A DNA stretch of 57,695 bases, from contig JANYDA010000031.1 in the NCBI GenBank assembly GCA_025360005.1, positions 1 through 57,695 on the forward strand, in the 5' to 3' direction. Shown in pieces: positions 1-57,695 of the stretch. This stretch comes from Fibrobacteria bacterium (GTDB lineage: Bacteria > Fibrobacterota > Fibrobacteria > UBA11236). Below the pieces are notes generated by a model. The model had not been told where the DNA came from. It ran no database searches and was given only the letters and a program-made list of their open reading frames with translations. Within the stretch, counting starts at the first letter, position 1, and each line of letters starts with the position of its first letter. The translations under genes and the position numbers were made by a program.

Positions 1-8
1 TACCCTGT

Positions 9-141
9 CCCGGGTGGCTGACCATTCCATCCACCGGCTCGCTGAGCTGACGCCCCGAGCCTTCAAGCTTCGCTCAATACCTGCCTGATCCGGTAATCAC
101 GATGCCGCCCTTGAACAAGGGTGGGGCGTGGAACGGTTACG
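9..141. repeat. 133-bp dispersed element, copy A
   Basis: This block aligns without a single gap to 52715-52847, with about 120 of 133 positions identical by hand count. Both copies keep a CCCTTG-AA-CAAGGG stem-loop near the right side and GGCTCG/CGAGCC arms on the left. Copy A lies just downstream of the 3' end of a transposon-ATPase remnant (minus strand), so it is probably part of the end of that mobile element. A structured RNA or a terminator-like element is an alternative. The left boundary may continue past the window edge. Confidence 0.75.
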
Positions 142-163
142 TATGACGGCTTAGTTTTTTTGT

Positions 164-502
164 TCAGGGCATGGCGCCCTCCATATCGGTGTCCTGCCTC
201 CAATGGGGCTGGCGCAGGACGCGGTTGGCGTTTTCCAGATCGATGACGCGTTTTCGAGCTCGCACCGCTTCCAAAAGACACCCAAGGCCCGAGTTACGAG
301 CCTTGCGGAGGATGCCATCGGCTGAACGGACCAAAAGCCTCAAGGCTTCGGGACTGAGCGTACTGTACGGAAGGCCGCAGGCATCGAGCTCCCGGAGCAG
401 AAACTGTTCCATGTCATCGGGCCCAAGCTTCACGGTGGTGACGCTGTAGGTGATGCGGCTCTTGATATCCTCATGCGTTTTGAGGGAGAGGGCATAAAGC
501 AT
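164..502 (-). pseudogene. C-terminal remnant of transposon ATP-binding protein (ExeA/TniB-like)
   Basis: The 112-residue reading frame matches, from memory of the family, the C-terminal third of AAA+ ATPases that serve transposases (motifs EDIKSRITYSV, DDMEQFLLREL, LVRSADGILRKARN, ending near QPHWRQDTDM). Those proteins are about 270 residues and carry Walker A and B motifs upstream; both are missing here. The homology begins abruptly at about position 490, so the first residues (MLYA) come from unrelated DNA. No transposase remains next to it. This is the stub of a deleted element, and any expressed product would lack ATPase activity. Confidence 0.75.
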
Positions 503-589
503 TTAATTCTTTCCGCCACAGCGAGTAAAACATACCTTCCAAATTGATCCCATACCGCTTTTATATGGGCCAGGACAAAGAGGGATTTC

Positions 590-607
590 ATTCCCTGGAT
601 AGGGAAT
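590..607 (+). promoter_or_regulatory. Hairpin overlapping the ribosome-binding region of the glucan synthase
   Basis: ATTCCCT-ggat-AGGGAAT is a perfect 7-bp inverted repeat. Its right arm contains the only purine-rich Shine-Dalgarno candidate (AGGGA) for the GTG start at 614. If that start is used, the hairpin would hide the ribosome-binding site. If translation starts at ATG 674, the hairpin is simply in the leader. Confidence 0.35.
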
Positions 608-613
608 TTCCAC

Positions 614-3600
614 GTGATGATATTGAGTCCGCTGGGCGACGTAAATACCAGGGAAGATGCCCGGCCCTCCGGCATGGACCCCATCCGCAGCGAAATCTTC
701 AGCGCCGAGCATCTGCAAGCCTATGCCGCGGAATTGGCCGGGCTCCATAAATCCGCATCGGCGCGTTCGCGCCGGCGCGGCGTCCCGCTGCTGCGCAGGG
801 TGGAGGAAAACGGCGAGGCCCTGCGCGAGGCGCATCGCATCATCACCCGCGCCATCCTGGCCGATCGCAGTGTCACTCCGGCGGCCGAGTGGTTGGCCGA
901 TAACTTCTACGTGGTGAATGTGCAATTGCGCGAGATCCGGAATCACTTGCCTCCTTCCTATTACCGGGACTTGCCCAAATTGACCCAAGGCGCTTTCACG
1001 GGCTATCCGCGGGTCTACGCCATCATCTGCGCTTACATCGCGCATACGGACAGCCGTTTGGATGCGGAGCTGCTGGCCCGCTTCCTGCAGGCTTATCAAC
1101 GCGTGCAACCCCTCACCATCGGTGAATTGTGGGCCGTAGCCATTACCTTGAGGGTGGCCCTGACGGAGAATCTCCGGCGTCTCGCGGATCAGATGGTGGG
1201 CGGCCGAGACGCGCGCAAGAAGGCGGACCGGGTGGCGGATATGCTGCTGAACCTCCGGTCCCAGGACGCGGGATCCATCGCTGTGACTCCGGAAGATTGG
1301 GAACGCTCGGGGGACTCGCCGTTCTTCACGGCCTTTGCGGCCCAGCTCTTCCAGCGCTTGCAGGACCAGGCTCCGCCGCATGCCGCTCCTCTCGACTGGA
1401 TGGACGCGGAGCTTTCCCGCCAGGGGATATCGGCCCAGGAAATCATCCGCCAGGAACATCAGAAGCTGGCCGCTTCCAACATATCGGTCCGTAACATCAT
1501 CACCAGCATGCGTTTGGTGCTGGAACTGGATTGGAAAGAGTTTTTTGAATCCGTCAGCATGGTGGAAACGGTTTTCCGCGCATCGCCCGGGTATTCGGAA
1601 ATGGATTTCGCATCCCGGGATCTTTACCGGCATGCGGTGGAAAACCTGTCGCGCTCGTCCGGGAAGGATGAGCTCCGGGTCGCAACCATGGCGGTGGAAT
1701 CGATCGGGCAGGGGGAAGCGGATGACCCCCGGGAAGTAGGCTACAGCTTGATAGGCTGCGGTCGGCGCGAGTTTGAACGGGGCTTGGGGTACCGATCCGA
1801 GGCGCGCGAAGCTATCCGCCGTTTCTTCAAAGCCGGCGGCATCTGGTTCTACGCCGGCGGAATCATGGCCATCGCCTTATTGTTCGCCATCGCCGGTCTG
1901 CGCTCCCTGGCGGATGCCGGCCTTCCCTGGGCCGCCGTCATCGTGCCCGTATTGCTTGCCTTGGCCCCGTATTCGGAAGGCGCGTTGGCTTTGATGAACA
2001 GGATCGCATCCGATCTTTCTGCCGCCCGGATCCTTCCCAAAATGGATTTCACGAAAGGGATCCCCGCTTTCAGCCGAACCCTGGTGGCAGTACCATCGAT
2101 GTTACGGGATAAGGCGGAGGTGGGGGATCTGATAGAGCGGCTGGAGGTCCATTTCCTGGCCAATCCGGACGGGGACATCCGCTTCGCCCTGCTCTCCGAT
2201 TGGGTGGACGCGCCGAGCGAGAAAATGCCCGGGGACGAAGACCTGCTGGCCGCCGCCGTCGCCGGCGTGGCGGATTTGAATGCGCGGTACGCTCCCCTCC
2301 CGGACGGAGGCGCGCGTTTTCTTTTGCTCCATCGTAGGCGCACCTGGAACGCCCGCGATCGCGTCTGGATGGGTTGGGAACGCAAGCGGGGCAAACTTTC
2401 GGAGTTGAACCGCCTGTTGCGGGGAGAACGGGAGCTGGGATTCATATTGTCTCCGGACGATCTGGGGAGAGTTCCCTCCGGGGTGAAATACGTCATCACC
2501 TTGGACGTGGATACCCGCCTTCCCAAGGGCGCGGCGGCGCGGCTGGCTGGCTGTATGGCCCATCCCTTGAACCGGCCCCATTTCGATGCGGGCAAGGGAC
2601 GGGTGACCGCCGGCTACGGCATCATGCAACCCCGCGTGGTACCGGCCCTGCCGGAGCGGGGCAGAGGTACTTTCTTCCATTGGGTCACGGCGGGCGAATG
2701 CGGGATCGATCCTTATGCCTCCGCCATTTCCGACGTATACCAGGATCTTTTCGGCGAGGGCTCTTTCACCGGCAAGGGCATCTACGACGTGGACGCCTTC
2801 GAGCACTCCCTGCGCGGCCGCATTCCCGAGAACGCCATGTTGTCCCACGATCTTTTCGAAGGGGTTTTCGCGCGCGCGGGATTGGTCACCGACATCGAGG
2901 TACTGGAGGATTTCCCCTCGCACTATCAAGCGTCCACCCTCAGGCAGCATCGCTGGGCCAGAGGCGATTGGCAGTTGCTCCCGTGGATCCTGGGGTCCCG
3001 GGGCAAGGGCCTCCCTTTTCTGGGCCGCTGGAAAATGGCCGATAACCTGCGGCGATCCCTGGTGGCGCCCTGCGCATTCTTTTCCCTGGCGCTGGCATGG
3101 CTCATGGCTCCCCAGCCTCCCGTGGCCTGGACCGCCATCCTCCTGCTGGCTTTGGCCATGCCTTTTTTCGTAGCCGCCCACGGCGCGATACTGTCCTACC
3201 GATCCGGTTTTTCCCTCCGAAGTTACCTACGCGATGTCGAAGCCGCCTTACTGCAGGCCCTGTCCCATTACCTGCTTTCCATCGTGCTGTTGGCCCATCA
3301 GGCTTGGTTGATGTCGGACGCCATCCTGCGGACTGGGCTGCGGCTCTGTTTCGGGAGGGGCAGTATGCTGCAGTGGATCGCTGCCGCGGTGGCGGCCACC
3401 CGCGTTCATTTCCGTTTGCCCGGCATCTACCGGGACATGGCAGGCGCGGTTGTCCTGCCCGCGGCGCTGCTGGCGGGAATGTTCCTGTTGGGCCGGATCG
3501 GGAATCTGCCGATTGCCGCTCCATTGCTTGCGTTATGGCTCCTGTCCCCGGCCGCGGCCTTGTTCGCCAGCACGCCCAGGAAGATCCGGCGCGGCGGGAT

Positions 3601-6600
3601 GCTATCGCCGGAGGAAAGCGTTTTCCTCCGGCTTACGGCGCTCAAGACATGGAGGTTCTTTCGGGATTTCGTAAATGAGGGGGAAAACAATTTGCCTCCC
3701 GATAATTTTCAGGAAGATCCGCAGCCGGTGGTGGCCCATCGCACCTCGCCCACCAATATGGGACTGTGCCTCCTTTCCATAGCCACGGCCCGGGATTTGG
3801 GATGGCTGGGGCTGGCGGAAACGGCGCAACGGCTGGAGGGAGTGCTGGGTTCCATGGGGAAACTCGAACGTTACCGTGGCCACTTTTTCAATTGGTACGC
3901 CACCCGCGACGCTCGGCCCCTGGAGCCGCGCTACATATCCACCGTGGATAGCGGTAACTTGGCGGGCCATCTGCTCGCCCTCAAGCGGAGTTGCCTGGAA
4001 TACATGGATGCAAGCATCCTTTCCCCTTCCTTGGAGGCCGGACTCGCCGACCTTTTCGGTTTGGTCAAGGAAGCGGTGAGGGCCTTGCCGGAGAATATGC
4101 GCGCGCAGGCCTTCGGTCGCGAGCATCTTCTGGAAGCGCTGCTCGCCTTGGAATCCCTGGTGATTCCCGTGCCCGTGGAATCGGACGAATGGACGGCCCG
4201 GGTTTCCGCGTGGGATGCCCAGTCGGGTTCGGTGGTGGACTTGGCCCGCAGCATGGCCATGGACCAGAAGGATCCCGCCTTCAAGGAGTTGCTGGGGTGC
4301 GCGGAATTTCTGCGCGCGACCCTGGGCGGCATATTGCGCGATATCGATGCGTATTCGCCCTGGCTGCTCGCGCGGTCCGATTGGGATGCCTTGCAACCGC
4401 TGCCCATTCCGGAGACCCGCCATTTGCTGGACGGACGGCCTTCCTTGCGGGAGTTGGAATCGCGCTGCTTGGCCGCGGCGGCCGAGTTGCGGGGACTGCC
4501 GCCCGCCGTGCAAGGAGAGCATGAGGGATATGCCGATACCCTGATACTGGCGGGCAGGTTCGCGGACGGGCTGATCCGATCGGCGCGGGAGGCCCGGGCC
4601 ATGCTGGATCGCTTGGGTACCTTGTCGGTTACTGCGGAAAGGCTCGGCTTGGATATGGACTTCGGCTTTCTGGAGGATCCCCATCGGAAACTGTTCTCCA
4701 TCGGCTTCCGGGTGAGGGAAGAGCAGCTGGATCCCGGTTTCTACGATTTGCTGGCTTCCGAGGCCAGGCTCACCAGCTTCCTGGCGGTGGCCAAAGGCGA
4801 TGTGCCGCCCTCGCATTGGTTCCGGCTGGGGCGCACGCTGACACCGGTGGGCCGGGGCGCCACCCTGCTTTCCTGGTCCGGATCCATGTTTGAATATCTT
4901 ATGCCGTCCTTGGTGATGCGGCCCCCGGAAGGCAGCCTATTGGACGTTGCCTGCCGCTACGCGGTGGAACGCCAAATGGAATACGGGCGCGACAACGGAA
5001 TCCCCTGGGGCATTTCCGAAGCCGCATACAGCATCCGTGATTTGGAGATGACCTACCAGTACTCCAGTTTCGGCGTGCCCGGGCTGGGACTCAAACGCGG
5101 GTTGGGGACGGATTTGGTGGTGGCTCCGTATGCTACGGGATTGGCGGCGATGATAGCCCCGAGATCGGCGGCGGAAAACCTCTTGAGGCTGCGCAGCGAA
5201 GGCGCGGAAGGCAAGTACGGGTTTTACGATGCTGTCGATTATACCAAGGCGCGGTTGCAAGAGGGGTCGCGGGCCACGGTCGTCAAATCCTATTTCGCGC
5301 ATCATCAAGGAATGATGCTGGTGGCACTGGGCGACGTGCTCCTGGGCGGGCGCATGCGGGAGCGGTTCCATTCCGAGCCCATCATCCAGGCCGTGGATCC
5401 GCTGTTACAGGAAAGGCTTCCCAAAGGCGTAGCCATAGCCGAGCCCAATACGGAAGAAGCGGAACGCCCGCTCCCGGTAGCGAACCTGATCGAACCGGTG
5501 TTGCACCGGTTCAACACGCCCCACGAGCCGATTCCCCGCACGCATATCCTTTCCAACGGCCGTTATACCGTTCTCATTACCGCGGCCGGATCCGGGTTCA
5601 GCCGTTGGCAGGGCCAGGCGATCACCCGCTGGCGTGAGGATGCGGTCATGGATGCCTACGGTCAGTACTTCTACTTGCGCGACACGGAAAGCGGGCATAC
5701 TTGGTCTGCCGCTTTCCAGCCTATGGGCCGGGAACCGGATTCCTATTCAGCGGTATTCGCCGAGGACCGCGTGGAGATCACCAGGCGCGACGGCTCCCTC
5801 ACCGCGACCTTGGAGATCGTCATTTCCCCGGAAGACGATGCGGAGGTGCGTCGCCTCACTCTGGAAAACACCGGCTATCGCGATCGGGAAGTGGAAGTCA
5901 CTTCTTACTGCGAAGTGGTGATGGCTCCGCAGGAAGCGGATTTGGCGCATCCGGCCTTTTCCAACCTGTTCGTGCAAACGGAATTCATCCCGGGTTTGGG
6001 CGCGCTGTTGGCCACGCGGCGGCCGCGGTCCGCTGGCGAATCCCCGTCCTGGGCCGCCCATGTTTGCGGCGTGGAAGGACAAGCGGTAGGGGGTATCCAG
6101 TATGAGACGGATCGCGCGCGTTTCCTGGGACGGGGCCGCACGGTGCGCCGGCCGGTCTCCGTGGTGGATGGAAAGCCGCTTTCCAACACGGCCGGAGCGG
6201 TGCTGGATCCGGTCTTCAGCCTGCGCCGCCGCGTCCGCGTGCCGGCGGACGGAAAGGTCAGGATCAGTTTCACCACGCTGGCGGCGGAAACCCGGGAAAA
6301 GGCGTTGGCGCTGGCGGACAAGTACCGGGAGACGGAATCCTTTCAACGGGTCGCCACGTTGGCCTGGACGCAGGCGCAAATCCAGCTCAAGCATCTTGGG
6401 ATAGGCCCGGACGAAGCGCGTTTGTACCAGCGCCTGGCGAACCGCCTTTACTATACGGATGCGGCTTTGCGTCCCTCTCCGGATCTCCTGGCCATGAACC
6501 GCAAGGGCCAGGAAGGCTTGTGGGCGTTCGGGATTTCCGGGGATCTGCCCATCGTGCTGGCGGGCTTCGACGAGGGCGGCGATCGGAACCTGGCGCGCGA

Positions 6601-9403
6601 TCTTCTCAAAGCGCATGCCTATTGGGAAATGAAGCGCGTGGACGTGGATCTGGTCATGCTGAATGAAAATCCTTCCGAGTCTTATCTGCAATCCCAGCAG
6701 AACGAGTTGGAAGGCCTGCTGCGCATGCGCCATGCGGGCCAGGCAACCCGGGGCGGGGTCTTTTTGCTGCGCCGGGACGCCATCCAAAAGGAACAGCTGC
6801 TGCTGCTGCAGGCGTCCGCCCGCGCGGTACTCGGCAGCCGGCGCGGCAGTTTGGCGGATCAGGTGATGCGCATGCGCCGCAACACCGCGCCCACCGCTCC
6901 CGTGCCCGCAAAAGCACGCGCCGCAAAAACGAGCGCGGCTTCTCCCGTGCTTCCGGCCCTGGAGTTTTTCAATGGCCTGGGCGGTTTCGCTTCGGATGGA
7001 AAGGAATACCACATCATCCTGGGCGACGGCCAATGGACGCCTGCCCCATGGATCAACGTCATCGCCAATCCGGATTTCGGATTCCTGGTTTCCGAATCCG
7101 GATCGGGATTCACCTGGTGCGGCAACAGCAGGGAAGCCAAGCTTACGCCGTGGTTCAACGATCCCGTTTCGGATCCCGGTGGCGAAGCGGTTTATCTGCG
7201 CGACCGGGATACAGGGGCGGTTTGGAGCCCAACCGCGCTGCCGATCCGCGAAGAGGGGCAGCCTTATGTCGTCATCCACGGCCAGGGGTATTCCCGCTTC
7301 ACGCATGAATCCCACGGCATTCGCCAGGAGTTGACGCAATGGGTTCCCTGGGAGGATCCGATCAAGATATCGCGCCTGATTCTGGAGAACACTTCCGATC
7401 AGCCGCGCCGTCTGGACGCGACTTTTTACGTGGAATGGGTATTGGGCGCGGCGCGCGGGCCCTCGACGCAACAGGTGCAGACCAAATCCGACGCCGCTAC
7501 GGGAGCCCTCTTCGCGGGCAATACCTGGTCCGCCGAATTCGCGGGCAGGGTTGCGTTTGCGGATCTGCAAGGCCGCCAGAGCTCATTCACATGCGACCGC
7601 GCCGAGTTCCTGGGACGCAACGGAGACCGAGCCGCACCCGCTGCCCTGTTCAAGCCGGAACCATTGTCGAACCGGGCCGGGGCGGGGATGGATCCCTGCT
7701 CGGCTTTGCAGTGCGCCCTTGTCATCCCCCCTTACGGAAAAACGGAGATCGTTTTCACCTTGGGCCAGGCTTCCCGGGAATCGGCCGCTTCCGATCTGGT
7801 CCGTAAATACCGCGCCGTCGATTTCGCGAAATCGTGGCAGGATGTAAAAGAAAAATGGGATGCCTTACTGGGCGGCGTCCGCATCCGCACCCCGGATCGC
7901 TCCCTGGATCTATTGCTGAACCGCTGGCTTCCGTACCAGACCATCGCGTGCCGGCTTTGGGCGCGTTCCGGTTTCTACCAGGCGGGGGGCGCCTATGGCT
8001 TCCGGGATCAATTGCAGGATGCGATGGCGTTCACGGTGCTGGATCCGGGCCCGGCCCGCGAACAGATTATCCGGGCCTCGGGTAGGCAGTTCCACGCCGG
8101 GGACGTGCAGCATTGGTGGCACCCGCCTTCCGGCCGAGGGGTGCGCACGCATTTTTCCGACGACAGGATCTGGCTGATCTACGCGGTGCTGCATTACCTG
8201 GAAAGCACCGGGGATGTGGGCGTCCTGGATCAGGAGACGCCTTTCCTGGAGGGTCCGGATATTCCCCCGGGCAAGGAGGACGCCTATTTCCATCCCGAGA
8301 CCTCGTCGGAATCGGCGAGCGTGTACGAGCATTGTTCGCGCGCGCTCGATCGCAGCCTGGCCGTGGGTTCGCATGGGCTGCCCTTGATGGGAAGCGGCGA
8401 CTGGAACGATGGCATGAACCGCGTGGGGCAATCCGGCAAAGGGGAAAGCGGGTGGCTGGCCTGGTTCCTGATCCCCAACCTGAAAGGGTTCGCCGACATC
8501 GCGGAATCGCGCGGGCACCGGGAACGGGCCGCGGCCTGGCGCGAAAAGGCCGAGCAGATACGCCTGGCGATGGAATCGCAGGGCTGGGACGGCGATTGGT
8601 ACCGCCGGGGGTACTTCGATGACGGGACGCCGCTGGGTTCTTCGCAGTCCCGCGAGTGCCGCATCGATTCCATCGCCCAGAGCTGGGCGGTGCTTTCGGG
8701 AGCGGCCGATCCGTCCCGCGCCCGCCAAGCCATGATCTCGGTGGAAGAGTACCTGGTCAAGCGCGAAGAGGAGCTCATCCTGCTCTTCACGCCGCCCTTC
8801 GACGTATCCAACGCCGACCCGGGGTATATCAAAGGTTACCTCCCGGGAGTGCGCGAGAACGGCGGCCAATACACGCATGCGGCGGTGTGGGTGGTGGCGG
8901 CCTTCGCCGCGCTGGGCGAAGGCAACAAGGCCGCGGAATTGTTTTCCCTCCTGAACCCCGTCAACCATGCCGGAACGCGCGCAGGCGCCCTCCGGTACAA
9001 AGTGGAGCCTTACGCCGCCGCCGCCGACGTTTATGCCGTCAGCCCGCATGTTGGACGCGGAGGCTGGACCTGGTATACCGGATCCGCGGGTTGGATGTAT
9101 CGCGCCGGCCTGGAATGGATGCTGGGGTTGCGGATTTCCGGAAAAAGATTGACCCTGCGGCCTTGCATTCCCCGCGATTGGCGCCGGTTCGAGATCAAAT
9201 TGCGGCGCGGCGCGTCGGAATATGAAATCACCGTGCTGAATCCCAACGGCCATACGCGCGGGATAGAGGCCTGCCAGGTGGACGGAGTTACCCTGGAGCG
9301 GGTGCCCGCATCTTACGGCTTGGATGACGACGGTAAAACGCACTACATCCGGGTTACCATGGGGGAGCCGCGGAGTGGATCAGAAGGAGGAGTGAACCTA
9401 TGA
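614..9403 (+). CDS. ndvB: Cyclic beta-1,2-glucan synthase (NdvB/ChvB/Cgs family)
   Basis: A 2,929-residue inner-membrane enzyme expected to polymerise UDP-glucose into cyclic beta-1,2-glucan; Agrobacterium and Brucella homologues are about 2,830-2,870 residues, so it is full length. In order: a conserved N-domain (LPKLTQGAFTGYPRVY, TIGELWAVAITLR), a GT84 glycosyltransferase with DVDTRLP near residue 625 and RQHRWARGDWQL near 778, membrane helices in about 410-455 and 815-1000, a glucoamylase-like domain (YFAHHQGMM near 1560), a carbohydrate-binding segment near 1640, and a C-terminal GH94 phosphorylase-like domain with GSGDWNDGMN near 2592 that sets chain length. The start could be GTG 614, ATG 617 or ATG 674; family alignment slightly favours 674 (MDPIRSEIFS). 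The next gene overlaps its stop by 4 bp. Confidence 0.95.
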   Translation: MMILSPLGDVNTREDARPSGMDPIRSEIFSAEHLQAYAAELAGLHKSASARSRRRGVPLLRRVEENGEALREAHRIITRAILADRSVTPAAEWLADNFYVVNVQLREIRNHLPPSYYRDLPKLTQGAFTGYPRVYAIICAYIAHTDSRLDAELLARFLQAYQRVQPLTIGELWAVAITLRVALTENLRRLADQMVGGRDARKKADRVADMLLNLRSQDAGSIAVTPEDWERSGDSPFFTAFAAQLFQRLQDQAPPHAAPLDWMDAELSRQGISAQEIIRQEHQKLAASNISVRNIITSMRLVLELDWKEFFESVSMVETVFRASPGYSEMDFASRDLYRHAVENLSRSSGKDELRVATMAVESIGQGEADDPREVGYSLIGCGRREFERGLGYRSEAREAIRRFFKAGGIWFYAGGIMAIALLFAIAGLRSLADAGLPWAAVIVPVLLALAPYSEGALALMNRIASDLSAARILPKMDFTKGIPAFSRTLVAVPSMLRDKAEVGDLIERLEVHFLANPDGDIRFALLSDWVDAPSEKMPGDEDLLAAAVAGVADLNARYAPLPDGGARFLLLHRRRTWNARDRVWMGWERKRGKLSELNRLLRGERELGFILSPDDLGRVPSGVKYVITLDVDTRLPKGAAARLAGCMAHPLNRPHFDAGKGRVTAGYGIMQPRVVPALPERGRGTFFHWVTAGECGIDPYASAISDVYQDLFGEGSFTGKGIYDVDAFEHSLRGRIPENAMLSHDLFEGVFARAGLVTDIEVLEDFPSHYQASTLRQHRWARGDWQLLPWILGSRGKGLPFLGRWKMADNLRRSLVAPCAFFSLALAWLMAPQPPVAWTAILLLALAMPFFVAAHGAILSYRSGFSLRSYLRDVEAALLQALSHYLLSIVLLAHQAWLMSDAILRTGLRLCFGRGSMLQWIAAAVAATRVHFRLPGIYRDMAGAVVLPAALLAGMFLLGRIGNLPIAAPLLALWLLSPAAALFASTPRKIRRGGMLSPEESVFLRLTALKTWRFFRDFVNEGENNLPPDNFQEDPQPVVAHRTSPTNMGLCLLSIATARDLGWLGLAETAQRLEGVLGSMGKLERYRGHFFNWYATRDARPLEPRYISTVDSGNLAGHLLALKRSCLEYMDASILSPSLEAGLADLFGLVKEAVRALPENMRAQAFGREHLLEALLALESLVIPVPVESDEWTARVSAWDAQSGSVVDLARSMAMDQKDPAFKELLGCAEFLRATLGGILRDIDAYSPWLLARSDWDALQPLPIPETRHLLDGRPSLRELESRCLAAAAELRGLPPAVQGEHEGYADTLILAGRFADGLIRSAREARAMLDRLGTLSVTAERLGLDMDFGFLEDPHRKLFSIGFRVREEQLDPGFYDLLASEARLTSFLAVAKGDVPPSHWFRLGRTLTPVGRGATLLSWSGSMFEYLMPSLVMRPPEGSLLDVACRYAVERQMEYGRDNGIPWGISEAAYSIRDLEMTYQYSSFGVPGLGLKRGLGTDLVVAPYATGLAAMIAPRSAAENLLRLRSEGAEGKYGFYDAVDYTKARLQEGSRATVVKSYFAHHQGMMLVALGDVLLGGRMRERFHSEPIIQAVDPLLQERLPKGVAIAEPNTEEAERPLPVANLIEPVLHRFNTPHEPIPRTHILSNGRYTVLITAAGSGFSRWQGQAITRWREDAVMDAYGQYFYLRDTESGHTWSAAFQPMGREPDSYSAVFAEDRVEITRRDGSLTATLEIVISPEDDAEVRRLTLENTGYRDREVEVTSYCEVVMAPQEADLAHPAFSNLFVQTEFIPGLGALLATRRPRSAGESPSWAAHVCGVEGQAVGGIQYETDRARFLGRGRTVRRPVSVVDGKPLSNTAGAVLDPVFSLRRRVRVPADGKVRISFTTLAAETREKALALADKYRETESFQRVATLAWTQAQIQLKHLGIGPDEARLYQRLANRLYYTDAALRPSPDLLAMNRKGQEGLWAFGISGDLPIVLAGFDEGGDRNLARDLLKAHAYWEMKRVDVDLVMLNENPSESYLQSQQNELEGLLRMRHAGQATRGGVFLLRRDAIQKEQLLLLQASARAVLGSRRGSLADQVMRMRRNTAPTAPVPAKARAAKTSAASPVLPALEFFNGLGGFASDGKEYHIILGDGQWTPAPWINVIANPDFGFLVSESGSGFTWCGNSREAKLTPWFNDPVSDPGGEAVYLRDRDTGAVWSPTALPIREEGQPYVVIHGQGYSRFTHESHGIRQELTQWVPWEDPIKISRLILENTSDQPRRLDATFYVEWVLGAARGPSTQQVQTKSDAATGALFAGNTWSAEFAGRVAFADLQGRQSSFTCDRAEFLGRNGDRAAPAALFKPEPLSNRAGAGMDPCSALQCALVIPPYGKTEIVFTLGQASRESAASDLVRKYRAVDFAKSWQDVKEKWDALLGGVRIRTPDRSLDLLLNRWLPYQTIACRLWARSGFYQAGGAYGFRDQLQDAMAFTVLDPGPAREQIIRASGRQFHAGDVQHWWHPPSGRGVRTHFSDDRIWLIYAVLHYLESTGDVGVLDQETPFLEGPDIPPGKEDAYFHPETSSESASVYEHCSRALDRSLAVGSHGLPLMGSGDWNDGMNRVGQSGKGESGWLAWFLIPNLKGFADIAESRGHRERAAAWREKAEQIRLAMESQGWDGDWYRRGYFDDGTPLGSSQSRECRIDSIAQSWAVLSGAADPSRARQAMISVEEYLVKREEELILLFTPPFDVSNADPGYIKGYLPGVRENGGQYTHAAVWVVAAFAALGEGNKAAELFSLLNPVNHAGTRAGALRYKVEPYAAAADVYAVSPHVGRGGWTWYTGSAGWMYRAGLEWMLGLRISGKRLTLRPCIPRDWRRFEIKLRRGASEYEITVLNPNGHTRGIEACQVDGVTLERVPASYGLDDDGKTHYIRVTMGEPRSGSEGGVNL

Positions 9404-9837
9404 AAGATGATAAGAAACAAACCCATCCGGATTCCGAAGGACGGGACAATGTCCGCTATTACGGAGCCTTGGGCGAAGCCGGCATCACCGCTCGCATAGA
9501 GGCTCTGGAGAGGGAATGGGATGGGGAGACCTTTATCCGGACGGCATTGACGGCAACCGGTTTGACGGGCATGGTGATGGGATTGGCCGGGAGCCGCTTC
9601 TGGCGTGTCCTGGCCTGGCTTTCTCTGCCGGCCCTGTTCGCGGTCAGCCGGGGGAAATGGGCTTCCGAAAAACCCCTGCTGCGATTCCTGGGGTTGCGTT
9701 CGCGCTTGGAAATCCAGGAGGAAAAATACGCTCTGAAGGCGCTGCGGGGGGATTTCAAAAGCGTAGAGATCCCCATTGCCGTCAACGAGGCGATGACGCG
9801 GAGCTCCGCGTCCGCCATGGATGCGGTCCAAGCCTGA
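9400..9837 (+). CDS. Small membrane protein, DUF2892-like
   Basis: A 145-residue protein translationally coupled to the glucan synthase: its ATG overlaps the upstream stop (ATGA) and a strong AAGGAGG sits about 10 bases before. Two adjacent hydrophobic stretches around residues 45-80 suggest a helical hairpin in the inner membrane. The following RSRLEIQEEKYALKALRGDF is typical of the DUF2892 proteins often found beside such genes. Function unknown; coupling suggests a helper of glucan synthesis or of the envelope. Confidence 0.7.
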   Translation: MKDDKKQTHPDSEGRDNVRYYGALGEAGITARIEALEREWDGETFIRTALTATGLTGMVMGLAGSRFWRVLAWLSLPALFAVSRGKWASEKPLLRFLGLRSRLEIQEEKYALKALRGDFKSVEIPIAVNEAMTRSSASAMDAVQA

Positions 9838-9843
9838 TCCGGA

Positions 9844-9857
9844 AACGGCGGGCCGTT
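9844..9857. terminator. Short hairpin between convergent genes
   Basis: AACGG-CGGG-CCGTT lies in the 18-bp gap between the convergent stops of the DUF2892-like gene and the GAF gene. It has no T-run and is short, so it is only a weak candidate for a shared terminator. Confidence 0.3.
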
Positions 9858-11727
9858 AATCGGACAAAGCGGGAACTTGCGCCGCAAGCGCCGGGGCCGG
9901 GAAAGGCAGAAAACGCTTGAGGCCTTTGCTGGCCTGCAGGCAGAAGTTCAGCAACACGTCCTTGTCCTGATCGGAGAAGGCGCGCCCGGCGGATAAATCC
10001 AGCGCCTTTTTGTCGTACATGGTGAGGGAACCCATGATTTTCCCGTCGATCTCGATAGCCATTGCCAGCACGGATTCGCAGGGAATGGTGTCGGAAGCGT
10101 AGGGGGTATCCTGCAGCTTGTCTATCTTGAGCACGCCTTTGCCCGGCGCCATATCGTCGCAGATGTATTCGTCCACGGACAGAATGTCCTTCATCCAGAC
10201 CGGGTTGCGGTGGCTCAGGGTATCGCGCACTTGCAACTCCCCGTCCGGGGCGCTCCGCAAGCGTAACACGCAGGTTTCCGCTTCCAGGATCAACCGCAGG
10301 TTGGAGAGGATCATCTTGGTAAGGTCCGGAAGCGTGCGGGAATTGGCGATATCGAAGGAGAATTGCGCGATGGCGGAATACTTGAGCGATTGCACCTTGA
10401 TGGATTCCATTTCGCGGTTCTTGCACATCTCCCGCGCCAGCATGTCGCCGATCTTCTTGATCAGCCCCATCTCCTCTTTCAGGTGGTTCTTCTCGGAGTG
10501 GAGGTAGATGAAAAGGGTGCCGATCAATTCGTTGCCGGAACGGATGGGCTGGAGCAGGTACCATTTCTTGGCGCGCGGCGTTTTGCCGGTGGCGTTGACG
10601 CAGAAAGTGGTGGGCGTCTTGATGACGCGCTGGGTGAAGAAATCGTCCAGCAGCATGGTACGCTCGCGCAGCATGCTCACGCTTACGGAGCTGGAAGCTT
10701 TGGCTATGAACGCCCGATCGGGAGGGTTGAATTCGTAATAGGTGCACACCCTGGCCCCGAAGGCGTTGGCGATTTTCATCAGCAGCAGGTTCAGCCTCTC
10801 CTCGAACCGGTACTTCATGGACAGGATTTCCCGTACGCTGTTCAACAGGCCCAGGGTATAGGCGGAGTTCTGGTTCGTTTCGTATTCCTTGGACGTCTTG
10901 ATGACTTCCGCCGTAAGGCTGGCCAACTCCTCCAGGAAACTCACGTCGGTGGCGTCGAATACGCGCGCGGGATTCTTGCTGGCGATATTGATCACCCCCA
11001 CCGCCTCTTCTCCGAACATCAGGGGGCAGCAGATGGATGACACGATTTCCGGCCGCTGGTAGTCGGCGGACAGGGCCTGCTTGTCCACTGCGCCGTTGAT
11101 GAGGATGGGTTCGCAGCGGCGTACCGCATTCCCGGAGATGCCCCGGCCTACACGTTGGATGGAGGAAACGATGACGCTCTCCTCCATGCCATAGGCGGAC
11201 TCGATGGTCAATTGGCGCTTGGAGGGATCCAGGAGCATGATGGAGCCGGTATCCGCGCGCGAGGATTTGACCGCCGTGCTCAGGATGACTTTGAAGATCT
11301 CGGCCTTGTTCTTGGTGAGGCATACCGCTTCCCGGATCTCTTCCAGGCTTTGCAATATGCCTTCCTTCTCCGCGGGCTGTCCCTTGCGGATGCTGCAGAA
11401 CAGGATGCGCGCGCCCAGGCCGCTGATGACGTCGACTTTTTTCAAAGGCAGCTTCTTGAGCCGTGCCGCTATCGACGCATTATGGGTGGTATCGATGATG
11501 ATGGATAGATGGGGGTACTGGGTCAGGCGGCCCAGATCCTCCAGGTCGGGATTGAGCACCTTGACGACTTGTATCCCTTCCGAATCCAACAAGCTGGGAA
11601 GCAGATTGGCCGCTTCGCGGTTGAGGCCAACGATGGCGACTTGGCGGATCTCCCCGCGGTTTTCCCCCGGACGTGGATCCCTGTCCGCGTTCAAGGACGA
11701 AGGATTCGGTTCGTTGTGCTCGGGCAT
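9856..11727 (-). CDS. Cytoplasmic sensor with Rossmann-like N-domain and three GAF domains
   Basis: A 623-residue soluble protein. I chose ATG 11727 (MPEHNEPN) because the longer open frame upstream is arginine- and proline-rich without homology character. Residues about 25-115 look like a nucleotide-binding or receiver-like alpha/beta fold (IRQVAIVGLNREAANLLPSL, then HLSIIIDTTHN). Three GAF-type domains follow: the first around SIMLLDPSKRQLTIESAYGM, the second around ARVCTYYEFNPPDRAF, the third around TCVLRLRSAPDGELQV. There is no kinase, cyclase, GGDEF or DNA-binding output, so it probably acts through a partner. The N-domain plus GAF arrangement is known from delta-proteobacterial sensors; the ligand is unknown. 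Confidence 0.75.
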   Translation of the reverse strand: MPEHNEPNPSSLNADRDPRPGENRGEIRQVAIVGLNREAANLLPSLLDSEGIQVVKVLNPDLEDLGRLTQYPHLSIIIDTTHNASIAARLKKLPLKKVDVISGLGARILFCSIRKGQPAEKEGILQSLEEIREAVCLTKNKAEIFKVILSTAVKSSRADTGSIMLLDPSKRQLTIESAYGMEESVIVSSIQRVGRGISGNAVRRCEPILINGAVDKQALSADYQRPEIVSSICCPLMFGEEAVGVINIASKNPARVFDATDVSFLEELASLTAEVIKTSKEYETNQNSAYTLGLLNSVREILSMKYRFEERLNLLLMKIANAFGARVCTYYEFNPPDRAFIAKASSSVSVSMLRERTMLLDDFFTQRVIKTPTTFCVNATGKTPRAKKWYLLQPIRSGNELIGTLFIYLHSEKNHLKEEMGLIKKIGDMLAREMCKNREMESIKVQSLKYSAIAQFSFDIANSRTLPDLTKMILSNLRLILEAETCVLRLRSAPDGELQVRDTLSHRNPVWMKDILSVDEYICDDMAPGKGVLKIDKLQDTPYASDTIPCESVLAMAIEIDGKIMGSLTMYDKKALDLSAGRAFSDQDKDVLLNFCLQASKGLKRFLPFPAPALAAQVPALSD

Positions 11728-11991
11728 TTCCCCATCCGGTCCCGGGAAGGAGGGCGGCAGGGCGCCGCCGGGCCTCCGGGAATGACGTCCTTTATTGTAC
11801 GGCAGGCGTTGCGGTCCTGCAATGATGGGAAACGCGGAGCCGGAGGCGCGGGCGCAAAAACCCAAAGGGCAAATACCCCAAAACCGCGCGCCGGGGTAAC
11901 TTGCGCGAGACGTCCGGGCCGGGCGCGCCCTTCGGCTTGGGTCCACCATCGCCGCGTTGTCGGATACGGGCCTTTCCGCTACAATAGTGGC

Positions 11992-14178
11992 ATGCGTTCA
12001 ATGTCACTTTTGCCGGGATCCGGGGCACGGCCCTCCTTGCGCCGTCGTTTGGACACCGTTGAGCCCCCTCCTCTGGCCTACGCGGCGGGACTGATTGCGG
12101 TGGGGATAGGCAGCGTGCTCATCCCCGTTTCCTACCTGGCCATCACCTTCGGAGAAATCTGCGCTCTGCGCCAGCACGCGGTGGGAAACCTGGGCTGGAT
12201 CCTGGGCCCGGAGGCCGGCGTGTTCTCGGGACTCGGGTATCTTCTCATCCTCATTTTCCTGGGAGTGCTTTCCTTTTTCCTGGTCCGTCCTTTCGTGGCG
12301 CTGCACCGGAAATCCAAAGCGGAGCCTTCCCTTTTGCCGGGGGAGGAACCCCGCCTCCACGCCTTCATCCAGCAAATCTGCACGGCTCTTGGATCGCCCG
12401 CTCCCATCCGCATCCAGGTGAGCATGGACGTGAACGCCAGCGCGCGCCTGGCGCCGGGCTGGCTTCACTTCTGGACGGGCGGATTGGAACTGGTGTTGGG
12501 CCTGCCATTGGTGAGGGGATTGGAGCTGGGCCAATTCGCGGGCGTGCTCGCCCATGAACTGGGGCATTTCCGCCAAGGCGCGGCCATGCGCATGGTGCAC
12601 GGCTTGCGCTCGGTCAACCTGTGGTTTTCCCGCGCGGCCAACCGGGAAGACCCGTGGGAACGGGATCTGGAGGGCCATCGGCACCGCATGGATCCGTTCC
12701 TCTTCGGCTTGTACTGGTTCGCGCGCGTTTGCGCCTGGATCGCCAAGCAAATACTCAGGGCGCATGTGCGCGCCGGGCAGGGGATCAGTTGCCTGCTGCT
12801 CCGCCAGATGGAGCACCAGGCGGACGGGGCGGCCATCAGGCTGGTGGGCGGTGAGACTTTCGCGAGCATGGTGCTGGAAGCCAAGGTCATCGAGGCCGCC
12901 TGGGGTCTGGCCAACCGCAGCTTGGGGATGGCTTTGCGCGAGGGGCGTTTGGCCGATGATCTGCCGGCTCTGGTTTCCGCCCACACCCGCGTATTCATCC
13001 CGGAAGTGCGCCGCAAGATGGAGCGCTCCCTGCTGGCCGAAAAAACCGCCTTGTTCGATACCCATCCCAGCCTCGCCGACAGGGTAAGGCGCGCGCGGCG
13101 TTCTTCCCTGCGCGGCATGTTCCGGTCCAGCGGCGCCTCGCACATGCTCTTCTCCGATTTCGGGGCGCTTTCCCGGCGGGCCACCGCCGCTTTCTACCAA
13201 CGTGATCTAGGTGACGATTTTAACCCATCCCGGATGATGTCCACTTCCGACCTGGTGACCGGCCAAAGCGAGGTCCAGGTGGGCGAGGCCGCCGTGAGCG
13301 GGTATTTCCTGGGCCTGCTCACCAATCTCCGGCCCATCTGGTTGGGGCCGGAAGAGGTGCGCGCGGACGCCGCCGCCGGCTGCGGGGAAACCGGCGTGTT
13401 GCAGGATCGTCTCATGGGCGCGCGCGCGCGCATTGAAACGGATCATGCCTTGGTTTCGGAATTGTACCTGGCTTACGCCGCCGCCGACGCGCGCATGCTT
13501 GATGCCGTGCAGGCGCTGGCCCTGATGCGGGCGAATTTCTGGATCGAACCGGGCGACTTCCAATTGCGCAAGGGCGGCGCCGTGCAGGCTGCCAGGGCCT
13601 TCCAGGAGGCCGAAACCGAGCAGCGCCGCATTTCCGACCGGCTGGGCGATTTCGAAGCGGCCATGCGCCTCCGCATTGCCAGCGCCCTGGGCCTGCTCGC
13701 GGACCCGCGCGTGCGCGAACGCCTGGGGGATGCGCGCAGTTGCGCCCAGGAGGTAACCCGATTGTTACCTGTGCTCGCCTCGTTGGAACGGATCCAACCG
13801 CGCCTGGAATCCTTGCGCCGATCTTTCCACGGTATGGGCATCCTCCTGGAGAACCTGGACGGCAACGACGGTTCCCCGGAAATCGACGCCCAGCTGAAGA
13901 CCCATGCCTTGGCCATCCGGTTGGAATTGAAGTCCCTGGTCATCGGATTCGCGGAGCTGGAATACCCGTTCGGTTCCGTCGCGTCCTCGTCGCGCCTGGT
14001 GGACTACGCCATGGACGGCTTGCCCATGGAACAGGATTTCGCCGCCCACTACACCGCGGCCGAAGAAGCCCTGGGCCGTTGCTATGCGCTCTACTTCCGG
14101 ATTTTCGGAAGGCTTTCGCTGGCAGCTGGAAGGGTTGAAGGCGTGCTCGGATTGGGGCCCTTGCAAGTGGACCGGTAG
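11992..14178 (+). CDS. Membrane M48-family zinc metalloprotease
   Basis: A 728-residue HtpX/Ste24-type protease. Start ATG 11992 (MRSMSLLPG) opens the homologous region; the frame upstream runs antisense through the GAF gene and is rejected. Two membrane helices (about residues 25-55 and 78-102) precede the catalytic domain with HELGHF at His188 and a third-ligand motif EHQADG starting at Glu274, the classic HExxH...E zinc site. Residues about 400-728 are a long helical, charged extension with no motif I recognise, more than twice the size of a simple HtpX. Likely role: quality control of membrane proteins. Confidence 0.85.
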   Translation: MRSMSLLPGSGARPSLRRRLDTVEPPPLAYAAGLIAVGIGSVLIPVSYLAITFGEICALRQHAVGNLGWILGPEAGVFSGLGYLLILIFLGVLSFFLVRPFVALHRKSKAEPSLLPGEEPRLHAFIQQICTALGSPAPIRIQVSMDVNASARLAPGWLHFWTGGLELVLGLPLVRGLELGQFAGVLAHELGHFRQGAAMRMVHGLRSVNLWFSRAANREDPWERDLEGHRHRMDPFLFGLYWFARVCAWIAKQILRAHVRAGQGISCLLLRQMEHQADGAAIRLVGGETFASMVLEAKVIEAAWGLANRSLGMALREGRLADDLPALVSAHTRVFIPEVRRKMERSLLAEKTALFDTHPSLADRVRRARRSSLRGMFRSSGASHMLFSDFGALSRRATAAFYQRDLGDDFNPSRMMSTSDLVTGQSEVQVGEAAVSGYFLGLLTNLRPIWLGPEEVRADAAAGCGETGVLQDRLMGARARIETDHALVSELYLAYAAADARMLDAVQALALMRANFWIEPGDFQLRKGGAVQAARAFQEAETEQRRISDRLGDFEAAMRLRIASALGLLADPRVRERLGDARSCAQEVTRLLPVLASLERIQPRLESLRRSFHGMGILLENLDGNDGSPEIDAQLKTHALAIRLELKSLVIGFAELEYPFGSVASSSRLVDYAMDGLPMEQDFAAHYTAAEEALGRCYALYFRIFGRLSLAAGRVEGVLGLGPLQVDR

Positions 14179-14198
14179 TTCTTTGCCATCGGAAAGGC

Positions 14199-14220
14199 CT
14201 TCCCGTTACGGTAACGGAAG
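14199..14220. terminator. Bulged hairpin between convergent genes
   Basis: CTTCC(C)GTTAC-G-GTAACGGAAG forms a 10-bp stem with one bulged C in the 44-bp gap between the M48 protease stop and the UbiB stop. There is no clear T-run on either side. Position and strength make it a plausible bidirectional terminator. Confidence 0.45.
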
Positions 14221-14222
14221 CG

Positions 14223-15917
14223 TTACTTCCAACTGCCCTTCCTCAGGATGATGGAAACCAGCAGCCAGAATCCCACGAAGGCCGCGCTCAGGAAGCCGGC
14301 CACGCCTATCAGGGGTACTCCATACCATTTGGGCGGGATCCCGGACAGCACCACCAGCGAGGAGCCGATGATCAGGGAAGCCAGCACCAGGGCGAATACC
14401 AGGCGCGTCATCATGCGTTCGTGGGTTTTCAGGATCGGCTCCAGGCCCAGGTGCTGGAACTCGATGCGGAGCTTGCCGCGTTTGATGAGGCCAAGGATGT
14501 CCCGCGCCTGGGCGGGAAACTCCTTCAGCATCGGCGTCAGATCCAGCGCGCCGTGATAGAGATCCTTGGCCAATCGATCCGGGCGCAGGCGCTCCTTCAT
14601 GGCCTGCCTGGCGAACGGCCGGATGGTCTCCACCATGTCGAATTCCGGATCCAACCTGCGGGCCACGCCTTCCAGGGTCACGATGGCCTTCAGCATCAGG
14701 TAGAATCCCGGGGGCATGCGCAAGCGATTGTTGATGATTAGGCGGATCAGGCGGTTGAGGAACTCCCCCATGCGGAAATCCTTCAACGTCACAAAGGAAT
14801 ATGCTTCCAGAAGTTCGCTTACCTGGAATTCCAGGTCCTCGACGATATCGCTGGGTTGGTAGGCCAGCAAAAGCAGGGTCTTGGCGATGCGACCGGCATC
14901 CTGCCCGGCTATGCCCACCAGGATTTCCAGCAGGCGCTCGCGATGGACGGGGGAGAGCGACCCCACCATCCCGTAGTCCAGAAAGCAGATGGTCCCGTCG
15001 GCCTGTACCAGGATATTTCCGGGATGCGGATCGGCGTGGAAGAAACCCTGGCGGAACACCTGGTGCAGGAGCACCTGGGACAAGTCTTTGGCGATGCGTC
15101 CCGGGTCCATACCAGCGTGGCGGATCCCTTCCAGGTTGGAAACTTTGATGCCGTCGATCCATTCCAGCGCCAGTACCATGCGCGTGGTGTAGGCGCGGTG
15201 CACCTTGGGAACGTAGAAAGCGGAAAGGTCCATGGATGCCTGTGCGAACCGTTCCATCTGGGAAGCTTCCAGGGAGAAATCCAATTCCTTGAGGATGGTG
15301 CGCTCGAACTCCTCGCAAATGCCCACCGGGTTGAGCACGTCCATCCCTTGCACGTATTTCTCCAGCAGGAAAGCCAGGTGGAACATGATCTCCAGATCCA
15401 CCTTTACCAGATCCTCGATGCCGGGGCGTTGCACCTTGATGGCCACTTTTTCGCCCGTAAACAGCTCGGCGCGGTACACCTGCGCCATGGAAGCGGATGC
15501 GATGGGGGCTTCCCCGAATTGGCGGAAAAGCGTTTCCACCGGTTTGCCCGCTTGCGCCGACACCACCGCCTTGGCTTCCTTGGTTGGAAACGGGGGGACC
15601 GAATCCTGGAGCTTTTCCAATTCGGAGGCCCATTCCGGCGACAGCAGATCCGGACGATTGCCGGCCATCTGGCCGAACTTGATGAAGGTGGGACCCAACT
15701 CCTCCAGGGCCATGCGGAAGCGTTCGGGACGCGTCAATTGCGGGCCCGCATGCCTGGGCGGCAGGCGGAAATACTTCGTCCCCAAATCCAGGTACTTGTC
15801 GAGATGGAGTTTATCGGAAAGATCCCCGAAACCGTGCTTCACGAACACCGACAGGATTTCCCGGAACCGGTTGACGTTGCGGTAGGTCTTGGAAAGGCGG
15901 CGGAAATTCCGGATCAA
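14223..15917 (-). CDS. ubiB: UbiB/AarF (ABC1) atypical kinase
   Basis: A 564-residue protein-kinase-like ATPase of the ABC1/ADCK family, which supports ubiquinone or other prenyl-lipid metabolism. Visible hallmarks: the KxGQ motif (TFIKFGQ) near residue 77, the Ala-rich nucleotide loop (ASASMAQVYRAE) near 140, the Lys of VAIKVQRPGI, the catalytic HADPHPGN near 285 and the DYG metal motif (FLDYGMVG) near 305. Two C-terminal membrane helices (about 505-560) are typical. It begins 13 bp after the phasin-like gene on the same strand, so the two are co-transcribed. The genuine lipid substrate cannot be told from sequence. Confidence 0.9.
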   Translation of the reverse strand: MIRNFRRLSKTYRNVNRFREILSVFVKHGFGDLSDKLHLDKYLDLGTKYFRLPPRHAGPQLTRPERFRMALEELGPTFIKFGQMAGNRPDLLSPEWASELEKLQDSVPPFPTKEAKAVVSAQAGKPVETLFRQFGEAPIASASMAQVYRAELFTGEKVAIKVQRPGIEDLVKVDLEIMFHLAFLLEKYVQGMDVLNPVGICEEFERTILKELDFSLEASQMERFAQASMDLSAFYVPKVHRAYTTRMVLALEWIDGIKVSNLEGIRHAGMDPGRIAKDLSQVLLHQVFRQGFFHADPHPGNILVQADGTICFLDYGMVGSLSPVHRERLLEILVGIAGQDAGRIAKTLLLLAYQPSDIVEDLEFQVSELLEAYSFVTLKDFRMGEFLNRLIRLIINNRLRMPPGFYLMLKAIVTLEGVARRLDPEFDMVETIRPFARQAMKERLRPDRLAKDLYHGALDLTPMLKEFPAQARDILGLIKRGKLRIEFQHLGLEPILKTHERMMTRLVFALVLASLIIGSSLVVLSGIPPKWYGVPLIGVAGFLSAAFVGFWLLVSIILRKGSWK

Positions 15918-15930
15918 GCCGTCACCGGTA

Positions 15931-16275
15931 TCACGCAGCGGGGTTCCGGGCTTCCAGCGCCGCGATTTTGACCTCCAGAGCCTGGCCGCCGGCCTCGAGC
16001 GCCTTGACGCGCGCCTCCAGCACCTTGAGATCCGATCGGCGCGGGATGTCGAGCTTTACCAAAGCCGCATCCACGCCGGATTGCACCGCCTTCTCCAGGG
16101 TCGTTCTGGCCTCATCCGATTTCCGCACGATCTCATCGATGAATTTTTTGCCGTCGGATTCGCTGAGCTTGGCCTCTTCGGCCATGCGTTTGCCCAGTTC
16201 TTCGATCTTGTCGCGGGTTAGGAAAGCCAGGCCGACGCCGGCGTAGAGGGTTCTCTTGAGGGATTCAAACAGCAT
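15931..16275 (-). CDS. Phasin/PhaF-like coiled-coil protein
   Basis: A 114-residue helical protein. The start at ATG 16275 (MLFESLKRTLYAG) is set by a good AAAGGAAG ribosome-binding site; a longer frame to 16338 lacks one. The N-terminus (YAGVGLAFLTRDKIEELGKRM) and following amphipathic helices resemble polyhydroxyalkanoate-associated phasin-family proteins, and the C-terminus is a heptad-rich coil (VLEARVKALEAGGQ). Such proteins commonly sit next to UbiB-like kinases, as here, so a role with the kinase or with a lipid surface is more likely than PHA storage; no PHA synthase is in the window. Confidence 0.7.
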   Translation of the reverse strand: MLFESLKRTLYAGVGLAFLTRDKIEELGKRMAEEAKLSESDGKKFIDEIVRKSDEARTTLEKAVQSGVDAALVKLDIPRRSDLKVLEARVKALEAGGQALEVKIAALEARNPAA

Positions 16276-16334
16276 ACCGGGCTTCCTTTCGGAAATGGGC
16301 TGAAGGTGCGGGAATAAACTACAACATTCTGGCC

Positions 16335-17864
16335 TCAACCGCCCACGCGGAGCATGGCCTGCAGGGCGGGATGCGGTTCGATGAGGATACGATCCTCGCG
16401 GGCCAAGGCCAGCTTGTCCGCGTCCAGCAACCCCTGGGAATGCATATAGGAAAGCACGGGCCGGGACTCTCCGGAGCGATTGGGCATCAGGGTGTTGCGC
16501 ACTTTCAGCAAGAGGTTTTCCGCGAACCGTGGCACAGGGAAACCCGCCATGGCGCCCATTCTCCGCGGCTGTGCGCCCTCCATGCCGTCATTCACGATGC
16601 CCAAGTCGGCGAATTGCAGATCCTGGCGGGAAGGCTGTCCCAAGGGTAATTTCAGCTCGAAACCTTTTGGGACCGGCAGATTTCGCTCGAAGACCACGGG
16701 GCGCAGGGCCGGGTTGTATTTCATCAGCACGGCGGTGGAAAACCCCGATAAGATGCGCAATTGGCGCGGAGTCCATTCATGTTCCAGCTTCAAGGTTCTG
16801 ACTGCGGGCGCTGGGGGCGCGCTTTTGCGCAATCCGGGAAAAAGGATATCGGCCCTGAGGCCCAAACTGGAGGCGGCCAGGAACATGGCGTAATAATTCC
16901 GGGACACCCCGCCGAACCCGTCCGCCTGGTAGTTCTGGATGATTTCCGAAGCGTCGCGGCTGCCCGTTTCCTTGACGGCATCGAGCATACGCGCCGGACC
17001 GTTATTGTATGCCATGATGGCCAAAGGCCAGGAAGCCATGGAGTTGCGGCAGGTTTTGAGGAATTTCGCCGCCGCTCCCGTGGCTGCGCGCGGGTCGAAA
17101 CGTTGATCCACGCGTTCGCTGATGACCAGGTAGCGGCTTCCGCTGGACTTCATGAATTGCCACATTCCCGCGGCTCCGGCCGGCGACACGGCTTCCGGAT
17201 TGAAACGGGATTCCACATGGGCCAGGAATTTCAAACGGGTGGGAATGCCTTCGGCGCGGAACACGGAGTCCATCAAATCCAGGTACGGTAAGGAACTTTC
17301 CAGTCCGGATATGAAGGTCCGGCGCATACCGCGGCGGCCCACCAACCGTTCCGTGGAAGCGGCGATTTCCTCTCCCGTCCAATCGGGCGGGAACGCCTTC
17401 CGCAAAGATTGTTGCGCCGGGCTCCATTCGGATTCCGGAATCGCGGACAACAAGCGCAAGTCCGTTTTAAGGGTTTCCCGGGCCCGGGCCAGGCTGTCGT
17501 CGGCGGGCTTGGAATTCAGATTGCGCAAAGGGACCTTGCTGAAAACCACTTCCGGCGCATCGGGATCGAAAAGCAGGCCCTCGTCCTCATCCATGCGATA
17601 ATAGAGTTCGATCATGACGCAAGCCTGATCCAGGATATACTTGTCGGCCGTGAATGCGTTGTCGGTGACGATGAGCTTGCGGTTGGCGTCCAGGGGTCCG
17701 GCCCATGCCTGCGGGGCCATCCCGATGCAGCCCGCCAAACAGGCCGCCAATACGGATACGGTTCCTTTGGGGGCGGTCCCGGACAAGGCCATCGCCGGGG
17801 ACGCGCCAGAACCTTCCGGCTTGCGCTCCTCAACTAAAGCCAATGTGTTCCGCGAATCCAGCAT
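16335..17864 (-). CDS. SLT-domain lytic transglycosylase (MltD-like), exported
   Basis: A 509-residue periplasmic murein lytic transglycosylase (GH23 fold) that would cleave glycan strands to 1,6-anhydro ends. I take ATG 17864 (MLDSRNTLAL) or ATG 17792 (MALSGTAPK) as start; the frame further upstream is unlikely. An export signal follows with possible lipoboxes (LAAC near residue 42, LAGC near 46) and an alternative AWA-G signal peptidase I site near 55. The catalytic Glu lies in AHVESRFNPEA near residue 217, followed by GAAGMWQFM and MAYNNGPARM, typical of the SLT motifs. No LysM domain is evident. It heads a likely operon with the phasin-like and ubiB genes. Confidence 0.88.
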   Translation of the reverse strand: MLDSRNTLALVEERKPEGSGASPAMALSGTAPKGTVSVLAACLAGCIGMAPQAWAGPLDANRKLIVTDNAFTADKYILDQACVMIELYYRMDEDEGLLFDPDAPEVVFSKVPLRNLNSKPADDSLARARETLKTDLRLLSAIPESEWSPAQQSLRKAFPPDWTGEEIAASTERLVGRRGMRRTFISGLESSLPYLDLMDSVFRAEGIPTRLKFLAHVESRFNPEAVSPAGAAGMWQFMKSSGSRYLVISERVDQRFDPRAATGAAAKFLKTCRNSMASWPLAIMAYNNGPARMLDAVKETGSRDASEIIQNYQADGFGGVSRNYYAMFLAASSLGLRADILFPGLRKSAPPAPAVRTLKLEHEWTPRQLRILSGFSTAVLMKYNPALRPVVFERNLPVPKGFELKLPLGQPSRQDLQFADLGIVNDGMEGAQPRRMGAMAGFPVPRFAENLLLKVRNTLMPNRSGESRPVLSYMHSQGLLDADKLALAREDRILIEPHPALQAMLRVGG

Positions 17865-18054
17865 GATTTTTCTTGACGTGTTTCCGACGGAAATCCGGCG
17901 GTGATATGGTGCTAAAGTAAACGTTTGAGCGGGGAATGATCCGGATATTTTCCCCCGTTTTGGCGATGTTGGGGGTATTGCAACGTGATTTCCGTAGCTA
18001 TTTGCGCAGTCTACGAAGGTTACGCTATTTGCGTCGCGTCCGATTGGAGGAGTT

Positions 18055-19242
18055 TTACCGGGGAGCATCCCGTCCCGTCCCGCCCACGTATTTCCCATGC
18101 CTGTCTATATAAGCCCAAACCGGAGGACCCGCCGTGATAACGCGCACGCGGGCGCGCTCCTCCCGGAACGGGCCGGCTTCCGCGAAGGGCGTTGCCGTAA
18201 GGGTTTTGCCGCGGGTATCGAGAAACCCGGCGGTTTCACGTAACTGGTAGGTTACCAGGTCGCCCTGATCGGGAAGGATGATTCCCGCATCCTCCCGGTA
18301 GGCGCAGGTTAACCGGCCGGATCGATCAATCAACGCGTTCCCGCCCCCGATCATCCTGACCAGGGCCTTGCCGTTCCGGAACGGCCCCGCTTCCGCGAAG
18401 CCGGAGGCTACCACCGATCTGCCGGATCTATCGATATAGCCCCACGTCCCAAGGAACCTGTTGCCGCGCCATTGCCCGCGGCCCACGGGCGCCAGCCCCT
18501 CGTGGAAATCGCCCGCGGCATCGTACAAGGTATCGATGGCGAAGCCGCCGGAGCTGTCGATGAAACCCGATCGATAAGGCATTTCGCTTTCCACCCTCAC
18601 CAGGGCCAGGCCTTCCGAAAAGCCGCCCTGTACGTCCGGGAACAATGGGGGAATCACCTGCGCGCCCCGCTTGTCGATGAATGCCCAAGCGGCGTTTTCA
18701 TCGTCGCCCAAGCGTACCGCGGCCAGCCCTTGCGAATAGGGGCGGGCATCGGAGTAGAGGGCCTCCCCCTGCGGGATACCGTTGCTGTCGATGAATCCGT
18801 ACCCATTTTCGCCGGCTACGGACGCCAGCCCTTCCGCGAACGCGCCCGCCGCGGAATAGGCCGGAGGGATGATTTCCCATCCCGTAACATCCAGGTAACC
18901 CCAGACGCCGCCTTTCAGCACAGCGGCCCGGTGCCCGGAAAAACCGGCCGCCATATCATAGGCTGGGGGGATCCGCATGCTTCCGGCGGTATCGACGTAT
19001 CCGTATTTGCCTTTCAACCGCACCGGCGCCAGACCCTCCGCGAAATCCCCCGCCCATTCATAACGGAGCATGGGCAACGGAGCGGGTGCGGCCCGCGGGT
19101 GAGGGGCCATGGCCAGCGAAAATCCGGCGTTTTCCACCCCTCCTATTTTGCGGGCGGAATGGAATAGCGGCATGGCCCAAAGCGAAGCGGCCAAGGCGCA
19201 GGAGAGGGCGCGACGGATCCCCAAAACTAAAGCGGATTCCAT
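18055..19242 (-). CDS. Secreted WG-repeat protein
   Basis: A 395-residue protein with an N-terminal signal sequence (hydrophobic about residues 10-28) followed by about seven to eight degenerate WG (KWG-like) repeats: EGLAPVRLKGKYGYVDTAG, AAVLKGGVWGYLDVTG, EGLASVAGENGYGFIDSNG, and so on to the C-terminus. WG-repeat proteins form beta-propeller-like folds and are usually extracytoplasmic; no enzymatic residue is recognisable. It stands alone, 190 bp upstream of the lytic transglycosylase on the same strand. Function unknown. Confidence 0.8.
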   Translation of the reverse strand: MESALVLGIRRALSCALAASLWAMPLFHSARKIGGVENAGFSLAMAPHPRAAPAPLPMLRYEWAGDFAEGLAPVRLKGKYGYVDTAGSMRIPPAYDMAAGFSGHRAAVLKGGVWGYLDVTGWEIIPPAYSAAGAFAEGLASVAGENGYGFIDSNGIPQGEALYSDARPYSQGLAAVRLGDDENAAWAFIDKRGAQVIPPLFPDVQGGFSEGLALVRVESEMPYRSGFIDSSGGFAIDTLYDAAGDFHEGLAPVGRGQWRGNRFLGTWGYIDRSGRSVVASGFAEAGPFRNGKALVRMIGGGNALIDRSGRLTCAYREDAGIILPDQGDLVTYQLRETAGFLDTRGKTLTATPFAEAGPFREERARVRVITAGPPVWAYIDRHGKYVGGTGRDAPR

Positions 19243-19571
19243 GACATCTTGGGAAATAATAGGCCATCAACCGGAGCATGACCATAAAAATTTCCTTACC
19301 GGGATGATCCGTACCATCTCCCATTGGCGATTCCCGGCGATCCCGCTGCGCCGGTACGGTCCATATCCTACATTCTGACTTGGTTACCAGGTTTCCGGGG
19401 CATTCTTTTTCATCCTTTGGCGCTCATGACCGAGGCATGCGAAAGTCGGGGGCAGGCTGGTCCCGGCTCCGGTGCAGGACGGATCCATCCGCCGGAAAAT
19501 TCAGTCACGTAGATTCCACTTTGACCGTCCGTTGCCGGCGGGTAGTGGCCGATTCCCGAACGGGGGCAGTT
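19243..19571. other. Divergent intergenic region
   Basis: This 329-bp gap separates the WG-repeat gene (minus) from the giant TPR gene (plus) and must contain both promoters. A TATTAT hexamer on the minus strand (19256-19261) is close to the WG start; I see no convincing -35 partner. No coding frame here looks real. Confidence 0.4.
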
Positions 19572-22500
19572 ATGGCGATGCATAAAATCATTTTCGTTTA
19601 CGCGGTCTCTTGCGCGATCGGCTCATCTTCGGTTGCAGCCGCGGAGGTGAAAGCCGCACCCGAGCCCAAGGAGGCTTGTAAACTGGGTAAATCCCAATAC
19701 GCTTCCGGGGACGTTGTGAAAGCCATTAAGACCTTGGGCAAATGCGTTGAACGTGAGGCGCGCAATCGCGAAGCCTGGGTAGCCCTCGCCTACGCCAACC
19801 TGGAAGCCGGCCGCTTTCCCCAATCAGTGGACGCCTTCGCCCGAGCGGAAGCCTTGAAACCGGGCGACGATGCTTTCCTTTCGGGTTACCTGTCGGCGTT
19901 GGAAGGGGCGGGCAAGACCGAAGAGCAAATCCCCGTGCTGCGCCAGCTCGTCGGCAAGCAGGCGAAGGATCGCAAGCCCGCCGAACGGTTGCTGGCTTCC
20001 GTCGAGGCCGCCGGAGCCGACAAATATCCAGCCGAATACCTTTTCGCCTTGCAGTCCCTGTCCGAAAGCCCCCCTGCGGACAGGAATCTGCTGGAAAAAT
20101 TGGCGGCGGCCTATCTTAAACGAGGCAGCCCGGAGAAAGCGGAAGCCGAGTATCGCGGCTTGTTGGTGAAGTACCCGGAGTCCTCCGAGGACTGGGCGGG
20201 CCTGGGAGCCTCCCTGGCCGCCTCGGACGCGCAGGCCGCCGGCGAATGTTATCGCAAGGCCGCTTTCTATTCGGACAATGCCGGCCAGCGCGTCGTGTAC
20301 CAGGATGAACAAAAGCGTTTCGCCAAGGCGGCTTCCGCCTCGCAGAATAATACCAAAGCTACCTTTGAGGATTCCAGGGAAACGGCCGTCCTGGCGGCAA
20401 CCGCTCCCGCTCCAACCGTCGCGGCTCCCGTTGCGCCGGCCCCGAAACCCCCTGCGGTTGCTTCCGCTCCGGCCAAGCAGGCAGCGCAACCGATCCCAAC
20501 ACAACCCCAGGCGGTTCCCACCGCCAAGGTCAAACCCTTCGATGTGAAGGCGTATCAGGACAGCATCTATAAAGTGGAATTGGATAGGCGCTTAGCCGTC
20601 TTGCATGTGCCCAAGACTGCCGCGTCATCGGCCCCGGTTCCCACCCTCCCCGCAAGCACGGTCATTCCCTCCGCGGCGGCTCCTTCGGCATCCGCGTCCT
20701 CGTCTTCCACCCCTTCCGCTTCCCCTGCGGTTTCAGTTCAAACCCAATCTGAAAAAGATCAACAAGTCCGCGCAATGGAAACCAAGGCCGCGGCGGAAAA
20801 GGCCCGCCAGATCCAATCGGCCCGATTGGCTCAAGAGGCCGATAATAAGGCCAAGGAAGAAAAACGGAAGCAGGATGAGCTGGCACGCAAACAGGCGGAT
20901 GCGGATAAGCAAAGGCTGGCGCTGGCGGAGAAAGCGCGGCAGGATTCCGTTTCCAGGGAGAACGACAAGCGCGCCAAGGCGGAGAAGGAAAAGCAGGAGT
21001 TGCTTGCGAAGGCGGACAAGGCACGCCAGGATTCCATCTCCAGGGAGAACGATAAGCGCGCCAAGGCCGAGAAGGAAAAGCAGGAGTTGCTGGCGAAGGA
21101 GGCGGCCAAGGCGCGCAAGCTCAAAGAGGAACAGGATCGCCGGGATCAGTTGGCGCGGGAAAGGAGCAACCGCTACGACCGGGCCTTGGCCTGCTACCGG
21201 GAGGCCCGTACGGATTCCGCGGCGATTTTGTTCAAGGCCGTGTTGGCGGATTCCCCCCGTACGGATGCATACTATTTCGCGGGCCGGACCTTTCTGGCCA
21301 AAGGGGATTATTCCCAAGCCCTGGAGGCCTTTGGAAAAGCCTCCTCGGATAAGGCTGATCTGGATGGGCTCAAGGGCAAGGCTTTGCTGGGGCTGGGAAA
21401 GAATAAGGAAGCCTTGGCCGCGTTGGAGGCCCAATACGCAAAGGGCGCAGGGGACTCCTTGTTGCCGGACCTGGTCAACCTCAAGCGCAAGGCCGGAGAT
21501 GAACCGGGCGCGATCGCCTACTTGGAAAGATTGGCGGAAAAGCGCCCCGCTGAAAGCAAATACCAGGAGGAACTGGCCGCCTATTATCGCGGCAAAGGGG
21601 ATCGCGCGAAAGCATCCCTCCATTACAGCAAGGTTTTCATCATGAATACGTCCCATGTGGAGGCCAATTATTGGCTCGGCATGGAAGCGGCTAAAGCCGG
21701 GGATCATGCCCAGGCGGTTCCCATGTTGGAACGCGTGGTGGTGGCCAACCCGGCGCGGGCGGATGTTTGGAAGGCCATCGCCATGGGCGATGCCGCCTTG
21801 GGCCGCAAGGATCCGGCCTGGGAAGCCTACCGGAAGGCCTCCGCATTGCTCCCGGCCGATTTGGATTTGGCGCGGGGAAAGCTGGCCCTGGCCCGGGAGT
21901 CCCATCCGGCCGAAGCGGGGCAAGCCTATGAGGACGTGCTCCGCATCGCTCCCCAAGATGCCGAAGCCGCCTTGGGCCTTGCCAAACTCCGATTCCAGGA
22001 AGGCAACTATCCCGTCGCGGAAAAGAACTACCGCATCGCCTGCAAGGACTCCAAGGACCCGCATGTTTGGGCGGAGTTCGGGCGATCGCTGCTGGAGCAG
22101 AAAAAGAACGATGAGGCCGCCGCCATCCTGCAGAAGGCCGTGGACATGGGCGAAAAGGATCCCGCCCTGCGCATGGATTTAGCGCGCATCCGCATGGACA
22201 AGGGGGATTTGGATTGGGCCGAAGCGCTGTTCAAGGATTTGGGCAAGAAATCGCCCGCCGATCCGGAACCCTTGTATTGGCAGGGTCAAATCGCCCTAAA
22301 GCGCCAACAAACCGCCGTCGGGGAGGAATTCTTCCGCAAGGCGCACCAATTGAAACCGGAAGACGGGCGTTATGCGGAAGCGCTTGCGCGCCAGTTACGC
22401 GATAAAGAGGATTGGAAGGCCGCCATCGCCGCGCTCTCCCAGGCCGAAGGCAAACTCACGCTTTCCGGACGGCTGTTGTACGGGGATTGCCTGGCCCATG

Positions 22501-23516
22501 CCGGGGACGCGTCCAAGGCCCAGGAAATCTATTCGCAGTTGTACCGGCAAGAGGCGTCGGCTGCGCTGTTGTCGCGGCGCGTAGACTTGCTGGTCCGCAT
22601 GGGCAAGGCCGAGCAAGCCTCCGATCTCGTTTCCGCCTCGCCCTATCAAGACGCGACGGAAGTCCGTTACTCGCTGGCCAAGGCGCAATTATCGCTGGCC
22701 GATGCGCATGTGATCAAGGGAGACGTGGATCAGGCGGTCGCCATGATGAAGCAGGTCGTCAAATCCGATGATCACCGGCCGGACTACCACTATTACCTGG
22801 GCTTGGCCTATTTCGATCAGAACCGTTATAAGAAAGCCTTGGGGGAATTTGCGGACGCGATAACTTATCGGGTGGACTATCCGGAAGCCTTGTACCACAA
22901 AGGCCTCTGCCTGTTGCAAACCGAAGATATCAAGGAAGCCGAAAACGCATTCGGGGAACTCTCGCAACACGCCGATGCCGTTTGGAAGGCCCGCGGCCTT
23001 TATGGTCTGGCCATGGTCTTCGAGGCCCAAGGCAAGACGGAAGCCGTTGCCCACCATCTCGAAAGATCGGTGGCATCGTTCCCGTTGCCGGAAGCCATGG
23101 CTTATCTTTCGCGCGTCAGTCTCCGCGGGAATAAAGTGGCGGAAGCGCAAGACTGGGCCCGCAAGGCATTGAATGCGGATCCGTCCAACGAAATAGCCAC
23201 CGTGGCATTGGCAGAGGCCCTCTCATCCGGCAAGCGGCAAACGGAAGCGATGCAGTTGGCGGAGCAGGGGCTCAAGGCGCGTCCGCTATCCTGCGGTCTG
23301 ATGGTGCAGACCGCCAAACTCAATTTGGAGGCCGGTAATATCGATTCGAGCCTGGCGATGAGCAACCATGCCATCCGCATTTGCCCGGATGAGAAAATGG
23401 CCTACTACTATGCCGGAGCGGCTACCCATGGATCCAATCGCCCCAAGGAAGCCAAGCAATACTTCAAATCATTCCGCAAACTGGGCGGGGACAAGAAGCT
23501 GGTGCCGGAAGACTGA
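19572..23516 (+). CDS. Giant exported TPR protein with coiled-coil linker
   Basis: A 1,314-residue protein. ATG 19572 (MAMHKIIFVYAVSCAIG) is chosen because it opens a signal peptide ending near SVAAAE; the frame upstream is not protein-like. Residues about 30-250 hold TPR repeats, 265-430 are rich in Ala and Pro, 430-530 form a Lys/Glu/Arg-rich coiled coil with an exact-length 29-residue duplication, and about 530 to the end is a run of some 20 TPR or TPR-like helical pairs. It resembles periplasmic scaffolding proteins. The Lys/Glu coil recalls TolA-type linkers, but no TonB/TolA domain is seen. Partners unknown. Confidence 0.8.
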   Translation: MAMHKIIFVYAVSCAIGSSSVAAAEVKAAPEPKEACKLGKSQYASGDVVKAIKTLGKCVEREARNREAWVALAYANLEAGRFPQSVDAFARAEALKPGDDAFLSGYLSALEGAGKTEEQIPVLRQLVGKQAKDRKPAERLLASVEAAGADKYPAEYLFALQSLSESPPADRNLLEKLAAAYLKRGSPEKAEAEYRGLLVKYPESSEDWAGLGASLAASDAQAAGECYRKAAFYSDNAGQRVVYQDEQKRFAKAASASQNNTKATFEDSRETAVLAATAPAPTVAAPVAPAPKPPAVASAPAKQAAQPIPTQPQAVPTAKVKPFDVKAYQDSIYKVELDRRLAVLHVPKTAASSAPVPTLPASTVIPSAAAPSASASSSSTPSASPAVSVQTQSEKDQQVRAMETKAAAEKARQIQSARLAQEADNKAKEEKRKQDELARKQADADKQRLALAEKARQDSVSRENDKRAKAEKEKQELLAKADKARQDSISRENDKRAKAEKEKQELLAKEAAKARKLKEEQDRRDQLARERSNRYDRALACYREARTDSAAILFKAVLADSPRTDAYYFAGRTFLAKGDYSQALEAFGKASSDKADLDGLKGKALLGLGKNKEALAALEAQYAKGAGDSLLPDLVNLKRKAGDEPGAIAYLERLAEKRPAESKYQEELAAYYRGKGDRAKASLHYSKVFIMNTSHVEANYWLGMEAAKAGDHAQAVPMLERVVVANPARADVWKAIAMGDAALGRKDPAWEAYRKASALLPADLDLARGKLALARESHPAEAGQAYEDVLRIAPQDAEAALGLAKLRFQEGNYPVAEKNYRIACKDSKDPHVWAEFGRSLLEQKKNDEAAAILQKAVDMGEKDPALRMDLARIRMDKGDLDWAEALFKDLGKKSPADPEPLYWQGQIALKRQQTAVGEEFFRKAHQLKPEDGRYAEALARQLRDKEDWKAAIAALSQAEGKLTLSGRLLYGDCLAHAGDASKAQEIYSQLYRQEASAALLSRRVDLLVRMGKAEQASDLVSASPYQDATEVRYSLAKAQLSLADAHVIKGDVDQAVAMMKQVVKSDDHRPDYHYYLGLAYFDQNRYKKALGEFADAITYRVDYPEALYHKGLCLLQTEDIKEAENAFGELSQHADAVWKARGLYGLAMVFEAQGKTEAVAHHLERSVASFPLPEAMAYLSRVSLRGNKVAEAQDWARKALNADPSNEIATVALAEALSSGKRQTEAMQLAEQGLKARPLSCGLMVQTAKLNLEAGNIDSSLAMSNHAIRICPDEKMAYYYAGAATHGSNRPKEAKQYFKSFRKLGGDKKLVPED
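20934..21107 (+). repeat. 87-bp tandem duplication inside the TPR gene
   Basis: Two consecutive 87-bp units (starting at 20934 and 21021) encode nearly the same 29 residues, KARQDSxSRENDKRAKAEKE and the rest of the unit. The period is a multiple of three, so the frame is preserved. Third-position differences show the duplication is not brand new. Confidence 0.85.
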
Positions 23517-23525
23517 CGGCGGGGA

Positions 23526-23654
23526 CTATTTCCTGGAAGGCAGATCTTCCGGGAATTTTCCTTTGCGGCACACCACGCCGGGCAGGATCCAGATCAGGAA
23601 AAGCATCGCGCTGAAAACCATGATCCCCGTTTGTATCTGATCGTTCTGCAGCAT
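23526..23654 (-). CDS. Possible 42-residue single-helix membrane protein
   Basis: A short frame in otherwise empty DNA, converging on the TPR gene. It starts at ATG 23654 (or GTG 23666) and reads MLQNDQIQTG, one hydrophobic helix (IMVFSAMLFLIWILPGVV), then a basic and polar tail ending in PSRK. The N-out/C-in charge pattern (acidic before, Arg/Lys after the helix) is what a small membrane protein would show. No strong ribosome-binding site is present, so confidence is limited. Confidence 0.35.
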   Translation of the reverse strand: MLQNDQIQTGIMVFSAMLFLIWILPGVVCRKGKFPEDLPSRK

Positions 23655-23666
23655 TTCCACGGCCAC

Positions 23667-24002
23667 CCCCGAGGTTGAATGTTGGATTGATGATCCATTC
23701 TACCATGGGCTGTAAATCGATATCCCATGTTTTTTTACCCGATTCAGCATTGAAATACCAATACCGGCCGCTTCCGGCCCGTCGCTTCCAATTTCTCCAA
23801 TCTGGGATTTGCTGGATAGCGATACAAATTCCTATATGCTATCATTCGGGCCTGAACCGGGCCTGAACCGGCGTAAGGGCCTGCCAGGCCCGATCCTGAG
23901 GGGATGACCCCGTTGGAAAAGTTCGTGCAGGGTCAGAAACGGGTTCGATCGCGAATTAGTTTAAGGCCAGAGACATACCTGAAGTGAAATAACGAAACCA
24001 AA
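23667..24002. promoter_or_regulatory. Repeat-rich leader upstream of the YhcG-N-like gene
   Basis: This 336-bp stretch has no credible protein. It holds a possible promoter (TTGCTG at 23809, 18-bp spacer, TATATG at 23833), an 11-bp tandem repeat GGGCCTGAACC twice from about 23848, a GGGCCTG-C-CAGGCCC palindrome near 23877, and a GGGGATGACCCC hairpin near 23899. The density of stems suggests a structured 5' leader or a small RNA rather than spacer DNA. A similar TTGATATAAATTC...TCGGGCCTGAA string lies at 39509-39536. Confidence 0.35.
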
Positions 24003-24485
24003 ATGCAACCGTACGAAGCGACCGCCATCCAATGGCTACACGATGAAGTAAGGGTCTATCTCCGGGCCCGCCGCGAAGGGAAACAACCGCCCAATCCGTC
24101 CGACTGGGTAGGCCTCTGCTGGGACGTTGGCCATAGCCTCTCGATGATGGCCGCCCACGGCATCAATTTGAAACCGGTCCTGGTGGCCGTATCCGGCAAG
24201 TTACGTATGGAATTCGTGGGGGTGAAGGGGCTGATGCCTTCCGACTTCCAGATGATGCGCCTGTTCTACCTGAATTATTTCGAGCGCTCGGAATTATTGC
24301 CCAAGCTTCGACTCATCCCATGGGACAGGCATGAGCTGATCCTGGAACGGTGCAAGGATCCCGTCCAGCAGGAGTTCTACCTTGAGCTTTGCCTCAAGGA
24401 GAACCTCAACCGTGATGACCTGTTGGACGCGTTCAAGAAGCAGCGGTATGAGATGAGTGCTTTATCGGGCTCTCCTTTTCCCTGA
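24003..24485 (+). CDS. Stand-alone DUF1016/YhcG N-terminal domain protein
   Basis: A 160-residue protein whose C-terminal half follows the pattern of the DUF1016 N-domain (FQMMRLFYLNYFERS, then IPWDRHELILERCKDP, QEFYLELCLKENLNRDDL, QRYE). Full YhcG-family proteins are about 340-380 residues and end in a PD-(D/E)XK nuclease domain, which is absent here; the frame stops and runs into the convergent HxlR gene with a 53-bp overlap. It may be a truncated copy or a free-standing partner domain. The ribosome-binding site is weak. Function unknown. Confidence 0.65.
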   Translation: MQPYEATAIQWLHDEVRVYLRARREGKQPPNPSDWVGLCWDVGHSLSMMAAHGINLKPVLVAVSGKLRMEFVGVKGLMPSDFQMMRLFYLNYFERSELLPKLRLIPWDRHELILERCKDPVQQEFYLELCLKENLNRDDLLDAFKKQRYEMSALSGSPFP

Positions 24486-24966
24486 AATCCCATCCGCTTG
24501 GGGTGGGGATGGATCTCGAAGCATTCCGCGCCGGAGCCGAATCGTCAGGGACCGGATCTAGGTTTGGCGTTTCGGCTGCCGGGACCGTACCTAGGGTGGC
24601 TTCATTCAAACGGATCTGGGAATCCGATAGTGCTTGCGAATCCGGCCCATAAGCCCCCAGATGTTCGCTGCCCCATTGCCGGATGGCGGAAAGGATCGGT
24701 TCCAGGCTGCGGCTGCGCAGGGTGGGTGCGTATACGATGCGGGGTTTATTCGTGCCTACCACTATGCGGGTAATCAAACCGTCGAACTCCAGTTCCTTGA
24801 GATGCTTCGCCAGGATCTTGGCGGAAATGCCTTGGGATAAACGTTTCAGTTCTCCAAAGCGTTTGGACTCACCCGTTAAAAGATGGTTGAGGATGAGCCC
24901 CTTCCATTTGCCGCCTATGAGATTGAGGGTCAATTCCGCGGGCCAAGTGAATTTCTTGAGTACCAT
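24433..24966 (-). CDS. HxlR-family winged-helix transcriptional regulator
   Basis: A 177-residue protein; residues 1-100 are an HxlR-type winged helix (LIGGKWKGLILNHLL, RFGELKRLSQGISAKILAKH, LEFDGLITRIV). The Cys usually near residue 10-12 of redox- or aldehyde-sensing HxlR proteins is not present, so ligand sensing may differ. About 65 extra polar residues at the C-terminus have no homology I recognise and overlap the end of the convergent gene. A strong AAGGAG lies upstream of ATG 24966, and a palindrome CAGGT-A-ACCTG lies 19 bp above the start, a plausible autoregulatory site. Confidence 0.88.
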   Translation of the reverse strand: MVLKKFTWPAELTLNLIGGKWKGLILNHLLTGESKRFGELKRLSQGISAKILAKHLKELEFDGLITRIVVGTNKPRIVYAPTLRSRSLEPILSAIRQWGSEHLGAYGPDSQALSDSQIRLNEATLGTVPAAETPNLDPVPDDSAPARNASRSIPTPSGWDFREKESPIKHSSHTAAS

Positions 24967-24984
24967 CTTGTCTCCTTATCCTTG

Positions 24985-24995
24985 CAGGTAACCTG
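24985..24995. promoter_or_regulatory. CAGGTAACCTG palindrome upstream of the HxlR gene
   Basis: Perfect 5-bp arms around one central base, located in the leader of the HxlR-family gene, where such dimeric regulators often bind. The identical 11-mer also occurs at 36819-36829. Confidence 0.4.
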
Positions 24996-25241
24996 TGACA
25001 TTAAGGCAACCCCCGTGCCAGCTGTTGAGAGGGTCAATCCGGGGGGATTTTCGGTTATCGGAGCTTGGTGGGAAGGGTTACCGAGGGGAAAGCGCGTTCT
25101 AATATGGTCCTCCCGGTTTCAAAATGGGCCGGAAAATGAGGATTAACTATCTTTCTCCAGCCCCGAACCGTGTACTTTACCGGTCGGATTGGATTTTCAA
25201 TCGCCTTATCGCACCCGTGGCTTTTTTGCCGGGAAGGATTC

Positions 25242-26291
25242 ATGTTCAGAGCGCTACTAGCCTTTGCCTTCGTTTTAACCCTGGCAATCTCCGGTTTCTC
25301 CCAAACCAACTCCGAAAAATCTTCACAGGTTCCCGGAAATACCCAAACCCCTCCTTCCAGCGCGAAGTTGGTGAAGGACTCCACGCTTGCAGCGGACTCC
25401 CTCAAAGCCGGTAAAGCCAAGCGCAAATTAAAAGCCAAGGCAAAAGCCGCCGCTGTCGATTCCATGCGGGCAGCCAAGAAATCCCAGGATTCGCTCCAGG
25501 CCGCAGCCAAATCACCCGCTGTGGATAGCGCTAAAGCCATCCCGGGCCCGGTTGCCTCTCCCATAGCCCCCGCTTCGCCCGCCCCCGCAGCCGTTTCCGC
25601 TTCAGTTGCGCCCGTCGCAAAGGATTCCGCAGGGTCAGCCGGGAAACCAGGCGTGGATAGCGTCCCGGTCCCGGCCGTGGAAAGCGCTGAAAGCAAGTCC
25701 GTCGAGTTCAAACGGGAGCCGCGGGATACCCGCCTGTTCAATGATCCGCAGTTGGCCGGCAAGGAATACGGGGCCGGGATCCTGGGTTCCATAGTGGCCG
25801 GAACCCTATGCTTCTATATCGGGAGCGGCATCGAGACCGCTATCGAAGGGGAGGAAAAAGCCCATAAGGGGACCCTGAAGTTTACCGGCATTCGTTACGA
25901 TAATTACAAGGGCGCATTCTGGGGCGGCGCCACCGGCATGGTGCTGGGGTCGGCCCTGACCACCTATTTCATAGGCCAGACCGATGAAGAGAACGGCGGA
26001 TTATTCCTCACCCTGTTGGGCACGGTGGCCGCGGGGGCGGGCGCATTTTACGTCGCCCATCTTGCCGGCGTGAACGACGACATCGACTGGAAACCGTTCA
26101 TACCTTTGTTGGCGATTCCCTCGCTGGGCGGTACCCTGGGCTTCAACGTATCCCGCTGGTTCCAGGATCGCAGCCGGGAACAAGTGGTGGGAAGCCAGTC
26201 CGCAGTATGGTTGCATGCGCCTGCCCTGGCCTGGGGCAGGTCCGAAGGCGGTGATCGCCTGGAAGTGCATGCTCTCAACCTGACTTTCTGA
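25242..26291 (+). CDS. Exported protein with Ala/Lys-rich linker and glycine-rich membrane domain
   Basis: A 349-residue protein of unknown family. ATG 25242 is preceded by GGGAAGGA and opens a clear signal peptide (FRALLAFAFVLTLAISGFSQ). Residues about 20-165 are low-complexity Ser/Ala/Lys/Pro. Residues about 175-330 contain four hydrophobic, Gly/Ala-rich segments (GILGSIVAGTLCFYIGSG, GAFWGGATGMVLGSALTTYF, LLGTVAAGAGAFYVAHLAG, LLAIPSLGGTLGFNVSRWF). It may be anchored in the outer or inner membrane. The gene appears monocistronic or paired with the lipoprotein gene 104 bp downstream. Confidence 0.65.
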   Translation: MFRALLAFAFVLTLAISGFSQTNSEKSSQVPGNTQTPPSSAKLVKDSTLAADSLKAGKAKRKLKAKAKAAAVDSMRAAKKSQDSLQAAAKSPAVDSAKAIPGPVASPIAPASPAPAAVSASVAPVAKDSAGSAGKPGVDSVPVPAVESAESKSVEFKREPRDTRLFNDPQLAGKEYGAGILGSIVAGTLCFYIGSGIETAIEGEEKAHKGTLKFTGIRYDNYKGAFWGGATGMVLGSALTTYFIGQTDEENGGLFLTLLGTVAAGAGAFYVAHLAGVNDDIDWKPFIPLLAIPSLGGTLGFNVSRWFQDRSREQVVGSQSAVWLHAPALAWGRSEGGDRLEVHALNLTF

Positions 26292-26395
26292 TTCCGGGCC
26301 GGACGGATTTCCTCACCCGGTCTTCACTTCTCGAACCGCGGCGGACCGGAACCCCGGATCCACCGCCTGTTTCAACCGGAGAAGGATGCCCAGGC

Positions 26396-27259
26396 ATGCC
26401 ATTCCGATTTCCTTCCAGATGGTTGGTCGCCGGGTTCCTGACGGCTTCCGCATTCGGATTGAATGGCTGCAACAAGCTTAGGCTGGGATATGAGTACGCG
26501 GATTGGCTGGTCATCTATTCGGTAGAGGACAATTTCGACCTGGACAAGCCCCAGGCGATCCGGCTCAAGGAAGACGTCGCGGCCTATTTCCATTGGCATC
26601 GCACCCAGATGATGCCGGCGTATTCCGATTTCCTGACCTACATCGCGGATGGTGTCCGGGATGGCCTACGCCCGGCGGAAGTCGATACCGGCTATGCCCG
26701 CTATAAATCCCTTTATAAACGGACCATGGAGCCGGTCGCGGAAAAATCGGTAACCTTGCTGGAGTCCTTGTCCCCGGACCAGGTGGATGCCTGGTTGGAT
26801 TTGCAGCGTAGGAAAAATCGGAAGCTGCGCAAGGAGTTCAGCGGCAGCCCGGAGGAACGGCTGGAGCACCGATACAATAAAATCGTGGATGAAATGGAGG
26901 ATTGGACCGGACGCTTGAGCGGAGAACAGAAAAACAAGATTAAGGTTTTAAACGCCACTCTGCCCTGGAACGGAAACCTGTGGTTGGACATGCGCGAAAA
27001 GGTGCAGGATCACCTGGCCGAGCTTCTGAAAAAGAAGGCTCCGCTTACGGAGCTGCGGGATTACCTGAAAACATATTACCTGGAAACCGACGCCCTCCGC
27101 TCGCCGGAATACGGTGTCAAATACCATGCCTTCGAGACCCGTCTTCGCATCCTTATCTATCAGGTCCACAACATCCTGACGGTCGAACAAAAGATGCATT
27201 TCATCCAGCAGGTGGAAAAACAGGCGCAGGATTTCCGCGCCCTCAGCAAGCAAGAATGA
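26396..27259 (+). CDS. DUF6279-type lipoprotein
   Basis: A 287-residue lipoprotein. The signal sequence ends in a lipobox (FGLNGC, Cys near residue 24), followed by KLRLGYEYADWLVIYSVEDN, DLDKPQAIRLKEDVAAYFHW and a helical body, matching the pattern I know from DUF6279 proteins (an RLxYxNxDWL start and an acidic WHR segment). It should be attached to a membrane face in the periplasm. Function unknown. It converges on the winged-helix membrane gene with an 11-bp gap. Confidence 0.75.
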   Translation: MPFRFPSRWLVAGFLTASAFGLNGCNKLRLGYEYADWLVIYSVEDNFDLDKPQAIRLKEDVAAYFHWHRTQMMPAYSDFLTYIADGVRDGLRPAEVDTGYARYKSLYKRTMEPVAEKSVTLLESLSPDQVDAWLDLQRRKNRKLRKEFSGSPEERLEHRYNKIVDEMEDWTGRLSGEQKNKIKVLNATLPWNGNLWLDMREKVQDHLAELLKKKAPLTELRDYLKTYYLETDALRSPEYGVKYHAFETRLRILIYQVHNILTVEQKMHFIQQVEKQAQDFRALSKQE

Positions 27260-27270
27260 TCGAAATGGAT

Positions 27271-28362
27271 TTACTCAGCCGGAGGCGGCGGAAGCTCTTC
27301 CAGCCCAGGGGGATTCGGTACGTTGGGAGAGGATTCGGAGGGGCCCGGATCCGCAGTTGAAGAACTAAGATCGGAGCCTTCCTTGGCGGATGATTTTGCG
27401 GCCATGGCTTTTTTCCGCTTGGCCGCACCGCGGGCTGCCGCCTTGGCCATGGCGGAGGAAGAAGCGGAGGAGGTGGCTTTGGCCTTGGCCAGAGCAGCCT
27501 TCCTGGCTGCTTTACCTTTGGGGGCTTCTTCGGCTTTGGATGCTTCCGGTTTGGCGGCGGCAAGGGTCTTGAGCGAATCGGCGGCCTTGGCGCTTGCCAA
27601 TTGGTCCGTCAATTTCTTGACCTCCGCTTCCAACGCGGTGACATGGAGCTTGGTTTTTTCCTGGAAGTCGGCAAAGGATTTGGTCGCATCCGTAAGCGCT
27701 TTCTTATCCACGAAATTCCTGGCCGCCTGATTGACCGCGTTGCCGGCCAAACGACCGCTGAGCCAAGTGGATACGGCTACCGCTGCCACCAAGCCCAGGG
27801 CCAAAGTCAGGAAACCGATACCGCTTTTAGGGGCGGCTTGCTGGAATCCGTAAAGGGGACCATTGCCATTCAAGGCGGACTCCGGTTGCGGCGGGGTGGC
27901 GCTGTGGTGACCCTGATGGTAGGCCGGCTCCTCGGCAGCGATATGCTGGACCTGGACGGGAGCCATTTTAGCAGCGGGCGGAGGAGGTTCGGGAACCTGG
28001 AACGGCCGCTCCGAGGCGCTGCCGACGAAGCGGGACTCCGGACTGGAGCCTCCGCCAAGGCTGCGGTTTTCGCCCACCAGGGGAATGGAAGTGGTGGGCA
28101 TTTGCTGATTGGCGAGATGGGAAGCCGGAACTTGCATGGGTTGCGCCATTTGCGGTGCCGCCTGCGGTCCCGTGGGAAACCAGCATTCAATGCCTTGATT
28201 GGTGGTTTTCTTGGTGATGAGGCCTTGGCCTTGCAGGGAGCTCAAGGAATCGCTGATATCGGAAATGCTGATATTGAGGCGCGTCATCATTTCCGTGATG
28301 GTCGGCGCCCGATCCGAGTTCTGGTTCAGGAATTTCAAAATGCGTTGATCGTGCTTGGCCAT
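27271..28362 (-). CDS. Membrane-anchored winged-helix protein with coiled coil and Lys/Ala-rich tail
   Basis: A 363-residue protein. ATG 28362 is set by GGAGG five bases upstream; the longer frame to 28467 is rejected. Residues 1-62 form a MarR/DprA-like winged helix (ITEMMTRLNISISDISDSL, then SLQGQGLITKK). A Pro/Gln-rich linker follows, then one membrane helix at about 181-203 (GFLTLALGLVAAVAVSTWL), a short coiled coil (about 228-270), and a tail rich in Ala, Lys and Ser, ending in a Pro-rich segment. The topology suggests a DNA-binding head in the cytoplasm and a coiled tail in the periplasm, like CadC/ToxR in plan but not in sequence. Confidence 0.7.
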   Translation of the reverse strand: MAKHDQRILKFLNQNSDRAPTITEMMTRLNISISDISDSLSSLQGQGLITKKTTNQGIECWFPTGPQAAPQMAQPMQVPASHLANQQMPTTSIPLVGENRSLGGGSSPESRFVGSASERPFQVPEPPPPAAKMAPVQVQHIAAEEPAYHQGHHSATPPQPESALNGNGPLYGFQQAAPKSGIGFLTLALGLVAAVAVSTWLSGRLAGNAVNQAARNFVDKKALTDATKSFADFQEKTKLHVTALEAEVKKLTDQLASAKAADSLKTLAAAKPEASKAEEAPKGKAARKAALAKAKATSSASSSAMAKAAARGAAKRKKAMAAKSSAKEGSDLSSSTADPGPSESSPNVPNPPGLEELPPPPAE

Positions 28363-28778
28363 TAATCCTCCGGCAAGGTATCCCTGCAAATGCAGGGTGT
28401 CCCGTAATACAAGGGGTTCATAAATATAGCTATGGGAAGCATCCGCGGGTAGTCGCGCAAATCCCATCCGGGAAAGTCGCGCTTGATTTTACATAAATGC
28501 CCGAGGCTTTCCGGGAGATTGGGAACGGGACGGGGATGGCCTCGATATCGGTACTTTCAGCACCGTTTCCGCGCCTGGAAATGGATTTCGCTATCGCTTC
28601 AAACCCGGATCGCGCGGGGTGCAGGGTTGCCGGAGCCGTGGCTTTCTCCTTTGCAGGGGAGGAGCCGTTCCGCTTTATACTCACCATGCGCGGGCCGGGA
28701 TCGGCAAGGAGGCTGCAAGGCAAGGGCGGGGACTTTGGGGGTCCGGCGCCCCGGGAATGTTTCCGGAGGCGCGCGCCG

Positions 28779-28796
28779 GGTAACTTGTAAGTTACC
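28779..28796. repeat. GGTAACTT palindrome, intergenic
   Basis: GGTAACTT-GT-AAGTTACC has perfect 8-bp arms. The left half with its flank (GCGCGCCGGG then TAACTTG) recurs at 11886-11902 and, on the other strand without the GC flank, at about 39643-39655, all between genes. It may be a binding site of a regulator or a short dispersed element. Confidence 0.45.
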
Positions 28797-28976
28797 TACG
28801 GACGGGAGCGCCTGAAAGGAGCGCCCCGGGCTGCCGCCGGTTCCCCGACGGATCCGGCATTGGGGATGGATGGGGAAATCCGCCGTCCCCTCCGGATCCC
28901 GCGCGCGCGGTGGCGTCGAAGGCGGCCATTTCATCCCCCCCGAAGCATATTCCCGGCTGCATCGTCCCCTTTAAAT

Positions 28977-29008
28977 TGCTATAATACTGCGACAAATCGA
29001 TATATCGA
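28977..29008 (+). promoter_or_regulatory. Promoter and palindrome upstream of prc
   Basis: TGcTATAAT (28977-28985) is a consensus extended -10 element. The -35 position (CTGCAT, 17 bp upstream) is poor, as expected for an extended -10 promoter. Twelve bases after it, TCGATATATCGA (28997-29008) is a perfect 12-bp palindrome in the early transcribed region, a possible operator. Confidence 0.5.
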
Positions 29009-29033
29009 AACGAACGGGATCGGAAAGGCTGGG

Positions 29034-31226
29034 ATGACAAAGGGCTTGCGGATCTTAGGTTGCTCAATGTTGGTTTTTGGTTGGGCCGTCGCCGGCTCCG
29101 CCCAGCCGACCAAGGAAGAATTCCTATCCAAAATCGTCATCAAAAGCCTTGCGTCCTGGCATTACAGCCCGCCCAAGATCGACGACGCTTTCTCCCGCAA
29201 GGTCTACGCGTTGCAGGTGAAACGGATGGATCCCCAGAAACGTTTTCTGGTCCAGGAAGACGTGGATTCCCTTTCCCGCTTTGAAACCGATATCGACAAC
29301 GAACTCAATCAAGGCACCACCACCTTTTTCGATGCCGCCTCGGCGCTATTGCGTCGGCGCATGTTGGATGCGCAAGCCCTTACCGCCGCCATCCTTGAAG
29401 CTCCCCTGGATCTGAACCAGGAAGACTCCCTGCCCTTGGACCCGGAAAAGCAACCTTGGGCCAAGACCAAGGACGAACTCAAATTACGCTGGGCCCGTTT
29501 GCTCAAATACCAGATCCTGACCCATATCCAGGACACGAAAGAGTCCAAAGAGAAGGACAAGGAGAAAGCCAAGGAAGAGGGGAAGGAAAAGCCCGGTAAG
29601 AATGCGGAGAAGCTTAAGGATACCGTAAAGGCCAAGGACGGTTCCAAGTCCTCCGAGAAAGCTAAGCTTTTGGCGGCCGCCAAGCCGGCCACTCCCGAAG
29701 AACAGGAAAAGGACGCGCGTGAGTACGTGAAGCGCAGCATCCGCAGGCTTTTCGAGCGGATGCTCAAAGAGGACAAGATGGAAAAGGTTTCCGCTTACCT
29801 CAATACCGTCAGCAATTCCCATGATCCGCACACCGAGTATTTCAAGCCGGAAGCCAAAGAGGACTTCGACCTGAGCATGACCGGGACGCTGGAAGGCATC
29901 GGCGCCGTGCTGCGGGAGGACGACGGGTACATCAAGGTGGTCAGCATCGTTCCCGGAAGCGCCTCTTGGCGGCAAAAGGAATTGAAGGCGGAAGATAAGA
30001 TCCTCAAGGTGGCCCAAGGCAGCGATGAACCGGTGGATCTGGTGGAGGCCAGCGTCAACGAAGCGGTGCGGCTGATCCGCGGCCGCAAAGGCACGGAGGT
30101 CCGTCTCACCGTGCAGAAGCCGTCCGGGCGCGTGCAAGTCATCGCCATCACCCGGGACGTGGTGGTGGTGGAAGAGACTTACGCCAAATCCGCCATCATG
30201 ACTCCGGCGGCGGGCAAGAAAAAGGTGGGCTACATCAATTTGCCTGCCTTCTACCATGACTTCAACAACAGCCGCGGCCGCACCGCGTCTTCGGACGTGC
30301 GCGATGAGCTGGAGAAACTGAAAGCGGAGAACGTGGACGGCATCGTGCTTGATCTCCGCAACAACGGCGGCGGAGCCCTGGATGACGCCGTCAAAATGGC
30401 CGGCTTGTTCTTCAAGAGCGGCCCGGTGGTCCAAATCAAGGATCAGAAGGGCAACACCACCGTCCTCAACGATCAGGATAGCGACATCACCTACGACGGT
30501 CCGTTGGTGGTCATGATCAACACCTTCAGCGCCTCCGCATCGGAGATCGTGGCCGCCGCGTTGCAGGATTACGGCCGCGCCGTCATCCTGGGCACGGATA
30601 CCACCTTCGGCAAAGGGACGGTCCAGTCCATGCTGGATTTGGACGCCTATCTTCCTCCGGCTTACGCATCCATGCGCCCCATGGGATCCTTGAAGCTGAC
30701 CATCCAGAAGTTCTACCGCATCAACGGCGGCACCACGCAGTACAAGGGCGTGGTCCCGGACATCCTGATCCCGGATGCGTACAGCAACCTGGAAGTGGGG
30801 GAGAAGAATCTCGATTATCCCATGCCTTGGGATACGGTAAGCTCGCTATCCTACGGCAAATGGGCCAAGAATAAAACCGATCTTCCCACCCTGAAAAAGA
30901 AAAGCCAGGCCCGTTTGAAAGCGGATCCGTTCGCCCAGAAGCTGGCGGAGCTGACCGAGCGTTTGCAGAGGCAACGCGAGCGTACCTATCTCAGCTTGCA
31001 GAAAACCAAGTACTTCCAGGAACAGGAAACGGCGCGCAAAGAGACGGAAAAATTCGAAGCCGTGCAAAAGGAAAACGCCAACCTGAAGGTTTCGCCTCTG
31101 GCCTTGGCCCGCCCCGCCGCGGATTCGCTGGATGATGAGAAGGAAAAGAAATGGCGCGAAGCGCTGTCCAAGGATTTCTACCTGCGGGAAGCGGTGAACG
31201 TTTTGGGGGATATGGGAGGGAAGTAA
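29034..31226 (+). CDS. prc: Carboxy-terminal (tail-specific) processing protease, S41 family
   Basis: A 730-residue periplasmic protease. ATG 29034 opens a signal peptide ending at AVAGSAQP; the frame upstream is not protein-like. Order: Prc N-domain with YFKPEAKEDFDLSMTGTLEG leading into a PDZ domain (about residues 280-390), the S41 protease core with the Ser in FSASASE near 497-500 and the Lys in FGKGTVQ near 525 forming the Ser/Lys dyad, and the C-terminal domain typical of E. coli Prc (682 residues). An insertion of Lys/Glu-rich low complexity lies at about 170-225. Expected role: trimming of lipoproteins and murein hydrolases in the periplasm. Confidence 0.93.
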   Translation: MTKGLRILGCSMLVFGWAVAGSAQPTKEEFLSKIVIKSLASWHYSPPKIDDAFSRKVYALQVKRMDPQKRFLVQEDVDSLSRFETDIDNELNQGTTTFFDAASALLRRRMLDAQALTAAILEAPLDLNQEDSLPLDPEKQPWAKTKDELKLRWARLLKYQILTHIQDTKESKEKDKEKAKEEGKEKPGKNAEKLKDTVKAKDGSKSSEKAKLLAAAKPATPEEQEKDAREYVKRSIRRLFERMLKEDKMEKVSAYLNTVSNSHDPHTEYFKPEAKEDFDLSMTGTLEGIGAVLREDDGYIKVVSIVPGSASWRQKELKAEDKILKVAQGSDEPVDLVEASVNEAVRLIRGRKGTEVRLTVQKPSGRVQVIAITRDVVVVEETYAKSAIMTPAAGKKKVGYINLPAFYHDFNNSRGRTASSDVRDELEKLKAENVDGIVLDLRNNGGGALDDAVKMAGLFFKSGPVVQIKDQKGNTTVLNDQDSDITYDGPLVVMINTFSASASEIVAAALQDYGRAVILGTDTTFGKGTVQSMLDLDAYLPPAYASMRPMGSLKLTIQKFYRINGGTTQYKGVVPDILIPDAYSNLEVGEKNLDYPMPWDTVSSLSYGKWAKNKTDLPTLKKKSQARLKADPFAQKLAELTERLQRQRERTYLSLQKTKYFQEQETARKETEKFEAVQKENANLKVSPLALARPAADSLDDEKEKKWREALSKDFYLREAVNVLGDMGGK

Positions 31227-31231
31227 GAGCG

Positions 31232-31255
31232 AAGAGCGGATCCACTCCCGCTCTT
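31232..31255. terminator. Bidirectional terminator between prc and pyc
   Basis: AAGAGCGG-atccactc-CCGCTCTT is a perfect 8-bp stem that fills the 29-bp gap between the two convergent stop codons. Short T/A tracts flank it on both sides, so it could end transcripts from either direction. Confidence 0.7.
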
Positions 31256-34200
31256 TCATCCCACTTTGATTTCAAACACCAAATCGCCAGGTGATACGTC
31301 GTCGCCTTTTGCCACAAGGACCCGGGCCACCACGCCCGCGCAAGGGGCCTTTACCACGTTCAGCATCTTCATGGCTTCGGTGGTCAAAAGTTTCTGGCCT
31401 TCTTCCACCTTGTCTCCGGCGGAGGCGGACAACTCGACCACCTTGCCTGCCATGGGGGCGGGGATATGGCCGGGATTATCCGGGTCGGCCTTGTCGCGCT
31501 TCTTCACCTTCACGCCCGAATTGGCATCCGCCACCACGGTGTTGCGCCGGCGGCCGTTCAACTCCCAGAAAATGGTGCGCGTCCCGTCCGCTTGCAGATC
31601 GCCGATAGCGAGCAGTTTGACGATCAGGGTCTTACCTTCCTGGATGGTGATGGCCTTTTCCTCCCCCGGCTTGACGCCGTAGAAGAAGGTGGGCGTGTCC
31701 AGCACGGATACGTCGCCGTAATGATCGCCGAACCGCAGGTAATCCACGAAGACCTTGGGATATTGGGCGTAGCTTAACAGATCCTCTTCCGTGAAGGTGC
31801 GATTGAATTTGCCTTTGAGGACCGCCTGGGCCGCCTCGAAATCGAAGTTCTCCAAGAGCTCGCCCGGACGGCAGGTGATGGGCTCTTCTCCCTTGAGGAC
31901 GGCTTTTTGCACTTCCGGAGGGAAGCCTCCGGGAGGCTGGCCCATCATGCCCTTCATCATGCTGACGTAGGAATCCGGGAAGGCCAGATCCTTGGCGCGC
32001 GCGACAACGTCATGCGGCATCAGGTTGTTCTGGGTCATGAACAGGGCCATGTCGCCGACGGCTTTGGAGGACGGCGTCACCTTGATGATGTCGCCGCTCA
32101 TGTCGTTGACGGTGCGGTACATGGTCTTGACTTCTTCCCAGCGTTCGCCCAATCCTAGGGAGATGGCCTGCGCGCGGAAGTTGGAATATTGGCCGCCCGG
32201 CATCTCGTGGCGGTACACGTCCGCGGTGCCGGCCTTGAGGCCGCATTCGAACGGGGCATACGGTTCGCGCGCCACTTCCCAATAATCGGCCAGCTTTTGC
32301 AGCTTGTCCTCATCCATACCCGTATCGCGATCGCCGCCTTTGAGGGAGTATACCAACGCGTTCAGGGAAGGTTGCGAAGTGATGCCGGACATGGAAGAGA
32401 GGGCGGCATCGACCGCGTCCACGCCCGCCTTGGAGGCTTCCAGCAGGGCCGCCACCTGGTTGCCGCTGGTATCATGGGTGTGCAAGTGGATGGGCAGGGA
32501 GACGGCGCCCTTTAGCTCCGTGATCAGGATGCGGGCCGCGTCCGGTTTCAGAAGGCCGGCCATATCCTTGATGCCGAGGATATGCGTTCCCGCGCGTTCC
32601 AGTTCCTTGGCCAGCTTGACATAATAGGAGAGCGTGTATTTGACCCGCTTGCCGTCCGTGATGTCGCCGGAATAGCAAATCGCCGCTTCCGCGATCTTCC
32701 CGGTCTTGGCCACCGCTTCGATGCAGGGCTTTAGCCCTTCGATCCAATTCAGGCAATCGAAAATTCGGAAGATGTCGATGCCGTTCTTGGCGGAGGCGTC
32801 GATGAAACGGTTGACGATGTTGTCGGGATAGTTGGTGTAGCCGACGGCATTGCCGGAGCGCAGCAGCATTTGCATCAAGGTGCCCGGCATCAGGCGGCGG
32901 ATACGGCGCAGGCGTTCCCACGGATCCTCGTGGAGAAAGCGCAGGGCCACGTCGAAGGTGGCGCCTCCCCACATCTCATTGGAGAAAAGGGGCGAGGCCA
33001 GATGCGCGGTGGCATGGGAAATGCGGAAGAGATCGTCGCTGCGCATGCGCGTGGCGATGAGGGATTGATGGGCATCGCGGAAGGTGGTGTCCGTGAGAAG
33101 CAGGGCTTTTTGCCCCTTCATCCATTCGGCCAGACCCTTGGCGCCCTTGGCCCTGAACGCGGCGAATGCGGGCGATACGGGCGGAACCGATTTGGGCACT
33201 GCGGGGACCTGCGGGATTTGGATGCGGGCCGGTTTAAGCTTCGCGTCGATTTCCGGGAAGCCGTTCACGGCGATTTGGGACAGGTAGTCCAGTACCTTAT
33301 TGGCGCGATCCAGCTTGGGCTTGAAGTCGAAAAGTTCCGGATGCGTCTCGATGAACTTGGTGGTGCATACGCCGGCCAGGAAATCCGGATGCTTGAGCAC
33401 GTTTTCCAGGAAGGGAATATTGGTTTTGACGCCGCGGATGCGGAACTCGCGGATGGCGCGCAGCGCCTTGTTGGCGGCCTGATCGAATTGCAGGCCCCAG
33501 GAACAGACCTTGATGAGCAGGGAATCGTAATGGGGCGTGATGACCGCGCCGTCGAAACCGGAGCCCGCGTCCAGGCGGATGCCCATGCCCTCGCCGGCGC
33601 GGAAGGCCGTGATCTTGCCATGGTCCGGCGCGAAGTTATTTTGCGGATCCTCCGTGGTCAGGCGCAGCTGGATGCAATAGCCGCTTTTCTTGATATGGGC
33701 CTGATCGGGGATGCGGATATAGTCGTGGGAAAGGGGATAGCCTTCGGCGATGCGGATCTGGCATTGCACGATATCCCGGCCCGTAATGACCTCGGTGATG
33801 GTGTGCTCCACCTGGATGCGCGGATTAACCTCGATGAAATAATGCTGGCCTTTCTTGTCGACCAGGAATTCCACCGTGCCCGCGTTCACGTAGTCCACTT
33901 CCCGCGCGATGGCGAGCGCATCCGCGTACAGCGACTCTTTTTGTTTGGCGGTAAGATTGAGGGCGGGGGCTATTTCCACCACCTTCTGGTGGCGGCGCTG
34001 GATGGAACAATCGCGTTCGAACAAATGCACCAGGTTGCCGTGGGCATCGGCCAGGATTTGCACTTCGATATGCTTGGGCCCGTCCAGATAGCGTTCGATG
34101 AAAACCTTGGGATTGCCGAACGAGGCTTCTGCTTCCGCCCGCGATCGGGCGATGGCGTTCAGCAATTCGCTGCGATCATGGACGATGCTCATGCCGCGGC

Positions 34201-34717
34201 CGCCGCCGCCCATGGCGGCTTTGATGATCAGGGGATAGCCGTATTCCTTGGCGAAGAGGAGCGCGTCCTGTTCGCTTTCCACCGCTTCCCTGGTGCCCGG
34301 CACGGTCGCTACCTTGGCGCGTTCGGCGATGACGCGGGCGGCCACTTTGTCGCCCATGGCGTCCAGGACTTCCGGGGGCGGGCCGATGAAGGCGATGCCG
34401 GCTTTACGGCAGGCGCGCGCGAAGTCGGCGTTTTCCGAGAGGAACCCATAGCCGGGATGGATGGCATCCACCCCCTTGTCCACCGCCAACTCCACGATCT
34501 CATCGATAGCCAGGTAGGCGCCTACAGGCGTTTTACCCACCCCGATAAGGTAAGCCTCGTCGGCTTTGTAGCGATGGAGATGGAGGCGGTCTTCCGTGGA
34601 GTAGATGGCCACCGTTTGGATGCCCATTTCCGCAGCGGCGCGGAAGATGCGAATCGCGATTTCACCGCGATTCGCCACCATGATTTTCTTGAATGGCTTG
34701 ATGGAGGGCTCGGCCAT
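31256..34717 (-). CDS. pyc: Pyruvate carboxylase
   Basis: A 1,153-residue single-chain enzyme that carboxylates pyruvate to oxaloacetate with ATP and biotin (anaplerosis). Domains in order: biotin carboxylase (about 1-460, with IMVANRGEIAIRI, the Gly-rich AAMGGGGRGM loop and VEVNP-like FIEVNPRIQVEHT), carboxyltransferase (about 540-1000, LLTDTTFRDAHQSL, FDVALRFLHEDPW) and a C-terminal biotinyl carrier domain with the TEAMKM biotinylation site. Length matches the usual 1,150. It starts 22 bp after the FKBP gene on the same strand, so the two are likely co-transcribed. Confidence 0.97.
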   Translation of the reverse strand: MAEPSIKPFKKIMVANRGEIAIRIFRAAAEMGIQTVAIYSTEDRLHLHRYKADEAYLIGVGKTPVGAYLAIDEIVELAVDKGVDAIHPGYGFLSENADFARACRKAGIAFIGPPPEVLDAMGDKVAARVIAERAKVATVPGTREAVESEQDALLFAKEYGYPLIIKAAMGGGGRGMSIVHDRSELLNAIARSRAEAEASFGNPKVFIERYLDGPKHIEVQILADAHGNLVHLFERDCSIQRRHQKVVEIAPALNLTAKQKESLYADALAIAREVDYVNAGTVEFLVDKKGQHYFIEVNPRIQVEHTITEVITGRDIVQCQIRIAEGYPLSHDYIRIPDQAHIKKSGYCIQLRLTTEDPQNNFAPDHGKITAFRAGEGMGIRLDAGSGFDGAVITPHYDSLLIKVCSWGLQFDQAANKALRAIREFRIRGVKTNIPFLENVLKHPDFLAGVCTTKFIETHPELFDFKPKLDRANKVLDYLSQIAVNGFPEIDAKLKPARIQIPQVPAVPKSVPPVSPAFAAFRAKGAKGLAEWMKGQKALLLTDTTFRDAHQSLIATRMRSDDLFRISHATAHLASPLFSNEMWGGATFDVALRFLHEDPWERLRRIRRLMPGTLMQMLLRSGNAVGYTNYPDNIVNRFIDASAKNGIDIFRIFDCLNWIEGLKPCIEAVAKTGKIAEAAICYSGDITDGKRVKYTLSYYVKLAKELERAGTHILGIKDMAGLLKPDAARILITELKGAVSLPIHLHTHDTSGNQVAALLEASKAGVDAVDAALSSMSGITSQPSLNALVYSLKGGDRDTGMDEDKLQKLADYWEVAREPYAPFECGLKAGTADVYRHEMPGGQYSNFRAQAISLGLGERWEEVKTMYRTVNDMSGDIIKVTPSSKAVGDMALFMTQNNLMPHDVVARAKDLAFPDSYVSMMKGMMGQPPGGFPPEVQKAVLKGEEPITCRPGELLENFDFEAAQAVLKGKFNRTFTEEDLLSYAQYPKVFVDYLRFGDHYGDVSVLDTPTFFYGVKPGEEKAITIQEGKTLIVKLLAIGDLQADGTRTIFWELNGRRRNTVVADANSGVKVKKRDKADPDNPGHIPAPMAGKVVELSASAGDKVEEGQKLLTTEAMKMLNVVKAPCAGVVARVLVAKGDDVSPGDLVFEIKVG

Positions 34718-34739
34718 GGGGCTCCCGGGAGAGAGAGGA

Positions 34740-35540
34740 CTATTTGGTGGGACGCAGGGTTGGCTTGCCGGCGGTGGGCTTACCGGCCGCAGAGCCCGCG
34801 GGACCGCCGGGAGGAGTGGCAGCGCCGACGGAAATCAGCTCAACCTCGAACACCAGCGCCGAGTTGGGGCCTATCTGTTTGCCCGCTCCGTGCTCGCCGT
34901 AACCCAGCGCCGGCGGGATGAAGAGCTTCCACTTGGAGCCCACGGGCATCAGCTGCAGCGCTTCCGTCCAGCCTTTGATGACATTGCCGACGGGGAAGGA
35001 AACCGGCTGGCCGCGCTTGATGGAGCTGTCGAATTCGGTGCCATCCAGCAAGGTGCCCACGTAGTTTACCGTAACCGTGCTGGCGGAATCCGGCTTGGCG
35101 CCTTTGCCTTCGGTCAGGATCTTGTATTGCAGACCGCTGGCGGTGGTGATCACGCCGGCTTCCTTGCCGTTCTTCTCGAAGAAGGCCTTGGCGATCTTAT
35201 CGTTCTCGGCCGCTTTCACCTTGTTGGTCGAATCCATGCGGGCCATCATCTGCTTCTGGAAGGCCATCATGGTTTCCTGCAATTGCGAATCGGACAGGAT
35301 GGGCTTGGCGCCGCCCAACGCATCGTTGATACCGATGCGGAGTTTGTCCAGATCAACATCGCCGGCGGCCAGGTTCTGTTGCTTGAAGCTGCGGCCGATA
35401 TCCAGGCCGATGCCATAGCTGACCTTGTCCTTTTGGCTTTTCAGCTCGCGAGAGCCTTTCGTGTCGATTTTGTCGCAAGCGAAGAAAGTAGTGGCGAGAA
35501 CCGCCAATCCCATGGCGCAAGCGCGTTTCCATGTATTCAT
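34740..35540 (-). CDS. fkpA: FKBP-type peptidyl-prolyl isomerase (FkpA/Mip-like lipoprotein)
   Basis: A 266-residue periplasmic folding catalyst. ATG 35540 (MNTWKRACAMG) is supported by CAGGAG upstream. The signal ends at a possible lipobox (TFFAC, Cys22). Residues about 30-120 are the helical dimerisation domain of Mip/FkpA (KVSYGIGLDIGRSF, LQETMMAFQKQM), and about 135-235 are the FKBP domain (VTVNYVGTLLDGTEFDSS, PVGNVIKGWTEALQLMPVG, FIPPALGYGEHGAG, LVFEVELIS), with the active-site aromatic and acidic residues kept. A Gly/Pro/Thr-rich tail ends the protein. Confidence 0.93.
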   Translation of the reverse strand: MNTWKRACAMGLAVLATTFFACDKIDTKGSRELKSQKDKVSYGIGLDIGRSFKQQNLAAGDVDLDKLRIGINDALGGAKPILSDSQLQETMMAFQKQMMARMDSTNKVKAAENDKIAKAFFEKNGKEAGVITTASGLQYKILTEGKGAKPDSASTVTVNYVGTLLDGTEFDSSIKRGQPVSFPVGNVIKGWTEALQLMPVGSKWKLFIPPALGYGEHGAGKQIGPNSALVFEVELISVGAATPPGGPAGSAAGKPTAGKPTLRPTK

Positions 35541-36204
35541 TGTGAGACTCCTGGATGATCCGGCCAGACATTTCGCCGGCATCGGTCTTGTTGTTTTACG
35601 GCGGGTCTGAAATTAGAAAAAAGTGATGGATTGGGACGGGGGAGGGTATTATTTCGGCGAATACGGGCGCCGGGGAAAAGTTAGGGAGCCGAGCGAAAAG
35701 TTTCTCCGCGTTGTCGAAGAGGCGTCTCTTTTTCCTGCTGAACCTGAGCCGGGAAGGCGAATGAGCCGGCGGCGGGATTCTCTTGCGCAGCCTCCGTTCA
35801 TGGCGCCGCATAACCCCTTGGAAAACATGGTTTTAATGGAATCCGGTTAAAGGTTCCTCCAAGTTTTGTCGGAATGGGAATCGTGGCTTGTAGCCAGCGC
35901 CTATCTGACAAATCCGAATCTCAGCCCTGGTTTTTCCGGTCCCAAAAGCGACCGATCCGGGGAAGGGCTCCGTTCCTCAGGATAGCTCCGAGCCCAGGCG
36001 TCCCGGGCTGCCGGGCCGATCGGATGCATCCGTACCTCCTTCTATATCACATAGTTGTAGCCGGTTTAGTTGCCCGGTGGTACGATCAAATTCGAGCCCA
36101 GCGATCGGAGCGACCCGCATCATCGCCCTGAGGATCCCCGCCAGCCGGAGGGTACCCAGGAAGATGAGACGCCCCGGACCAGGCGAGGGATGGAGGACGG
36201 TGTC
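35541..36204. other. 664-bp intergenic region without a clear gene
   Basis: Located between the divergent FKBP gene and the small membrane protein gene. Short open frames exist on both strands (for example 35623-35850) but have no ribosome-binding site or protein character. No RNA fold or repeat stood out on reading. Confidence 0.4.
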
Positions 36205-36606
36205 ATGTACGCGGCGGATATAACCATGAAAGCAAGTGCGTTGGAAGGCCAGACCGGGATGTGGGTGCTGGCGATTTTCCTTTTGGGCCTGGCGGCGATG
36301 GCCTGGCTTACGGTCCGGGAAGCCAGTCTCTACGAGACCAAGACAGCCATCAAGAATTTGCGTCGCAGCCGAAAGCCCAATATACCGCAGCGGGAACGCC
36401 TGCCGGCCGTCTCCCGGTTCAACTTGTTCGTTCGCAGCCTCATCCGCGGCGGGGACATAATGGATCCGTTCCAGGAGGTGTTGGGGGATGGCCGAGCGGC
36501 CTATGAACTTCGCCTGCGCCGGGAAATCGACAAGCTGGTGGGCAAGGAAGTCTACCTCGGTCAAAAGGAACAGTTGAAACCCCCGACCAGGCCCACCTCC
36601 GAGTAA
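36205..36606 (+). CDS. Small single-pass membrane protein of unknown function
   Basis: A 133-residue protein. ATG 36205 is chosen because GGAGG lies eight bases upstream; ATG 36190 is an in-frame alternative. One membrane helix at about residues 18-37 (MWVLAIFLLGLAAMAWLTV) is followed by a basic, helical cytoplasmic-like part (KTAIKNLRRSRKPNIPQRER, then ELRLRREIDKLVGKEVYL). No family recognised. No gene of the same operon is evident. Confidence 0.6.
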   Translation: MYAADITMKASALEGQTGMWVLAIFLLGLAAMAWLTVREASLYETKTAIKNLRRSRKPNIPQRERLPAVSRFNLFVRSLIRGGDIMDPFQEVLGDGRAAYELRLRREIDKLVGKEVYLGQKEQLKPPTRPTSE

Positions 36607-36624
36607 GGCTTTCCTTCGCCCTTG

Positions 36625-36661
36625 TGGCGACGCCCGGCGCGCTTTGGCGACGCCCGGCGCG
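36625..36661 (+). repeat. 17-bp direct repeat after the membrane-protein gene
   Basis: TGGCGACGCCCGGCGCG occurs at 36625-36641 and 36645-36661 (period 20), starting 19 bp after a stop codon. Each copy is GC-rich and can fold with the other. It may serve as a transcript end or be replication slippage. Confidence 0.5.
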
Positions 36662-36726
36662 ATGTGGCGCACCGGTTCCCCGAATCCCACATCCCGACAT
36701 ATCCTTTCACATTATTCCATTCGTGA

Positions 36727-36906
36727 CTAACAATGCCCTCCGGGCGTTTCCGCCAAGGGCATCTCCGGGGCCTGCACGATTACGCAATCCCCGCAATCCG
36801 CGGCATCCTCCGTCTCCCCAGGTAACCTGGCGGTTTCCGGTTGCCCGGATATCATCGCCAGGATCACAAAAAGGCCAAAAATCGAATTCCATATCGCTTG
36901 TTGCAT
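36727..36906 (-). CDS. Possible 59-residue secreted Cys-containing peptide
   Basis: A frame too short for routine calling but with good start context: AAAGGAA six bases before ATG 36906. It begins with a hydrophobic export-like segment (IFGLFVILAMISG, residues 9-21) and continues with an acidic mature part with three Cys (ADCGDCVIVQAPEMP and a terminal GGHC). No twin-Arg or clear lipobox is present. It faces the small secreted-protein gene at 37114 divergently. The alternative minus-strand frame here is less protein-like. No family recognised. Confidence 0.45.
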   Translation of the reverse strand: MQQAIWNSIFGLFVILAMISGQPETARLPGETEDAADCGDCVIVQAPEMPLAETPGGHC

Positions 36907-37113
36907 GCGGGTTCCTTTCCCGGCCTCGGCCGGTGATCCGTGGGAAGAGCAAATTGCGAACCGGTATTTGCGAAGTTACGGTGCCGGCCCGCGACGCCAA
37001 GAGTAAGGCCGAACGGCTGCGAAGGGGTTACTATCTTCTTCCTACCGCGCCTAAAAGAATTGATATTGAATTTTAAGAATCATAGAATACGCGTAACCGC
37101 GTCAGAGGGGCTT

Positions 37114-37527
37114 ATGAATTCCAAATCCATCGTAGCCGGCGTGTTACTCTGGTCGGCGTCCGCCTTCGCGGTCGATGCATCCTTTCAACTTGTGAAACAG
37201 GATGCCAAGGTCAGCGTCTATGGGAAGAAGCCGGAGAATTGCGTGGCCGACGGAGCGAGCGTGATGTTCCTGGTGGAGAACCGCACCAAGGAGCGCTTGG
37301 AATTGAAGTTGGATCTTCTGAACATGAAAGTGAAGAACAGGCTTACGGTGATGGTGGAGCCATCAGGAAACACTTCCGTGCTGTCCTTGTCCCCCGATCC
37401 GGATGCTTGCAGCACCGAGTTGGTGGATATGCAGGTGAGTCCGGTAATGTCCAAGCCGGTCAAGGCGGAAACTCCCGCCGGTGATGATGAAAAACGGCAA
37501 GACCCGGCCGCCGATCGCGTGATGTAA
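37114..37527 (+). CDS. Small exported protein of unknown function
   Basis: A 137-residue periplasmic or secreted protein. ATG 37114 follows AGAGGGG and opens a signal peptide (MNSKSIVAGVLLWSASAFA) with a signal peptidase I site after AFA. The mature part is beta-rich by pattern (VSVYGKKPENCVADGASVMF, LTVMVEPSGNTSVLSLS), has two Cys that could pair, and ends in an acidic, Pro-rich tail. No family recognised. Confidence 0.65.
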   Translation: MNSKSIVAGVLLWSASAFAVDASFQLVKQDAKVSVYGKKPENCVADGASVMFLVENRTKERLELKLDLLNMKVKNRLTVMVEPSGNTSVLSLSPDPDACSTELVDMQVSPVMSKPVKAETPAGDDEKRQDPAADRVM

Positions 37528-37571
37528 ACCGGCCGCCCCCGCCCGGGCCGCCGCGGTTCCCGGGACCAAAC

Positions 37572-39349
37572 CTATCTTCCCGTCTTGGCGGTGCTTCGTT
37601 TAAGGACGTCGCGCACCGCCTTTGCCAATTGCAGGGGGTGAACGGTTTTTGGATAAAACCGTTTCCTTTCTCGATCAAACCTTGCCGGGCTACGATATCA
37701 TCGGTGTATCCCGACATGAACAAAACCTGGCTTTTCGGCCTGAGCATGGCGAAGCTTTTGGCCAACTCGAGTCCGGACATGCCGCTCATCAGCAAATCGG
37801 TCAAAAGCAAATCGATAGGATCATGATAGGTCCGGACCACTTCCAAAGCCGCGGTTCCGTCCGCCGCTTCCAATACGGTATAGCCGAAATTTTCAAGCAT
37901 GGTATGCACCAGGGTGCGGACCATTTCCTCGTCTTCGGCCACAAGTACGGCCTCGGAGCCGCCCTTCGGAACGGCATCTGCAGGCGTGGGCAAGAATACG
38001 ATGAGTTCCTCTTCCTTGTGCATGCGAGGGAGGAAAATCCGGAAATCGGAACCCTTTCCCGGGCTGCTTTCGACTGTTATGTGGCCTCCGCTCTGGCCCA
38101 CAATGCCGTGGACGGTGGCCAGCCCCATGCCGGATCCTTTCCCGATTTGCTTGGTGGTGAAGAAGGGGTCGAAAACCCGGGCTTTGACCTCGGGCTCCAT
38201 ACCGGAGCCCGTGTCGCGGACTGAAAGCATGACATAGTTCTTGGGATCGACCCCCGGGTGTTGGGCCGCATATTCCCGATCCAAGTCGACATTCCGGGTG
38301 GTGATGGTTATTTCGCCCCCTTGCGGCATGGCATCGCGCGCATTGATGGCAAGGTTCATGAGGATTTGCTGCATTTGAACCAGATCGACTTTCACGTAAG
38401 CCAATCCCTTTTCCAAATCCTCCCGAATGAATACGGGCGCCCCGATCAACCTTTCGAGCATCCCATGCATTTCGGACACGACGGCGTTCAGGCCGATGAT
38501 CTTCGGCGCGAGAATTGTTGCCTGCCGAAGGCAAGCAATTGCTTGGTGAGCCCGCTTGCGCGTTCTCCCGCCTTCAGGATTTCCCCCAGGGTATCCCGTA
38601 AGGGACCCTTGGCTACGATCATGGATTGGGCCAGATCGGCATACCCGGTTATGACCGTGAGCAGGTTATTGAAGTCATGGGCGATGCCACCCGCCAGCTT
38701 CCCCAGGGCTTCCAGTTTTTTCGATTGACGCAACGACTCTTCGCTGACTTGCAGCGCTTTTTCCGCCAGTTTCCGGGTGGTGATGTCGCGGATATTGCAT
38801 TGGATCACCTTTTCATCGCCTACGGAATAGGAGTTGCTGACGAACTCCACGTCGCAACTTATCCCCTGCTTCGTTTTCAGCGGCAGATCATCGTAACGAA
38901 CATAGCCCTTTTCCTTCAAGGTGCGGAATACCGCCCGATTGGATTCGATGTCCCGGAAGAACCCGAGCTCCCATAGTTGCTTGCCCATCAGTTCCTTGCG
39001 GGAATATCCCAGCAAATCCGTCAGGAAAGGGTTGGCATCCGCGATTTGCCCCCCTTCGGCGTCCAGGATCAGGATCCCGTCCTGCGCCGTTTCGAATAGA
39101 CGGCGATAGCGGTCTTCGGATTGCCGTAAGCGGGATACCGCTTCCTTACGCTCGCTGATATCCTGGAATTCCACTACCGCCCCCGTGCGCATGCCCCGGA
39201 CCTTGAGGGATACCACGGAACAGGATACCGGAAGGAATCGTCCTTTCCTTGACGTCCATCTCCAACTGGCGCGCCTGATGCTTCAGGTTTTCCGAATCTG
39301 AAAAAAGGTCTCTCTTGACAGGATCCATATCGCCCTTTCTGAAATGCAT
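37572..39349 (-). pseudogene. Frameshifted PAS hybrid sensor histidine kinase
   Basis: The parts of a hybrid kinase lie in consecutive but different frames: a short N-terminal coil (from ATG 39349 or 39328), the tail of one PAS domain (PVSCSVVSLK), a full PAS domain (39130-38780), HisKA with GGIAHDFNNLL, HATPase (DTGSGMEPEV, GKGSGMGLATVHG) and a receiver domain (LLLTDLLMSGMSG). Frame changes are needed near 39230, near 38515 (between QQ and ILAPKIIGLNAVV) and near 37632 in a run of five G (after QKPFTP, restoring LQLAKAVRDVLKR and a stop at 37572). The first PAS appears partly deleted. This is either a decayed gene or an assembly with several single-base losses. Confidence 0.75.
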
Positions 39350-39688
39350 GCGCCGTTTAGGCTGGGGCGAAAGCGGTATTCGGGTTATTCCGGACAAGCG
39401 TTTGCTTGGTAGATCCGCAAGCGAGAGCCAATAAAAATGCTTGAGAGCGGACTGGGTGAATGAAATCGGTTTTTTCTTTGTCCGGAAACGTAAGCCTTAA
39501 TCCCGCAATTGATATAAATTCTCGAATCGGGCCTGAAAAGATATTTCAGCGGAAAATATTTTTGTGATCTATGCCACCGAACTTACCAAAAGTTGAGGGG
39601 TACATGCGAGCCGGGCCGGGGCGAAATGCGCTCAGGGAATCTACAAGTTACCCCCTGTAACCGAGTGGCGGAAAACGGGGAGTGGCGC
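39350..39688. other. Intergenic region between uup and the kinase pseudogene
   Basis: No gene seen. It is A+T-richer than its surroundings and holds a CTGAAA-agata-TTTCAG inverted repeat (39533-39549), a GATATAAATTC string followed by TCGGGCCTGAA resembling the leader at 23821-23856, and GTTACCCCCTGTAAC half-sites near 39650. Promoter elements for the kinase pseudogene may lie here. Confidence 0.4.
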
Positions 39689-41650
39689 CTATCCTTCCCC
39701 GCGTTGCTTGGCGTCCAGCCATTCCCAGCGGGCGAACAGGGTTTCCACTTCCTTCTTGAACGTCTCGTAGCGCTGGTTCGCCTCTTTCACTTCCGTGAAT
39801 TTGCCGGCCGCGGACGCTTTCGCGAGCTCCGCTTCCGCCGTTGCCACTTCGCGCTCCTTGGCGGCTATCCTGGCCTCGCTGGATTCCCATTCCTTCTTCT
39901 CGTTGTGGGATAGGCCCGGCCGCTTCTTGGTCTGTTCCACTATGGACTTGGCGGCGGCCGCTGCATCGGCGGCGGCTTTTTCGTCCTCGGCCTCCGATTC
40001 CAGATAGTCGCTGTAATTGCCCTGCAGTTGGCGCACCTTGCCGCTCTTGCTGAAGATGAGCATGGAGTTGGCCACCTGATCCAGGAAAAAGCGATCATGG
40101 CTGACTACGATGGCGCAACCGGGGAACTCCGCCAGGGCGCGCTCCAGCACTTGCAGGGTGGCGATGTCCAGATCGTTGGTGGGCTCGTCCAATATCAAGA
40201 GATTAGCCGGGTTGGAGACCAGCGCCATGGCCAGTTGCAAGCGGTTCTGTTCGCCGCCGCTCAGGCGTCCCGCCTTGGAGTAATGCATGCGGGCGGGGAA
40301 GAGGAAATTTTCCAGGAAGCCGCGCTTGGGGACTTTGGCTCCGCCGAATTCGACGTACTCGGCATCGCCGCCCAGGGTTTGCCAAACGGTTTTTTCCGGG
40401 TCCAGGCTCTCGCGCTTCTGATCGAAGTATGCCGTGAGGGTATTGACGCCCAGCTTGATCTCGCCGGAGTCCGCCTTGATCTTGCCCAGCAGGATTTTCA
40501 GGAAGGTGGTCTTGCCGGATCCGTTGGGACCCAGGATGCCGATGCGATCGCCCGGGAGAAGGCTCAGGTCCAGGCCCTTGAAGAGTTGGCGATCCCCGTA
40601 GGCTTTGGCGAGACCGGTGATTTCCAAAATGGTCTTGCCTAAGCGGGCCGCGGAATCCAGATCCAGATCCATCACCTTGTCCGCCGCGAAGGCCTTTTTG
40701 TCGCGGATTTCCTCGAAGCGCTGGATGCGGGATTTGGCCTTGGTGCCGCGCGCCTTGGGGCCGCGGCGGATCCAGTTGATCTCCTCCTTGAGGAAGGCCA
40801 TGCGCTTGCCTTCGGTCACGGCCAGGTTTTCTTCCAACTCGGCCTTCTTCTCCAGGTAACGTCCGTAATTCCCCGGGAAGGAACGCATGTCCCCGTTCCA
40901 TAGTTCCAGGATATGATCGACCGCGTTCTCCAGGAAGTAGCGATCATGGGTTACCACGATCATGGTGCCGGGGTAACCGGCGAGTTTCTCTTCCAGCCAG
41001 CGGATGGCGCTTTCGTCCAGATGGTTGGTGGGCTCGTCCAGGAGCAATAGATCCGGGGTCCCGGCCAGGGCGCGGATGAGCTGGATTTTCTTGAGCTGGC
41101 CGCCGGATAAGGCGGGCTCGATGGTCCAGGCCAGATCCATGTCCAATTGCCCGGCCAGGGCCTGTACCTGTCCATACAGATCCCAGCCATGATCGCGTTC
41201 GATGGCATCGTTGAGGTGGGACAATTCCTCATGGGCCTTGTCGGCGGCGGCTTCGCTCAGGGCCGCATGTTCGGGCGCGCTCATCTCGTGCAGGAGCATG
41301 ACATAGCGGGCCAGCAAGGCGCCGATGGCTCCTTGCGGGGCGAAGACTTCTTCCGCGATGGATCGGCCCGCGATCAGATCCCCGGGCGCGGCGGCGGAAT
41401 CGCCGGCCTTGACCACCTTGGCGGCCTGGTCCAGGTAACGATGGATAAAATTGGATCGACGCGTGATGGCGCCCTCGAAATCGGTTTCCCGGCCCGCCAG
41501 GATGCGCAACAAGGTGGACTTGCCGCTGCCGTTGAGGCCCAGCAAGGCGACTTTCTGGCCGCGGTCCACGCCGAAGGAGAGGCCGTTGAAAAGGACTTTT
41601 TCGCCCCAGGCCTTGTGCAGGTTCTGGGCGGTGAGGACGTTATCGGCCAC
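39689..41650 (-). CDS. uup: ABC-F ATPase, Uup subfamily
   Basis: A 653-residue soluble protein with two ABC ATPase domains and no membrane segments. Domain 1: Walker A GLNGSGKST near residue 40, signature LSGGQ, Walker B LLLLDEPTNHLD. Domain 2: Walker A GPNGSGKTT near 375, signature RLSGGEQNRL, Walker B LLILDEPTNDLD. An ABC-F linker lies between them, and the C-terminal coiled coil (about 565-650, EKKEWESSEARIAAKEREVA) is the Uup hallmark. GTG 41650 is the start with CCGGAG upstream. Uup acts on ribosomes or branched DNA intermediates; here it stands alone. Confidence 0.92.
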   Translation of the reverse strand: MADNVLTAQNLHKAWGEKVLFNGLSFGVDRGQKVALLGLNGSGKSTLLRILAGRETDFEGAITRRSNFIHRYLDQAAKVVKAGDSAAAPGDLIAGRSIAEEVFAPQGAIGALLARYVMLLHEMSAPEHAALSEAAADKAHEELSHLNDAIERDHGWDLYGQVQALAGQLDMDLAWTIEPALSGGQLKKIQLIRALAGTPDLLLLDEPTNHLDESAIRWLEEKLAGYPGTMIVVTHDRYFLENAVDHILELWNGDMRSFPGNYGRYLEKKAELEENLAVTEGKRMAFLKEEINWIRRGPKARGTKAKSRIQRFEEIRDKKAFAADKVMDLDLDSAARLGKTILEITGLAKAYGDRQLFKGLDLSLLPGDRIGILGPNGSGKTTFLKILLGKIKADSGEIKLGVNTLTAYFDQKRESLDPEKTVWQTLGGDAEYVEFGGAKVPKRGFLENFLFPARMHYSKAGRLSGGEQNRLQLAMALVSNPANLLILDEPTNDLDIATLQVLERALAEFPGCAIVVSHDRFFLDQVANSMLIFSKSGKVRQLQGNYSDYLESEAEDEKAAADAAAAAKSIVEQTKKRPGLSHNEKKEWESSEARIAAKEREVATAEAELAKASAAGKFTEVKEANQRYETFKKEVETLFARWEWLDAKQRGEG

Positions 41651-41781
41651 GATGGAAACTCCGGGGAAGGGCGGAACGGGAAGGGTTGGATCAGGACGGG
41701 AAAAGGTACCAAATAACGGGAACGAGAGGAAGGGAGGCTGCGCAAGCCTGGGAACACATTGGTCCGAATAGGTCGGTTCAG

Positions 41782-43449
41782 CTAGGCAAGGATATCGTCC
41801 GGCCCATCCACCGCGGGAGCCTTATTCTTGTTGGTGATCAGGTGCAATGCCTCCAGATGCTTGCGGAATGCCTTTACGGCCCGCCCTTTCAGAGCGCGCG
41901 CGGCCAGGGGTTCGCACAACAACTTGGTGCGTATGAAAAGCCGCTCCCAGCGGGAAAGCGCGATCAGCTCGTGTTTCATCAGATAGCGGATCAATTCCCC
42001 GAAAAGGGAATTCCAGACCAGCAGGTTGATCCCGAAACCGCCCAGGAAAGCCGTGCGCGAGGCGATGATCAGATGATGTTCCTTGTTGTTCAACTGCGGA
42101 TGCTTATAGCTGGCCTTCAGCCTGCGGAACCCGATGCGCTCGTACATGGGCAGGAGTTCATCCATGGCCGATGTCAGCAGCCAATGCCGGTCGGACATCA
42201 GGAAATGCTTCAAGCCGTGTTCGAACATCCCTTGCAGCACGTCCGTGCCGCGATACTCGGGATGGATGCACAGGCGCGAGACTTCGATAAGGTTCGCCTT
42301 GGGCGGCAAAGGCACCGGATATTTCCCCCCCTGGAATCCCGCTTGGCTATCCAGTACGGTTTCTTCCGAGGTAGGGAAGGTGAATGTCAACGTACCCACC
42401 AAGCGCTCATGATGGTGCGCCATCAGGATGCGGCTCTTGCCGTCCAAGGCGGAAGCCATGTCTTCCGGAGAGGTCTCACGGGCGCGCTTGCCCGCCCCCA
42501 CGTAGGCGTCCCGGCGCAGGTAGAGGACTTCCGCATAGTCTTCCAGCGATTTCACCGAGCGGAAACGCAGGTGGCTTTTGACCTGTTGTACCCGGAACCC
42601 GGCGTCGAACAACCTGGCCGGGGTCCATTGCCGGGAAAACATGAGGAAGTCGCAGATGCCGTTGTGGAGCCGGAAGTCGATGTCGGCGCATTCCACTCCG
42701 AAGCGGATTTCTTCCGCGCTGGCCGCGTTGATCCACGCTACGCGCACACGCATGGGAAGCGATCGGTACGAGGCCAGCTCGAAGAAGAGGCGCAACTCCA
42801 TGCCCTCGAACAGCAGGATCGACTCGTCGTGGGAAAGGAAGGAGAATCCCATGTTCTTGTTGAGATCGGAAGCCTGGAGCGCGCACCAATGCCCGTAAAT
42901 GAAGGGATGCCGCACACGCGCCCGCAAGGCGAGCGACGGCGCGAGAGAAAGGCGGAATCCTTCCCGCCTTTCCAAATCGACGGCGCGGGGGAAATTCAGA
43001 TCCAACCGCCGGCAGCCGATTTTGAAACCGTCTTTCCAGTGGCTCACGTTCTTTACTTCGCACCAGACTTCAAATTCCTGGTGGGCTTCAATCCGGATCC
43101 GGACCAGGAGTTCTTCGCCTGCTGAAAGCGGAGACGATTTGGATTTGTCGTCGGGATGGGGTTGGTAAAGAATTCCGAACCCGATGGCGCTGAAATCCCA
43201 GAGTTTGACCGCGCACCAATTCTCGCCGCCCATGCGGACCGAAACGGAGACGGAGCCCAACTCCCGCTGGGAAAAACGGCTTTGGTTCCGCTTGTCCTCC
43301 TTTACGGAAGGCCGCTTTTTTTTCTTGGGTTGGCGATGGCGTTTGGATTGGGGAACCGGGCTCCAATCGCTTTCCAGGCGGGTGTTGGTTGCGGGAGCCG
43401 CCCAAGCGGCTTTCGCGGCCCCGGAATCTCCCAAAGAATTCTTGTCCAT
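41782..43449 (-). CDS. PilZ domain plus N-acyl-amino-acid-synthase-like acyltransferase (paralogue 2)
   Basis: A 555-residue protein. I use ATG 43449 (MDKNSLGDSG); starting higher would overlap the diiron gene and read a basic, low-complexity stretch. After a Lys-rich N-terminus comes a PilZ domain with RNQSR (54-58) and DFSAIG (85-90), the c-di-GMP-binding RxxxR and DxSxxG motifs, and a second PilZ-like unit (RREGFR). The C-terminal half is a GNAT-fold domain of the FeeM/NasY type (YLRRDAYVGAGK, EVSRLCIHPEYRGTDVLQ, YERIGFRRL), which in relatives joins fatty acyl groups to amino acids. Third gene of the operon 45794-41782, 19 bp after the diiron gene. Acyl donor and amine are unknown. Confidence 0.78.
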   Translation of the reverse strand: MDKNSLGDSGAAKAAWAAPATNTRLESDWSPVPQSKRHRQPKKKKRPSVKEDKRNQSRFSQRELGSVSVSVRMGGENWCAVKLWDFSAIGFGILYQPHPDDKSKSSPLSAGEELLVRIRIEAHQEFEVWCEVKNVSHWKDGFKIGCRRLDLNFPRAVDLERREGFRLSLAPSLALRARVRHPFIYGHWCALQASDLNKNMGFSFLSHDESILLFEGMELRLFFELASYRSLPMRVRVAWINAASAEEIRFGVECADIDFRLHNGICDFLMFSRQWTPARLFDAGFRVQQVKSHLRFRSVKSLEDYAEVLYLRRDAYVGAGKRARETSPEDMASALDGKSRILMAHHHERLVGTLTFTFPTSEETVLDSQAGFQGGKYPVPLPPKANLIEVSRLCIHPEYRGTDVLQGMFEHGLKHFLMSDRHWLLTSAMDELLPMYERIGFRRLKASYKHPQLNNKEHHLIIASRTAFLGGFGINLLVWNSLFGELIRYLMKHELIALSRWERLFIRTKLLCEPLAARALKGRAVKAFRKHLEALHLITNKNKAPAVDGPDDILA

Positions 43450-43468
43450 GTCCTTCAATCCGGCCGGA

Positions 43469-44218
43469 TTACTTTCCAGCGCCTTTTTTTTCCGGCGGGT
43501 TCCCGTCCGCCTTGGCGGCGCGCGTTTCCCGCTTACCGATGCTGCTCCAGTCTCGTGCCCGCGTCTCATCGTCCAGAATACCCTGCAACATGAGCGCATG
43601 CAGGCGAGCGGTGCCTTTGGCGCAGTGGATTACGGCCTGAATATCCTCTTCCGTTTCCAGGCTCCCAAGCAGATATCCCTCCAGCCATTTGGTATGCGTC
43701 ACATCCACTTTTGCATGCTCGTCCAGAAAAGTCATCGCGGTCGCGGGGACGCCCATGGCGGTAAGCGCCTTCAGGATGCTTTCGCCCTTGCCGGCCGGCA
43801 GCATTTCCAAGTGATAAATGTAACCCAAGTATCCAACCGGATTGGAATGCTGCACCTGATAGATTGCGAAAGCGAGCATGGCTTCCGTAGTGGGGAGTGG
43901 GCGGCCCGCCGGGATGCCGGATACGTCCTCGCCCAGGCTGCGCAGGTCGTCCAGCGCCATATTATGGTGGCCGTATTCGGCCAGGCAATGGCGGAAAATT
44001 TTCGGCGATAAGTCCCGTTTGTTGCCTTTCAAGTGCCCGGACATCAAGGCGAAGGATTGTGGGTTTTCCCGCACATTGTAGTAGATTTCCCGCAGCAGGA
44101 TCTTGTAATGATCCAAGGTCAATGAGCCTTCCACCAAGCGCCGGAAAAAATCACCTTGGTATAAATCGCCCAGGGAGGCTTCCCACTCTTTTTTGATCCT
44201 ATCGATCATCTTTCCCAT
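43469..44218 (-). CDS. Haem-oxygenase-like diiron oxidase/oxygenase (iron-containing redox enzyme)
   Basis: A 249-residue all-helical protein of the haem-oxygenase-like diiron (HDO) group, which includes UndA (fatty acid to terminal alkene), SznF and BesC. ATG 44218 is an estimate; ATG 44209 is possible. Candidate metal ligands in family order: Glu44 (LLREIYY), Glu81 and His84 (AEYGHHNM), Glu138 (YHLEML), His168 (DEHAKVD), Asp172 and His175 (VTHT). Its start overlaps the stop of the upstream acyltransferase by 20 bp and its stop is 19 bp from the next one, so it is embedded in that operon. The substrate is probably a fatty acyl or N-acyl compound; this is inference. Confidence 0.75.
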   Translation of the reverse strand: MGKMIDRIKKEWEASLGDLYQGDFFRRLVEGSLTLDHYKILLREIYYNVRENPQSFALMSGHLKGNKRDLSPKIFRHCLAEYGHHNMALDDLRSLGEDVSGIPAGRPLPTTEAMLAFAIYQVQHSNPVGYLGYIYHLEMLPAGKGESILKALTAMGVPATAMTFLDEHAKVDVTHTKWLEGYLLGSLETEEDIQAVIHCAKGTARLHALMLQGILDDETRARDWSSIGKRETRAAKADGNPPEKKGAGK

Positions 44219-45794
44219 CCATGGATATTCTTTTCTGCAACAATTCCCGGAATTCCCTTTCCAACCCCGCATCCAACCATTTGCGGGTGAACCCGGAGAA
44301 CAGGGAATAGAACGCCACCCTGGCCTTGAGCCAGGAGCCCAACTGCAAGTGCCCGCGCTCGATCAATTCACGCACCAGGGAGCCGAAGAAATAATTCCAC
44401 GCGAACGGCCGCATCCGCACCCCCGCGATCAAACTGTTCCTATGCAGCAGGATCAGGTGGTGCTCCAGGTTCCCCAGCTCCTTGATGAGCACGGAGGCGC
44501 CCACCTTCTTGAAGCCTATCCGGCGGTACAGCGGCCACAATTTGGCGGTGGTAAAGGTGAGGATCCACTTCCGATCGGAAAAGAGCATGCAACGCGCGAT
44601 TTGCTCGAACATGCCCTGGATCAGATCCCCGCCGCGGTAATCGGAATCCGTACAAAGGGAAATCACCTCCATGATGGAGTCCTTGGGAGGCACCCGCACC
44701 GGGAATTCCGCGCCCGGGAAACATCCTTCCGTCCTGAGCGTGGTCCCCTCCGCCCCCGCGAAGCTTAAAGCCACGGAAGCCACCAATTGGTCCCCATGGA
44801 AAGCCGCCAGCAGGCGGCTGTGGGAATCGAAGGCGGTTGCGATGGGATCCGGGTCGGCGTGGGGAGAAGCCTTCCCGGCCTTTGCATACGCATCCTTCCG
44901 CAGCTTGAGGATGGCTTCGTATTCCTCCTGGGTGGAAACGAAACGGAAGCGCGTCTGATCCTTGAACCGTTTCAGCCGCAGGCCGAAGTCCGATAACCCG
45001 CTGGGTTTGCAAAGCTCCGCTTGCACGAAATGCTCGCCGATGGCGTTAGAGAGATCGAAGGAAAGATCCGATTCATGGATCGCGAAAAGGACGCGCCCGG
45101 CAAGGCCCGCGCGGATCCAAGCGATGGAACCGGTGCATTTCCCTTGCGAGTCCAGAGGCAGCTCGATGTCCAAGGTGACGCGGGCCCCTCCCAACAACAA
45201 CAGCCCCGCATCGGAGGATTCAAATACCATGGTTGCCTTGGGCCCAATCCCCACCATCCTGGCTTCCGACCACTCCTTATACAGGTAAGGGTTCAGGACC
45301 TTGGCCGTAACGGGCCGGATGGTATCCTGCAAATAGCCGGGCGGAAACTCCGGTTCCTGCTCGCCGTTGGCGAAGGGCAGCAGATCCAGTCGGCTCAGGC
45401 CTATCCGCATCCCTTTTTCCACCCGGGTGGCATTCTCGATGAGGCAAGGCAGCTGGAAACTTTTCCCGGGCTGGGCGTCTTTACCGCCGAGCCCGCCCAG
45501 TCGCAGCTCTATGCGATCTCCGGGAACGGAAAACTCGGATGCGATGCCGCCCGGCTGGTACAGGATCCCAAAACCGAAAGTGGAGTAGTCCCATATCCGC
45601 ACTGGTACCCACTCGTTCCGCTTCCGGGATCGGATCCATGCCGGGATCCGTTCTATTTCCCGCTCCACCGTGCGCGGCGCATGCCGCAACGCGCTCGCAT
45701 CGGAAGGGCGCCAGGATTCACGGGGTAACTTCAACGGATCCAATGGATAGTTGGTGCCGGGCGCTATGGGTATGGCTTGCTGCGGTTGGTTCAT
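44199..45794 (-). CDS. PilZ domain plus N-acyl-amino-acid-synthase-like acyltransferase (paralogue 1)
   Basis: A 531-residue paralogue of the protein at 41782-43449, sharing its architecture. The PilZ motifs are REIER (45-49) and DYSTFG (69-74), followed by a second PilZ-like module and a C-terminal GNAT/FeeM-type domain (KLRKDAYAKAGK, EVISLCTDSDYRGGDLIQ, YRRIGFKKV). It is the first gene of the three-gene operon, 95 bp from the divergent histidine kinase. The two paralogues diverge strongly outside the motifs, so they probably have different substrates or form a heteromer. Both binding motifs are intact, so control by c-di-GMP is likely. Confidence 0.78.
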   Translation of the reverse strand: MNQPQQAIPIAPGTNYPLDPLKLPRESWRPSDASALRHAPRTVEREIERIPAWIRSRKRNEWVPVRIWDYSTFGFGILYQPGGIASEFSVPGDRIELRLGGLGGKDAQPGKSFQLPCLIENATRVEKGMRIGLSRLDLLPFANGEQEPEFPPGYLQDTIRPVTAKVLNPYLYKEWSEARMVGIGPKATMVFESSDAGLLLLGGARVTLDIELPLDSQGKCTGSIAWIRAGLAGRVLFAIHESDLSFDLSNAIGEHFVQAELCKPSGLSDFGLRLKRFKDQTRFRFVSTQEEYEAILKLRKDAYAKAGKASPHADPDPIATAFDSHSRLLAAFHGDQLVASVALSFAGAEGTTLRTEGCFPGAEFPVRVPPKDSIMEVISLCTDSDYRGGDLIQGMFEQIARCMLFSDRKWILTFTTAKLWPLYRRIGFKKVGASVLIKELGNLEHHLILLHRNSLIAGVRMRPFAWNYFFGSLVRELIERGHLQLGSWLKARVAFYSLFSGFTRKWLDAGLEREFRELLQKRISMDGKDDR

Positions 45795-45824
45795 GTGAAA
45801 TCAGATGAATCTTAAGGAGTGGCA

Positions 45825-45917
45825 GTGAAAAAAGTCAAATTCCTAACGGCAACGGGGAAGTTGCTACCTTCACGGAGGGTTGCGCGCATATGGAAAAAGT
45901 CTACTCCAACAAGCTGA
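45825..45917 (+). CDS. Possible 30-residue leader peptide before the histidine kinase
   Basis: GTG 45825 has a stronger ribosome-binding site (AAGGAG, spacing about 6) than the kinase start itself. It encodes MKKVKFLTATGKLLPSRRVA and ends at 45917, 28 bases inside the kinase gene in another frame. Such overlap would couple or throttle kinase translation. It may equally be chance. Confidence 0.25.
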   Translation: MKKVKFLTATGKLLPSRRVARIWKKSTPTS

Positions 45918-48046
45918 TATTCTCCTTGGCCCGATTTCTGGAACAGAAATTCGGGAAGGCGAAAATTGATGAAATCCTTGAAAAAGCCAAGATAGATCGC
46001 CTGAAGCTGGCGGATCCTTCCGGGTTCCAGACGGCAGAGGAGGCGGATGCCCTCACCCGCACGGCGATGGAACTGACCGGGGAAAAGGACATCACCTATC
46101 TGGCCGGCAGAAACCTTCCCAAGGACCTGGGCAAGGCGGGCGGCTTTATCATCGGTGTCACGTCCCCTGCCTTCATCATGAAAACCCTGTGCCATATAGA
46201 GGGCCGCATGGCCCTGAAAACCATCAATCACACCCAGAAGATCGGGCGCAACCGCTATCAAGTCGACATCACTTTCAAAGATGGTTTTAAAGAACAGGAT
46301 TATGTATGCCGCCACCGCATCGGTGTGTATGAATCCGTGCCTTTATTCTTCGATCTCCCCTTCGCGAAAGTGGAGCATCCGCAATGCGCTTTCAAAGGCG
46401 GGGAACATTGCCGGTATGAGATCCAATTCCCGGAATCCCAATTCTCGATCTACAACCGCATTTTCCAATTCTTGGTTCTCTTGGCCCTGGCAAGCTTGTG
46501 CATCTGGTTCCGCAAGACCTCGCCCCCCTCATTCTTGTATGCCAGCTTCCTCGCTTCCAGCCTGGGTTTCCTGAGCCTGGCGCGTTACCGCAGCTTGGGC
46601 GCCAAAAAATCGCTGGAATGGTCCCTGATCGCCAACGAAGGCTTGAGCAAGCAAAACCAGCAATTGGAAAACAACAATCTCCAGATCAATTCCCTCCAGG
46701 ATCTCTCCACCTTGCTGCTCAATTCCATGCGCGTGCAGCAAATCTGCGACAAGGTGGTATTCATGCTGGTGCAGCAATTCCGTTTCGGCTCCAGCCAAAT
46801 CTGGCTCCTGGACGATAAGGGCGAATACCTGGGATGCAGGAAAGCGATGGGATATTCGGAATCCCTTTTGGCGTTCATCATCAACACGCGTTTCAAGATA
46901 GGGGAGAACTGGGACAACCCTTATGGCCTGCTGGTGCAGACGTTGGAGAAAAAGCAAACCCTGCTGGTGAACGATCCGGAAGAAGTCTACTCCAGGGTGA
47001 CGCCCCGTACGCGGGAATTCCTGGAGGCGTTGAAAATCTCTTCCTTCATCATGACGCCCTTGTTCCACGGCGATAGGCCGCTGGGCATTCTGGCGGCCGA
47101 ATACCATTCCGGGGAAAAGATGCAGAACCAGGACAAGCTCCTGTTCCAATCGATTTCCAATATCGTCGCCAACGCCATCGTGAAAGCGGAGCTCTTCACG
47201 CAAATGGAATGGAAGATCGAAGAGCGGACCCGGCAATTGGAAGCCGCTTCCAAGCAGCTGCTGGCCGCCCAGGAAATGGCCATCCAAAGCGAGAAGCTTT
47301 CTTCGCTCGGCCAGATGGCCGCGGGCGTGGCGCATGAGATCAATAACCCGCTGAATTTCCTCATCAACATCCTGCCGGACGTGCGCCGGGATGTGGAAGG
47401 CCTGGAGAAGATCCGTGAGCTGGCCGCGCAGGGCGGGCTGAGCGAAGCCGCCTTGCAGGCCATCAAAGCCGTGGACGAGCAATACGATCTGGAAACGCAT
47501 TTGTCCGAGAAGAACTTCGTCTTCGAGAAAATCCAGAAGGCCTTGGACAAAAGCACCCGCATCGCCAACAGCCTGAAGGTCTTTTCCCGCTCTTCCGCCA
47601 AGGAGGCGATCACCCGGGAAAAGTTCGGGGACATGATGCGGGAAGTGATCGATCTGGTGCCGCGGAAAATCATCGGCGACACGCGCATCCTGGTCGAAAT
47701 CCCCGGCAGCCTGGATTGGATGGTGAACAAGAACGAGATGGAGCAGGCGTTCCTGGCCATCATCAACAACGCCATCGACGCCATGAACCAGAAGGGCGAG
47801 CTTGCGATCCGGGGCGAGGATGCGCCGGAGGAGATCAGGATTTCCTTTCAGGACCAAGGCCCGGGGATCTCGGAAGAGATTATCAAACGTATCTTCGACC
47901 CGTTCTACACAACCAAACCGCCCGGTAAGGGGACGGGGTTGGGATTGACCATCGCCTTGGAGATCGTCAAAAAGTACGGCGGCGTATTGGGCGTCCAATC
48001 CCAGCCGGGCCAGGGAACGACCTTTTCGATCCGTTTCAAAAAATAG
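45890..48046 (+). CDS. Sensor histidine kinase with V4R/HNOB-like N-domain, membrane helices and GAF
   Basis: A 718-residue kinase. Residues about 1-185 form a soluble ligand-binding domain ending in AFKGGEHCRYEIQF, a pattern I know from V4R/haem-NO-binding-like sensor domains; specificity is unknown. Two membrane helices follow (about 193-235), then a GAF domain (about 270-430), a coiled coil, HisKA with MAAGVAHEINNPLN (phospho-His near 483) and a HATPase domain (INNAIDAM, DQGPGISEEI, GKGTGLGLTIALEI). No receiver is attached. It is divergent from the PilZ/acyltransferase operon, which it may regulate. ATG 45890 has GGAGGG ten bases upstream. Confidence 0.85.
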   Translation: MEKVYSNKLIFSLARFLEQKFGKAKIDEILEKAKIDRLKLADPSGFQTAEEADALTRTAMELTGEKDITYLAGRNLPKDLGKAGGFIIGVTSPAFIMKTLCHIEGRMALKTINHTQKIGRNRYQVDITFKDGFKEQDYVCRHRIGVYESVPLFFDLPFAKVEHPQCAFKGGEHCRYEIQFPESQFSIYNRIFQFLVLLALASLCIWFRKTSPPSFLYASFLASSLGFLSLARYRSLGAKKSLEWSLIANEGLSKQNQQLENNNLQINSLQDLSTLLLNSMRVQQICDKVVFMLVQQFRFGSSQIWLLDDKGEYLGCRKAMGYSESLLAFIINTRFKIGENWDNPYGLLVQTLEKKQTLLVNDPEEVYSRVTPRTREFLEALKISSFIMTPLFHGDRPLGILAAEYHSGEKMQNQDKLLFQSISNIVANAIVKAELFTQMEWKIEERTRQLEAASKQLLAAQEMAIQSEKLSSLGQMAAGVAHEINNPLNFLINILPDVRRDVEGLEKIRELAAQGGLSEAALQAIKAVDEQYDLETHLSEKNFVFEKIQKALDKSTRIANSLKVFSRSSAKEAITREKFGDMMREVIDLVPRKIIGDTRILVEIPGSLDWMVNKNEMEQAFLAIINNAIDAMNQKGELAIRGEDAPEEIRISFQDQGPGISEEIIKRIFDPFYTTKPPGKGTGLGLTIALEIVKKYGGVLGVQSQPGQGTTFSIRFKK

Positions 48047-48716
48047 CGGCGTTCCCACGCAGTGCGTACACGCCACGAACATTCCTACGGCAAATAGGAA
48101 CAAAGCGGACATCGGGTAGATGATTAGGATGAAAAGAGCATCTTCGTCTAACGTGTCCTTGAAGAACCCCTTTCCCTTTTCAGAGGATGCTCCGGAATTT
48201 TCGGAACGCGCACCTGACCGGACACCTCTGAACGACAATTACCCAGGTGGGGAATTCTAATTGTCGTTATGGGTAAGAAAGATTGTCATTGATCACTCAT
48301 ACTAAATTGGCAAAATACGGGATCCGGAGGGCACTTGAAGGCGCGGTTTCGCCTGGGGCGGAACTTCCTGAAGGGGATTTACGGGGAACATGGCCAACGT
48401 CATCCTGGCGGCGTCGGCGAGGAATCTGGTGAACTGGATGGGCCGGTTCCTTTTTGCCCATTTTTGAAATGCTCCAGCGGAGTAATAAAATGCTCGAAAC
48501 CCTCCGGGTATTGCTATCCTGGGCAATACCGAAATTCGTGGAGGCTTTTTGAGGACTGAACCGTCCCCGCCCACTTTTCTCGATGGCGATGGCCGATGGC
48601 TGGTCCACTAGGAACAGCGCCTTCAGAAACCCAAACCCATTTTTCTAGGTTTCATTGTTGCATTGATGGAACGGGCACCCCCATCCGGGGTGCATAAAGA
48701 TCGGGGATCCTACCCA
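48047..48716. other. 670-bp intergenic, decayed DNA
   Basis: No intact gene. It contains the 11-bp inverted repeat at 48231-48268. On the minus strand around 48560-48610 a stretch encodes SAIAIEKSGRGRFS, echoing AVWVEKTGRGRFS of the pseudogene at 49670-49998, so a decayed duplicate of that small gene may flank the nuclease-like gene. Confidence 0.4.
48231..48268. promoter_or_regulatory. 11-bp inverted repeat (possible operator)
   Basis: AACGACAATTA and TAATTGTCGTT are perfect complements separated by 16 bp. A third related half-site (GATTGTCATT) follows at about 48281. Symmetric half-sites one and a half turns apart fit a dimeric HTH regulator such as a toxin-antitoxin antitoxin, but no such gene remains next to it. 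Confidence 0.5.
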
Positions 48717-49646
48717 ATGGCCTATATCAACTATGATCCGGAATCAAATTATTTCGATGTGATAAGGGGAATATTCAATTCAAATCGGGATTTACGTGAA
48801 GAGGTTGGAACCGCGGACATTTCATTCCTCCACGAAGGAAAGGATATTACCGGAGTCCGGATAAGAAATATTTTTGAAAAAAATGAAGTTCTTGGCGCGA
48901 AGGGTGAAGAGTACGTCAAGTCGTTCATGGAAAAGAATGGGGTACCTTGCCTGTATGTCGGCCAAGGCCCAACCGGTATCCAAAAATCGGAGATCCTGAA
49001 GAATGATTTGCAGGCGCATCGACCTGATTTCCTGATCCATCTTCCCGACCTTGGGACTCTGTTTTTCGACGTGAAATGCCGCAAAAGAAGGGCCTTTAAT
49101 GAAAAGGGCGAAACCTGCTTTTACCTGTTTAAGAATGAAATGGAGTCCTTGATAAAGTTGCATTTCAACCTTTTCATCCCGGTTTGGGTGGCATTCCTGG
49201 ATTCCAATTCAATGAATCGGGACGATGCCCGTCCCACCATGCATTTGATTTGCGCTTCACACCTGGATATTTTCTGGACGGAAATGAAAAAGCATTTGAC
49301 GGGCAGGGAAGCTCAATCGCTGGGGGTGATCAGGTTACCCTCCGTGCTATTCCAAGAGATCAAGGATAAATTGGAATTCAAGATCGGGATCCAAAAAATT
49401 CCGGCGGAGCTGGTCGGCCGCTATGCCGAGCTGCACCGGGGAATGGTTAGGCGGATTGAGGATGAAGTCCGCAGCTATATCCGGAAAAATCCCGTCTTGA
49501 AATCCGGAATCGCCCGGAAGATGCTGACTTCGCTAAGACTGCCCTTCCTATCGGATGCGGACGTAAACGCTGCCGTCAACGCCATGATTCAGAACAACAT
49601 AATACGGCACGAGATAGGGAAGAATTTAAACTTGAGTGGTGAATAA
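48717..49646 (+). CDS. PD-(D/E)XK nuclease-like protein with C-terminal helical/winged region
   Basis: A 309-residue protein of unknown family. ATG 48717 (MAYINYDPESN) has GGGGAT upstream; ATG 48666 is an alternative. Residues about 70-165 carry a nuclease-like core: GEEYVKSFMEKNGV (helix with Glu), then PDFLIHLPDLGTLFFDVKCRK, which fits PD...DxK, then a Lys/Glu helix and IPVWVAFLD strand. The C-terminal 100 residues are helical and end in a winged-helix-like segment (SDADVNAAVNAMIQNNIIRHE). The gene is visibly richer in A+T than its surroundings and flanked by pseudogene debris, which suggests transfer. A role in defence or repair is possible, not shown. Confidence 0.6.
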   Translation: MAYINYDPESNYFDVIRGIFNSNRDLREEVGTADISFLHEGKDITGVRIRNIFEKNEVLGAKGEEYVKSFMEKNGVPCLYVGQGPTGIQKSEILKNDLQAHRPDFLIHLPDLGTLFFDVKCRKRRAFNEKGETCFYLFKNEMESLIKLHFNLFIPVWVAFLDSNSMNRDDARPTMHLICASHLDIFWTEMKKHLTGREAQSLGVIRLPSVLFQEIKDKLEFKIGIQKIPAELVGRYAELHRGMVRRIEDEVRSYIRKNPVLKSGIARKMLTSLRLPFLSDADVNAAVNAMIQNNIIRHEIGKNLNLSGE

Positions 49647-49669
49647 ATGACCCCCGAGAGCGCCGCCTC

Positions 49670-49998
49670 TCAGGATTGCTGGTACTCCAATACCCCGTTG
49701 ACCACCAAGCTGAACCTTCCCCGCCCCGTTTTTTCCACCCATACGGCCGGGCACTCTTCCTTGAGCTTTCCACCAAGCGATAGAACCGGACCTCGAATTT
49801 GAATTCTTCTGCCCGTGGGAAATCTCGAAGAGCCGCTTAAACTCCCGGTATTTGAAATCGGACCTGCCATGCTGGCTATAGGATTCGAGAAGATATTTCA
49901 GGATCCTGGCTGGGACGTTCTTTGTGAAATGCTGGCCATTCAAGGTAATGCTGTCATCGCCGGAATGGTAGAGGAAGGAGGCTCTACCGTTTTACCAT
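49670..49998 (-). pseudogene. Frameshifted small gene of about 100 residues
   Basis: Reading through three frames gives a coherent protein: from ATG 49998, GRASFLYHSGDDSITLNGQH, then ARILKYLLESYSQHGRSDFK, FKRLFEISHGQK, a frame change near 49800, FEVRFYRLVE, another near 49760, and KLKEECPAVWVEKTGRGRFS to a stop at 49670. A further change in the AAAA run near 49993 is needed to join the start. The product looks like a small helical DNA-binding-type protein with a GRGRFSLVV wing. It faces the nuclease-like gene convergently. Confidence 0.55.
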
Positions 49999-50041
49999 GC
50001 GACTTATTCCGAATTCAATAACCTGGCTTAAGCTACGACTG

Positions 50042-50755
50042 TTACCTCGGCAACAACCGGAAATAGTCGAAGGGAACCGGGATTTGGTTCTCCACTCGTA
50101 AAACCATAAGGTGCAAATGCGTCGGCGAACGTTTGGCTTGCGCGTTCTTCCCGGTGCGGCCCACCGTTCCCAAGACCTGACTTGCGCGAAGGGTGTCCCC
50201 GGGACTCGAGATAACGCTGTCCAGATGGGCGAAATACAACAGTAGTTGATATTGGGGCGCTAACGCCCATAGGTATTTGCCGCCCCGTAGTTGGGAACCG
50301 GGTTTCCAGGAATCCTGCCTGGACAAAACGATCAGGCTGGTGGGGGCGAGTACATTTACTCTCTTACCATCACGGTCGTCGCGGCCGTCCCGGTTATCGT
50401 CCCGGATGAATATGTCGTAGGCGGGATGACCGCCATGCAGGTTGCCGTCGAAAAAGTCATAGCCCTTGATGGAGGATCCGCCATAGTAGATGCCCGGTTT
50501 GAACCCACCTTTACCGACCGAGGTGATGGAATAACCCGCCAATGGAAAGACCCACGGCGAGTCGATTGAGGCCGGATTCGGCCCAAAATGGTTTGCTTGC
50601 AAAGCGCCATAAACGGCCGGAAATCTCGCCTTCAAAGAGTCCTTAGGAAGCGTCTGGTCGCGAACCTGTTTCTCATATTGCTCCCAAGCCACGAAGGGAT
50701 GGCCAGACGCCCACGACAGCGATGCCAATGCCAACATACTGAATAGCTTCGTCAT
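50042..50755 (-). CDS. Exported M23 (LytM-type) peptidase-like protein
   Basis: A 237-residue periplasmic protein with a signal peptide (MTKLFSMLALASLSWASG). The M23 zinc-site pattern is present: HPAYDIF (HxxxD) near residue 110, and HLHLMVL (HxH) near 218, with YFAHLDSV between. Members either cut peptide cross-links in murein or, when degenerate, activate amidases; the full set of ligands suggests activity. It overlaps the upstream DUF4846-like gene by 4 bp, so the two are translationally coupled. Confidence 0.82.
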   Translation of the reverse strand: MTKLFSMLALASLSWASGHPFVAWEQYEKQVRDQTLPKDSLKARFPAVYGALQANHFGPNPASIDSPWVFPLAGYSITSVGKGGFKPGIYYGGSSIKGYDFFDGNLHGGHPAYDIFIRDDNRDGRDDRDGKRVNVLAPTSLIVLSRQDSWKPGSQLRGGKYLWALAPQYQLLLYFAHLDSVISSPGDTLRASQVLGTVGRTGKNAQAKRSPTHLHLMVLRVENQIPVPFDYFRLLPR

Positions 50756-51513
50756 GGCCCGAAGCGCCTCAGGACCGGCGGGCCGAAAGGCAGGATCTCC
50801 CTCAGAAACTCTTTATATCCCTCAAGCGTGAACCATCCGCCCACTCCCCTGCCAGCCGTAGATTTTTCCACATGGAATTCCTGCGCGGGCATAAAACTGA
50901 ACCCGATAAGATAGAGCCTGGGTTTCCCGGCCGCCTCACAGACGTCCATGATGACGGACACATGACCGATCCCACCATTCTCGTTCTGGATCAACATGTC
51001 CCCCGGTACCAAATCCGTTTCCGATGCGACTGGATCGCTTCCGCGTTTGAGGGAATAGGAATTGGCGTTCGCGAAACTCGTTTTCAGGAATGCGTTATAG
51101 GACCTCCCACTTCCGGAAAATGATTTCCTCTTTCCATTAAAATCGAACAGATACAGCCGGTCGAGGGCATTTTCCCGTTTATGGTATTCGGCCCACAAGC
51201 GCATGGCGAAGTCCGCGCATTGCTCCAGGTCCTGCTTAAACAATAAAGGCAAATCCACTACCGCGAAAACATTGAAGTCCCGGATGAAGGACCCGTTGAA
51301 GGCGACGATGCGATTGTCCTTTTTGATAGGAAGGGTTTGTATGAAACGGCTATACGATCTTTCTGCGCATGTTTTGCGCTGGTAGCCGGCAGGGGTAGGG
51401 ATACTCCCGGCCAAGGTGGGAGCATTGGCCCAGGATAAATCGGGTAACACGAGAAATACGGCTGCTGCCAGGGTTGCGAAACTTCGGCTGCCGCTTCCTT
51501 TTAATATTATCAT
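50752..51513 (-). CDS. DUF4846-like exported protein
   Basis: A 253-residue protein. ATG 51513 (MIILKGSGSRSF) opens a signal sequence ending near LSWANA. The body matches my memory of DUF4846: FIQTLPIKKDNRIVAFNGS, FAVVDLPLLFKQDLEQCADF, MRLWAEYHKREN, LVPGDMLIQNENGGIGHVSV with a Cys and His that could act as a catalytic pair. Coupled by ATGA overlap to the M23 peptidase, which suggests a joint cell-wall task. Confidence 0.72.
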   Translation of the reverse strand: MIILKGSGSRSFATLAAAVFLVLPDLSWANAPTLAGSIPTPAGYQRKTCAERSYSRFIQTLPIKKDNRIVAFNGSFIRDFNVFAVVDLPLLFKQDLEQCADFAMRLWAEYHKRENALDRLYLFDFNGKRKSFSGSGRSYNAFLKTSFANANSYSLKRGSDPVASETDLVPGDMLIQNENGGIGHVSVIMDVCEAAGKPRLYLIGFSFMPAQEFHVEKSTAGRGVGGWFTLEGYKEFLREILPFGPPVLRRFGP

Positions 51514-51526
51514 ACACCAAAATATA

Positions 51527-51736
51527 CTAGGGGTCACAGTTTCTGAACATGGCCTCGGTATTCTTTGGAGGGCTCTTGGTTATCATCCCGGTCTCTTTCC
51601 CACCCCAAGCGTTTTTAGAAACCGCGCCGATGCTTCCTCCATGGGATTCCATGATGGCCTTTGCCATGAAGAGCCCCAACCCGGTCCCACCCCGATCCTT
51701 CTTAGTCGTATACAAGGGCCGGAAACGCGCACGCAC
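51527..51736 (-). pseudogene. Histidine kinase C-terminal fragment
   Basis: The 69-residue frame contains only the last part of a HATPase domain: PLYTTKKDRGGTGLGLFMAK then AIMESHGGSIGAVS. The HisKA, the N-box and the phospho-acceptor are absent. Its end runs into the promoter region of the DUF4846-like gene. It is not close to either other histidine kinase of the window, so it comes from a third gene. Confidence 0.75.
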
Positions 51737-51792
51737 ACGCCACTTCGCCCGCGCGTGGCTTTGATGCCGCCAGGGGCGGCCTCAAAGTTGGC

Positions 51793-51841
51793 TTGACTAA
51801 CCCTGGGCCAGAATGTACACTAGAGTACAGATAACTGTACA
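51793..51841 (+). promoter_or_regulatory. Promoter and GTAC-palindrome operator of the toxin-antitoxin operon
   Basis: TTGACT (51793-51798), a 17-bp spacer and TACACT (51816-51821) form a good sigma70 promoter. Overlapping the -10, TGTAC (51814-51818) and GTACA (51837-51841) are inverted, with a third GTAC at 51825-51828. Binding of the Phd-like antitoxin here would block transcription, the usual autoregulation. Confidence 0.65.
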
Positions 51842-51853
51842 TAAGAGGAAACC

Positions 51854-52084
51854 ATGAAAACAGCCAGCTTTACCGAGTTCCGCAAGCATGCCGCCGAGTT
51901 CCTGGATGAGGTTGAAAAGGGCGAAGTAGTCCGGATCTTGAGGCACGGGAAAGCCGTTGCCGATATCAGCCCTGTCCTTGTGGAGGATAAGCCTTCCTGG
52001 AAAAAGACGCCGCCCCAGCTTCCGTTGAGCGGCGTCTCCCTGTCCAAGGCCATCCTGCAAAACCGGAAAGACGCGGCCAGGTGA
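51854..52084 (+). CDS. Phd/YefM-type antitoxin
   Basis: A 76-residue protein with the Phd fold at the N-terminus (SFTEFRKHAAEFLDEVEKGE, VVRILRHGKAVADISPV) that binds DNA, and a C-terminal tail that neutralises the toxin. AAGAGGAAA lies before ATG 51854. It overlaps the PIN toxin by 4 bp, so the toxin is only made after the antitoxin. Confidence 0.92.
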   Translation: MKTASFTEFRKHAAEFLDEVEKGEVVRILRHGKAVADISPVLVEDKPSWKKTPPQLPLSGVSLSKAILQNRKDAAR

Positions 52085-52497
52085 AGGTTTTCTTCGACTC
52101 CTCGGCTTTGGTCAAAAGGTATGTCCCCGAAAAGGGCACGGATGCGGTCCTGGAGCTCTGCGACGAAGCCAGTGAGCTGGGGCTATCCGTAATCTGCTAC
52201 CCGGAGATCATCTCCGCTCTGTGCCGGCTCCGTCGAGAAAAGCAAATCGAGGGATCTCAATACGTGACCGCAAAACAGGGCATCGCCCAGGATCTGCGGG
52301 ATGCGGCCTTATGCAACATCACGGAGACGGCGGTGCTTCAATCCATCCTCCTTCTTGAGGAGAACACCTTACGGGCCATGGATGCCTTCCACATCGCCGC
52401 CGCTTTGGAATGGGAGGCCGATCTCTTCGTCTCCAGCGACTTGCATCAGATCAAGGCTGCGAAAAAGGCCGGGCTTGCGGTTCGGTCTGTTCCTTAA
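52081..52497 (+). CDS. vapC: PIN-domain toxin (VapC family)
   Basis: A 138-residue ribonuclease toxin starting at GTG 52081. The conserved acidic residues of PIN domains are present: Asp6 (VFFDSSALVKRY), Glu near 42 (CYPEIISAL), Asp near 102 (RAMDAFHIAAAL) and Asp near 120 (LFVSSDLHQIKAA). Homologues cut initiator tRNA or other RNAs. Likely intact and functional. Confidence 0.92.
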   Translation: MKVFFDSSALVKRYVPEKGTDAVLELCDEASELGLSVICYPEIISALCRLRREKQIEGSQYVTAKQGIAQDLRDAALCNITETAVLQSILLLEENTLRAMDAFHIAAALEWEADLFVSSDLHQIKAAKKAGLAVRSVP

Positions 52498-53021
52498 GTG
52501 CCTCCCGGTGGGGTGGCGCGCGGAGAGCCCGGCCCGCGTGGGGGCGGGAGGTGGAATCCCAGGCCAGGGAATCTACCTTTGAGACCGTGATTCAGGAACA
52601 GACCCAAAACCTCTACCCGACTTCCCTTACGGAGAAGTGTTCACCAATCCCTTCTTCCTCTTCGCCACCTGCTTCACCGTGAAGCTGAGCCCTGTAGCGC
52701 CTGAGTTACACTAACCCGAGTGCCTGACCACTCCATCCATCGGCTCGCGGAGCTGACCCCGCGAGCCTTCAAGCTTCGCTCAATACCCGCCTGATCCAAT
52801 AATCACGATGCGCCCCTTGAACAAGGGTGGGACGTGGAACGGTTACGAACCTTATGCCTATATCCATTGGCTCAAACCACTTTTCAGGACCGGCGAATTC
52901 GTATACCTTGCGGACACCGCCATATTCTTTTCGGTTGGACATTGGGACTTCCTGAAATAGGCAACGTACTTGCCATCAGACTGTCCACAAAATCCTGGGA
53001 ACTCCAAGGATTAGCAGTGGG
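52498..53021. other. Gap with transposon-end remnant
   Basis: No gene is seen in these 524 bp. The section 52715-52847 is the second copy of the 133-bp element. The rest has no recognisable transposase remains on either strand. Confidence 0.5.
52715..52847. repeat. 133-bp dispersed element, copy B
   Basis: Same length as copy A at 9-141, about 90% identical, with the CCCTTG-AA-CAAGGG stem-loop and the GGCTCG/CGAGCC arms intact. Unlike copy A it has no ATPase remnant beside it, so it is a solo copy. Thirteen differences are spread along its length, so the two copies separated some time ago. Confidence 0.75.
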
Positions 53022-53690
53022 TTACTCCACGTTCATACCTTTCAGGAACATTTCCAGGTATTTTTCCCCTTTCCCCTCAAAATCCACAGGCTTGTTAATG
53101 AAATCGTAAAATCTGTTGGATCGCAACGAACGGTACATCAGGTCTTCATCGCTATTTGGATTTCCAGTAATAAGAATAAATCTCATCAAGGGTTTGGCTT
53201 TTTGGACCTCGTCACATAGTTCATTGCCGCTCAGCTTAGGCATAACTTCGTCGGTAATAACAAGCGCTACGTCGTCGCTGGCTTTGATGAATGCCAGGGC
53301 ATCGATGGGACTTGTGAAAGTTTTCAGGTTAATGCGCTTGCCGAATTTCCTTTTGAAAACGAATATGTTTTCTTCCTCGTCGTCCACATATACTACGACT
53401 GGATTTTTCTTTCGGGAAGCCAGAGATAATTTGATTTGCTTTAGCAAATCGCCCAAACTCATGGTATTCAAATCTGTAGGGTTCAGCAAGTCCCTTAACT
53501 TTAAATCCTTACCGCCCAGGCGGTCTTCTAGTTCTGCAACTACTTCTGGTAATGTGGTAATATCCAGGCCCAAATCGTCCAGCGCCATTCCTTCATCCAA
53601 TTTTTCTGGCAAACCCCTATAAGACGGATCTTTGAAGGACAGTCCGGCCACAATTTCCCTTATAATTCCGTATAGTGTAGTTGTTTCCAT
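53022..53690 (-). CDS. ACP-like domain fused to response-regulator receiver (paralogue 1)
   Basis: A 222-residue cytoplasmic protein. Residues about 5-88 have acyl-carrier-protein pattern (GMALDDLGLDITTLPEVVAE, then LEDRLGG and MSLGDLLKQI), but the phosphopantetheine Ser of the usual GxDSL is Ile44, so it cannot carry an acyl group. Residues about 97-220 are a complete receiver: Asp103/104, phospho-Asp147 (LVITDEVMPKLSG), Thr175 (ILITGN) and Lys200 (FINKPVDF). It begins 8 bp after the alpha-oxoamine synthase stop, hence one operon. No output domain: it may regulate the synthase by contact. GC is low (about 40%). Confidence 0.75.
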   Translation of the reverse strand: METTTLYGIIREIVAGLSFKDPSYRGLPEKLDEGMALDDLGLDITTLPEVVAELEDRLGGKDLKLRDLLNPTDLNTMSLGDLLKQIKLSLASRKKNPVVVYVDDEEENIFVFKRKFGKRINLKTFTSPIDALAFIKASDDVALVITDEVMPKLSGNELCDEVQKAKPLMRFILITGNPNSDEDLMYRSLRSNRFYDFINKPVDFEGKGEKYLEMFLKGMNVE

Positions 53691-53698
53691 GATTCTCC

Positions 53699-54982
53699 TT
53701 AAGCACTTGCCGATGGAACGATACCGAGTCTTCCGCCGACGTCAATGAGGATGGCTAGTGTGCGATCGATTTGATCATACGTATGTGATGCATTTGTTAT
53801 GAATCGTAATCGGCCTTCATTGAGTTTAACGGCAGGGAATGCGATTGTCACCGAGAATACGCCATTTTCATAAAGGTTTCTACCAAAAGCGAGCAACGTC
53901 TTCGTTTCTCGTACATAAATGGGAATGATTGGGCTTTGGCTTTTTCCCAGGTCGAATCCCGCAGCGCGAAGGCCCTTGCGGAAATAGGCCGTCTTTTCAT
54001 GTAAGCCGCGAATCAAAGCTGGATCCGACTCGATTTCATCAAGGCTTGCCAGAACTGCGCCGGCATCCGCGGGGGAGATGCAGGCTTGGAAAATATAAGA
54101 GTTGGAATGCCATGACATTAGGGTACAGTATTTTTTTTTGGTTGAAACGAATCCGCCTATGGAAGCGGTCGCTTTGGACAACGTCGACATGATAAAGTCG
54201 ACATCATCCGTAACACCTTGTTCATAGCAATAACCGCGGCCACCTTCGCCGTAAAATCCAAATGAGTGTGCTTCGTCCACATACAGATAAAATTTGTACT
54301 TCTTCTTAAGAGCAGCGATCTCTCTCAATGGGGCTAGATCTCCGCTCATGGAATAAGCCGATTCGACAACTACTAAAATATTCTGGAATTTGTCCTGGCA
54401 GCGCTGAAGCTTCGCCTCAAGATCGGTCAAATTGTTGTGTTTGAAGGCAAGCCACTGTTTCCCAGAAAGTTTGCATCCATCAATGATGCTCGCATGGGAT
54501 TGATGATCGAAAAGGATGATGTCGTTCTTGCCAGGAATGGCGGAAATCGCTCCCAGGTTGACTGAGTACCCGGTAGGAAATAAAAGGGTCCGTTCCTTTC
54601 CTGTCATCGCATTGATGCGTGATTCAATGGCTTTGTGAAGGGTGTTCATGCCCCCCGACATGGCAGAGGTTCCCGCCCCGGTTCCGTAACGTTCCACTAT
54701 TTCTTTTGATTTGGCGATGACTCTGGGATTTCTGTTTAAGCCCAGGTAGTGATTGACACACCAAAGAATACATTCGTTTTTTTTTCCGGTTCCTTCGGTG
54801 ATCACCAAAGCTTGGGAGTCGCTCCCGAATTCAGTATAGCGATCATTGGAGTAAAGGCCCTCTATGTTCTGCAAATCCTTAACGGTTTGCATGGCATCGG
54901 CGATACTATCGAAATCGGTTACTCCTTCGTCCACCAGCTTGCGCATCACATTTCCGATTACCATCGAAGTATTTAGTTCCAT
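53699..54982 (-). CDS. Alpha-oxoamine synthase (CqsA/SPT/KBL-type PLP enzyme)
   Basis: A 427-residue PLP enzyme that condenses an amino acid with an acyl thioester. Motifs: NHYLGLNRNPRVI, YGTGAGTSAMSGG (99-111), LLFPTGYSVNLGAIS, DHQSHASIIDG (159-169), YVDEAHSFGFYGEGG (234-248) and the PLP-binding Lys270 (STLSKATASIGGF). The fold includes 8-amino-7-oxononanoate synthase, serine palmitoyltransferase and the autoinducer synthases CqsA/LqsA. There are no biotin or sphingolipid genes nearby, and the neighbours are a signalling regulator and a CqsS-like receptor, which points to a signal molecule. A sphingolipid-type product remains possible. Confidence 0.85.
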   Translation of the reverse strand: MELNTSMVIGNVMRKLVDEGVTDFDSIADAMQTVKDLQNIEGLYSNDRYTEFGSDSQALVITEGTGKKNECILWCVNHYLGLNRNPRVIAKSKEIVERYGTGAGTSAMSGGMNTLHKAIESRINAMTGKERTLLFPTGYSVNLGAISAIPGKNDIILFDHQSHASIIDGCKLSGKQWLAFKHNNLTDLEAKLQRCQDKFQNILVVVESAYSMSGDLAPLREIAALKKKYKFYLYVDEAHSFGFYGEGGRGYCYEQGVTDDVDFIMSTLSKATASIGGFVSTKKKYCTLMSWHSNSYIFQACISPADAGAVLASLDEIESDPALIRGLHEKTAYFRKGLRAAGFDLGKSQSPIIPIYVRETKTLLAFGRNLYENGVFSVTIAFPAVKLNEGRLRFITNASHTYDQIDRTLAILIDVGGRLGIVPSASA

Positions 54983-55001
54983 TGGGTCACCTTTTCAGAT
55001 T

Positions 55002-55034
55002 GAGATAGTATCTCTTTCCGGCATGAAAAGCCGG
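55002..55034. promoter_or_regulatory. Palindrome and hairpin in the divergent synthase/receptor promoter region
   Basis: GAGATA-G-TATCTC (55002-55014) is a perfect 13-base palindrome, followed by CCGGC-atgaaaa-GCCGG (55018-55034). Both lie in the 150-bp gap between the divergent alpha-oxoamine synthase and cyclase genes, where one regulator could control both. Confidence 0.45.
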
Positions 55035-55132
55035 TTACTGGAGAAAATTGAGGCGCAGAAGTGGCCGATGGATTTTTTTTCGTCCACCCCGTAAAATCGC
55101 AATGAACCGAATCCAACCAGAGTCCGAGGAAG

Positions 55133-56650
55133 ATGCGAAAGTTCCACCTCAACACCGATTACGCTTTTTTCCAAAAAGTGATCCCCGTACTGGGTGGATT
55201 CGGGTTGTTCGGGCACGTGACATTCTATTTCATCCTGAAATACGGCTTCTCTTACTGGGAATCTTGGCAGTTGAGATTGAGCGCCGCGCTCATTCACGTA
55301 GCCTTGATATTCTTCCCAAGGGAAAAATCGCTTAGCATCATTCAGAAGATGTATTTCGAAACGGCGATTGCCCTTACCCTTCCCGCTTTGTTCACGGTGC
55401 TTTTCCTTAAAAACGGATGCAATGTCTATTGGTATTCTTCCTTAATCTTCGCGGGGTTATTGCACGGTCTGTTGACTAAACCTTTTCTTTTTATCTGGAC
55501 ATTTCCAGCCGCGGCCGGACTGGCGACAATGTTTTTCACAAGGATTCATCCTGGAGAGCATCAATTGGTGATGCAAAGTCTGCAAGCGCAGTTGGTCGCT
55601 TATTTCCTGGGATTGATTACTACCGGTATCAAAACCACCATGGAAATATCTCATGAGAAAATCATGGTAACCAAGATGGCGCTGGCAAAGGCTGAAAATG
55701 ATTTACTCACAGCCGAGGTGACTCGTAAGGCCTACGATGAGCTTAAGAAGCGCGAAGAGCTTATCCGCCTCTACGTCCGCCCTTCCCTGGTCGAAGAGAT
55801 CCGCGCCGGTAAGGACCCGTCCAAATCCGATCCGGTAATCAAGAACCTCTCCATCATGTTCTGCGACATCCGCGAATTCACCAAGCTCACCGAAACCTTG
55901 ACCCCCTATGAACGCCAGATGTTCCTCAACCAGTACTTCTCCATGATGACCCGTCCAATCGTCGACAACGGGGGAGAAGTCGACAAGATCATGGGGGATT
56001 GCGTCATGAGCATTTTCCCGGACGGCGCCAAGGCCGTGAAAGCCGCGGTCGCGATGCGCCTGGAATTGCAGAAGTTCAACGAGGCCATGTTCGCCGCCGA
56101 AAGCCCCATGATCCGCAACGGCATAGGCATCGCCAAGGGCGACGTGATGCAGGGGAACTTCGGTTCCTTTGAAAAGCTGGACCGTACCGTCATCGGCGAA
56201 GCGGTCAACATCGCCTCCCGTCTGGAGTCCAAGACCAAGATGTACAACCTGGAAGTGGTCGTTACCGAGGACGTCATCAAGGATTTGCCTTTGGGTTCCG
56301 CCCACTACCGTTGGATAGATAATGTCCAGGTCAAGGGATCCACCCGCCATCTCAAATTGTTCGAGATCTACGGGCATCAGCCTGCGGAAGTCCGGCAGTA
56401 TAAGGACGATACCCGGGACTTGCTTGAGAAGGCATTGACCATCTATTTCCAAAAGGGTTTCAAGGACGCTTCCCGGCTGTTCCGCGCCATGCTGGAACAG
56501 GTGCCGCCCCATCGTCTTATCGCCAACGATTTGATGGACAACATCCTGCACTATTACATCGCGCATTGCGACGCCTGGATCAACAATCCCAACGGCACGT
56601 GGGAGGATATCCAGCGTTGGGAAGGCGTTCATGTGTTTACGGAAAAGTGA
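55133..56650 (+). CDS. Six-helix CqsS-like membrane sensor fused to class III nucleotide cyclase
   Basis: A 505-residue protein; ATG 55133 has GAGGA upstream. Six membrane helices (about 16-39, 47-61, 72-92, 97-114, 118-135, 150-168) follow the plan of CqsS, the CAI-1 receptor. Trp100 and Ser103 (VYWYSS) sit where I recall the ligand-contacting Trp104 and Ser107, and the last helix runs into ISHEK as in CqsS. A coiled linker (170-215) leads to a class III cyclase: metal Asp near 244 (FCDIREF), Lys/Asp near 286-290 (DKIMGDCVM), and the N-x3-R transition-state pair (NIASRLE). The Lys and Thr (DRTVIGE) suggest ATP, hence cAMP. A TPR-like tail ends the protein. GC jumps at about 55.72 kb. Confidence 0.8.
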   Translation: MRKFHLNTDYAFFQKVIPVLGGFGLFGHVTFYFILKYGFSYWESWQLRLSAALIHVALIFFPREKSLSIIQKMYFETAIALTLPALFTVLFLKNGCNVYWYSSLIFAGLLHGLLTKPFLFIWTFPAAAGLATMFFTRIHPGEHQLVMQSLQAQLVAYFLGLITTGIKTTMEISHEKIMVTKMALAKAENDLLTAEVTRKAYDELKKREELIRLYVRPSLVEEIRAGKDPSKSDPVIKNLSIMFCDIREFTKLTETLTPYERQMFLNQYFSMMTRPIVDNGGEVDKIMGDCVMSIFPDGAKAVKAAVAMRLELQKFNEAMFAAESPMIRNGIGIAKGDVMQGNFGSFEKLDRTVIGEAVNIASRLESKTKMYNLEVVVTEDVIKDLPLGSAHYRWIDNVQVKGSTRHLKLFEIYGHQPAEVRQYKDDTRDLLEKALTIYFQKGFKDASRLFRAMLEQVPPHRLIANDLMDNILHYYIAHCDAWINNPNGTWEDIQRWEGVHVFTEK

Positions 56651-56651
56651 A

Positions 56652-57365
56652 TCAAAAGAAGTCCCCTGACAGCACCTTATTCATCGACTCGAAATACTCC
56701 TCGCCCTGCTTGTCGAAATCCAACGGCTTGTTGATGAAATCGTAGAAGCGTCCGTGGCGCAGGGAGCGGTGGACCAGGTTTTCGTCGCCGCCGGGATTGC
56801 CCGTGATGAGGATGAATTTCAGGAACGGTTTGTATTGGTGGACCAGATCGCAAAGATGGTTGCCGCTCATGCCGGGCATGGACTCGTCCGTCAGTACCAA
56901 AACCACGTCCGGGCTTTCCTTGATGAATGCCAGGGCTTCCTCAGGTTTGGAAAAGGTGCGGAGGTTGATGCGCTTGGCATAGCGCCGTCGGAACACGAAA
57001 AGGTTTTCCTCTTCGTCATCCACGTAAACCACCACGGGATTTTGGATGCCATGGTGCAGGCTGGATCGGATATGGCCGATCATATCGCCGATGGTCGCAT
57101 AGCGGTTCTGTCCCGCGGCCGTGCCGCCGAAGGCTTTCTGCATGCGGTACATCAATTCCACATTGAGCGCGATGCCGCCCAAGCGATGGCGCAGTTCCTT
57201 CGCAAGCTCGGTGATGTTGGCGTCGGTAACATGCAGGGATGCGAGGCTGGTTTCCGCGGTGATGGGATCCGGAAGAGGCGCGAAGGAAGGGTTCTCGCGG
57301 GATAACCTTGAGAATACTTCCCGTAAAATGGCGAGTACGCGATCGGGATGCACAGTTATCCCCAC
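56652..57365 (-). CDS. ACP-like domain fused to response-regulator receiver (paralogue 2)
   Basis: A 237-residue paralogue of the protein at 53022-53690, with the same plan: an N-domain of about 100 residues with ACP-like helices (ANITELAKELRHRLGG, TIGDMIGHI) but no GxDS motif, then a complete receiver (VVVYVDDEEENLF, phospho-Asp160 in LVLTDESMPGMSG, LKFILITGNPGG, FYDFINKPLDF). It converges on the cyclase with a one-base gap. The receivers are highly alike while the N-domains differ, so each may dock with a different partner. Composition is normal for the chromosome, unlike paralogue 1. Confidence 0.75.
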   Translation of the reverse strand: MGITVHPDRVLAILREVFSRLSRENPSFAPLPDPITAETSLASLHVTDANITELAKELRHRLGGIALNVELMYRMQKAFGGTAAGQNRYATIGDMIGHIRSSLHHGIQNPVVVYVDDEEENLFVFRRRYAKRINLRTFSKPEEALAFIKESPDVVLVLTDESMPGMSGNHLCDLVHQYKPFLKFILITGNPGGDENLVHRSLRHGRFYDFINKPLDFDKQGEEYFESMNKVLSGDFF

Positions 57366-57695
57366 TGATTATAAATAACGGCCGATAGGAAAGCTAACCA
57401 ATTGACGGGCTCATAACCAATCAATTCTTGGTATGATATCGGGGGCTTGTATGAAATTTGGGTTTGGACAGAGTGTAAGATTCACGCCGCGGCCTGCTAT
57501 CGGCCGGAAGTGTCGGAATATTTTCCGATTTAACTTCATCGGTTGCGGCATGATATCCGACATTACCAGGGACCCCTCCGTTGATTTACTGATTTAGCAC
57601 CTACCGGGTGTTGTGGAGCCATTCCTTTCATCACAACATGATCTAAATCAACGCCTTACCCGGCACACCGGTTTGCTGGCCTCTATCAAGCGATG
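57366..57695. other. Upstream region at the window edge
   Basis: No gene seen in these 330 bp. It should hold the promoter of ACP-like/REC paralogue 2. A TCGGAA-tatt-TTCCGA inverted repeat lies at about 57514-57529, and a CACC-taccg-GGTG hairpin near 57599. Confidence 0.35.

What the first reader, a model, noticed from the sequence alone, without database searches (positions are those of the whole stretch)
41782..45794. PilZ-gated N-acyltransferase pair around a haem-oxygenase-like diiron enzyme
Three overlapping or nearly touching genes encode two PilZ plus FeeM-like acyltransferases and one HDO-fold oxidase. FeeM-type enzymes make N-acyl amino acids, and HDO enzymes such as UndA act on fatty acids. 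The operon may make a modified acyl-amino acid under c-di-GMP control. I know of no described pathway with this set.
Basis: partly seen in the sequence, partly recalled or inferred. Interest (0 to 1): 0.82.

Follow-up and report, generated by a model that had tools for sequence, protein, structure and literature searches.

The report
c-di-GMP-type acyltransferases flanking a diiron oxidase
In one genus of Fibrobacterota, two fatty-acyltransferases that look switchable by the signal c-di-GMP are locked in a conserved operon with a diiron oxidase; this probably makes an oxidised fatty-acyl amino acid by a route no paper I could find describes.

Summary
On the minus strand are A (44199-45794), HDO (43469-44209) and B (41782-43449), nearly touching. 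[quoted passage not shown] The middle gene is a haem-oxygenase-like oxidase (HDO) with all six metal ligands (E-H-E-H-D-H). The order A-HDO-B recurs at six loci in five of the six genomes of the genus; the sixth has B alone at that locus. No other genome searched in the phylum has the HDO. Outside the phylum, related HDOs lie beside FeeM-like GNAT or 'thermostable hemolysin' genes in many Proteobacteria. A caution: A keeps the catalytic Glu but has lost the Arg of ExxR at all six loci; B keeps both. Best reading: PilZ-controlled N-acylation of an amino acid coupled to HDO oxidation of the acyl amino acid. Substrate, order of steps and c-di-GMP binding are inferred. NAS-PilZ fusions were known (Nas343/354), with opposite domain order and no HDO. 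I found no paper on a NAS-HDO pathway. New variant of a known kind; interest 0.6.

The parts
44199..45794 (-). Gene A: PilZ-type double barrel plus FeeM-type N-acyl amino acid synthase plus helical tail (531 aa)
   Evidence: PF21926 E=1.6e-9; AlphaFold model pLDDT 80.6; Foldseek VCA0042/MotI and FeeM; VIA-align FeeM Z 18.7, rmsd 2.3, 171 of 184 aligned
45375..45686 (-). A, first barrel: PilZ signature R37xxxR41 ... D69YSTFG74
   Evidence: alignments; strands in the model
44409..44960 (-). A, NAS (GNAT) domain, residues 279-462; catalytic Glu376 kept, Arg of ExxR replaced by Ser
43469..44209 (-). HDO gene: haem-oxygenase-like diiron oxidase (246 aa from ATG 44209; the mechanical ORF starts at 44272)
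   Evidence: PF14518 E=2.7e-19; PDB profile hit 3dde 2e-30, MboA 2.4e-7, PABA synthase 1.1e-6; six ligands E99 H102 E156 H186 D190 H193 (267-aa numbering) invariant in 14 proteins
41782..43449 (-). Gene B: PilZ-type double barrel plus FeeM-type N-acyl amino acid synthase (555 aa; the mechanical ORF starts at 43599)
   Evidence: PF21926 E=1.6e-11, PF07238 E=7.6e-7; start with GAAGGA upstream
42997..43287 (-). B, first barrel: PilZ domain (RFSQR ... DFSAIG)
   Evidence: PF07238
42019..42573 (-). B, NAS (GNAT) domain; catalytic Glu (EVSR) with Arg kept
45795..45889 (.). 95-bp divergent intergenic region between A and the sensor kinase
   Evidence: one promoter-like match, not above chance
45890..48046 (+). 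Divergent sensor kinase: N-terminal region with weak similarity to the AraC arabinose-binding domain, then GAF and HATPase; possible regulator of the operon
   Evidence: divergent neighbour at 4 of the 6 loci (window, G002, G003, G005; 60-63% identity)

Best explanation
The operon encodes a small lipid-modifying pathway. B (canonical) and A (divergent) are FeeM-type N-acyltransferases that transfer a fatty-acyl chain from acyl-ACP to the amine of an amino acid. Their N-terminal PilZ barrels make them likely to be switched by c-di-GMP. The HDO between them oxidises the product, most likely by binding the free carboxylate of the N-acyl amino acid to its diiron centre and desaturating, hydroxylating or decarboxylating it. 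A and the HDO form the variable, substrate-tuned pair and B the common unit. Shown: gene order and its conservation, domain make-up, kept catalytic Glu and metal ligands, co-divergence of A and HDO. Inferred: acyl amino acid as substrate, order of steps, c-di-GMP binding, control by the divergent kinase.
For: FeeM is the best structural match of the GNAT domain of the A model, and FeeM Pfam hits occur in 11 of the 13 aligned family members. The catalytic Glu is invariant; Glu103Ala in the PilZ-fused Nas354 abolished activity (PMC4897644). The PilZ RxxxR is invariant in all full-length A and B of the operons, and the genome has seven GGDEF matches over the cut-off. The order A-HDO-B is kept at six loci in five of six genus genomes, including a tandem duplication of the whole operon in G004. 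The HDO was found in no other genome of the 167 searched in the phylum. Identity matrices correlate 0.90 for A-HDO against 0.60 for B-HDO, which fits A and HDO sharing a molecule. Outside the phylum, HDO relatives lie next to FeeM-like GNAT genes in Agarilytica (E=1.6e-8), Deefgea and P. syringae-group plasmids (the last two weak), and in a T_hemolysin/AMP-binding/HDO/SDR operon at 12 proteobacterial loci. HDOs such as MboA, UndA, HrmI, AetD and PolF bind a substrate carboxylate at Fe1 (PMC13185094).
Against: A has lost the Arg of ExxR at all six loci, so its activity may differ or be absent. In G001 the syntenic locus has B alone, so B does not need the HDO. There is no dedicated carrier protein, acyl-activating enzyme or reductase in the operon. 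PilZ is not called by Pfam in A, and five of seven B copies have the last motif Gly changed to Ser. With six loci the co-divergence is weak statistics and partly shared ancestry. No product or substrate is known.
Confidence: 0.45

Rival explanations
1. The HDO acts first, on a free amino acid or amine (as BesC or HrmI do), and the NAS enzymes then N-acylate the oxidised amine.
For: The characterised HDOs nearest in sequence (MboA, PABA synthase, BesC, HrmI) work on amino acids, peptides or a tyrosine side chain (PMC13185094). Co-divergence of A with the HDO fits equally well.
Against: Gene order cannot tell the sequence of steps. No transporter or amino-acid biosynthesis gene lies in the operon. 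B stands without the HDO in G001.
Confidence: 0.25
2. The amine that is acylated is not an amino acid but a sphingoid-like amine from the alpha-oxoamine synthase encoded at 53699-54982; the operon makes an oxidised ceramide-like lipid.
For: An alpha-oxoamine synthase of the serine palmitoyltransferase/BioF type lies 8 kb away (NF047600 E=2.2e-102, below its cut-off) and a 72% identical copy lies on the same contig in G004.
Against: G002 and G003 have the operon but only distant homologues of this synthase, so the operon does not depend on it. The GNAT domain of A matches FeeM best.
Confidence: 0.1
3. A is no longer an acyltransferase but a c-di-GMP-binding partner or regulator of B and the HDO.
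For: Loss of the ExxR Arg in all six A copies while the PilZ signature stays intact in all of them; the reverse trend in B.
Against: The catalytic Glu and much of the GNAT core are invariant in A. A diverges together with the HDO, as a substrate-tuned enzyme would.
Confidence: 0.15
4. The HDO is an UndA-like fatty-acid decarboxylase or another oxidase that is metabolically unrelated to the NAS enzymes and only co-transcribed.
For: Same superfamily as UndA; no direct evidence of a shared substrate.
Against: Strict placement between A and B at six loci, and recurrent pairing of related HDOs with N-acyltransferase-type genes in other phyla. UndA was not among the PDB sequence hits, which is inconclusive.
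Confidence: 0.05

Closest known systems
Nas343 / Nas354, N-acyltyrosine synthases with a PilZ-like domain (slaughterhouse metagenome, PMC4897644)
   Same: FeeM-type NAS fused to a c-di-GMP-binding-type PilZ domain; catalytic Glu; a single enzyme gave N-acyltyrosines in E. coli
   Different: There NAS is N-terminal and one PilZ is C-terminal; here two barrels come first, then NAS, then a helical tail. No HDO was reported, and the authors presume the genes are not in a pathway operon
FeeM (PDB 2g0b), N-acyl amino acid synthase
   Same: Best structural match of the GNAT domain of A (Z 18.7); Pfam FeeM in A and B
   Different: FeeM has no PilZ barrels; A lacks the Arg of the ExxR pattern seen in B and other relatives
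Sden_3740 (PDB 3dde), HDO-fold protein of Shewanella denitrificans, function unknown
   Same: Closest solved relative of the HDO (profile E=2e-30; top of Foldseek with a poor model)
   Different: Uncharacterised; its neighbourhood was not examined here
MboA of mangotoxin biosynthesis and other HDOs (PABA synthase/CADD, BesC)
   Same: Same fold and the same six-ligand pattern (E86 H89 E143 H172 D176 H181 in MboA; PMC13185094)
   Different: They act on peptides, amino acids or their own tyrosine, and none is paired with a FeeM-type synthase in the papers read
T_hemolysin / AMP-binding / HDO / SDR / TPR operon of Proteobacteria (found here; no paper found)
   Same: HDO relatives downstream of a gene that may be an NAS-like acyltransferase
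   Different: No PilZ; has an acyl-activating-type enzyme and a reductase; the link of T_hemolysin to GNAT is only suggestive (hhalign 65% with a broadened profile)

Membership tests
FeeM-type N-acyl amino acid synthase (A and B) | FeeM / GNAT fold domain | tested here: met
   PF21926 over cut-off in A and B; A model matches FeeM Z 18.7, 171 of 184 residues
FeeM-type N-acyl amino acid synthase (A and B) | Catalytic Glu (FeeM Glu95, Nas354 Glu103) | tested here: met
   Invariant Glu (A E376) at the start of a central strand of the GNAT domain in all members; the exact residue pairing with FeeM Glu95 was not printed by the tools
FeeM-type N-acyl amino acid synthase (A and B) | Arg three residues after the Glu (ExxR, also of AHL synthases; from memory of that family) | tested here: inconclusive
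   B: EVSR in all seven. A: Arg lost in all six (S or G). Kept in Deefgea EFGR, Agarilytica EGSR, G006 EVGR
FeeM-type N-acyl amino acid synthase (A and B) | Makes N-acyl amino acids from acyl-ACP | not testable with these tools
   needs expression and mass spectrometry
PilZ c-di-GMP receptor | RxxxR and D/NxSxxG motifs before and in a six-stranded barrel | tested here: met
   A: RTVER, DYSTFG; B: RFSQR, DFSAIG in the window; barrel strands in the A model; Foldseek VCA0042 3.9e-8. Five of seven B copies have DFTSIS instead
PilZ c-di-GMP receptor | Binds c-di-GMP | not testable with these tools
   GGDEF domains are present in the genome
HDO (haem-oxygenase-like diiron oxidase) | Six-ligand E-H-X-H-D/E-H motif | tested here: met
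   E99 H102 E156 H186 D190 H193 invariant in 14 proteins; motif as stated in PMC11363339
HDO (haem-oxygenase-like diiron oxidase) | Haem-oxygenase-like fold | tested here: met
   PF14518, 3dde profile E=2e-30; own model poor (pLDDT 56) yet top match 3dde
UndA fatty-acid decarboxylase | Sequence relation to UndA | tested here: inconclusive
   UndA not among PDB hits up to E=1
PEP-CTERM/exosortase-linked NAS | Located in an exosortase locus | tested here: not met
   The genome has one exosortase, on another contig (C20)

The most novel reading that the evidence does not exclude
A widespread and undescribed class of pathways in which an HDO oxidises the N-acyl amino acid made by a neighbouring FeeM-like or T_hemolysin-type acyltransferase; in this Fibrobacterota genus the pathway has been placed under c-di-GMP control by PilZ fusion on both acyltransferases.
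Probability: 0.35. Interest if true: 0.78.

Novelty: new variant of a known kind. Interest (0 to 1): 0.6.

Why it matters
If right, it would give HDOs a new class of substrate (acyl amino acids), explain why a group of 'iron-containing redox enzyme' genes sits beside acyltransferase-type genes in Proteobacteria, and show a second messenger acting directly on the synthesis of a small lipid signal or surfactant. A single expression experiment would test it.

Tried and rejected
Viral contigs gave no relative of A or of the HDO. The one genome-contig scan with the HDO found only genomes of the same genus. A survey centred on other phyla was not possible, so the proteobacterial evidence comes from plasmid records only and is a biased sample. 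The HDO fold model is poor and was not used for active-site claims. T_hemolysin as an NAS relative: hhalign E 0.12 against the NAS alignment, no PDB hit, 65% with a broadened profile; left as suggestive. The neighbour upstream of the Rhizobium HDO looks NAS-like by eye and by a weak local profile hit but has no Pfam match, so it was not counted. Pseudoalteromonas THAF3 has a KASIII, not a GNAT, beside its HDO, a counter-example. A throwaway query with a made-up NAS/AHL-synthase-like sequence was not used as evidence. Promoter and terminator matches are at chance level. No paper was found that pairs an HDO with FeeM or T_hemolysin; the library lacks most subscription journals. The whole-genome PilZ search did not list the window's own B, so that search misses weak PilZ domains.

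Full report
What is there. The window is one contig of a 4.98 Mb genome. On the minus strand lie A (44199-45794), HDO (43469-44209) and B (41782-43449). The HDO start codon overlaps the stop of A (ATGATCGATAG), and B starts 19 nt after the HDO stop behind GAAGGA. A 95-bp gap separates A from a divergent sensor kinase (45890-48046). An ABC-F gene follows B.

Domains. Pfam finds FeeM in A and B, PilZ in B, and Haem_oxygenas_2 in the HDO. The AlphaFold model of A (pLDDT 80.6) has two barrels (52-135, 162-241), a GNAT domain (279-462) and C-terminal helices. Foldseek's top matches are the c-di-GMP receptor VCA0042 and MotI for the front part and FeeM for the GNAT domain. The structural aligner puts FeeM first, Z 18.7, 171 of 184 residues, rmsd 2.3.

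Active sites. The PilZ RxxxR is invariant in all full-length A and B of the operons; DxSxxG is intact in every A and in B of the window, while five of seven B copies have DFTSIS. B keeps an RxxxR motif and DxNxxMG in its second barrel too; A does not. The NAS Glu is invariant. B has EVSR throughout; A has lost the Arg at all six loci. Related proteins keep ExxR. The HDO carries the six ligands E-H-E-H-D-H, invariant also against eight proteobacterial relatives, as in MboA and most HDOs (PMC13185094; PMC11363339).

Conservation. The order A-HDO-B occurs in G000, G002, G003, G005 and twice in tandem in G004. G003 has a third NAS next to it. G001 has at the same locus only B, between the same neighbours, and a second PilZ-NAS elsewhere. 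The HDO profile finds nothing in the other genomes of the 167 searched in the phylum. The sensor kinase is the divergent neighbour at four of the six loci. A and HDO diverge into the same two types (correlation 0.90), B less so (0.60 with HDO); six loci are few, and shared ancestry contributes.

Beyond the phylum. Relatives of the HDO on plasmids sit in two main settings. One is an operon T_hemolysin - AMP-binding - HDO - SDR - TPR, often followed by a two-component system, in Pantoea, Aeromonas, Pseudoalteromonas, Variovorax, Vibrio, Citrobacter, Salinivibrio, Alteromonas, Photobacterium and Novosphingobium. The other is a FeeM-like GNAT directly upstream of the HDO: Agarilytica (FeeM E=1.6e-8), Deefgea (0.004) and 23 Pseudomonas plasmids (about 30% identical to the Agarilytica GNAT). 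So the pairing of an N-acyltransferase-type gene with this HDO subgroup is not confined to the window's genus, although the statistical link of T_hemolysin to GNAT is only suggestive.

Mechanism. FeeM-type enzymes join acyl-ACP to amino acids, and a NAS-PilZ fusion of the opposite domain order was shown to make N-acyltyrosines, with loss of activity in Glu103Ala (PMC4897644). N-acyl amino acids keep a free carboxylate, and several HDOs bind a substrate carboxylate at Fe1 (PMC13185094). The most economical reading is therefore acylation by A and/or B followed by HDO oxidation of the acyl amino acid, gated by c-di-GMP. The reverse order, a non-amino-acid amine, and A as a regulatory partner remain open. 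None of the steps has been measured.

Verdict.

Noticed in passing
window 53022-57365: A serine palmitoyltransferase/BioF-type alpha-oxoamine synthase (53699-54982) lies between receiver-domain proteins (53022-53690, 56652-57365) and an adenylate/guanylate cyclase (55133-56650). The N-terminus of 56652-57365 has a very weak carrier-protein match (PP-binding E=0.038). A quorum-sensing autoinducer-synthase-like relative sits near B in G001.
   Followed up: partly
L009 7873-17867 (G004): The whole A-HDO-B operon is present twice in tandem; the two copies belong to the two different A/HDO types.
   Followed up: partly
L047 2297-4696 (Photobacterium) and L051 2528-4564 (Novosphingobium): AMP-binding and HDO appear in one open frame, hinting that the two proteins work on one substrate.
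   Followed up: no
L036 4141-9198 and L049 (P. syringae-group plasmids): A small cluster with phenylacetate-CoA-ligase-like, FeeM-like GNAT, HDO, flavodoxin, EamA transporter and hydrolase genes, next to anthranilate synthase genes; looks like an uncharacterised biosynthetic cluster on conjugative plasmids.
   Followed up: no
L038 5230-8542 (Deefgea plasmid): FeeM-like, HDO, DUF3419 and SAM decarboxylase genes in a row.
   Followed up: no
window 614-9403: A 2929-residue protein with glucoamylase-like and glycosyl hydrolase 94 domains.
   Followed up: no
L043 6316-7743 (G001): A second, stand-alone PilZ-NAS without HDO, grouping with A-type proteins and next to an M18 aminopeptidase.
   Followed up: partly

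Follow-up and report, generated by a model that had tools for sequence, protein, structure and literature searches.

For decades there has been no settled view of what the six-helix anchors in the membrane part of adenylate cyclases do, and most of the support for a receptor role comes from engineered chimeras. The locus described here raises this question for a natural protein, as a six-helix cyclase is encoded next to a predicted alpha-oxoamine synthase (AOS), an enzyme that could provide the ligand. The window, which is the whole stretch of 57,695 nucleotides that was analysed, corresponds to the complete contig C44 of a 4.98-Mb Fibrobacterota genome (G000) in 65 contigs, and its positions 53022–57365 contain four intact ORFs. 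The AOS gene (minus strand, 53699–54982, 427 aa), encoding a PLP-dependent enzyme of the kind that condenses acyl-CoA or acyl-ACP with an amino acid, is followed 8 nt behind it, on the same strand and in the same operon, by R1 (minus strand, 53022–53690, 222 aa), in which a small helical N-terminal head precedes a CheY-like receiver. Across a divergent intergenic region of 150 bp common to AOS-R1 and the cyclase (54983–55132), where a promoter scan found no sigma-70 consensus, lies the gene for the sensor-cyclase (plus strand, 55133–56650, 505 aa), made up of a CqsS-type six-transmembrane (6TM) sensor, a linker helix, a class III adenylate cyclase and a C-terminal helical tail. R2 (minus strand, 56652–57365, 237 aa), a second head and receiver protein, is convergent with the cyclase; its ORF begins with GTG, and comparison with homologues points to a start codon some 15 nt inside the ORF. 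This four-gene arrangement is more than chance, since it is found again, with these same genes, in sister genomes.

By sequence comparison, the six-helix half of the sensor-cyclase (residues 1–185, 55133–55687) is a homologue of the autoinducer sensor of CqsS/LqsS. No sensor family from Pfam or NCBIfam matched residues 1–236 at E ≤ 1, MASE included, so the MASE-type origin that the sequence-only reading had named as fatal to its proposal did not appear. AlphaFold2 predicted six helices (17–38, 45–59, 69–93, 98–114, 117–138, and 143–214), mostly with pLDDT above 90, the sixth membrane helix extending into a long linker helix; the full-length model was poor beyond residue ~335, which is probably the consequence of an alignment with mostly sensor-only rows. 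A profile of the sensor half, taken from an alignment of 11 sensor-cyclases of the window's genus, was searched against 2,644 ORFs (at least 100 aa) from 78 named CqsA loci in GTDB genomes. At E < 1e-2 it matched 48 ORFs, all of them at most 2.2 kb from a CqsA-type gene and 44 at most 1.5 kb from it, a closeness that is partly built in, since it was by searching for CqsA that sensors of other phyla had been collected. No such bias attaches to the fact that a profile derived from the genus alone singles the sensors out of 2,644 ORFs. The matches included kinases at the CqsS position of Vibrio and Photobacterium (2e-7 to 4e-13), a Legionella kinase (1e-11), a Collimonas sequence (4e-15), the CqsS-position kinase of Grimontia, and many others. 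As controls, the reversed ORFs of the same set gave a best E-value of 2.6, and none of 67 other multi-TM ORFs was matched. When aligned with hhalign against 39 kinase sensors, the profile reached an E-value of 6.6e-21 with a probability of 99% (7.1e-20 for sensor group A alone).

The residues of the ligand site point in the same direction. Head-group preference is set by W104 and S107 in CqsS of V. cholerae (PMC3376566), to which W100 and S103 of the window protein correspond in the alignment, and E43, R48, P84, F87, N94, W100, and S103 are kept in at least 90% of 34 sequences. The motif of the CqsS family (FFFTFMFLMN..S..W..S) aligns with ALFTVLFLKNGCNVYWYSS in the window and reads "FFTFMYLMNSSSTYWFVS" in the sensor of G065, a genome from another family of the phylum. 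The sensors of the genus split into three groups with about 18–27% mutual identity; groups A and C keep the CqsS ligand-site residues, and the conserved Trp is absent from the group B paralogues.

The output domain is assigned by its sequence matches to the class III adenylate cyclases, with a class IIIb-like character (OaPAC/CyaC-type). Residues 237–404 (55841–56344) match Guanylate_cyc of Pfam (2e-17), with no HisKA or HATPase domain found in the protein, and residues 223–422 gave hits to adenylate cyclases of the photoactivated and CyaB/CyaC kinds (5x4t, 5e-28). All six catalytic residues (D245 and D289 for the metals, K285 and T352 for adenine, N359 and R363 for the transition state) are as in the adenylate cyclase OaPAC, including the K/T adenine pair, and they are kept in 14 out of 14 Fibrobacterota sensor-cyclases. 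With a cyclase output instead of a kinase, the window protein is therefore a CqsS-type sensor, not a CqsS. The genome also encodes CRP-type proteins, and eight of its proteins carry cNMP-binding domains and could read cAMP.

The CqsA/CqsS and LqsA/LqsS pairs of Vibrio and Legionella resemble the window in their homologous 6TM sensor, with the W104/S107 residues, and in the AOS-family synthase next door, a genuine CqsA-type enzyme occupying this slot in a sister genome. In contrast to them, the window has an adenylate cyclase as output rather than a histidine kinase, its synthase lies outside the CqsA clade, and the receivers R1 and R2 are additional. The design of the window protein, a CqsS 6TM receptor followed by a class III adenylate cyclase, is that of an engineered CqsS-6TM/Rv1625c chimera that was stimulated 4.8-fold by CAI-1 (Beltz, Bassler & Schultz, eLife 2016, PMC4821796); whereas the chimera was built in the laboratory, the window protein is natural, has a class IIIb-like catalytic domain and is linked to a synthase of its own. 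The clustering of natural 6TM anchors in that work placed the Rv1625c-type anchors apart from the CqsS sensors, with histidine kinases in the CqsS cluster and no natural fusions reported (PMC4821796). A review of 2025 still treats the receptor-driven cyclase as a proof of concept that was obtained with synthetic cyclases (PMC12414865). We found no natural CqsS-cyclase fusion in the open-access literature searched. Rv1625c/Cya of M. tuberculosis, which appeared among the PDB matches of the full-length sensor-cyclase, also joins a six-helix anchor to a homodimeric class III cyclase. We know of no ligand and no linked synthase for anchors of the Rv1625c type.

Of the six genomes sampled from the genus, G000, G002, G004, and G005 have the AOS and sensor-cyclase genes in divergent orientation, together with R1/R2. 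Contig C52 of G002 shows the order R1-AOS / cyclase-R2 as in the window, but with an AOS of the PRK07505 type (279 bits). In G004 (C61) and G005 (C271) the order is cyclase-2 / R2, cyclase / AOS-R1, with an AOS orthologous to that of the window. Contig C212 of G001 presents R2, a CqsA-type AOS (300 bits with PRK07179, CqsA being its best PDB match), R1, a 173-aa AOS remnant, R1b, and the cyclase. As judged by these matches, AOS enzymes of three different families occupy the slot, one family being genuinely CqsA-type. In addition, CqsA-type AOS genes (301 and 292 bits) lie beside an R protein in G065 and G064, respectively, which belong to another family of the phylum. Sensor-cyclases without an adjoining AOS were detected too (G000:C31, G001:C85, and G003:C25). 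In G003, the small contig C99 breaks off within R2, next to a broken sensor-cyclase (L158), and consequently the absence of AOS from this genome is uninformative.

Enzymes of the AOS family combine an acyl thioester with an amino acid to give an amino ketone, as would be expected of this AOS too. The AOS of the window matches Aminotran_1_2 of Pfam (1e-43) and keeps the catalytic and PLP-binding residues D236, H239, and K270. Its best matches in both NCBIfam and the PDB are serine palmitoyltransferases (SPT; 3a2b, 7.5e-76), although it scored 342.7 and 332.1 bits with the SPT models against cut-offs of 640 and 500, and the almost equal score with the BioF model (331.5) is also below every cut-off. 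With the CqsA/LqsA equivalog PRK07179 the enzyme reached 192.7 bits (cut-off 428), less than with the SPT, BioF, and KBL models. In a tree of 38 sequences, the enzyme and its orthologues in G004, G005, and G001:C8 formed a clade (100/99) on a long stem, outside the CqsA clade that includes the AOS of G001:C212, G012, G064, and G065. This clade stands weakly beside the SPTs (support 70/68, stem 1.26), in a tree with only two SPT references. Model scores and tree thus rule out that the window AOS is a CqsA. The phylogeny had a divided outcome for the sequence-only reading, as the synthase was not shown to fall inside the SPTs, where, given sphingolipid genes elsewhere, that reading would have failed, but it remained outside CqsA. 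Because the synthase is not a CqsA/LqsA, an alpha-hydroxyketone as its product is a guess. The BioF-like copy of the genome is located elsewhere, on C24. The model NF047601, tried as a sphingolipid marker, was rejected, as it describes a channel family.

Comparison of the sensor-cyclase gene with sister copies and with the second copy of its own genome (G000:C31) revealed a homology breakpoint at position 55727 of the plus strand (codon ~199), at the border between sensor and linker, and DNA similarity begins at this same base for the copies of G002, G004, and G000:C31. From there through the cyclase, DNA identity was 82–84% to G002 and G004 and 73% to G000:C31, whereas upstream of it the sensor is unrelated at the DNA level to all three copies. 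In the proteins, the catalytic part is 92% identical to that of G002 and 90% to that of G004a, against 25% and 23%, respectively, for the sensor. The GC3 content follows the same division, with 49–58% in R1, AOS, and the sensor versus 73–78% in the cyclase and R2, a step also present in G002, G004, and G005. Read from the DNA, a low-GC R1-AOS-sensor block has been grafted onto a conserved cyclase-R2 block at 55727, and such a pattern, in which synthase and receptor vary while the output stays constant, is the one expected of a signalling system under diversifying selection. A strict one-to-one pairing of AOS type with sensor group is broken by G004, in which the AOS is 72% identical to that of the window and the adjacent sensor belongs to group B, with a group A sensor 14 kb off.

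Fusions of this type were also detected outside the phylum. Four contigs of Neomarinimicrobiota, one of SAR324, and one unassigned carry a CqsA-type AOS gene convergent with a gene for a CqsS sensor joined to a class III cyclase, which occupies the place of the kinase CqsS in Vibrio. In the sensor tree, these cyclase sensors nest among kinase sensors and apart from the Fibrobacterota clade (100/100), and for this reason the fusion of a CqsS sensor with a cyclase probably arose at least twice. The sequence-only reading had proposed a sensor with the CqsS plan, a class III cyclase in place of the kinase, and an AOS beside it; the profile homology, the ligand-site residues, the synteny, and these independent parallels in other phyla support this, as does the co-occurrence of synthase and six-helix cyclase in other genomes.

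Both R1 and R2 matched Response_reg of Pfam, and no family of Pfam or NCBIfam was matched by their heads, which appear as small helical domains in the structure model. The receiver residues D103, D104, the phospho-acceptor D147, T175, and K200 are invariant in 13 sequences, and both proteins are thus predicted to have intact, phosphorylatable response-regulator receivers. The same earlier reading had given them acyl-carrier-like heads; the receivers and the helical heads stood, whereas the serine for phosphopantetheine attachment is absent from the heads (I, A, P, V, and others at this position in the aligned R proteins) and PP-binding was matched in one of 13 homologues, only at E = 0.11. The heads as working acyl carriers were accordingly discarded, the serine being missing and the fold unproven, and their likeness to acyl carriers is weak. 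In Foldseek and VIA searches, cyclase and receiver domains accounted for most of the matches to both models, so that little was learned about the sensor or the receiver heads. R2 has counterparts of 68–85% identity at the corresponding site of G001, G002, G004, and G005, and no genome without a sensor-cyclase was found to have a full-length R protein. A GAF kinase encoded at 45890–48046 of the window is perhaps the phosphate donor of R1/R2, since homologues of it lie beside the module (G002 and G004) or beside the R gene (G064/G065).

We consider it moderately probable that the locus encodes a one-component quorum-sensing-like circuit, in which a lipid signal made by the AOS gates cAMP synthesis directly. 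The AOS would join an activated fatty acyl group to an amino-acid-like substrate, yielding a membrane-permeable long-chain amino- or hydroxyketone that, coming from the cell and its neighbours, would build up with cell density or locally. This lipid would bind the dimer of the CqsS-type six-helix sensor inside the membrane, and the linker helices would then shift the homodimeric class III cyclase, so that cAMP synthesis would change in one direction or the other, with no kinase involved; that binding would act directly is suggested by the continuation of the sixth helix as a linker into the cyclase. R1/R2, whose helical heads may attach to the synthase or the cyclase, would be phosphorylated by a histidine kinase encoded elsewhere, perhaps the GAF kinase, while cAMP would act through the CRP-type proteins. 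The closest experimental parallel is the CAI-1-stimulated CqsS-Rv1625c chimera (PMC4821796), which supports such a circuit by analogy.

Counted against this reading were the position of the AOS outside the CqsA clade, the mismatch between AOS and sensor in G004, the cyclases lacking an AOS, and the neighbouring genes of the FeeM type. The latter are divergent from the cyclase in G064, G065, G066, G004 (L044), and G001 (L046), so the ligand could come from such N-acyl amino acid synthases, the protein being a real CqsS-type lipid receptor and the AOS a separate signal branch or a passenger. The orphan sensor-cyclases would fit this explanation, and in the window, FeeM-type genes form part of a conserved neighbouring cluster (41782–45794) 9 kb from the sensor-cyclase. 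However, it is the AOS that is divergent from the sensor-cyclase in the window, G002, G004, and G005, and AOS, R1, and the sensor have a common unusual composition that FeeM does not share; moreover, every CqsS-type sensor found outside the phylum adjoins a CqsA-type AOS, in a sample gathered through CqsA. We regard a FeeM-derived ligand as rather unlikely.

It is somewhat less likely still that the AOS is an SPT-like enzyme for sphingolipid-type membrane lipids, linked to the cyclase for lipid homeostasis and not for cell-cell signalling. Its fold, PLP residues, and closest scores are indeed those of SPT and BioF enzymes, its place in the tree is weakly beside SPT, and an NAD-dependent epimerase-type gene lies near the module in G004. 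However, the scores stay below the equivalog cut-offs, with BioF as high as SPT, the setting is one of signalling instead of sphingolipid or biotin synthesis, and the neighbourhood of the AOS in the window has no recognisable gene for a ceramide synthase or a ceramide reductase. The swapping of the slot among genomes, with CqsA-type and PRK07505-type enzymes in sister genomes, weakens this explanation further. Finally, the anchor could sense something general, such as the membrane state, fatty acids, or quinones, next to an incidental AOS, as might be suggested by the group B sensors devoid of the conserved Trp and by the three cyclases that stand alone; in view of an AOS linkage that recurs across genomes, families, and phyla, and of the ligand-site residues conserved in groups A and C, this seems very unlikely to us.

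Taking the quorum-sensing-like circuit as the preferred reading, we put it at a little better than even that these proteins are natural autoinducer-gated cyclases, fused at least twice beside an AOS, and that the genus exchanges synthase and receptor as specificity cassettes while the cAMP output stays constant, the signal being made by a new AOS family distinct from CqsA. A natural cyclase with a recognisable autoinducer-sensor domain and, next door, the synthase of its presumed ligand makes the question of the anchors directly testable with two genes in a laboratory host. In its variable synthase and sensor and its constant output, the mosaic is similar to the specificity cassettes known from peptide quorum sensing. 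If the reading is true, AOS-based quorum sensing would be found not only with phosphorelays but also with a one-step output through a second messenger, and in phyla for which it had not been described before.

The replacement of a kinase by a cyclase was also found outside the Fibrobacterota. Fusions of a CqsS-type sensor to a class III cyclase were present at loci L065, L070, L073, L074, L082, and L092, from Neomarinimicrobiota, SAR324, and one unassigned bacterium, with CqsA-type genes convergent with them; in these hosts, the cyclase stands in for the kinase of the cqsA-cqsS pair. Within the Fibrobacterota, genome G012 has a system of the same class but of the ordinary AHK type (L062, the same as L053, 193–4621), in which a hybrid histidine kinase of CqsS type accompanies two CqsA-type genes arranged in tandem. 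The window's own genome encodes a second sensor-cyclase on contig C31 (L050, 7435–9153), whose group B sensor lacks the ligand-site Trp, and no synthase was found near it.

In the congeneric genome G001, an AOS remnant with 46% identity to the window AOS (L046, 7839–8360) lies between a CqsA-type AOS-R1 pair and R1b, so that one synthase appears to have been replaced by another. Just outside the module, a pair of small genes of 76 and 138 aa (51,854–52,497), which looks like a Phd-type antitoxin and a PIN-type toxin, could indicate that the border here is unstable or mobile. In the more distant genome G065, the interval between the R gene and the sensor-cyclase (L155, 4682–7436) holds a gene for an AMP-binding acyl ligase and another that is probably a radical SAM gene. 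In G064, the immediate upstream neighbour of the CqsA-type AOS is an unassigned 454-aa gene (L192, 7409–8773). All of these may encode signal-precursor enzymes.

A conserved cluster neighbours the module (41,782–48,046), in which two FeeM-type genes (N-acyl amino acid synthases, LuxI-like GNAT), one of them with PilZ, flank a Haem_oxygenas_2 gene. Divergent from these lies a GAF histidine kinase whose N-terminal domain is unassigned. Both G002 and G004 have the same set beside the module, and the sensor-cyclase is divergent from FeeM in G064–G066, G004 (L044), and G001 (L046). This cluster is possibly a second signal-synthase branch.

Follow-up and report, generated by a model that had tools for sequence, protein, structure and literature searches.

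An acyl-carrier-like domain without the carrier serine, fused to a receiver and encoded beside an alpha-oxoamine synthase in Fibrobacterota

The output domains of response regulators usually bind DNA, act as enzymes or simply bind proteins. Among the described systems closest to the locus presented here is the AcpR-AasR-SPT system of Rhodobacteria, in which SPT is reported to prefer acyl-AcpR, a dedicated acyl-ACP (acyl carrier protein) (PMC9386255). Another is alpha-hydroxyketone quorum sensing of the Lqs/Cqs type; the receiver of its response regulator LqsR is reported to occupy residues 80–160 and to be joined to an unusual output (PMC3376566), later described as a degenerate GGDEF-like fold (PMC10653808). 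Literature searches covering titles and abstract openings, mostly of papers outside subscription, listed no work on a response regulator whose output resembles an ACP, and among the matches listed for Fibrobacterota and quorum sensing the name of the phylum was absent.

The gene studied here, P0001, lies in a window of 57,695 nucleotides, which is the whole stretch of DNA analysed and an entire contig (C44) of a Fibrobacterota genome of 4.98 Mb (98% complete). It is an open reading frame of 222 amino acids on the minus strand (53022–53690, ATG at 53690), and its sequence, Pfam matches and AlphaFold model divide it into an ACP-like N-domain (residues 1–95; 53406–53690, minus strand), with Ile44 at the site of the carrier Ser, and a receiver (residues 98–205; 53076–53399, minus strand) with D103/D104, D147, T175 and K200. 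The initial annotation had described exactly such a fusion with nothing else attached, and its reading holds: the ACP spacing motifs are in place (LDDLGLD at 37–43, LEDRLGG at 54–60, SLGDLL at 78–83), I44 stands where the carrier Ser would, and no further domain is present. The receiver, also claimed to keep all key residues, passes the Pfam Response_reg model (PF00072; 40.7 bits against a cut-off of 30.2), and D103, D104, D147, T175 and K200 are invariant in 16/16 aligned family members; judged by these residues, it is complete and of the phosphorylatable type. The N-domain is the faster-evolving half, with a mean pairwise identity of 32% versus 64% for the receiver (120 pairs). Elsewhere in the window, a single open reading frame of 2929 amino acids spans 614–9403, and a 138-aa open reading frame at 52081–52497 encodes what we take to resemble a PIN-domain (VapC-type) protein.

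Fusions of this kind, the search for which the initial annotation had proposed, form a family: among 167 Fibrobacterota genomes, 8 encode a total of 20 copies. These 8 comprise every one of the six genomes of the genus of P0001 and two from another Fibrobacterota family. Eighteen copies are complete; contig ends truncate the other two, of which one still shows its N-domain. The named relatives are MAGs of Fibrobacteres/Fibrobacteria. Within the genome of P0001, the other ten matches to it, the paralogue P0002 apart, involve receiver residues only, and a scan of genome contigs gave 38 loci, nine from Fibrobacterota (L043–L051) and 29 others, most of them matching on receiver residues only. Viral contigs yielded 25 pattern matches, with no relative among them. 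In a tree of 19 copies, where three of the 16 inner branches are strongly supported and only the named clades are used, one clade is associated with SnoaL-like genes, another mostly with cyclase genes, and the copies linked to alpha-oxoamine synthase (AOS) genes fall outside both. Each copy of the first clade is directly followed by a gene for a 128-aa SnoaL-like protein (L031 17415–18550, L033 9388–10442, L035 13282–14336); those in L031 and L033 have no AOS close by.

Directly upstream of P0001, on the same strand, is the gene of an SPT/BioF-like AOS (53699–54982, minus strand), which ends 8 nt before the P0001 start codon; the junction reads TTAAGGAGAATCATG, and a Shine-Dalgarno-like AGGAG directly follows the AOS stop. 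The shared strand, the short gap and this motif make co-transcription of the two genes likely. The enzyme scores below every curated cut-off (342.7 bits against 640 for the curated SPT model), and its best solved relatives in the PDB are SPTs. The tight coupling to an enzyme using acyl thioesters, proposed from the window sequence, recurs in relatives: an AOS gene lies within about 2 kb of 15 of the 20 copies, while of the remaining five, three have no AOS nearby (L031, L033, L037) and the other two are those truncated at contig ends. Six copies directly follow an AOS gene or fragment, with a gap or overlap of -4 to 15 nt if the second start in L035 is taken. AOS is the most constant partner of the family, present in seven of the eight genomes, with the copy of the eighth at a contig end, and the link recurs across two Fibrobacterota families. 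By NCBIfam models, the partners belong to three subtypes, all below curated cut-offs: SPT/BioF-like (the window, L029, L035), best to a CqsA/LqsA-type model (L028, L038, L039) and PRK07505-like (L032). Against the alpha-hydroxyketone autoinducer synthase model, the window AOS scores 192.7 bits and the best relative 301.4, with a cut-off of 428. Since the partner may be any of three subtypes, the link survives replacement of the enzyme, and this coupling argues that the family acts on enzymes of the AOS class. At ten further AOS loci from the phylum (L190–L199), some of them in family genomes, 0/10 of the stretches fetched held an ACP-like receiver gene. The genome of the window has a second AOS-type gene, on contig C24. 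In L028, a 173-aa C-terminal AOS fragment (9838–10359) lies between two ACP-like receiver genes; either the synthase gene has decayed or the assembly is faulty there.

True ACP genes stand near some relatives. In genome G144, the minus strand carries a true ACP (DSM, P0005), an AMP-ligase and an AOS; the ACP-like receiver gene is divergent from this run, 252 nt from the ACP gene. In G139, the 20 kb that contain the ACP-like receiver gene also include an ACP, a ligase and an AOS. True ACP, AMP-ligase and CqsA/LqsA-like AOS genes lie near an ACP-like receiver gene at L039 6211–9041 and at L038 7628–8812 and 15060–16714; these groups, in the two genomes of the other family, are candidates for an ACP-fed autoinducer synthase. 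In the window cluster, no functional ACP with an acyl-ACP synthetase was found beside the AOS, and a PF00550 search of the contig found no true ACP gene.

The window also encodes a histidine kinase (45890–48046, plus strand) with a distinctive sensor (residues 1–190), a GAF domain, a weakly matching HisKA and a HATPase, which is likely the cognate kinase. Its sensor domain (45890–46438 in the window) occurs in exactly the same 8 of 167 genomes as the ACP-like receiver family; as these fall into three of 40 genera, the independent co-occurrences are fewer than eight. Seven of ten sensors weakly match the AraC N-terminal domain Arabinose_bd (best E 2.4e-6), and the sensor profile met only chance metallo-beta-lactamase matches in the PDB. 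Divergent from the kinase gene are those of a FeeM-like N-acyl amino acid synthase (44199–45794, minus strand), a Haem_oxygenas_2 iron enzyme (43469–44272, minus strand) and a PilZ-FeeM-like synthase (41782–43599, minus strand); the two FeeM neighbours pass Pfam FeeM (PF21926) with 44.7 and 38.2 bits against a cut-off of 27. Among family genomes, FeeM-like synthases are confined to the six of the same genus, and a divergent arrangement of FeeM and kinase genes is seen in the window and in G002, G003, G004 and G005. G002 holds, within 12 kb, FeeM, Haem_oxygenas_2, FeeM, kinase, ACP-like receiver, AOS, cyclase and a second ACP-like receiver. The sensor profile matches 19 of 391 genomes, 10 of them outside the phylum. 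Three genomes outside the phylum show fusions: G382 and G371 join the sensor, by way of GAF, to a class III cyclase, and G313 joins the sensor to an HD domain. Sensor and GAF are thus an input unit that serves more than one kind of output, twice, in the cases seen here, with FeeM genes alongside. In G382 (L224 7274–11620) the sensor-cyclase gene is itself divergent from Haem_oxygenas_2 and PilZ-FeeM genes, as the kinase gene is in the window (41782–48046).

The reading that we favour, tentatively, is that P0001 is a response regulator with a pseudo-ACP as its output, acting on the AOS within a locus that makes and senses a lipid signal. The pseudo-ACP would be a domain descended from ACPs that has kept the helical scaffold and would be unable to take phosphopantetheine. 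The kinase may sense an acyl-derived ligand and phosphorylate the receiver of P0001, a link supported by the co-occurrence of kinase and family; phosphorylation may then expose or hide the pseudo-ACP, which could occupy the carrier-protein docking surface of the AOS and possibly also of FeeM. Once docked, it might alter the access of the AOS to its acyl thioester, so that phosphorylation would feed back on signal or lipid synthesis. The final link, from pseudo-ACP to partner enzyme, is one that we infer, and room for other partners is left by the paralogue, by the kinase that matches the family, by the FeeM genes and by the link with a cyclase. A narrower form, in which the phosphorylated protein is a decoy ACP competing with acyl-ACP, or gating acyl-CoA, at the docking site of the signal-making enzyme, is doubtful. 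If a dead carrier protein does serve as output, it would be a new tie between two-component signalling and lipid chemistry that does not pass through transcription; the decoy, if true, would be a new regulatory principle, with direct post-translational feedback from a sensed lipid to lipid synthesis. The cluster is, in addition, a candidate lipid-signal system, open to test, from uncultured Fibrobacterota.

The second ACP-like receiver of the window offers another target. P0002 (56652–57365, minus strand; 237 aa, with VTDAN at the carrier site) is 51% identical to P0001 over residues 7–217, and beside it lies the gene of a class III adenylate/guanylate cyclase whose N-terminal half is hydrophobic (55133–56650, plus strand), divergent from the AOS. 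The ACP-like receivers could relay the kinase signal to this neighbouring cyclase, with the N-domain docking on the cyclase or dimerising and the AOS making the signal rather than being the target. The clade of P0002 and its relatives stands beside a cyclase in five genomes, and the fusions in G371 and G382 imply that sensor and cyclase can share a pathway. Such a relay is a serious alternative, if somewhat unlikely. Against it, the gene directly upstream of P0001, and of its nearest relatives, is that of an AOS, not a cyclase, and the 20 kb surrounding the G144 copy showed no homologue of the cyclase. Perhaps the labour is divided, P0001 acting on the AOS and P0002 on the cyclase.

It is also conceivable, if unlikely, that the N-domain is a helical module of a generic kind, for interaction or dimerisation, and without functional ties to acyl enzymes, its likeness to ACPs being distant ancestry or convergence and the AOS link a shared operon only. 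The fast divergence of the domain fits this, as do the weak results with Pfam: the best match of the single sequence is DEK_C (E 0.0017, under its cut-off), P0001 has no PP-binding match in the Pfam search, and PF00550 (PP-binding) matches seven of 19 N-domains weakly (best E 0.025), none of them seen to reach the curated score. A DEK_C/SWIB-like identity was set aside, as that match is under its cut-off, concerns two of 19 members and covers 23 residues. In a search of 391 genomes with the N-domain, an ACP outside the family in G296 (87 aa, GFDSM, its gene adjoining an AMP-ligase-like gene, identities read from translations) reached E 2.4e-5 and a chance match in G147, RpoA by translation, an almost equal 1.3e-4; these values are per genome, and the ACP match becomes about 0.01 over the whole set.

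Against this stand the profile comparisons. Aligned with hhalign to 24 Fibrobacterota ACPs, the N-domain family scores 25.15 (P about 4e-4), whereas 200 column shuffles give 10.4±2.2 with a maximum of 19.75 (0/200 reach 25.15) and the reversed control 16.6; the alignment thus exceeds random expectation, a point on which the ACP assignment had been made to depend, and its register places D43-I44 on the D-S of ACPs. A profile of 19 N-domains retrieved 17 PDB sequences at E<=10, of which ranks 1–8 are all carrier proteins if RhiE is counted through its ACP-like stretch and CurB is, as we assume, an ACP. NodF is a sounder match there than RhiE: it aligns in a single full-length stretch (E 0.0034, profile positions 6–87), while RhiE, first with E 0.00096, owes its rank to three stretches with a best i-Evalue of 3.6. 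The single N-domain sequence matched the PDB weakly (best E 0.25), with 10 of the 13 chains listed named acyl carrier protein or ACP, and the full-length profile had no PDB match at E 1e-12.

Structure prediction covered the full-length proteins P0001 and P0002. The AlphaFold model of P0001, built from 16 input sequences and with block pLDDT of 71–91 over residues 1–100, has helices at 3–20, 47–57, 66–69/71–76 and 79–90, which is the helix order of ACPs (P0002: 7–24, 51–61, 69–79 and 92–104). Foldseek with the same full-length model returned only receivers among the matches listed, so the three-dimensional likeness is one of helix order, not superposition; against PDB and BFVD, receivers swamp the matches, and the ACP fold is neither backed nor opposed. 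The shuffle control, the PDB ranking and the D-S register favour the ACP origin, the recurrent link with three AOS subtypes is hard to put down to chance, and it is very probable that the N-domain of P0001 is related to ACPs, if distantly.

Whether the carrier Ser ever occurs could be judged from the relatives, and at the start of helix II it is absent in all 19 N-domains. Position 44 holds I in six, D in six, P in three, and V, G, M and L once each; position 43 holds D in 13, T in four and S in two. The two Ser at position 43 precede the carrier site by one residue and alternate with Thr, and we do not read them as carrier residues. Invariant positions are L37 and R57, and position 49, presumably equivalent to Glu41 of ACP, is acidic in 16 of 19. 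At position 55 in helix II, which we take to be Glu47 of E. coli ACP, 13 of 19 have Lys or Arg, which speaks against a simple ACP mimic. That the N-domain still uses some other residue to carry an acyl chain, or accommodates free lipid within its bundle core, is very improbable: ACP cores can hold acyl chains and two of 19 members have the early Ser, but that position is Asp in 13/19 and Thr in 4/19, and the D-S-L context is missing.

Set beside known systems, the N-domain of P0001 resembles NodF/AcpP carrier proteins in helix order, spacing and the GLD..L..LE.R.GG and T/SxGDLL motifs, and differs from them in lacking the Ser, in a partly reversed acidic patch and in its fusion to a receiver. 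With FeeM N-acyl amino acid synthase systems the locus shares the two neighbours that pass the Pfam cut-off; it differs from them in that the contig yielded no true ACP gene, one of its synthases bears a PilZ domain, and the kinase is divergent. AcpR-AasR-SPT likewise ties a small ACP gene to an SPT/AOS gene, and G144 has true ACP, ligase and AOS in one run; AcpR, however, carries 4'-phosphopantetheine, whereas the domain of P0001 has no Ser and is receiver-fused (PMC9386255). A true Lqs system can be set aside, as the synthase fails the alpha-hydroxyketone autoinducer synthase model. The window AOS is closest to SPT models, the sensor shows weak AraC-N-like similarity, and the output of P0001 is ACP-like, while that of LqsR is reported as degenerate GGDEF-like (PMC10653808). 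Like this locus, Lqs/Cqs loci nonetheless group the genes of a sensor kinase and a response regulator with that of a synthase of the AOS type (PMC3376566), and the AOS proteins of three relatives score best to the CqsA/LqsA-type model. In the way it would work, the locus appears to bear a good resemblance to Lqs.

Follow-up and report, generated by a model that had tools for sequence, protein, structure and literature searches.

A predicted natural CqsS-type receptor cyclase and its adjacent candidate ligand synthase in Fibrobacteria

Introduction

In alpha-hydroxyketone quorum sensing, known as CqsA/CqsS in Vibrio and LqsA/LqsS in Legionella, an enzyme of the alpha-oxoamine-synthase family is encoded beside a receptor with a six-transmembrane-helix (6TM) sensor and a histidine kinase output. 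The ligand of a CqsS-type receptor is an alpha-hydroxyketone or the amino precursor of one. In a published survey, CqsS-type modules sit on histidine kinases (PMC4821796). The same module has been placed on a cyclase by engineering. In a fusion of CqsS residues 1–181 to Rv1625c residues 218–443, CAI-1 stimulates and the joining point matters (Beltz, Bassler and Schultz 2016, PMC4821796). Engineered CqsS-cyclase fusions are still described as proof-of-concept work with synthetic cyclases (PMC12414865). Whether class III adenylate cyclases use their six-helix membrane anchors as receptors is a long-standing question, and support for this idea leans on these engineered fusions. In our search of open-licence papers, no naturally occurring cyclase of the CqsS type was reported.

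Variable sensing parts on a conserved output are known from the specificity polymorphism of peptide systems. The agr locus of the staphylococci combines a conserved transducer with signal and sensor parts that vary. In comQXPA of Bacillus, the membrane domain of ComP is far more variable than its cytoplasmic domain (PMC4008528).

Here we describe a locus at the right end of a 57,695-bp stretch of DNA from a Fibrobacteria bacterium (the window). An earlier note had read its receptor gene as a domain-level chimera, made when an imported synthase-plus-sensor module was joined to a resident cyclase. The more important result, in our judgment, is the apparently natural CqsS-type receptor cyclase itself, with a candidate ligand synthase adjacent; it outweighs the chimera question.

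Results

Organization of the locus

The receptor gene (55133–56650, forward strand) encodes 505 amino acids. Its divergently transcribed neighbour encodes a putative signal synthase of type T1 (53699–54982, reverse strand), a PLP enzyme assigned to the alpha-oxoamine-synthase family (PF00155). By the ORF coordinates, a divergent intergenic region of 150 bp (54983–55132) separates the two genes. Next to the synthase lies RR1 (53022–53690, reverse strand), an ORF of 222 amino acids with a helical N-terminal domain of ~90 residues and a C-terminal receiver (PF00072, E 3.1e-10). The AF2 model of RR1 matches receiver-domain folds in the PDB, and residues D103/D104, D147, T175 and K200 are conserved. 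No further output domain beyond the receiver is found in RR1. On the other side of the receptor gene is RR2 (56652–57365, reverse strand), a receiver protein paralogous to RR1 (PF00072, E 1.5e-10). RR2 belongs to the conserved block of the locus and is 85% identical to its copy in the congener G002. RR1, the synthase and the sensor half of the receptor form a variable AT-rich block (52900–55726).

Residues 1–95 of both RR1 and RR2 are helical and by eye resemble an acyl carrier protein without the serine; this likeness has no library match, and the Foldseek rows are mostly receiver-domain matches. A small ORF at 52081–52497, PIN-domain-like by eye, lies directly left of the low-GC segment. Far to the left, 614–9403 encodes a 2929-aa cyclic beta-glucan synthase-like protein that has GH94 and glucoamylase-like domains.

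Sensor and cyclase of the receptor

The AF2 model of the receptor has a mean pLDDT of 83.7. The first five helices of the sensor span residues 14–38, 45–59, 69–93, 98–114 and 117–138, and the sixth begins at residue 143 and runs on as one long helix to residue 214. The 6TM sensor, here of type S1, occupies residues 1–190 (55133–55702, forward strand) and is encoded at low GC. By profile comparison this N-terminal half is a homologue of the Vibrio CqsS membrane sensor, because a profile of 14 sensors finds V. campbellii CqsS over CqsS residues 17–158 at 47.4 bits and E 5e-13, against at most 10.9 bits in 2000 shuffles. A tblastn search with a congener sensor against 72,556 plasmid records gives one weak match, the V. 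campbellii CqsS gene adjoining CqsA. The record is unannotated there, and we take the gene to be CqsS from its sequence, the adjacent synthase and what is known of the family. The sensor profile has no match among PDB sequences, and the sensor has none in NCBIfam.

The cytoplasmic part of the long helix 143–214 forms the linker (55703–55774, forward strand). By blastn, site likelihoods, the GC3 split and the AF2 model, it carries both the composition step and the exchange junction described below. The histidine kinase output of CqsS-type receptors, which usually comes with a receiver, is absent, and PF00211 is the sole domain found after the sensor (63.8 bits, cut-off 21.9, E 2e-17). This catalytic domain covers residues 237–404 (55841–56344, forward strand). 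The catalytic set D245, K285, D289, T352, N359 and R363 is complete and invariant in 14 homologues. From what is known of class III cyclases, D245 and D289 are the metal residues, K285 and T352 the substrate residues, and N359 and R363 the transition-state residues. The nearest solved folds to the cyclase domain are those of OaPAC and bPAC, with Z 20–23 and 28–33% identity; the matches listed in the structure comparison of the receptor are all to the cyclase domain and do not cover the 6TM fold. As judged from its residues and fold, the C-terminal half is a class IIIb adenylate cyclase, for which cAMP production is predicted. It ends in a conserved helical tail at residues 412–505 (56366–56647, forward strand), identified by alignment and by AF2 helices at 418–494. 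The window genome has eight matches to cNMP-binding domains.

Base composition

The earlier note had placed a GC breakpoint inside the receptor gene at 55.70–55.75 kb, and had grouped the synthase and RR1 with the sensor as low in GC and RR2 as higher. Sliding windows and codon-resolved GC bear this out. GC is 41–53% across 52.9–55.8 kb, 53–60% in the cyclase half from 55.7 kb on and 50–62% over RR2, so the composition is not smooth and steps at ~55.7 kb. Resolved by codon, residues 1–190 of the receptor have GC 0.454 and GC3 0.574, and residues 205–505 have GC 0.556 and GC3 0.780. The position is also accurate, since the optimal single split falls at codon 210 for GC3 (z = 4.99) and at codon 193 for total GC.

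A 458-kb sample of the window genome (GC 0.601) serves as reference. The segment at 52.9–55.75 kb, at ~46% GC, is the lowest of its 2.8-kb size in this sample; of 985 segments, no other has 46% GC or less (mean 0.602, s.d. 0.032). The cyclase half, at 55.6% GC, is still under the genome mean of 60%. Just three of 190 sampled genes in this genome show a bigger GC3 step than the receptor, and at least two of these look to us like ORFs with over-extended starts. Membrane amino-acid bias alone was considered as a cause and ruled out: the step is carried by GC3, and four control genes, in which a multi-TM N-terminal half precedes a soluble half, reach only z 0.8–1.9.

The step is not unique to the window: each of the genus's 11 receptors has a GC3 rise, of +0.01 to +0.22 overall and +0.10 to +0.22 for the copies at this locus, termed A. 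The locus as a whole behaves in the same way. In the five loci compared (window, G001, G002, G004 and G005, with G001 measured for RR1 and the cyclase half only), the block of RR1, synthase and sensor has GC 0.436–0.523 versus 0.555–0.587 for the block of cyclase and RR2. The genome samples in this comparison have GC 0.57–0.63. Since the AT-rich block recurs in all five loci, its low GC is no sign of a recent joining in the window.

Age of the fusion and histories of its two halves

The comparison within the genus covers six genomes, the window species (G000) and five congeners (G001–G005). Full-length receptor orthologues are present in all five congeners, with 63–74% identity over residues 3–505. 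The fusion of sensor and cyclase is also found in three genomes of family f7 in the same phylum (sensor 17–32%, cyclase 36–42% identity). The fusion thus long predates the window species and was not made here.

The two halves of the receptor differ sharply in what they resemble. In the cyclase half, the window receptor shares 92% identity with G002_A and 89% with G004_A, as core genes would predict. Sensor identity to the same two copies is 26% and 24%, while it is 57% to both G005_A and G003_A. Two sensor types can be distinguished: S1 in the window, G001, G003 and G005, and S2 in G002_A and G004_A. S2 is also present in G000_B, the second receptor of the window genome (contig C31), with which the sensors of G002_A and G004_A share 41–42% identity.

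Separate phylogenies of the two halves, as the earlier note had proposed, give different trees. The free trees of sensor and cyclase reject each other (dlnL 143 and 102). In constrained AU tests, a tree that unites the A copies of the window, G002 and G004 is rejected by the sensor data (dlnL 110), and the cyclase data reject both the S2 grouping (dlnL 48) and the S1 grouping (dlnL 55). With the six A-locus receptors alone, the sensor data fail to reject the species tree (p-AU 0.13), so the case for exchange hinges on the paralogue G000_B. These trees indicate that the sensor and cyclase halves have different histories within the genus.

DNA comparison locates the junction. By blastn, G002 and G004 both become similar to the window abruptly at 55,727, at residue 199 in the linker helix, and the similarity extends through RR2 at 82–84%. 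With G005 and G003 it continues unbroken into the sensor. The difference in site likelihood has its turning point (minimum) at residue 202, in the same helix.

Of the domain-level chimera, then, the incongruent halves, the linker junction at 55,727 and the agreement of cyclase and RR2 with the species tree stand. That the window gene itself is the product of an import is not supported, given that the fusion is common to five congeners and family f7 and that the window species is the outgroup of the S2 pair.

Direction of the sensor exchange

Three flank genes (2494 aa) give the species order ((G002,G004),G000),G001 (AU 0.99 versus 0.021 and 0.009). The alaS tree leaves the trio of window, G002 and G004 undecided (63%), and rpoB and rplB are not found in every congener as species-tree markers. 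Because the window species branches outside G002 and G004 in the flank-gene tree, a single S1-to-S2 replacement in the ancestor of these two suffices, and it is most simply there that the sensor was replaced. Parsimony on the flank-gene tree puts the change on the G002/G004 branch and requires none on the window branch. Within S1 the sensor tree matches the species order. In the window copy, sensor and cyclase are probably still paired as they were in the ancestor.

Alternatively, the window species may have recently taken up the AT-rich block of synthase, RR1 and sensor and recombined it into a resident cyclase at ~55.73 kb. The block is the most AT-rich stretch sampled, with 45.8% GC versus 49–52% in the full blocks of G002, G004 and G005 and 60% in the genome. 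Between the window and G004, the silent sites of synthase and RR1 are saturated (0.06 and 0.00, against 0.17–0.33 for most orthologues of the pair); the block thus coalesces deeper than the species, and an older exchange on the window side could therefore have taken place. However, the flank genes at 41.7–48 kb have equally low silent-site values between the same two genomes, G005 has matching genes, order and sensor type, and the GC contrast is found in every lineage. Together with the species-ordered S1 tree and a parsimony that leaves the window branch unchanged, this makes a recent import unlikely. The earlier claim of a chimera is thus partly supported: the GC step appears to be a true compartment border at which sensors were exchanged in the genus, and a recent import into the window gene is needless.

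Two particular sources for the window sensor were also considered and rejected. Recent gene conversion with the paralogue on contig C31 does not fit, as identical residues of the two cyclase halves agree in only 46% of their third codon positions. Nor does an import from the G003/G005 lineage after the split, with the window sensor outside that pair (99%) and silent sites without excess similarity.

The flank genes at 41782–48046 are of uneven identity among the congeners (42–83%). G004 has a second, diverged copy of part of this set beside its third receptor, possibly another block that is exchanging.

The synthase slot

The T1 synthase is, by sequence comparison, a putative signal synthase of the alpha-oxoamine-synthase family that is nearest to serine palmitoyltransferases (SPTs). 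It scores 342.7 and 332.1 bits against NCBIfam SPT models with cut-offs of 640 and 500, and 192.7 bits against the CqsA/LqsA model NF005526 with a cut-off of 428, all under the cut-off. In the PDB it matches the SPT 3a2b at E 7.5e-76 and CqsA 2wk8 at E 1.7e-32, and it is 23% identical to V. campbellii CqsA. Three synthase subfamilies occur in this slot across the genus: G004 and G005 have T1, like the window, whereas G002 has the PRK07505-like T2 and G001 has T3. The T3 enzyme has the alpha-hydroxyketone synthase model NF005526 as its best NCBIfam match (299.9 bits, cut-off 428) and groups with V. campbellii CqsA with 99% support. The tree of the four T1 synthases does not settle their branching order. 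The locus thus varies in its parts: one conserved cyclase block is combined with two types of sensor and three of synthase. G004 pairs T1 with S2, and the synthase and sensor are not strictly tied as the imported module of the earlier note would have them.

Since the T1 enzyme is nearer to serine palmitoyltransferases than to CqsA, in the PDB as in NCBIfam, it could make a sphingolipid-like membrane lipid instead of a signal, and the receptor could sense the state of the membrane. We find this reading quite doubtful, as every curated SPT cut-off is missed by a wide margin, the G001 enzyme in the same slot groups with CqsA, and the sensor is a CqsS homologue encoded divergently next to the synthase.

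Gene content in the genus and the phylum

The arrangement of RR2, receptor A, synthase and RR1 in the window, including their orientation, recurs in G004 and G005, and G005 repeats the entire gene set of the window with the same sensor type. G001, G002 and G004 share with the window the flank genes that adjoin the locus. G003_A is without an adjacent synthase. The MAGs with close relatives belong to the Fibrobacterota.

In G001, two RR1 genes enclose remnants of a receptor and a truncated T1 synthase (L044, ~7770–8360), and a different contig carries an intact pair of T1 and RR1. In G003 a small contig (L144:1–1400) carries an eroded, internally deleted receptor beside an RR2 fragment. To judge from their sequence, these look like scars of repeated replacement or decay. 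A hybrid histidine kinase with 12 HAMP matches, GAF and three receivers lies near RR2 in G002, G004 and G005 (L043:11779–18465, also at one end of L045 and L041). It is a candidate kinase for the orphan receiver proteins; the window contig stops short of that position.

The divergent partner of the receptor cyclase in family f7 is a PilZ-FeeM protein (L126:2196–3371, L125:2227–3447 and L127:2180–3355). Pfam on the L126 copy identifies it as PF21926, an N-acyl amino acid synthase, another kind of acyl-signal synthase by the same receptor architecture. In G012, of the same class, a hybrid histidine kinase (L128:291–1982) weakly matches the sensor profile (E 2.6e-9), nearer to the Vibrio arrangement.

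Discussion

We interpret this as a quorum-sensing-like locus in which a conserved cAMP output is combined with an exchangeable signal and sensor block, and put the probability of this reading, including the predicted ligand and cAMP output, at roughly two in three. The synthase would use an acyl thioester and an amino acid to produce a lipophilic signal. This would bind within the membrane to the 6TM sensor, a homologue of that of CqsS, and the long helix after TM6 would transmit the change to the homodimeric class IIIb adenylate cyclase and alter cAMP. The two receiver proteins may tune or relay the response, and the eight cNMP-binding-domain matches could read cAMP. The output block of cyclase half and RR2 would be inherited along with the species, while the AT-rich block of RR1, synthase and sensor half would evolve faster, with one synthase or sensor type giving way to another from lineage to lineage. 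The two compartments would then meet at the GC step at 55.7 kb. This step coincides with the junction where a different sensor appears to have been attached to the same cyclase before G002 and G004 diverged, probably through recombination within the conserved linker. That the sensor is simply faster-evolving and under weaker codon selection than the cyclase, with no exchange, is improbable: fast membrane anchors above conserved catalytic domains are a known pattern of adenylate cyclases (PMC4821796), the GC step is in all orthologues and the six-taxon sensor data do not reject the species tree, but the G002_A and G004_A sensors are far closer to G000_B than to the window orthologue under cyclase halves of 89–92% identity, both single-history trees are rejected and three different synthase subfamilies occupy one slot.

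A more specific form of the quorum-sensing-like reading is natural quorum sensing directly through a ligand-gated 6TM adenylate cyclase, with the ligand from the adjacent enzyme. Recombination within the signalling helix would have let species exchange their signal and sensor types over a conserved cyclase. For this form we consider the chances evenly balanced. The fusion known from engineering is apparently natural here, a candidate ligand synthase is adjacent and sensors seem to have been exchanged at a definable point; therefore ligand, coupling helix and specificity are directly testable.

Like CqsA/CqsS and LqsA/LqsS, the locus has a homologous 6TM sensor, an alpha-oxoamine-synthase-family enzyme beside the receptor and receivers nearby, and in G001 the slot holds a synthase grouping with CqsA itself. 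Unlike in these systems, the predicted output is a class III adenylate cyclase rather than a histidine kinase, and the window synthase is SPT-like and under the curated family cut-off. The nearest solved cyclase domains, OaPAC and bPAC, differ in having a light-sensing BLUF domain in place of a membrane receptor. With agr and comQXPA the locus appears to share a variable signal-producing and sensor part adjoining a conserved transducer, although synthase and sensor types do not vary jointly in G004; in contrast to them, the synthase would make a non-peptide signal, a cyclase replaces the histidine kinase and the variation lies between species, not within one. The engineered CqsS-Rv1625c is similar in that a CqsS-type 6TM sensor sits on a class III cyclase and is joined in the helix after TM6, at CqsS residue 181 there and at residue 199, the exchange junction, in the window receptor. 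The window receptor differs from it in being natural, of class IIIb instead of IIIa, and in having a synthase gene adjacent.
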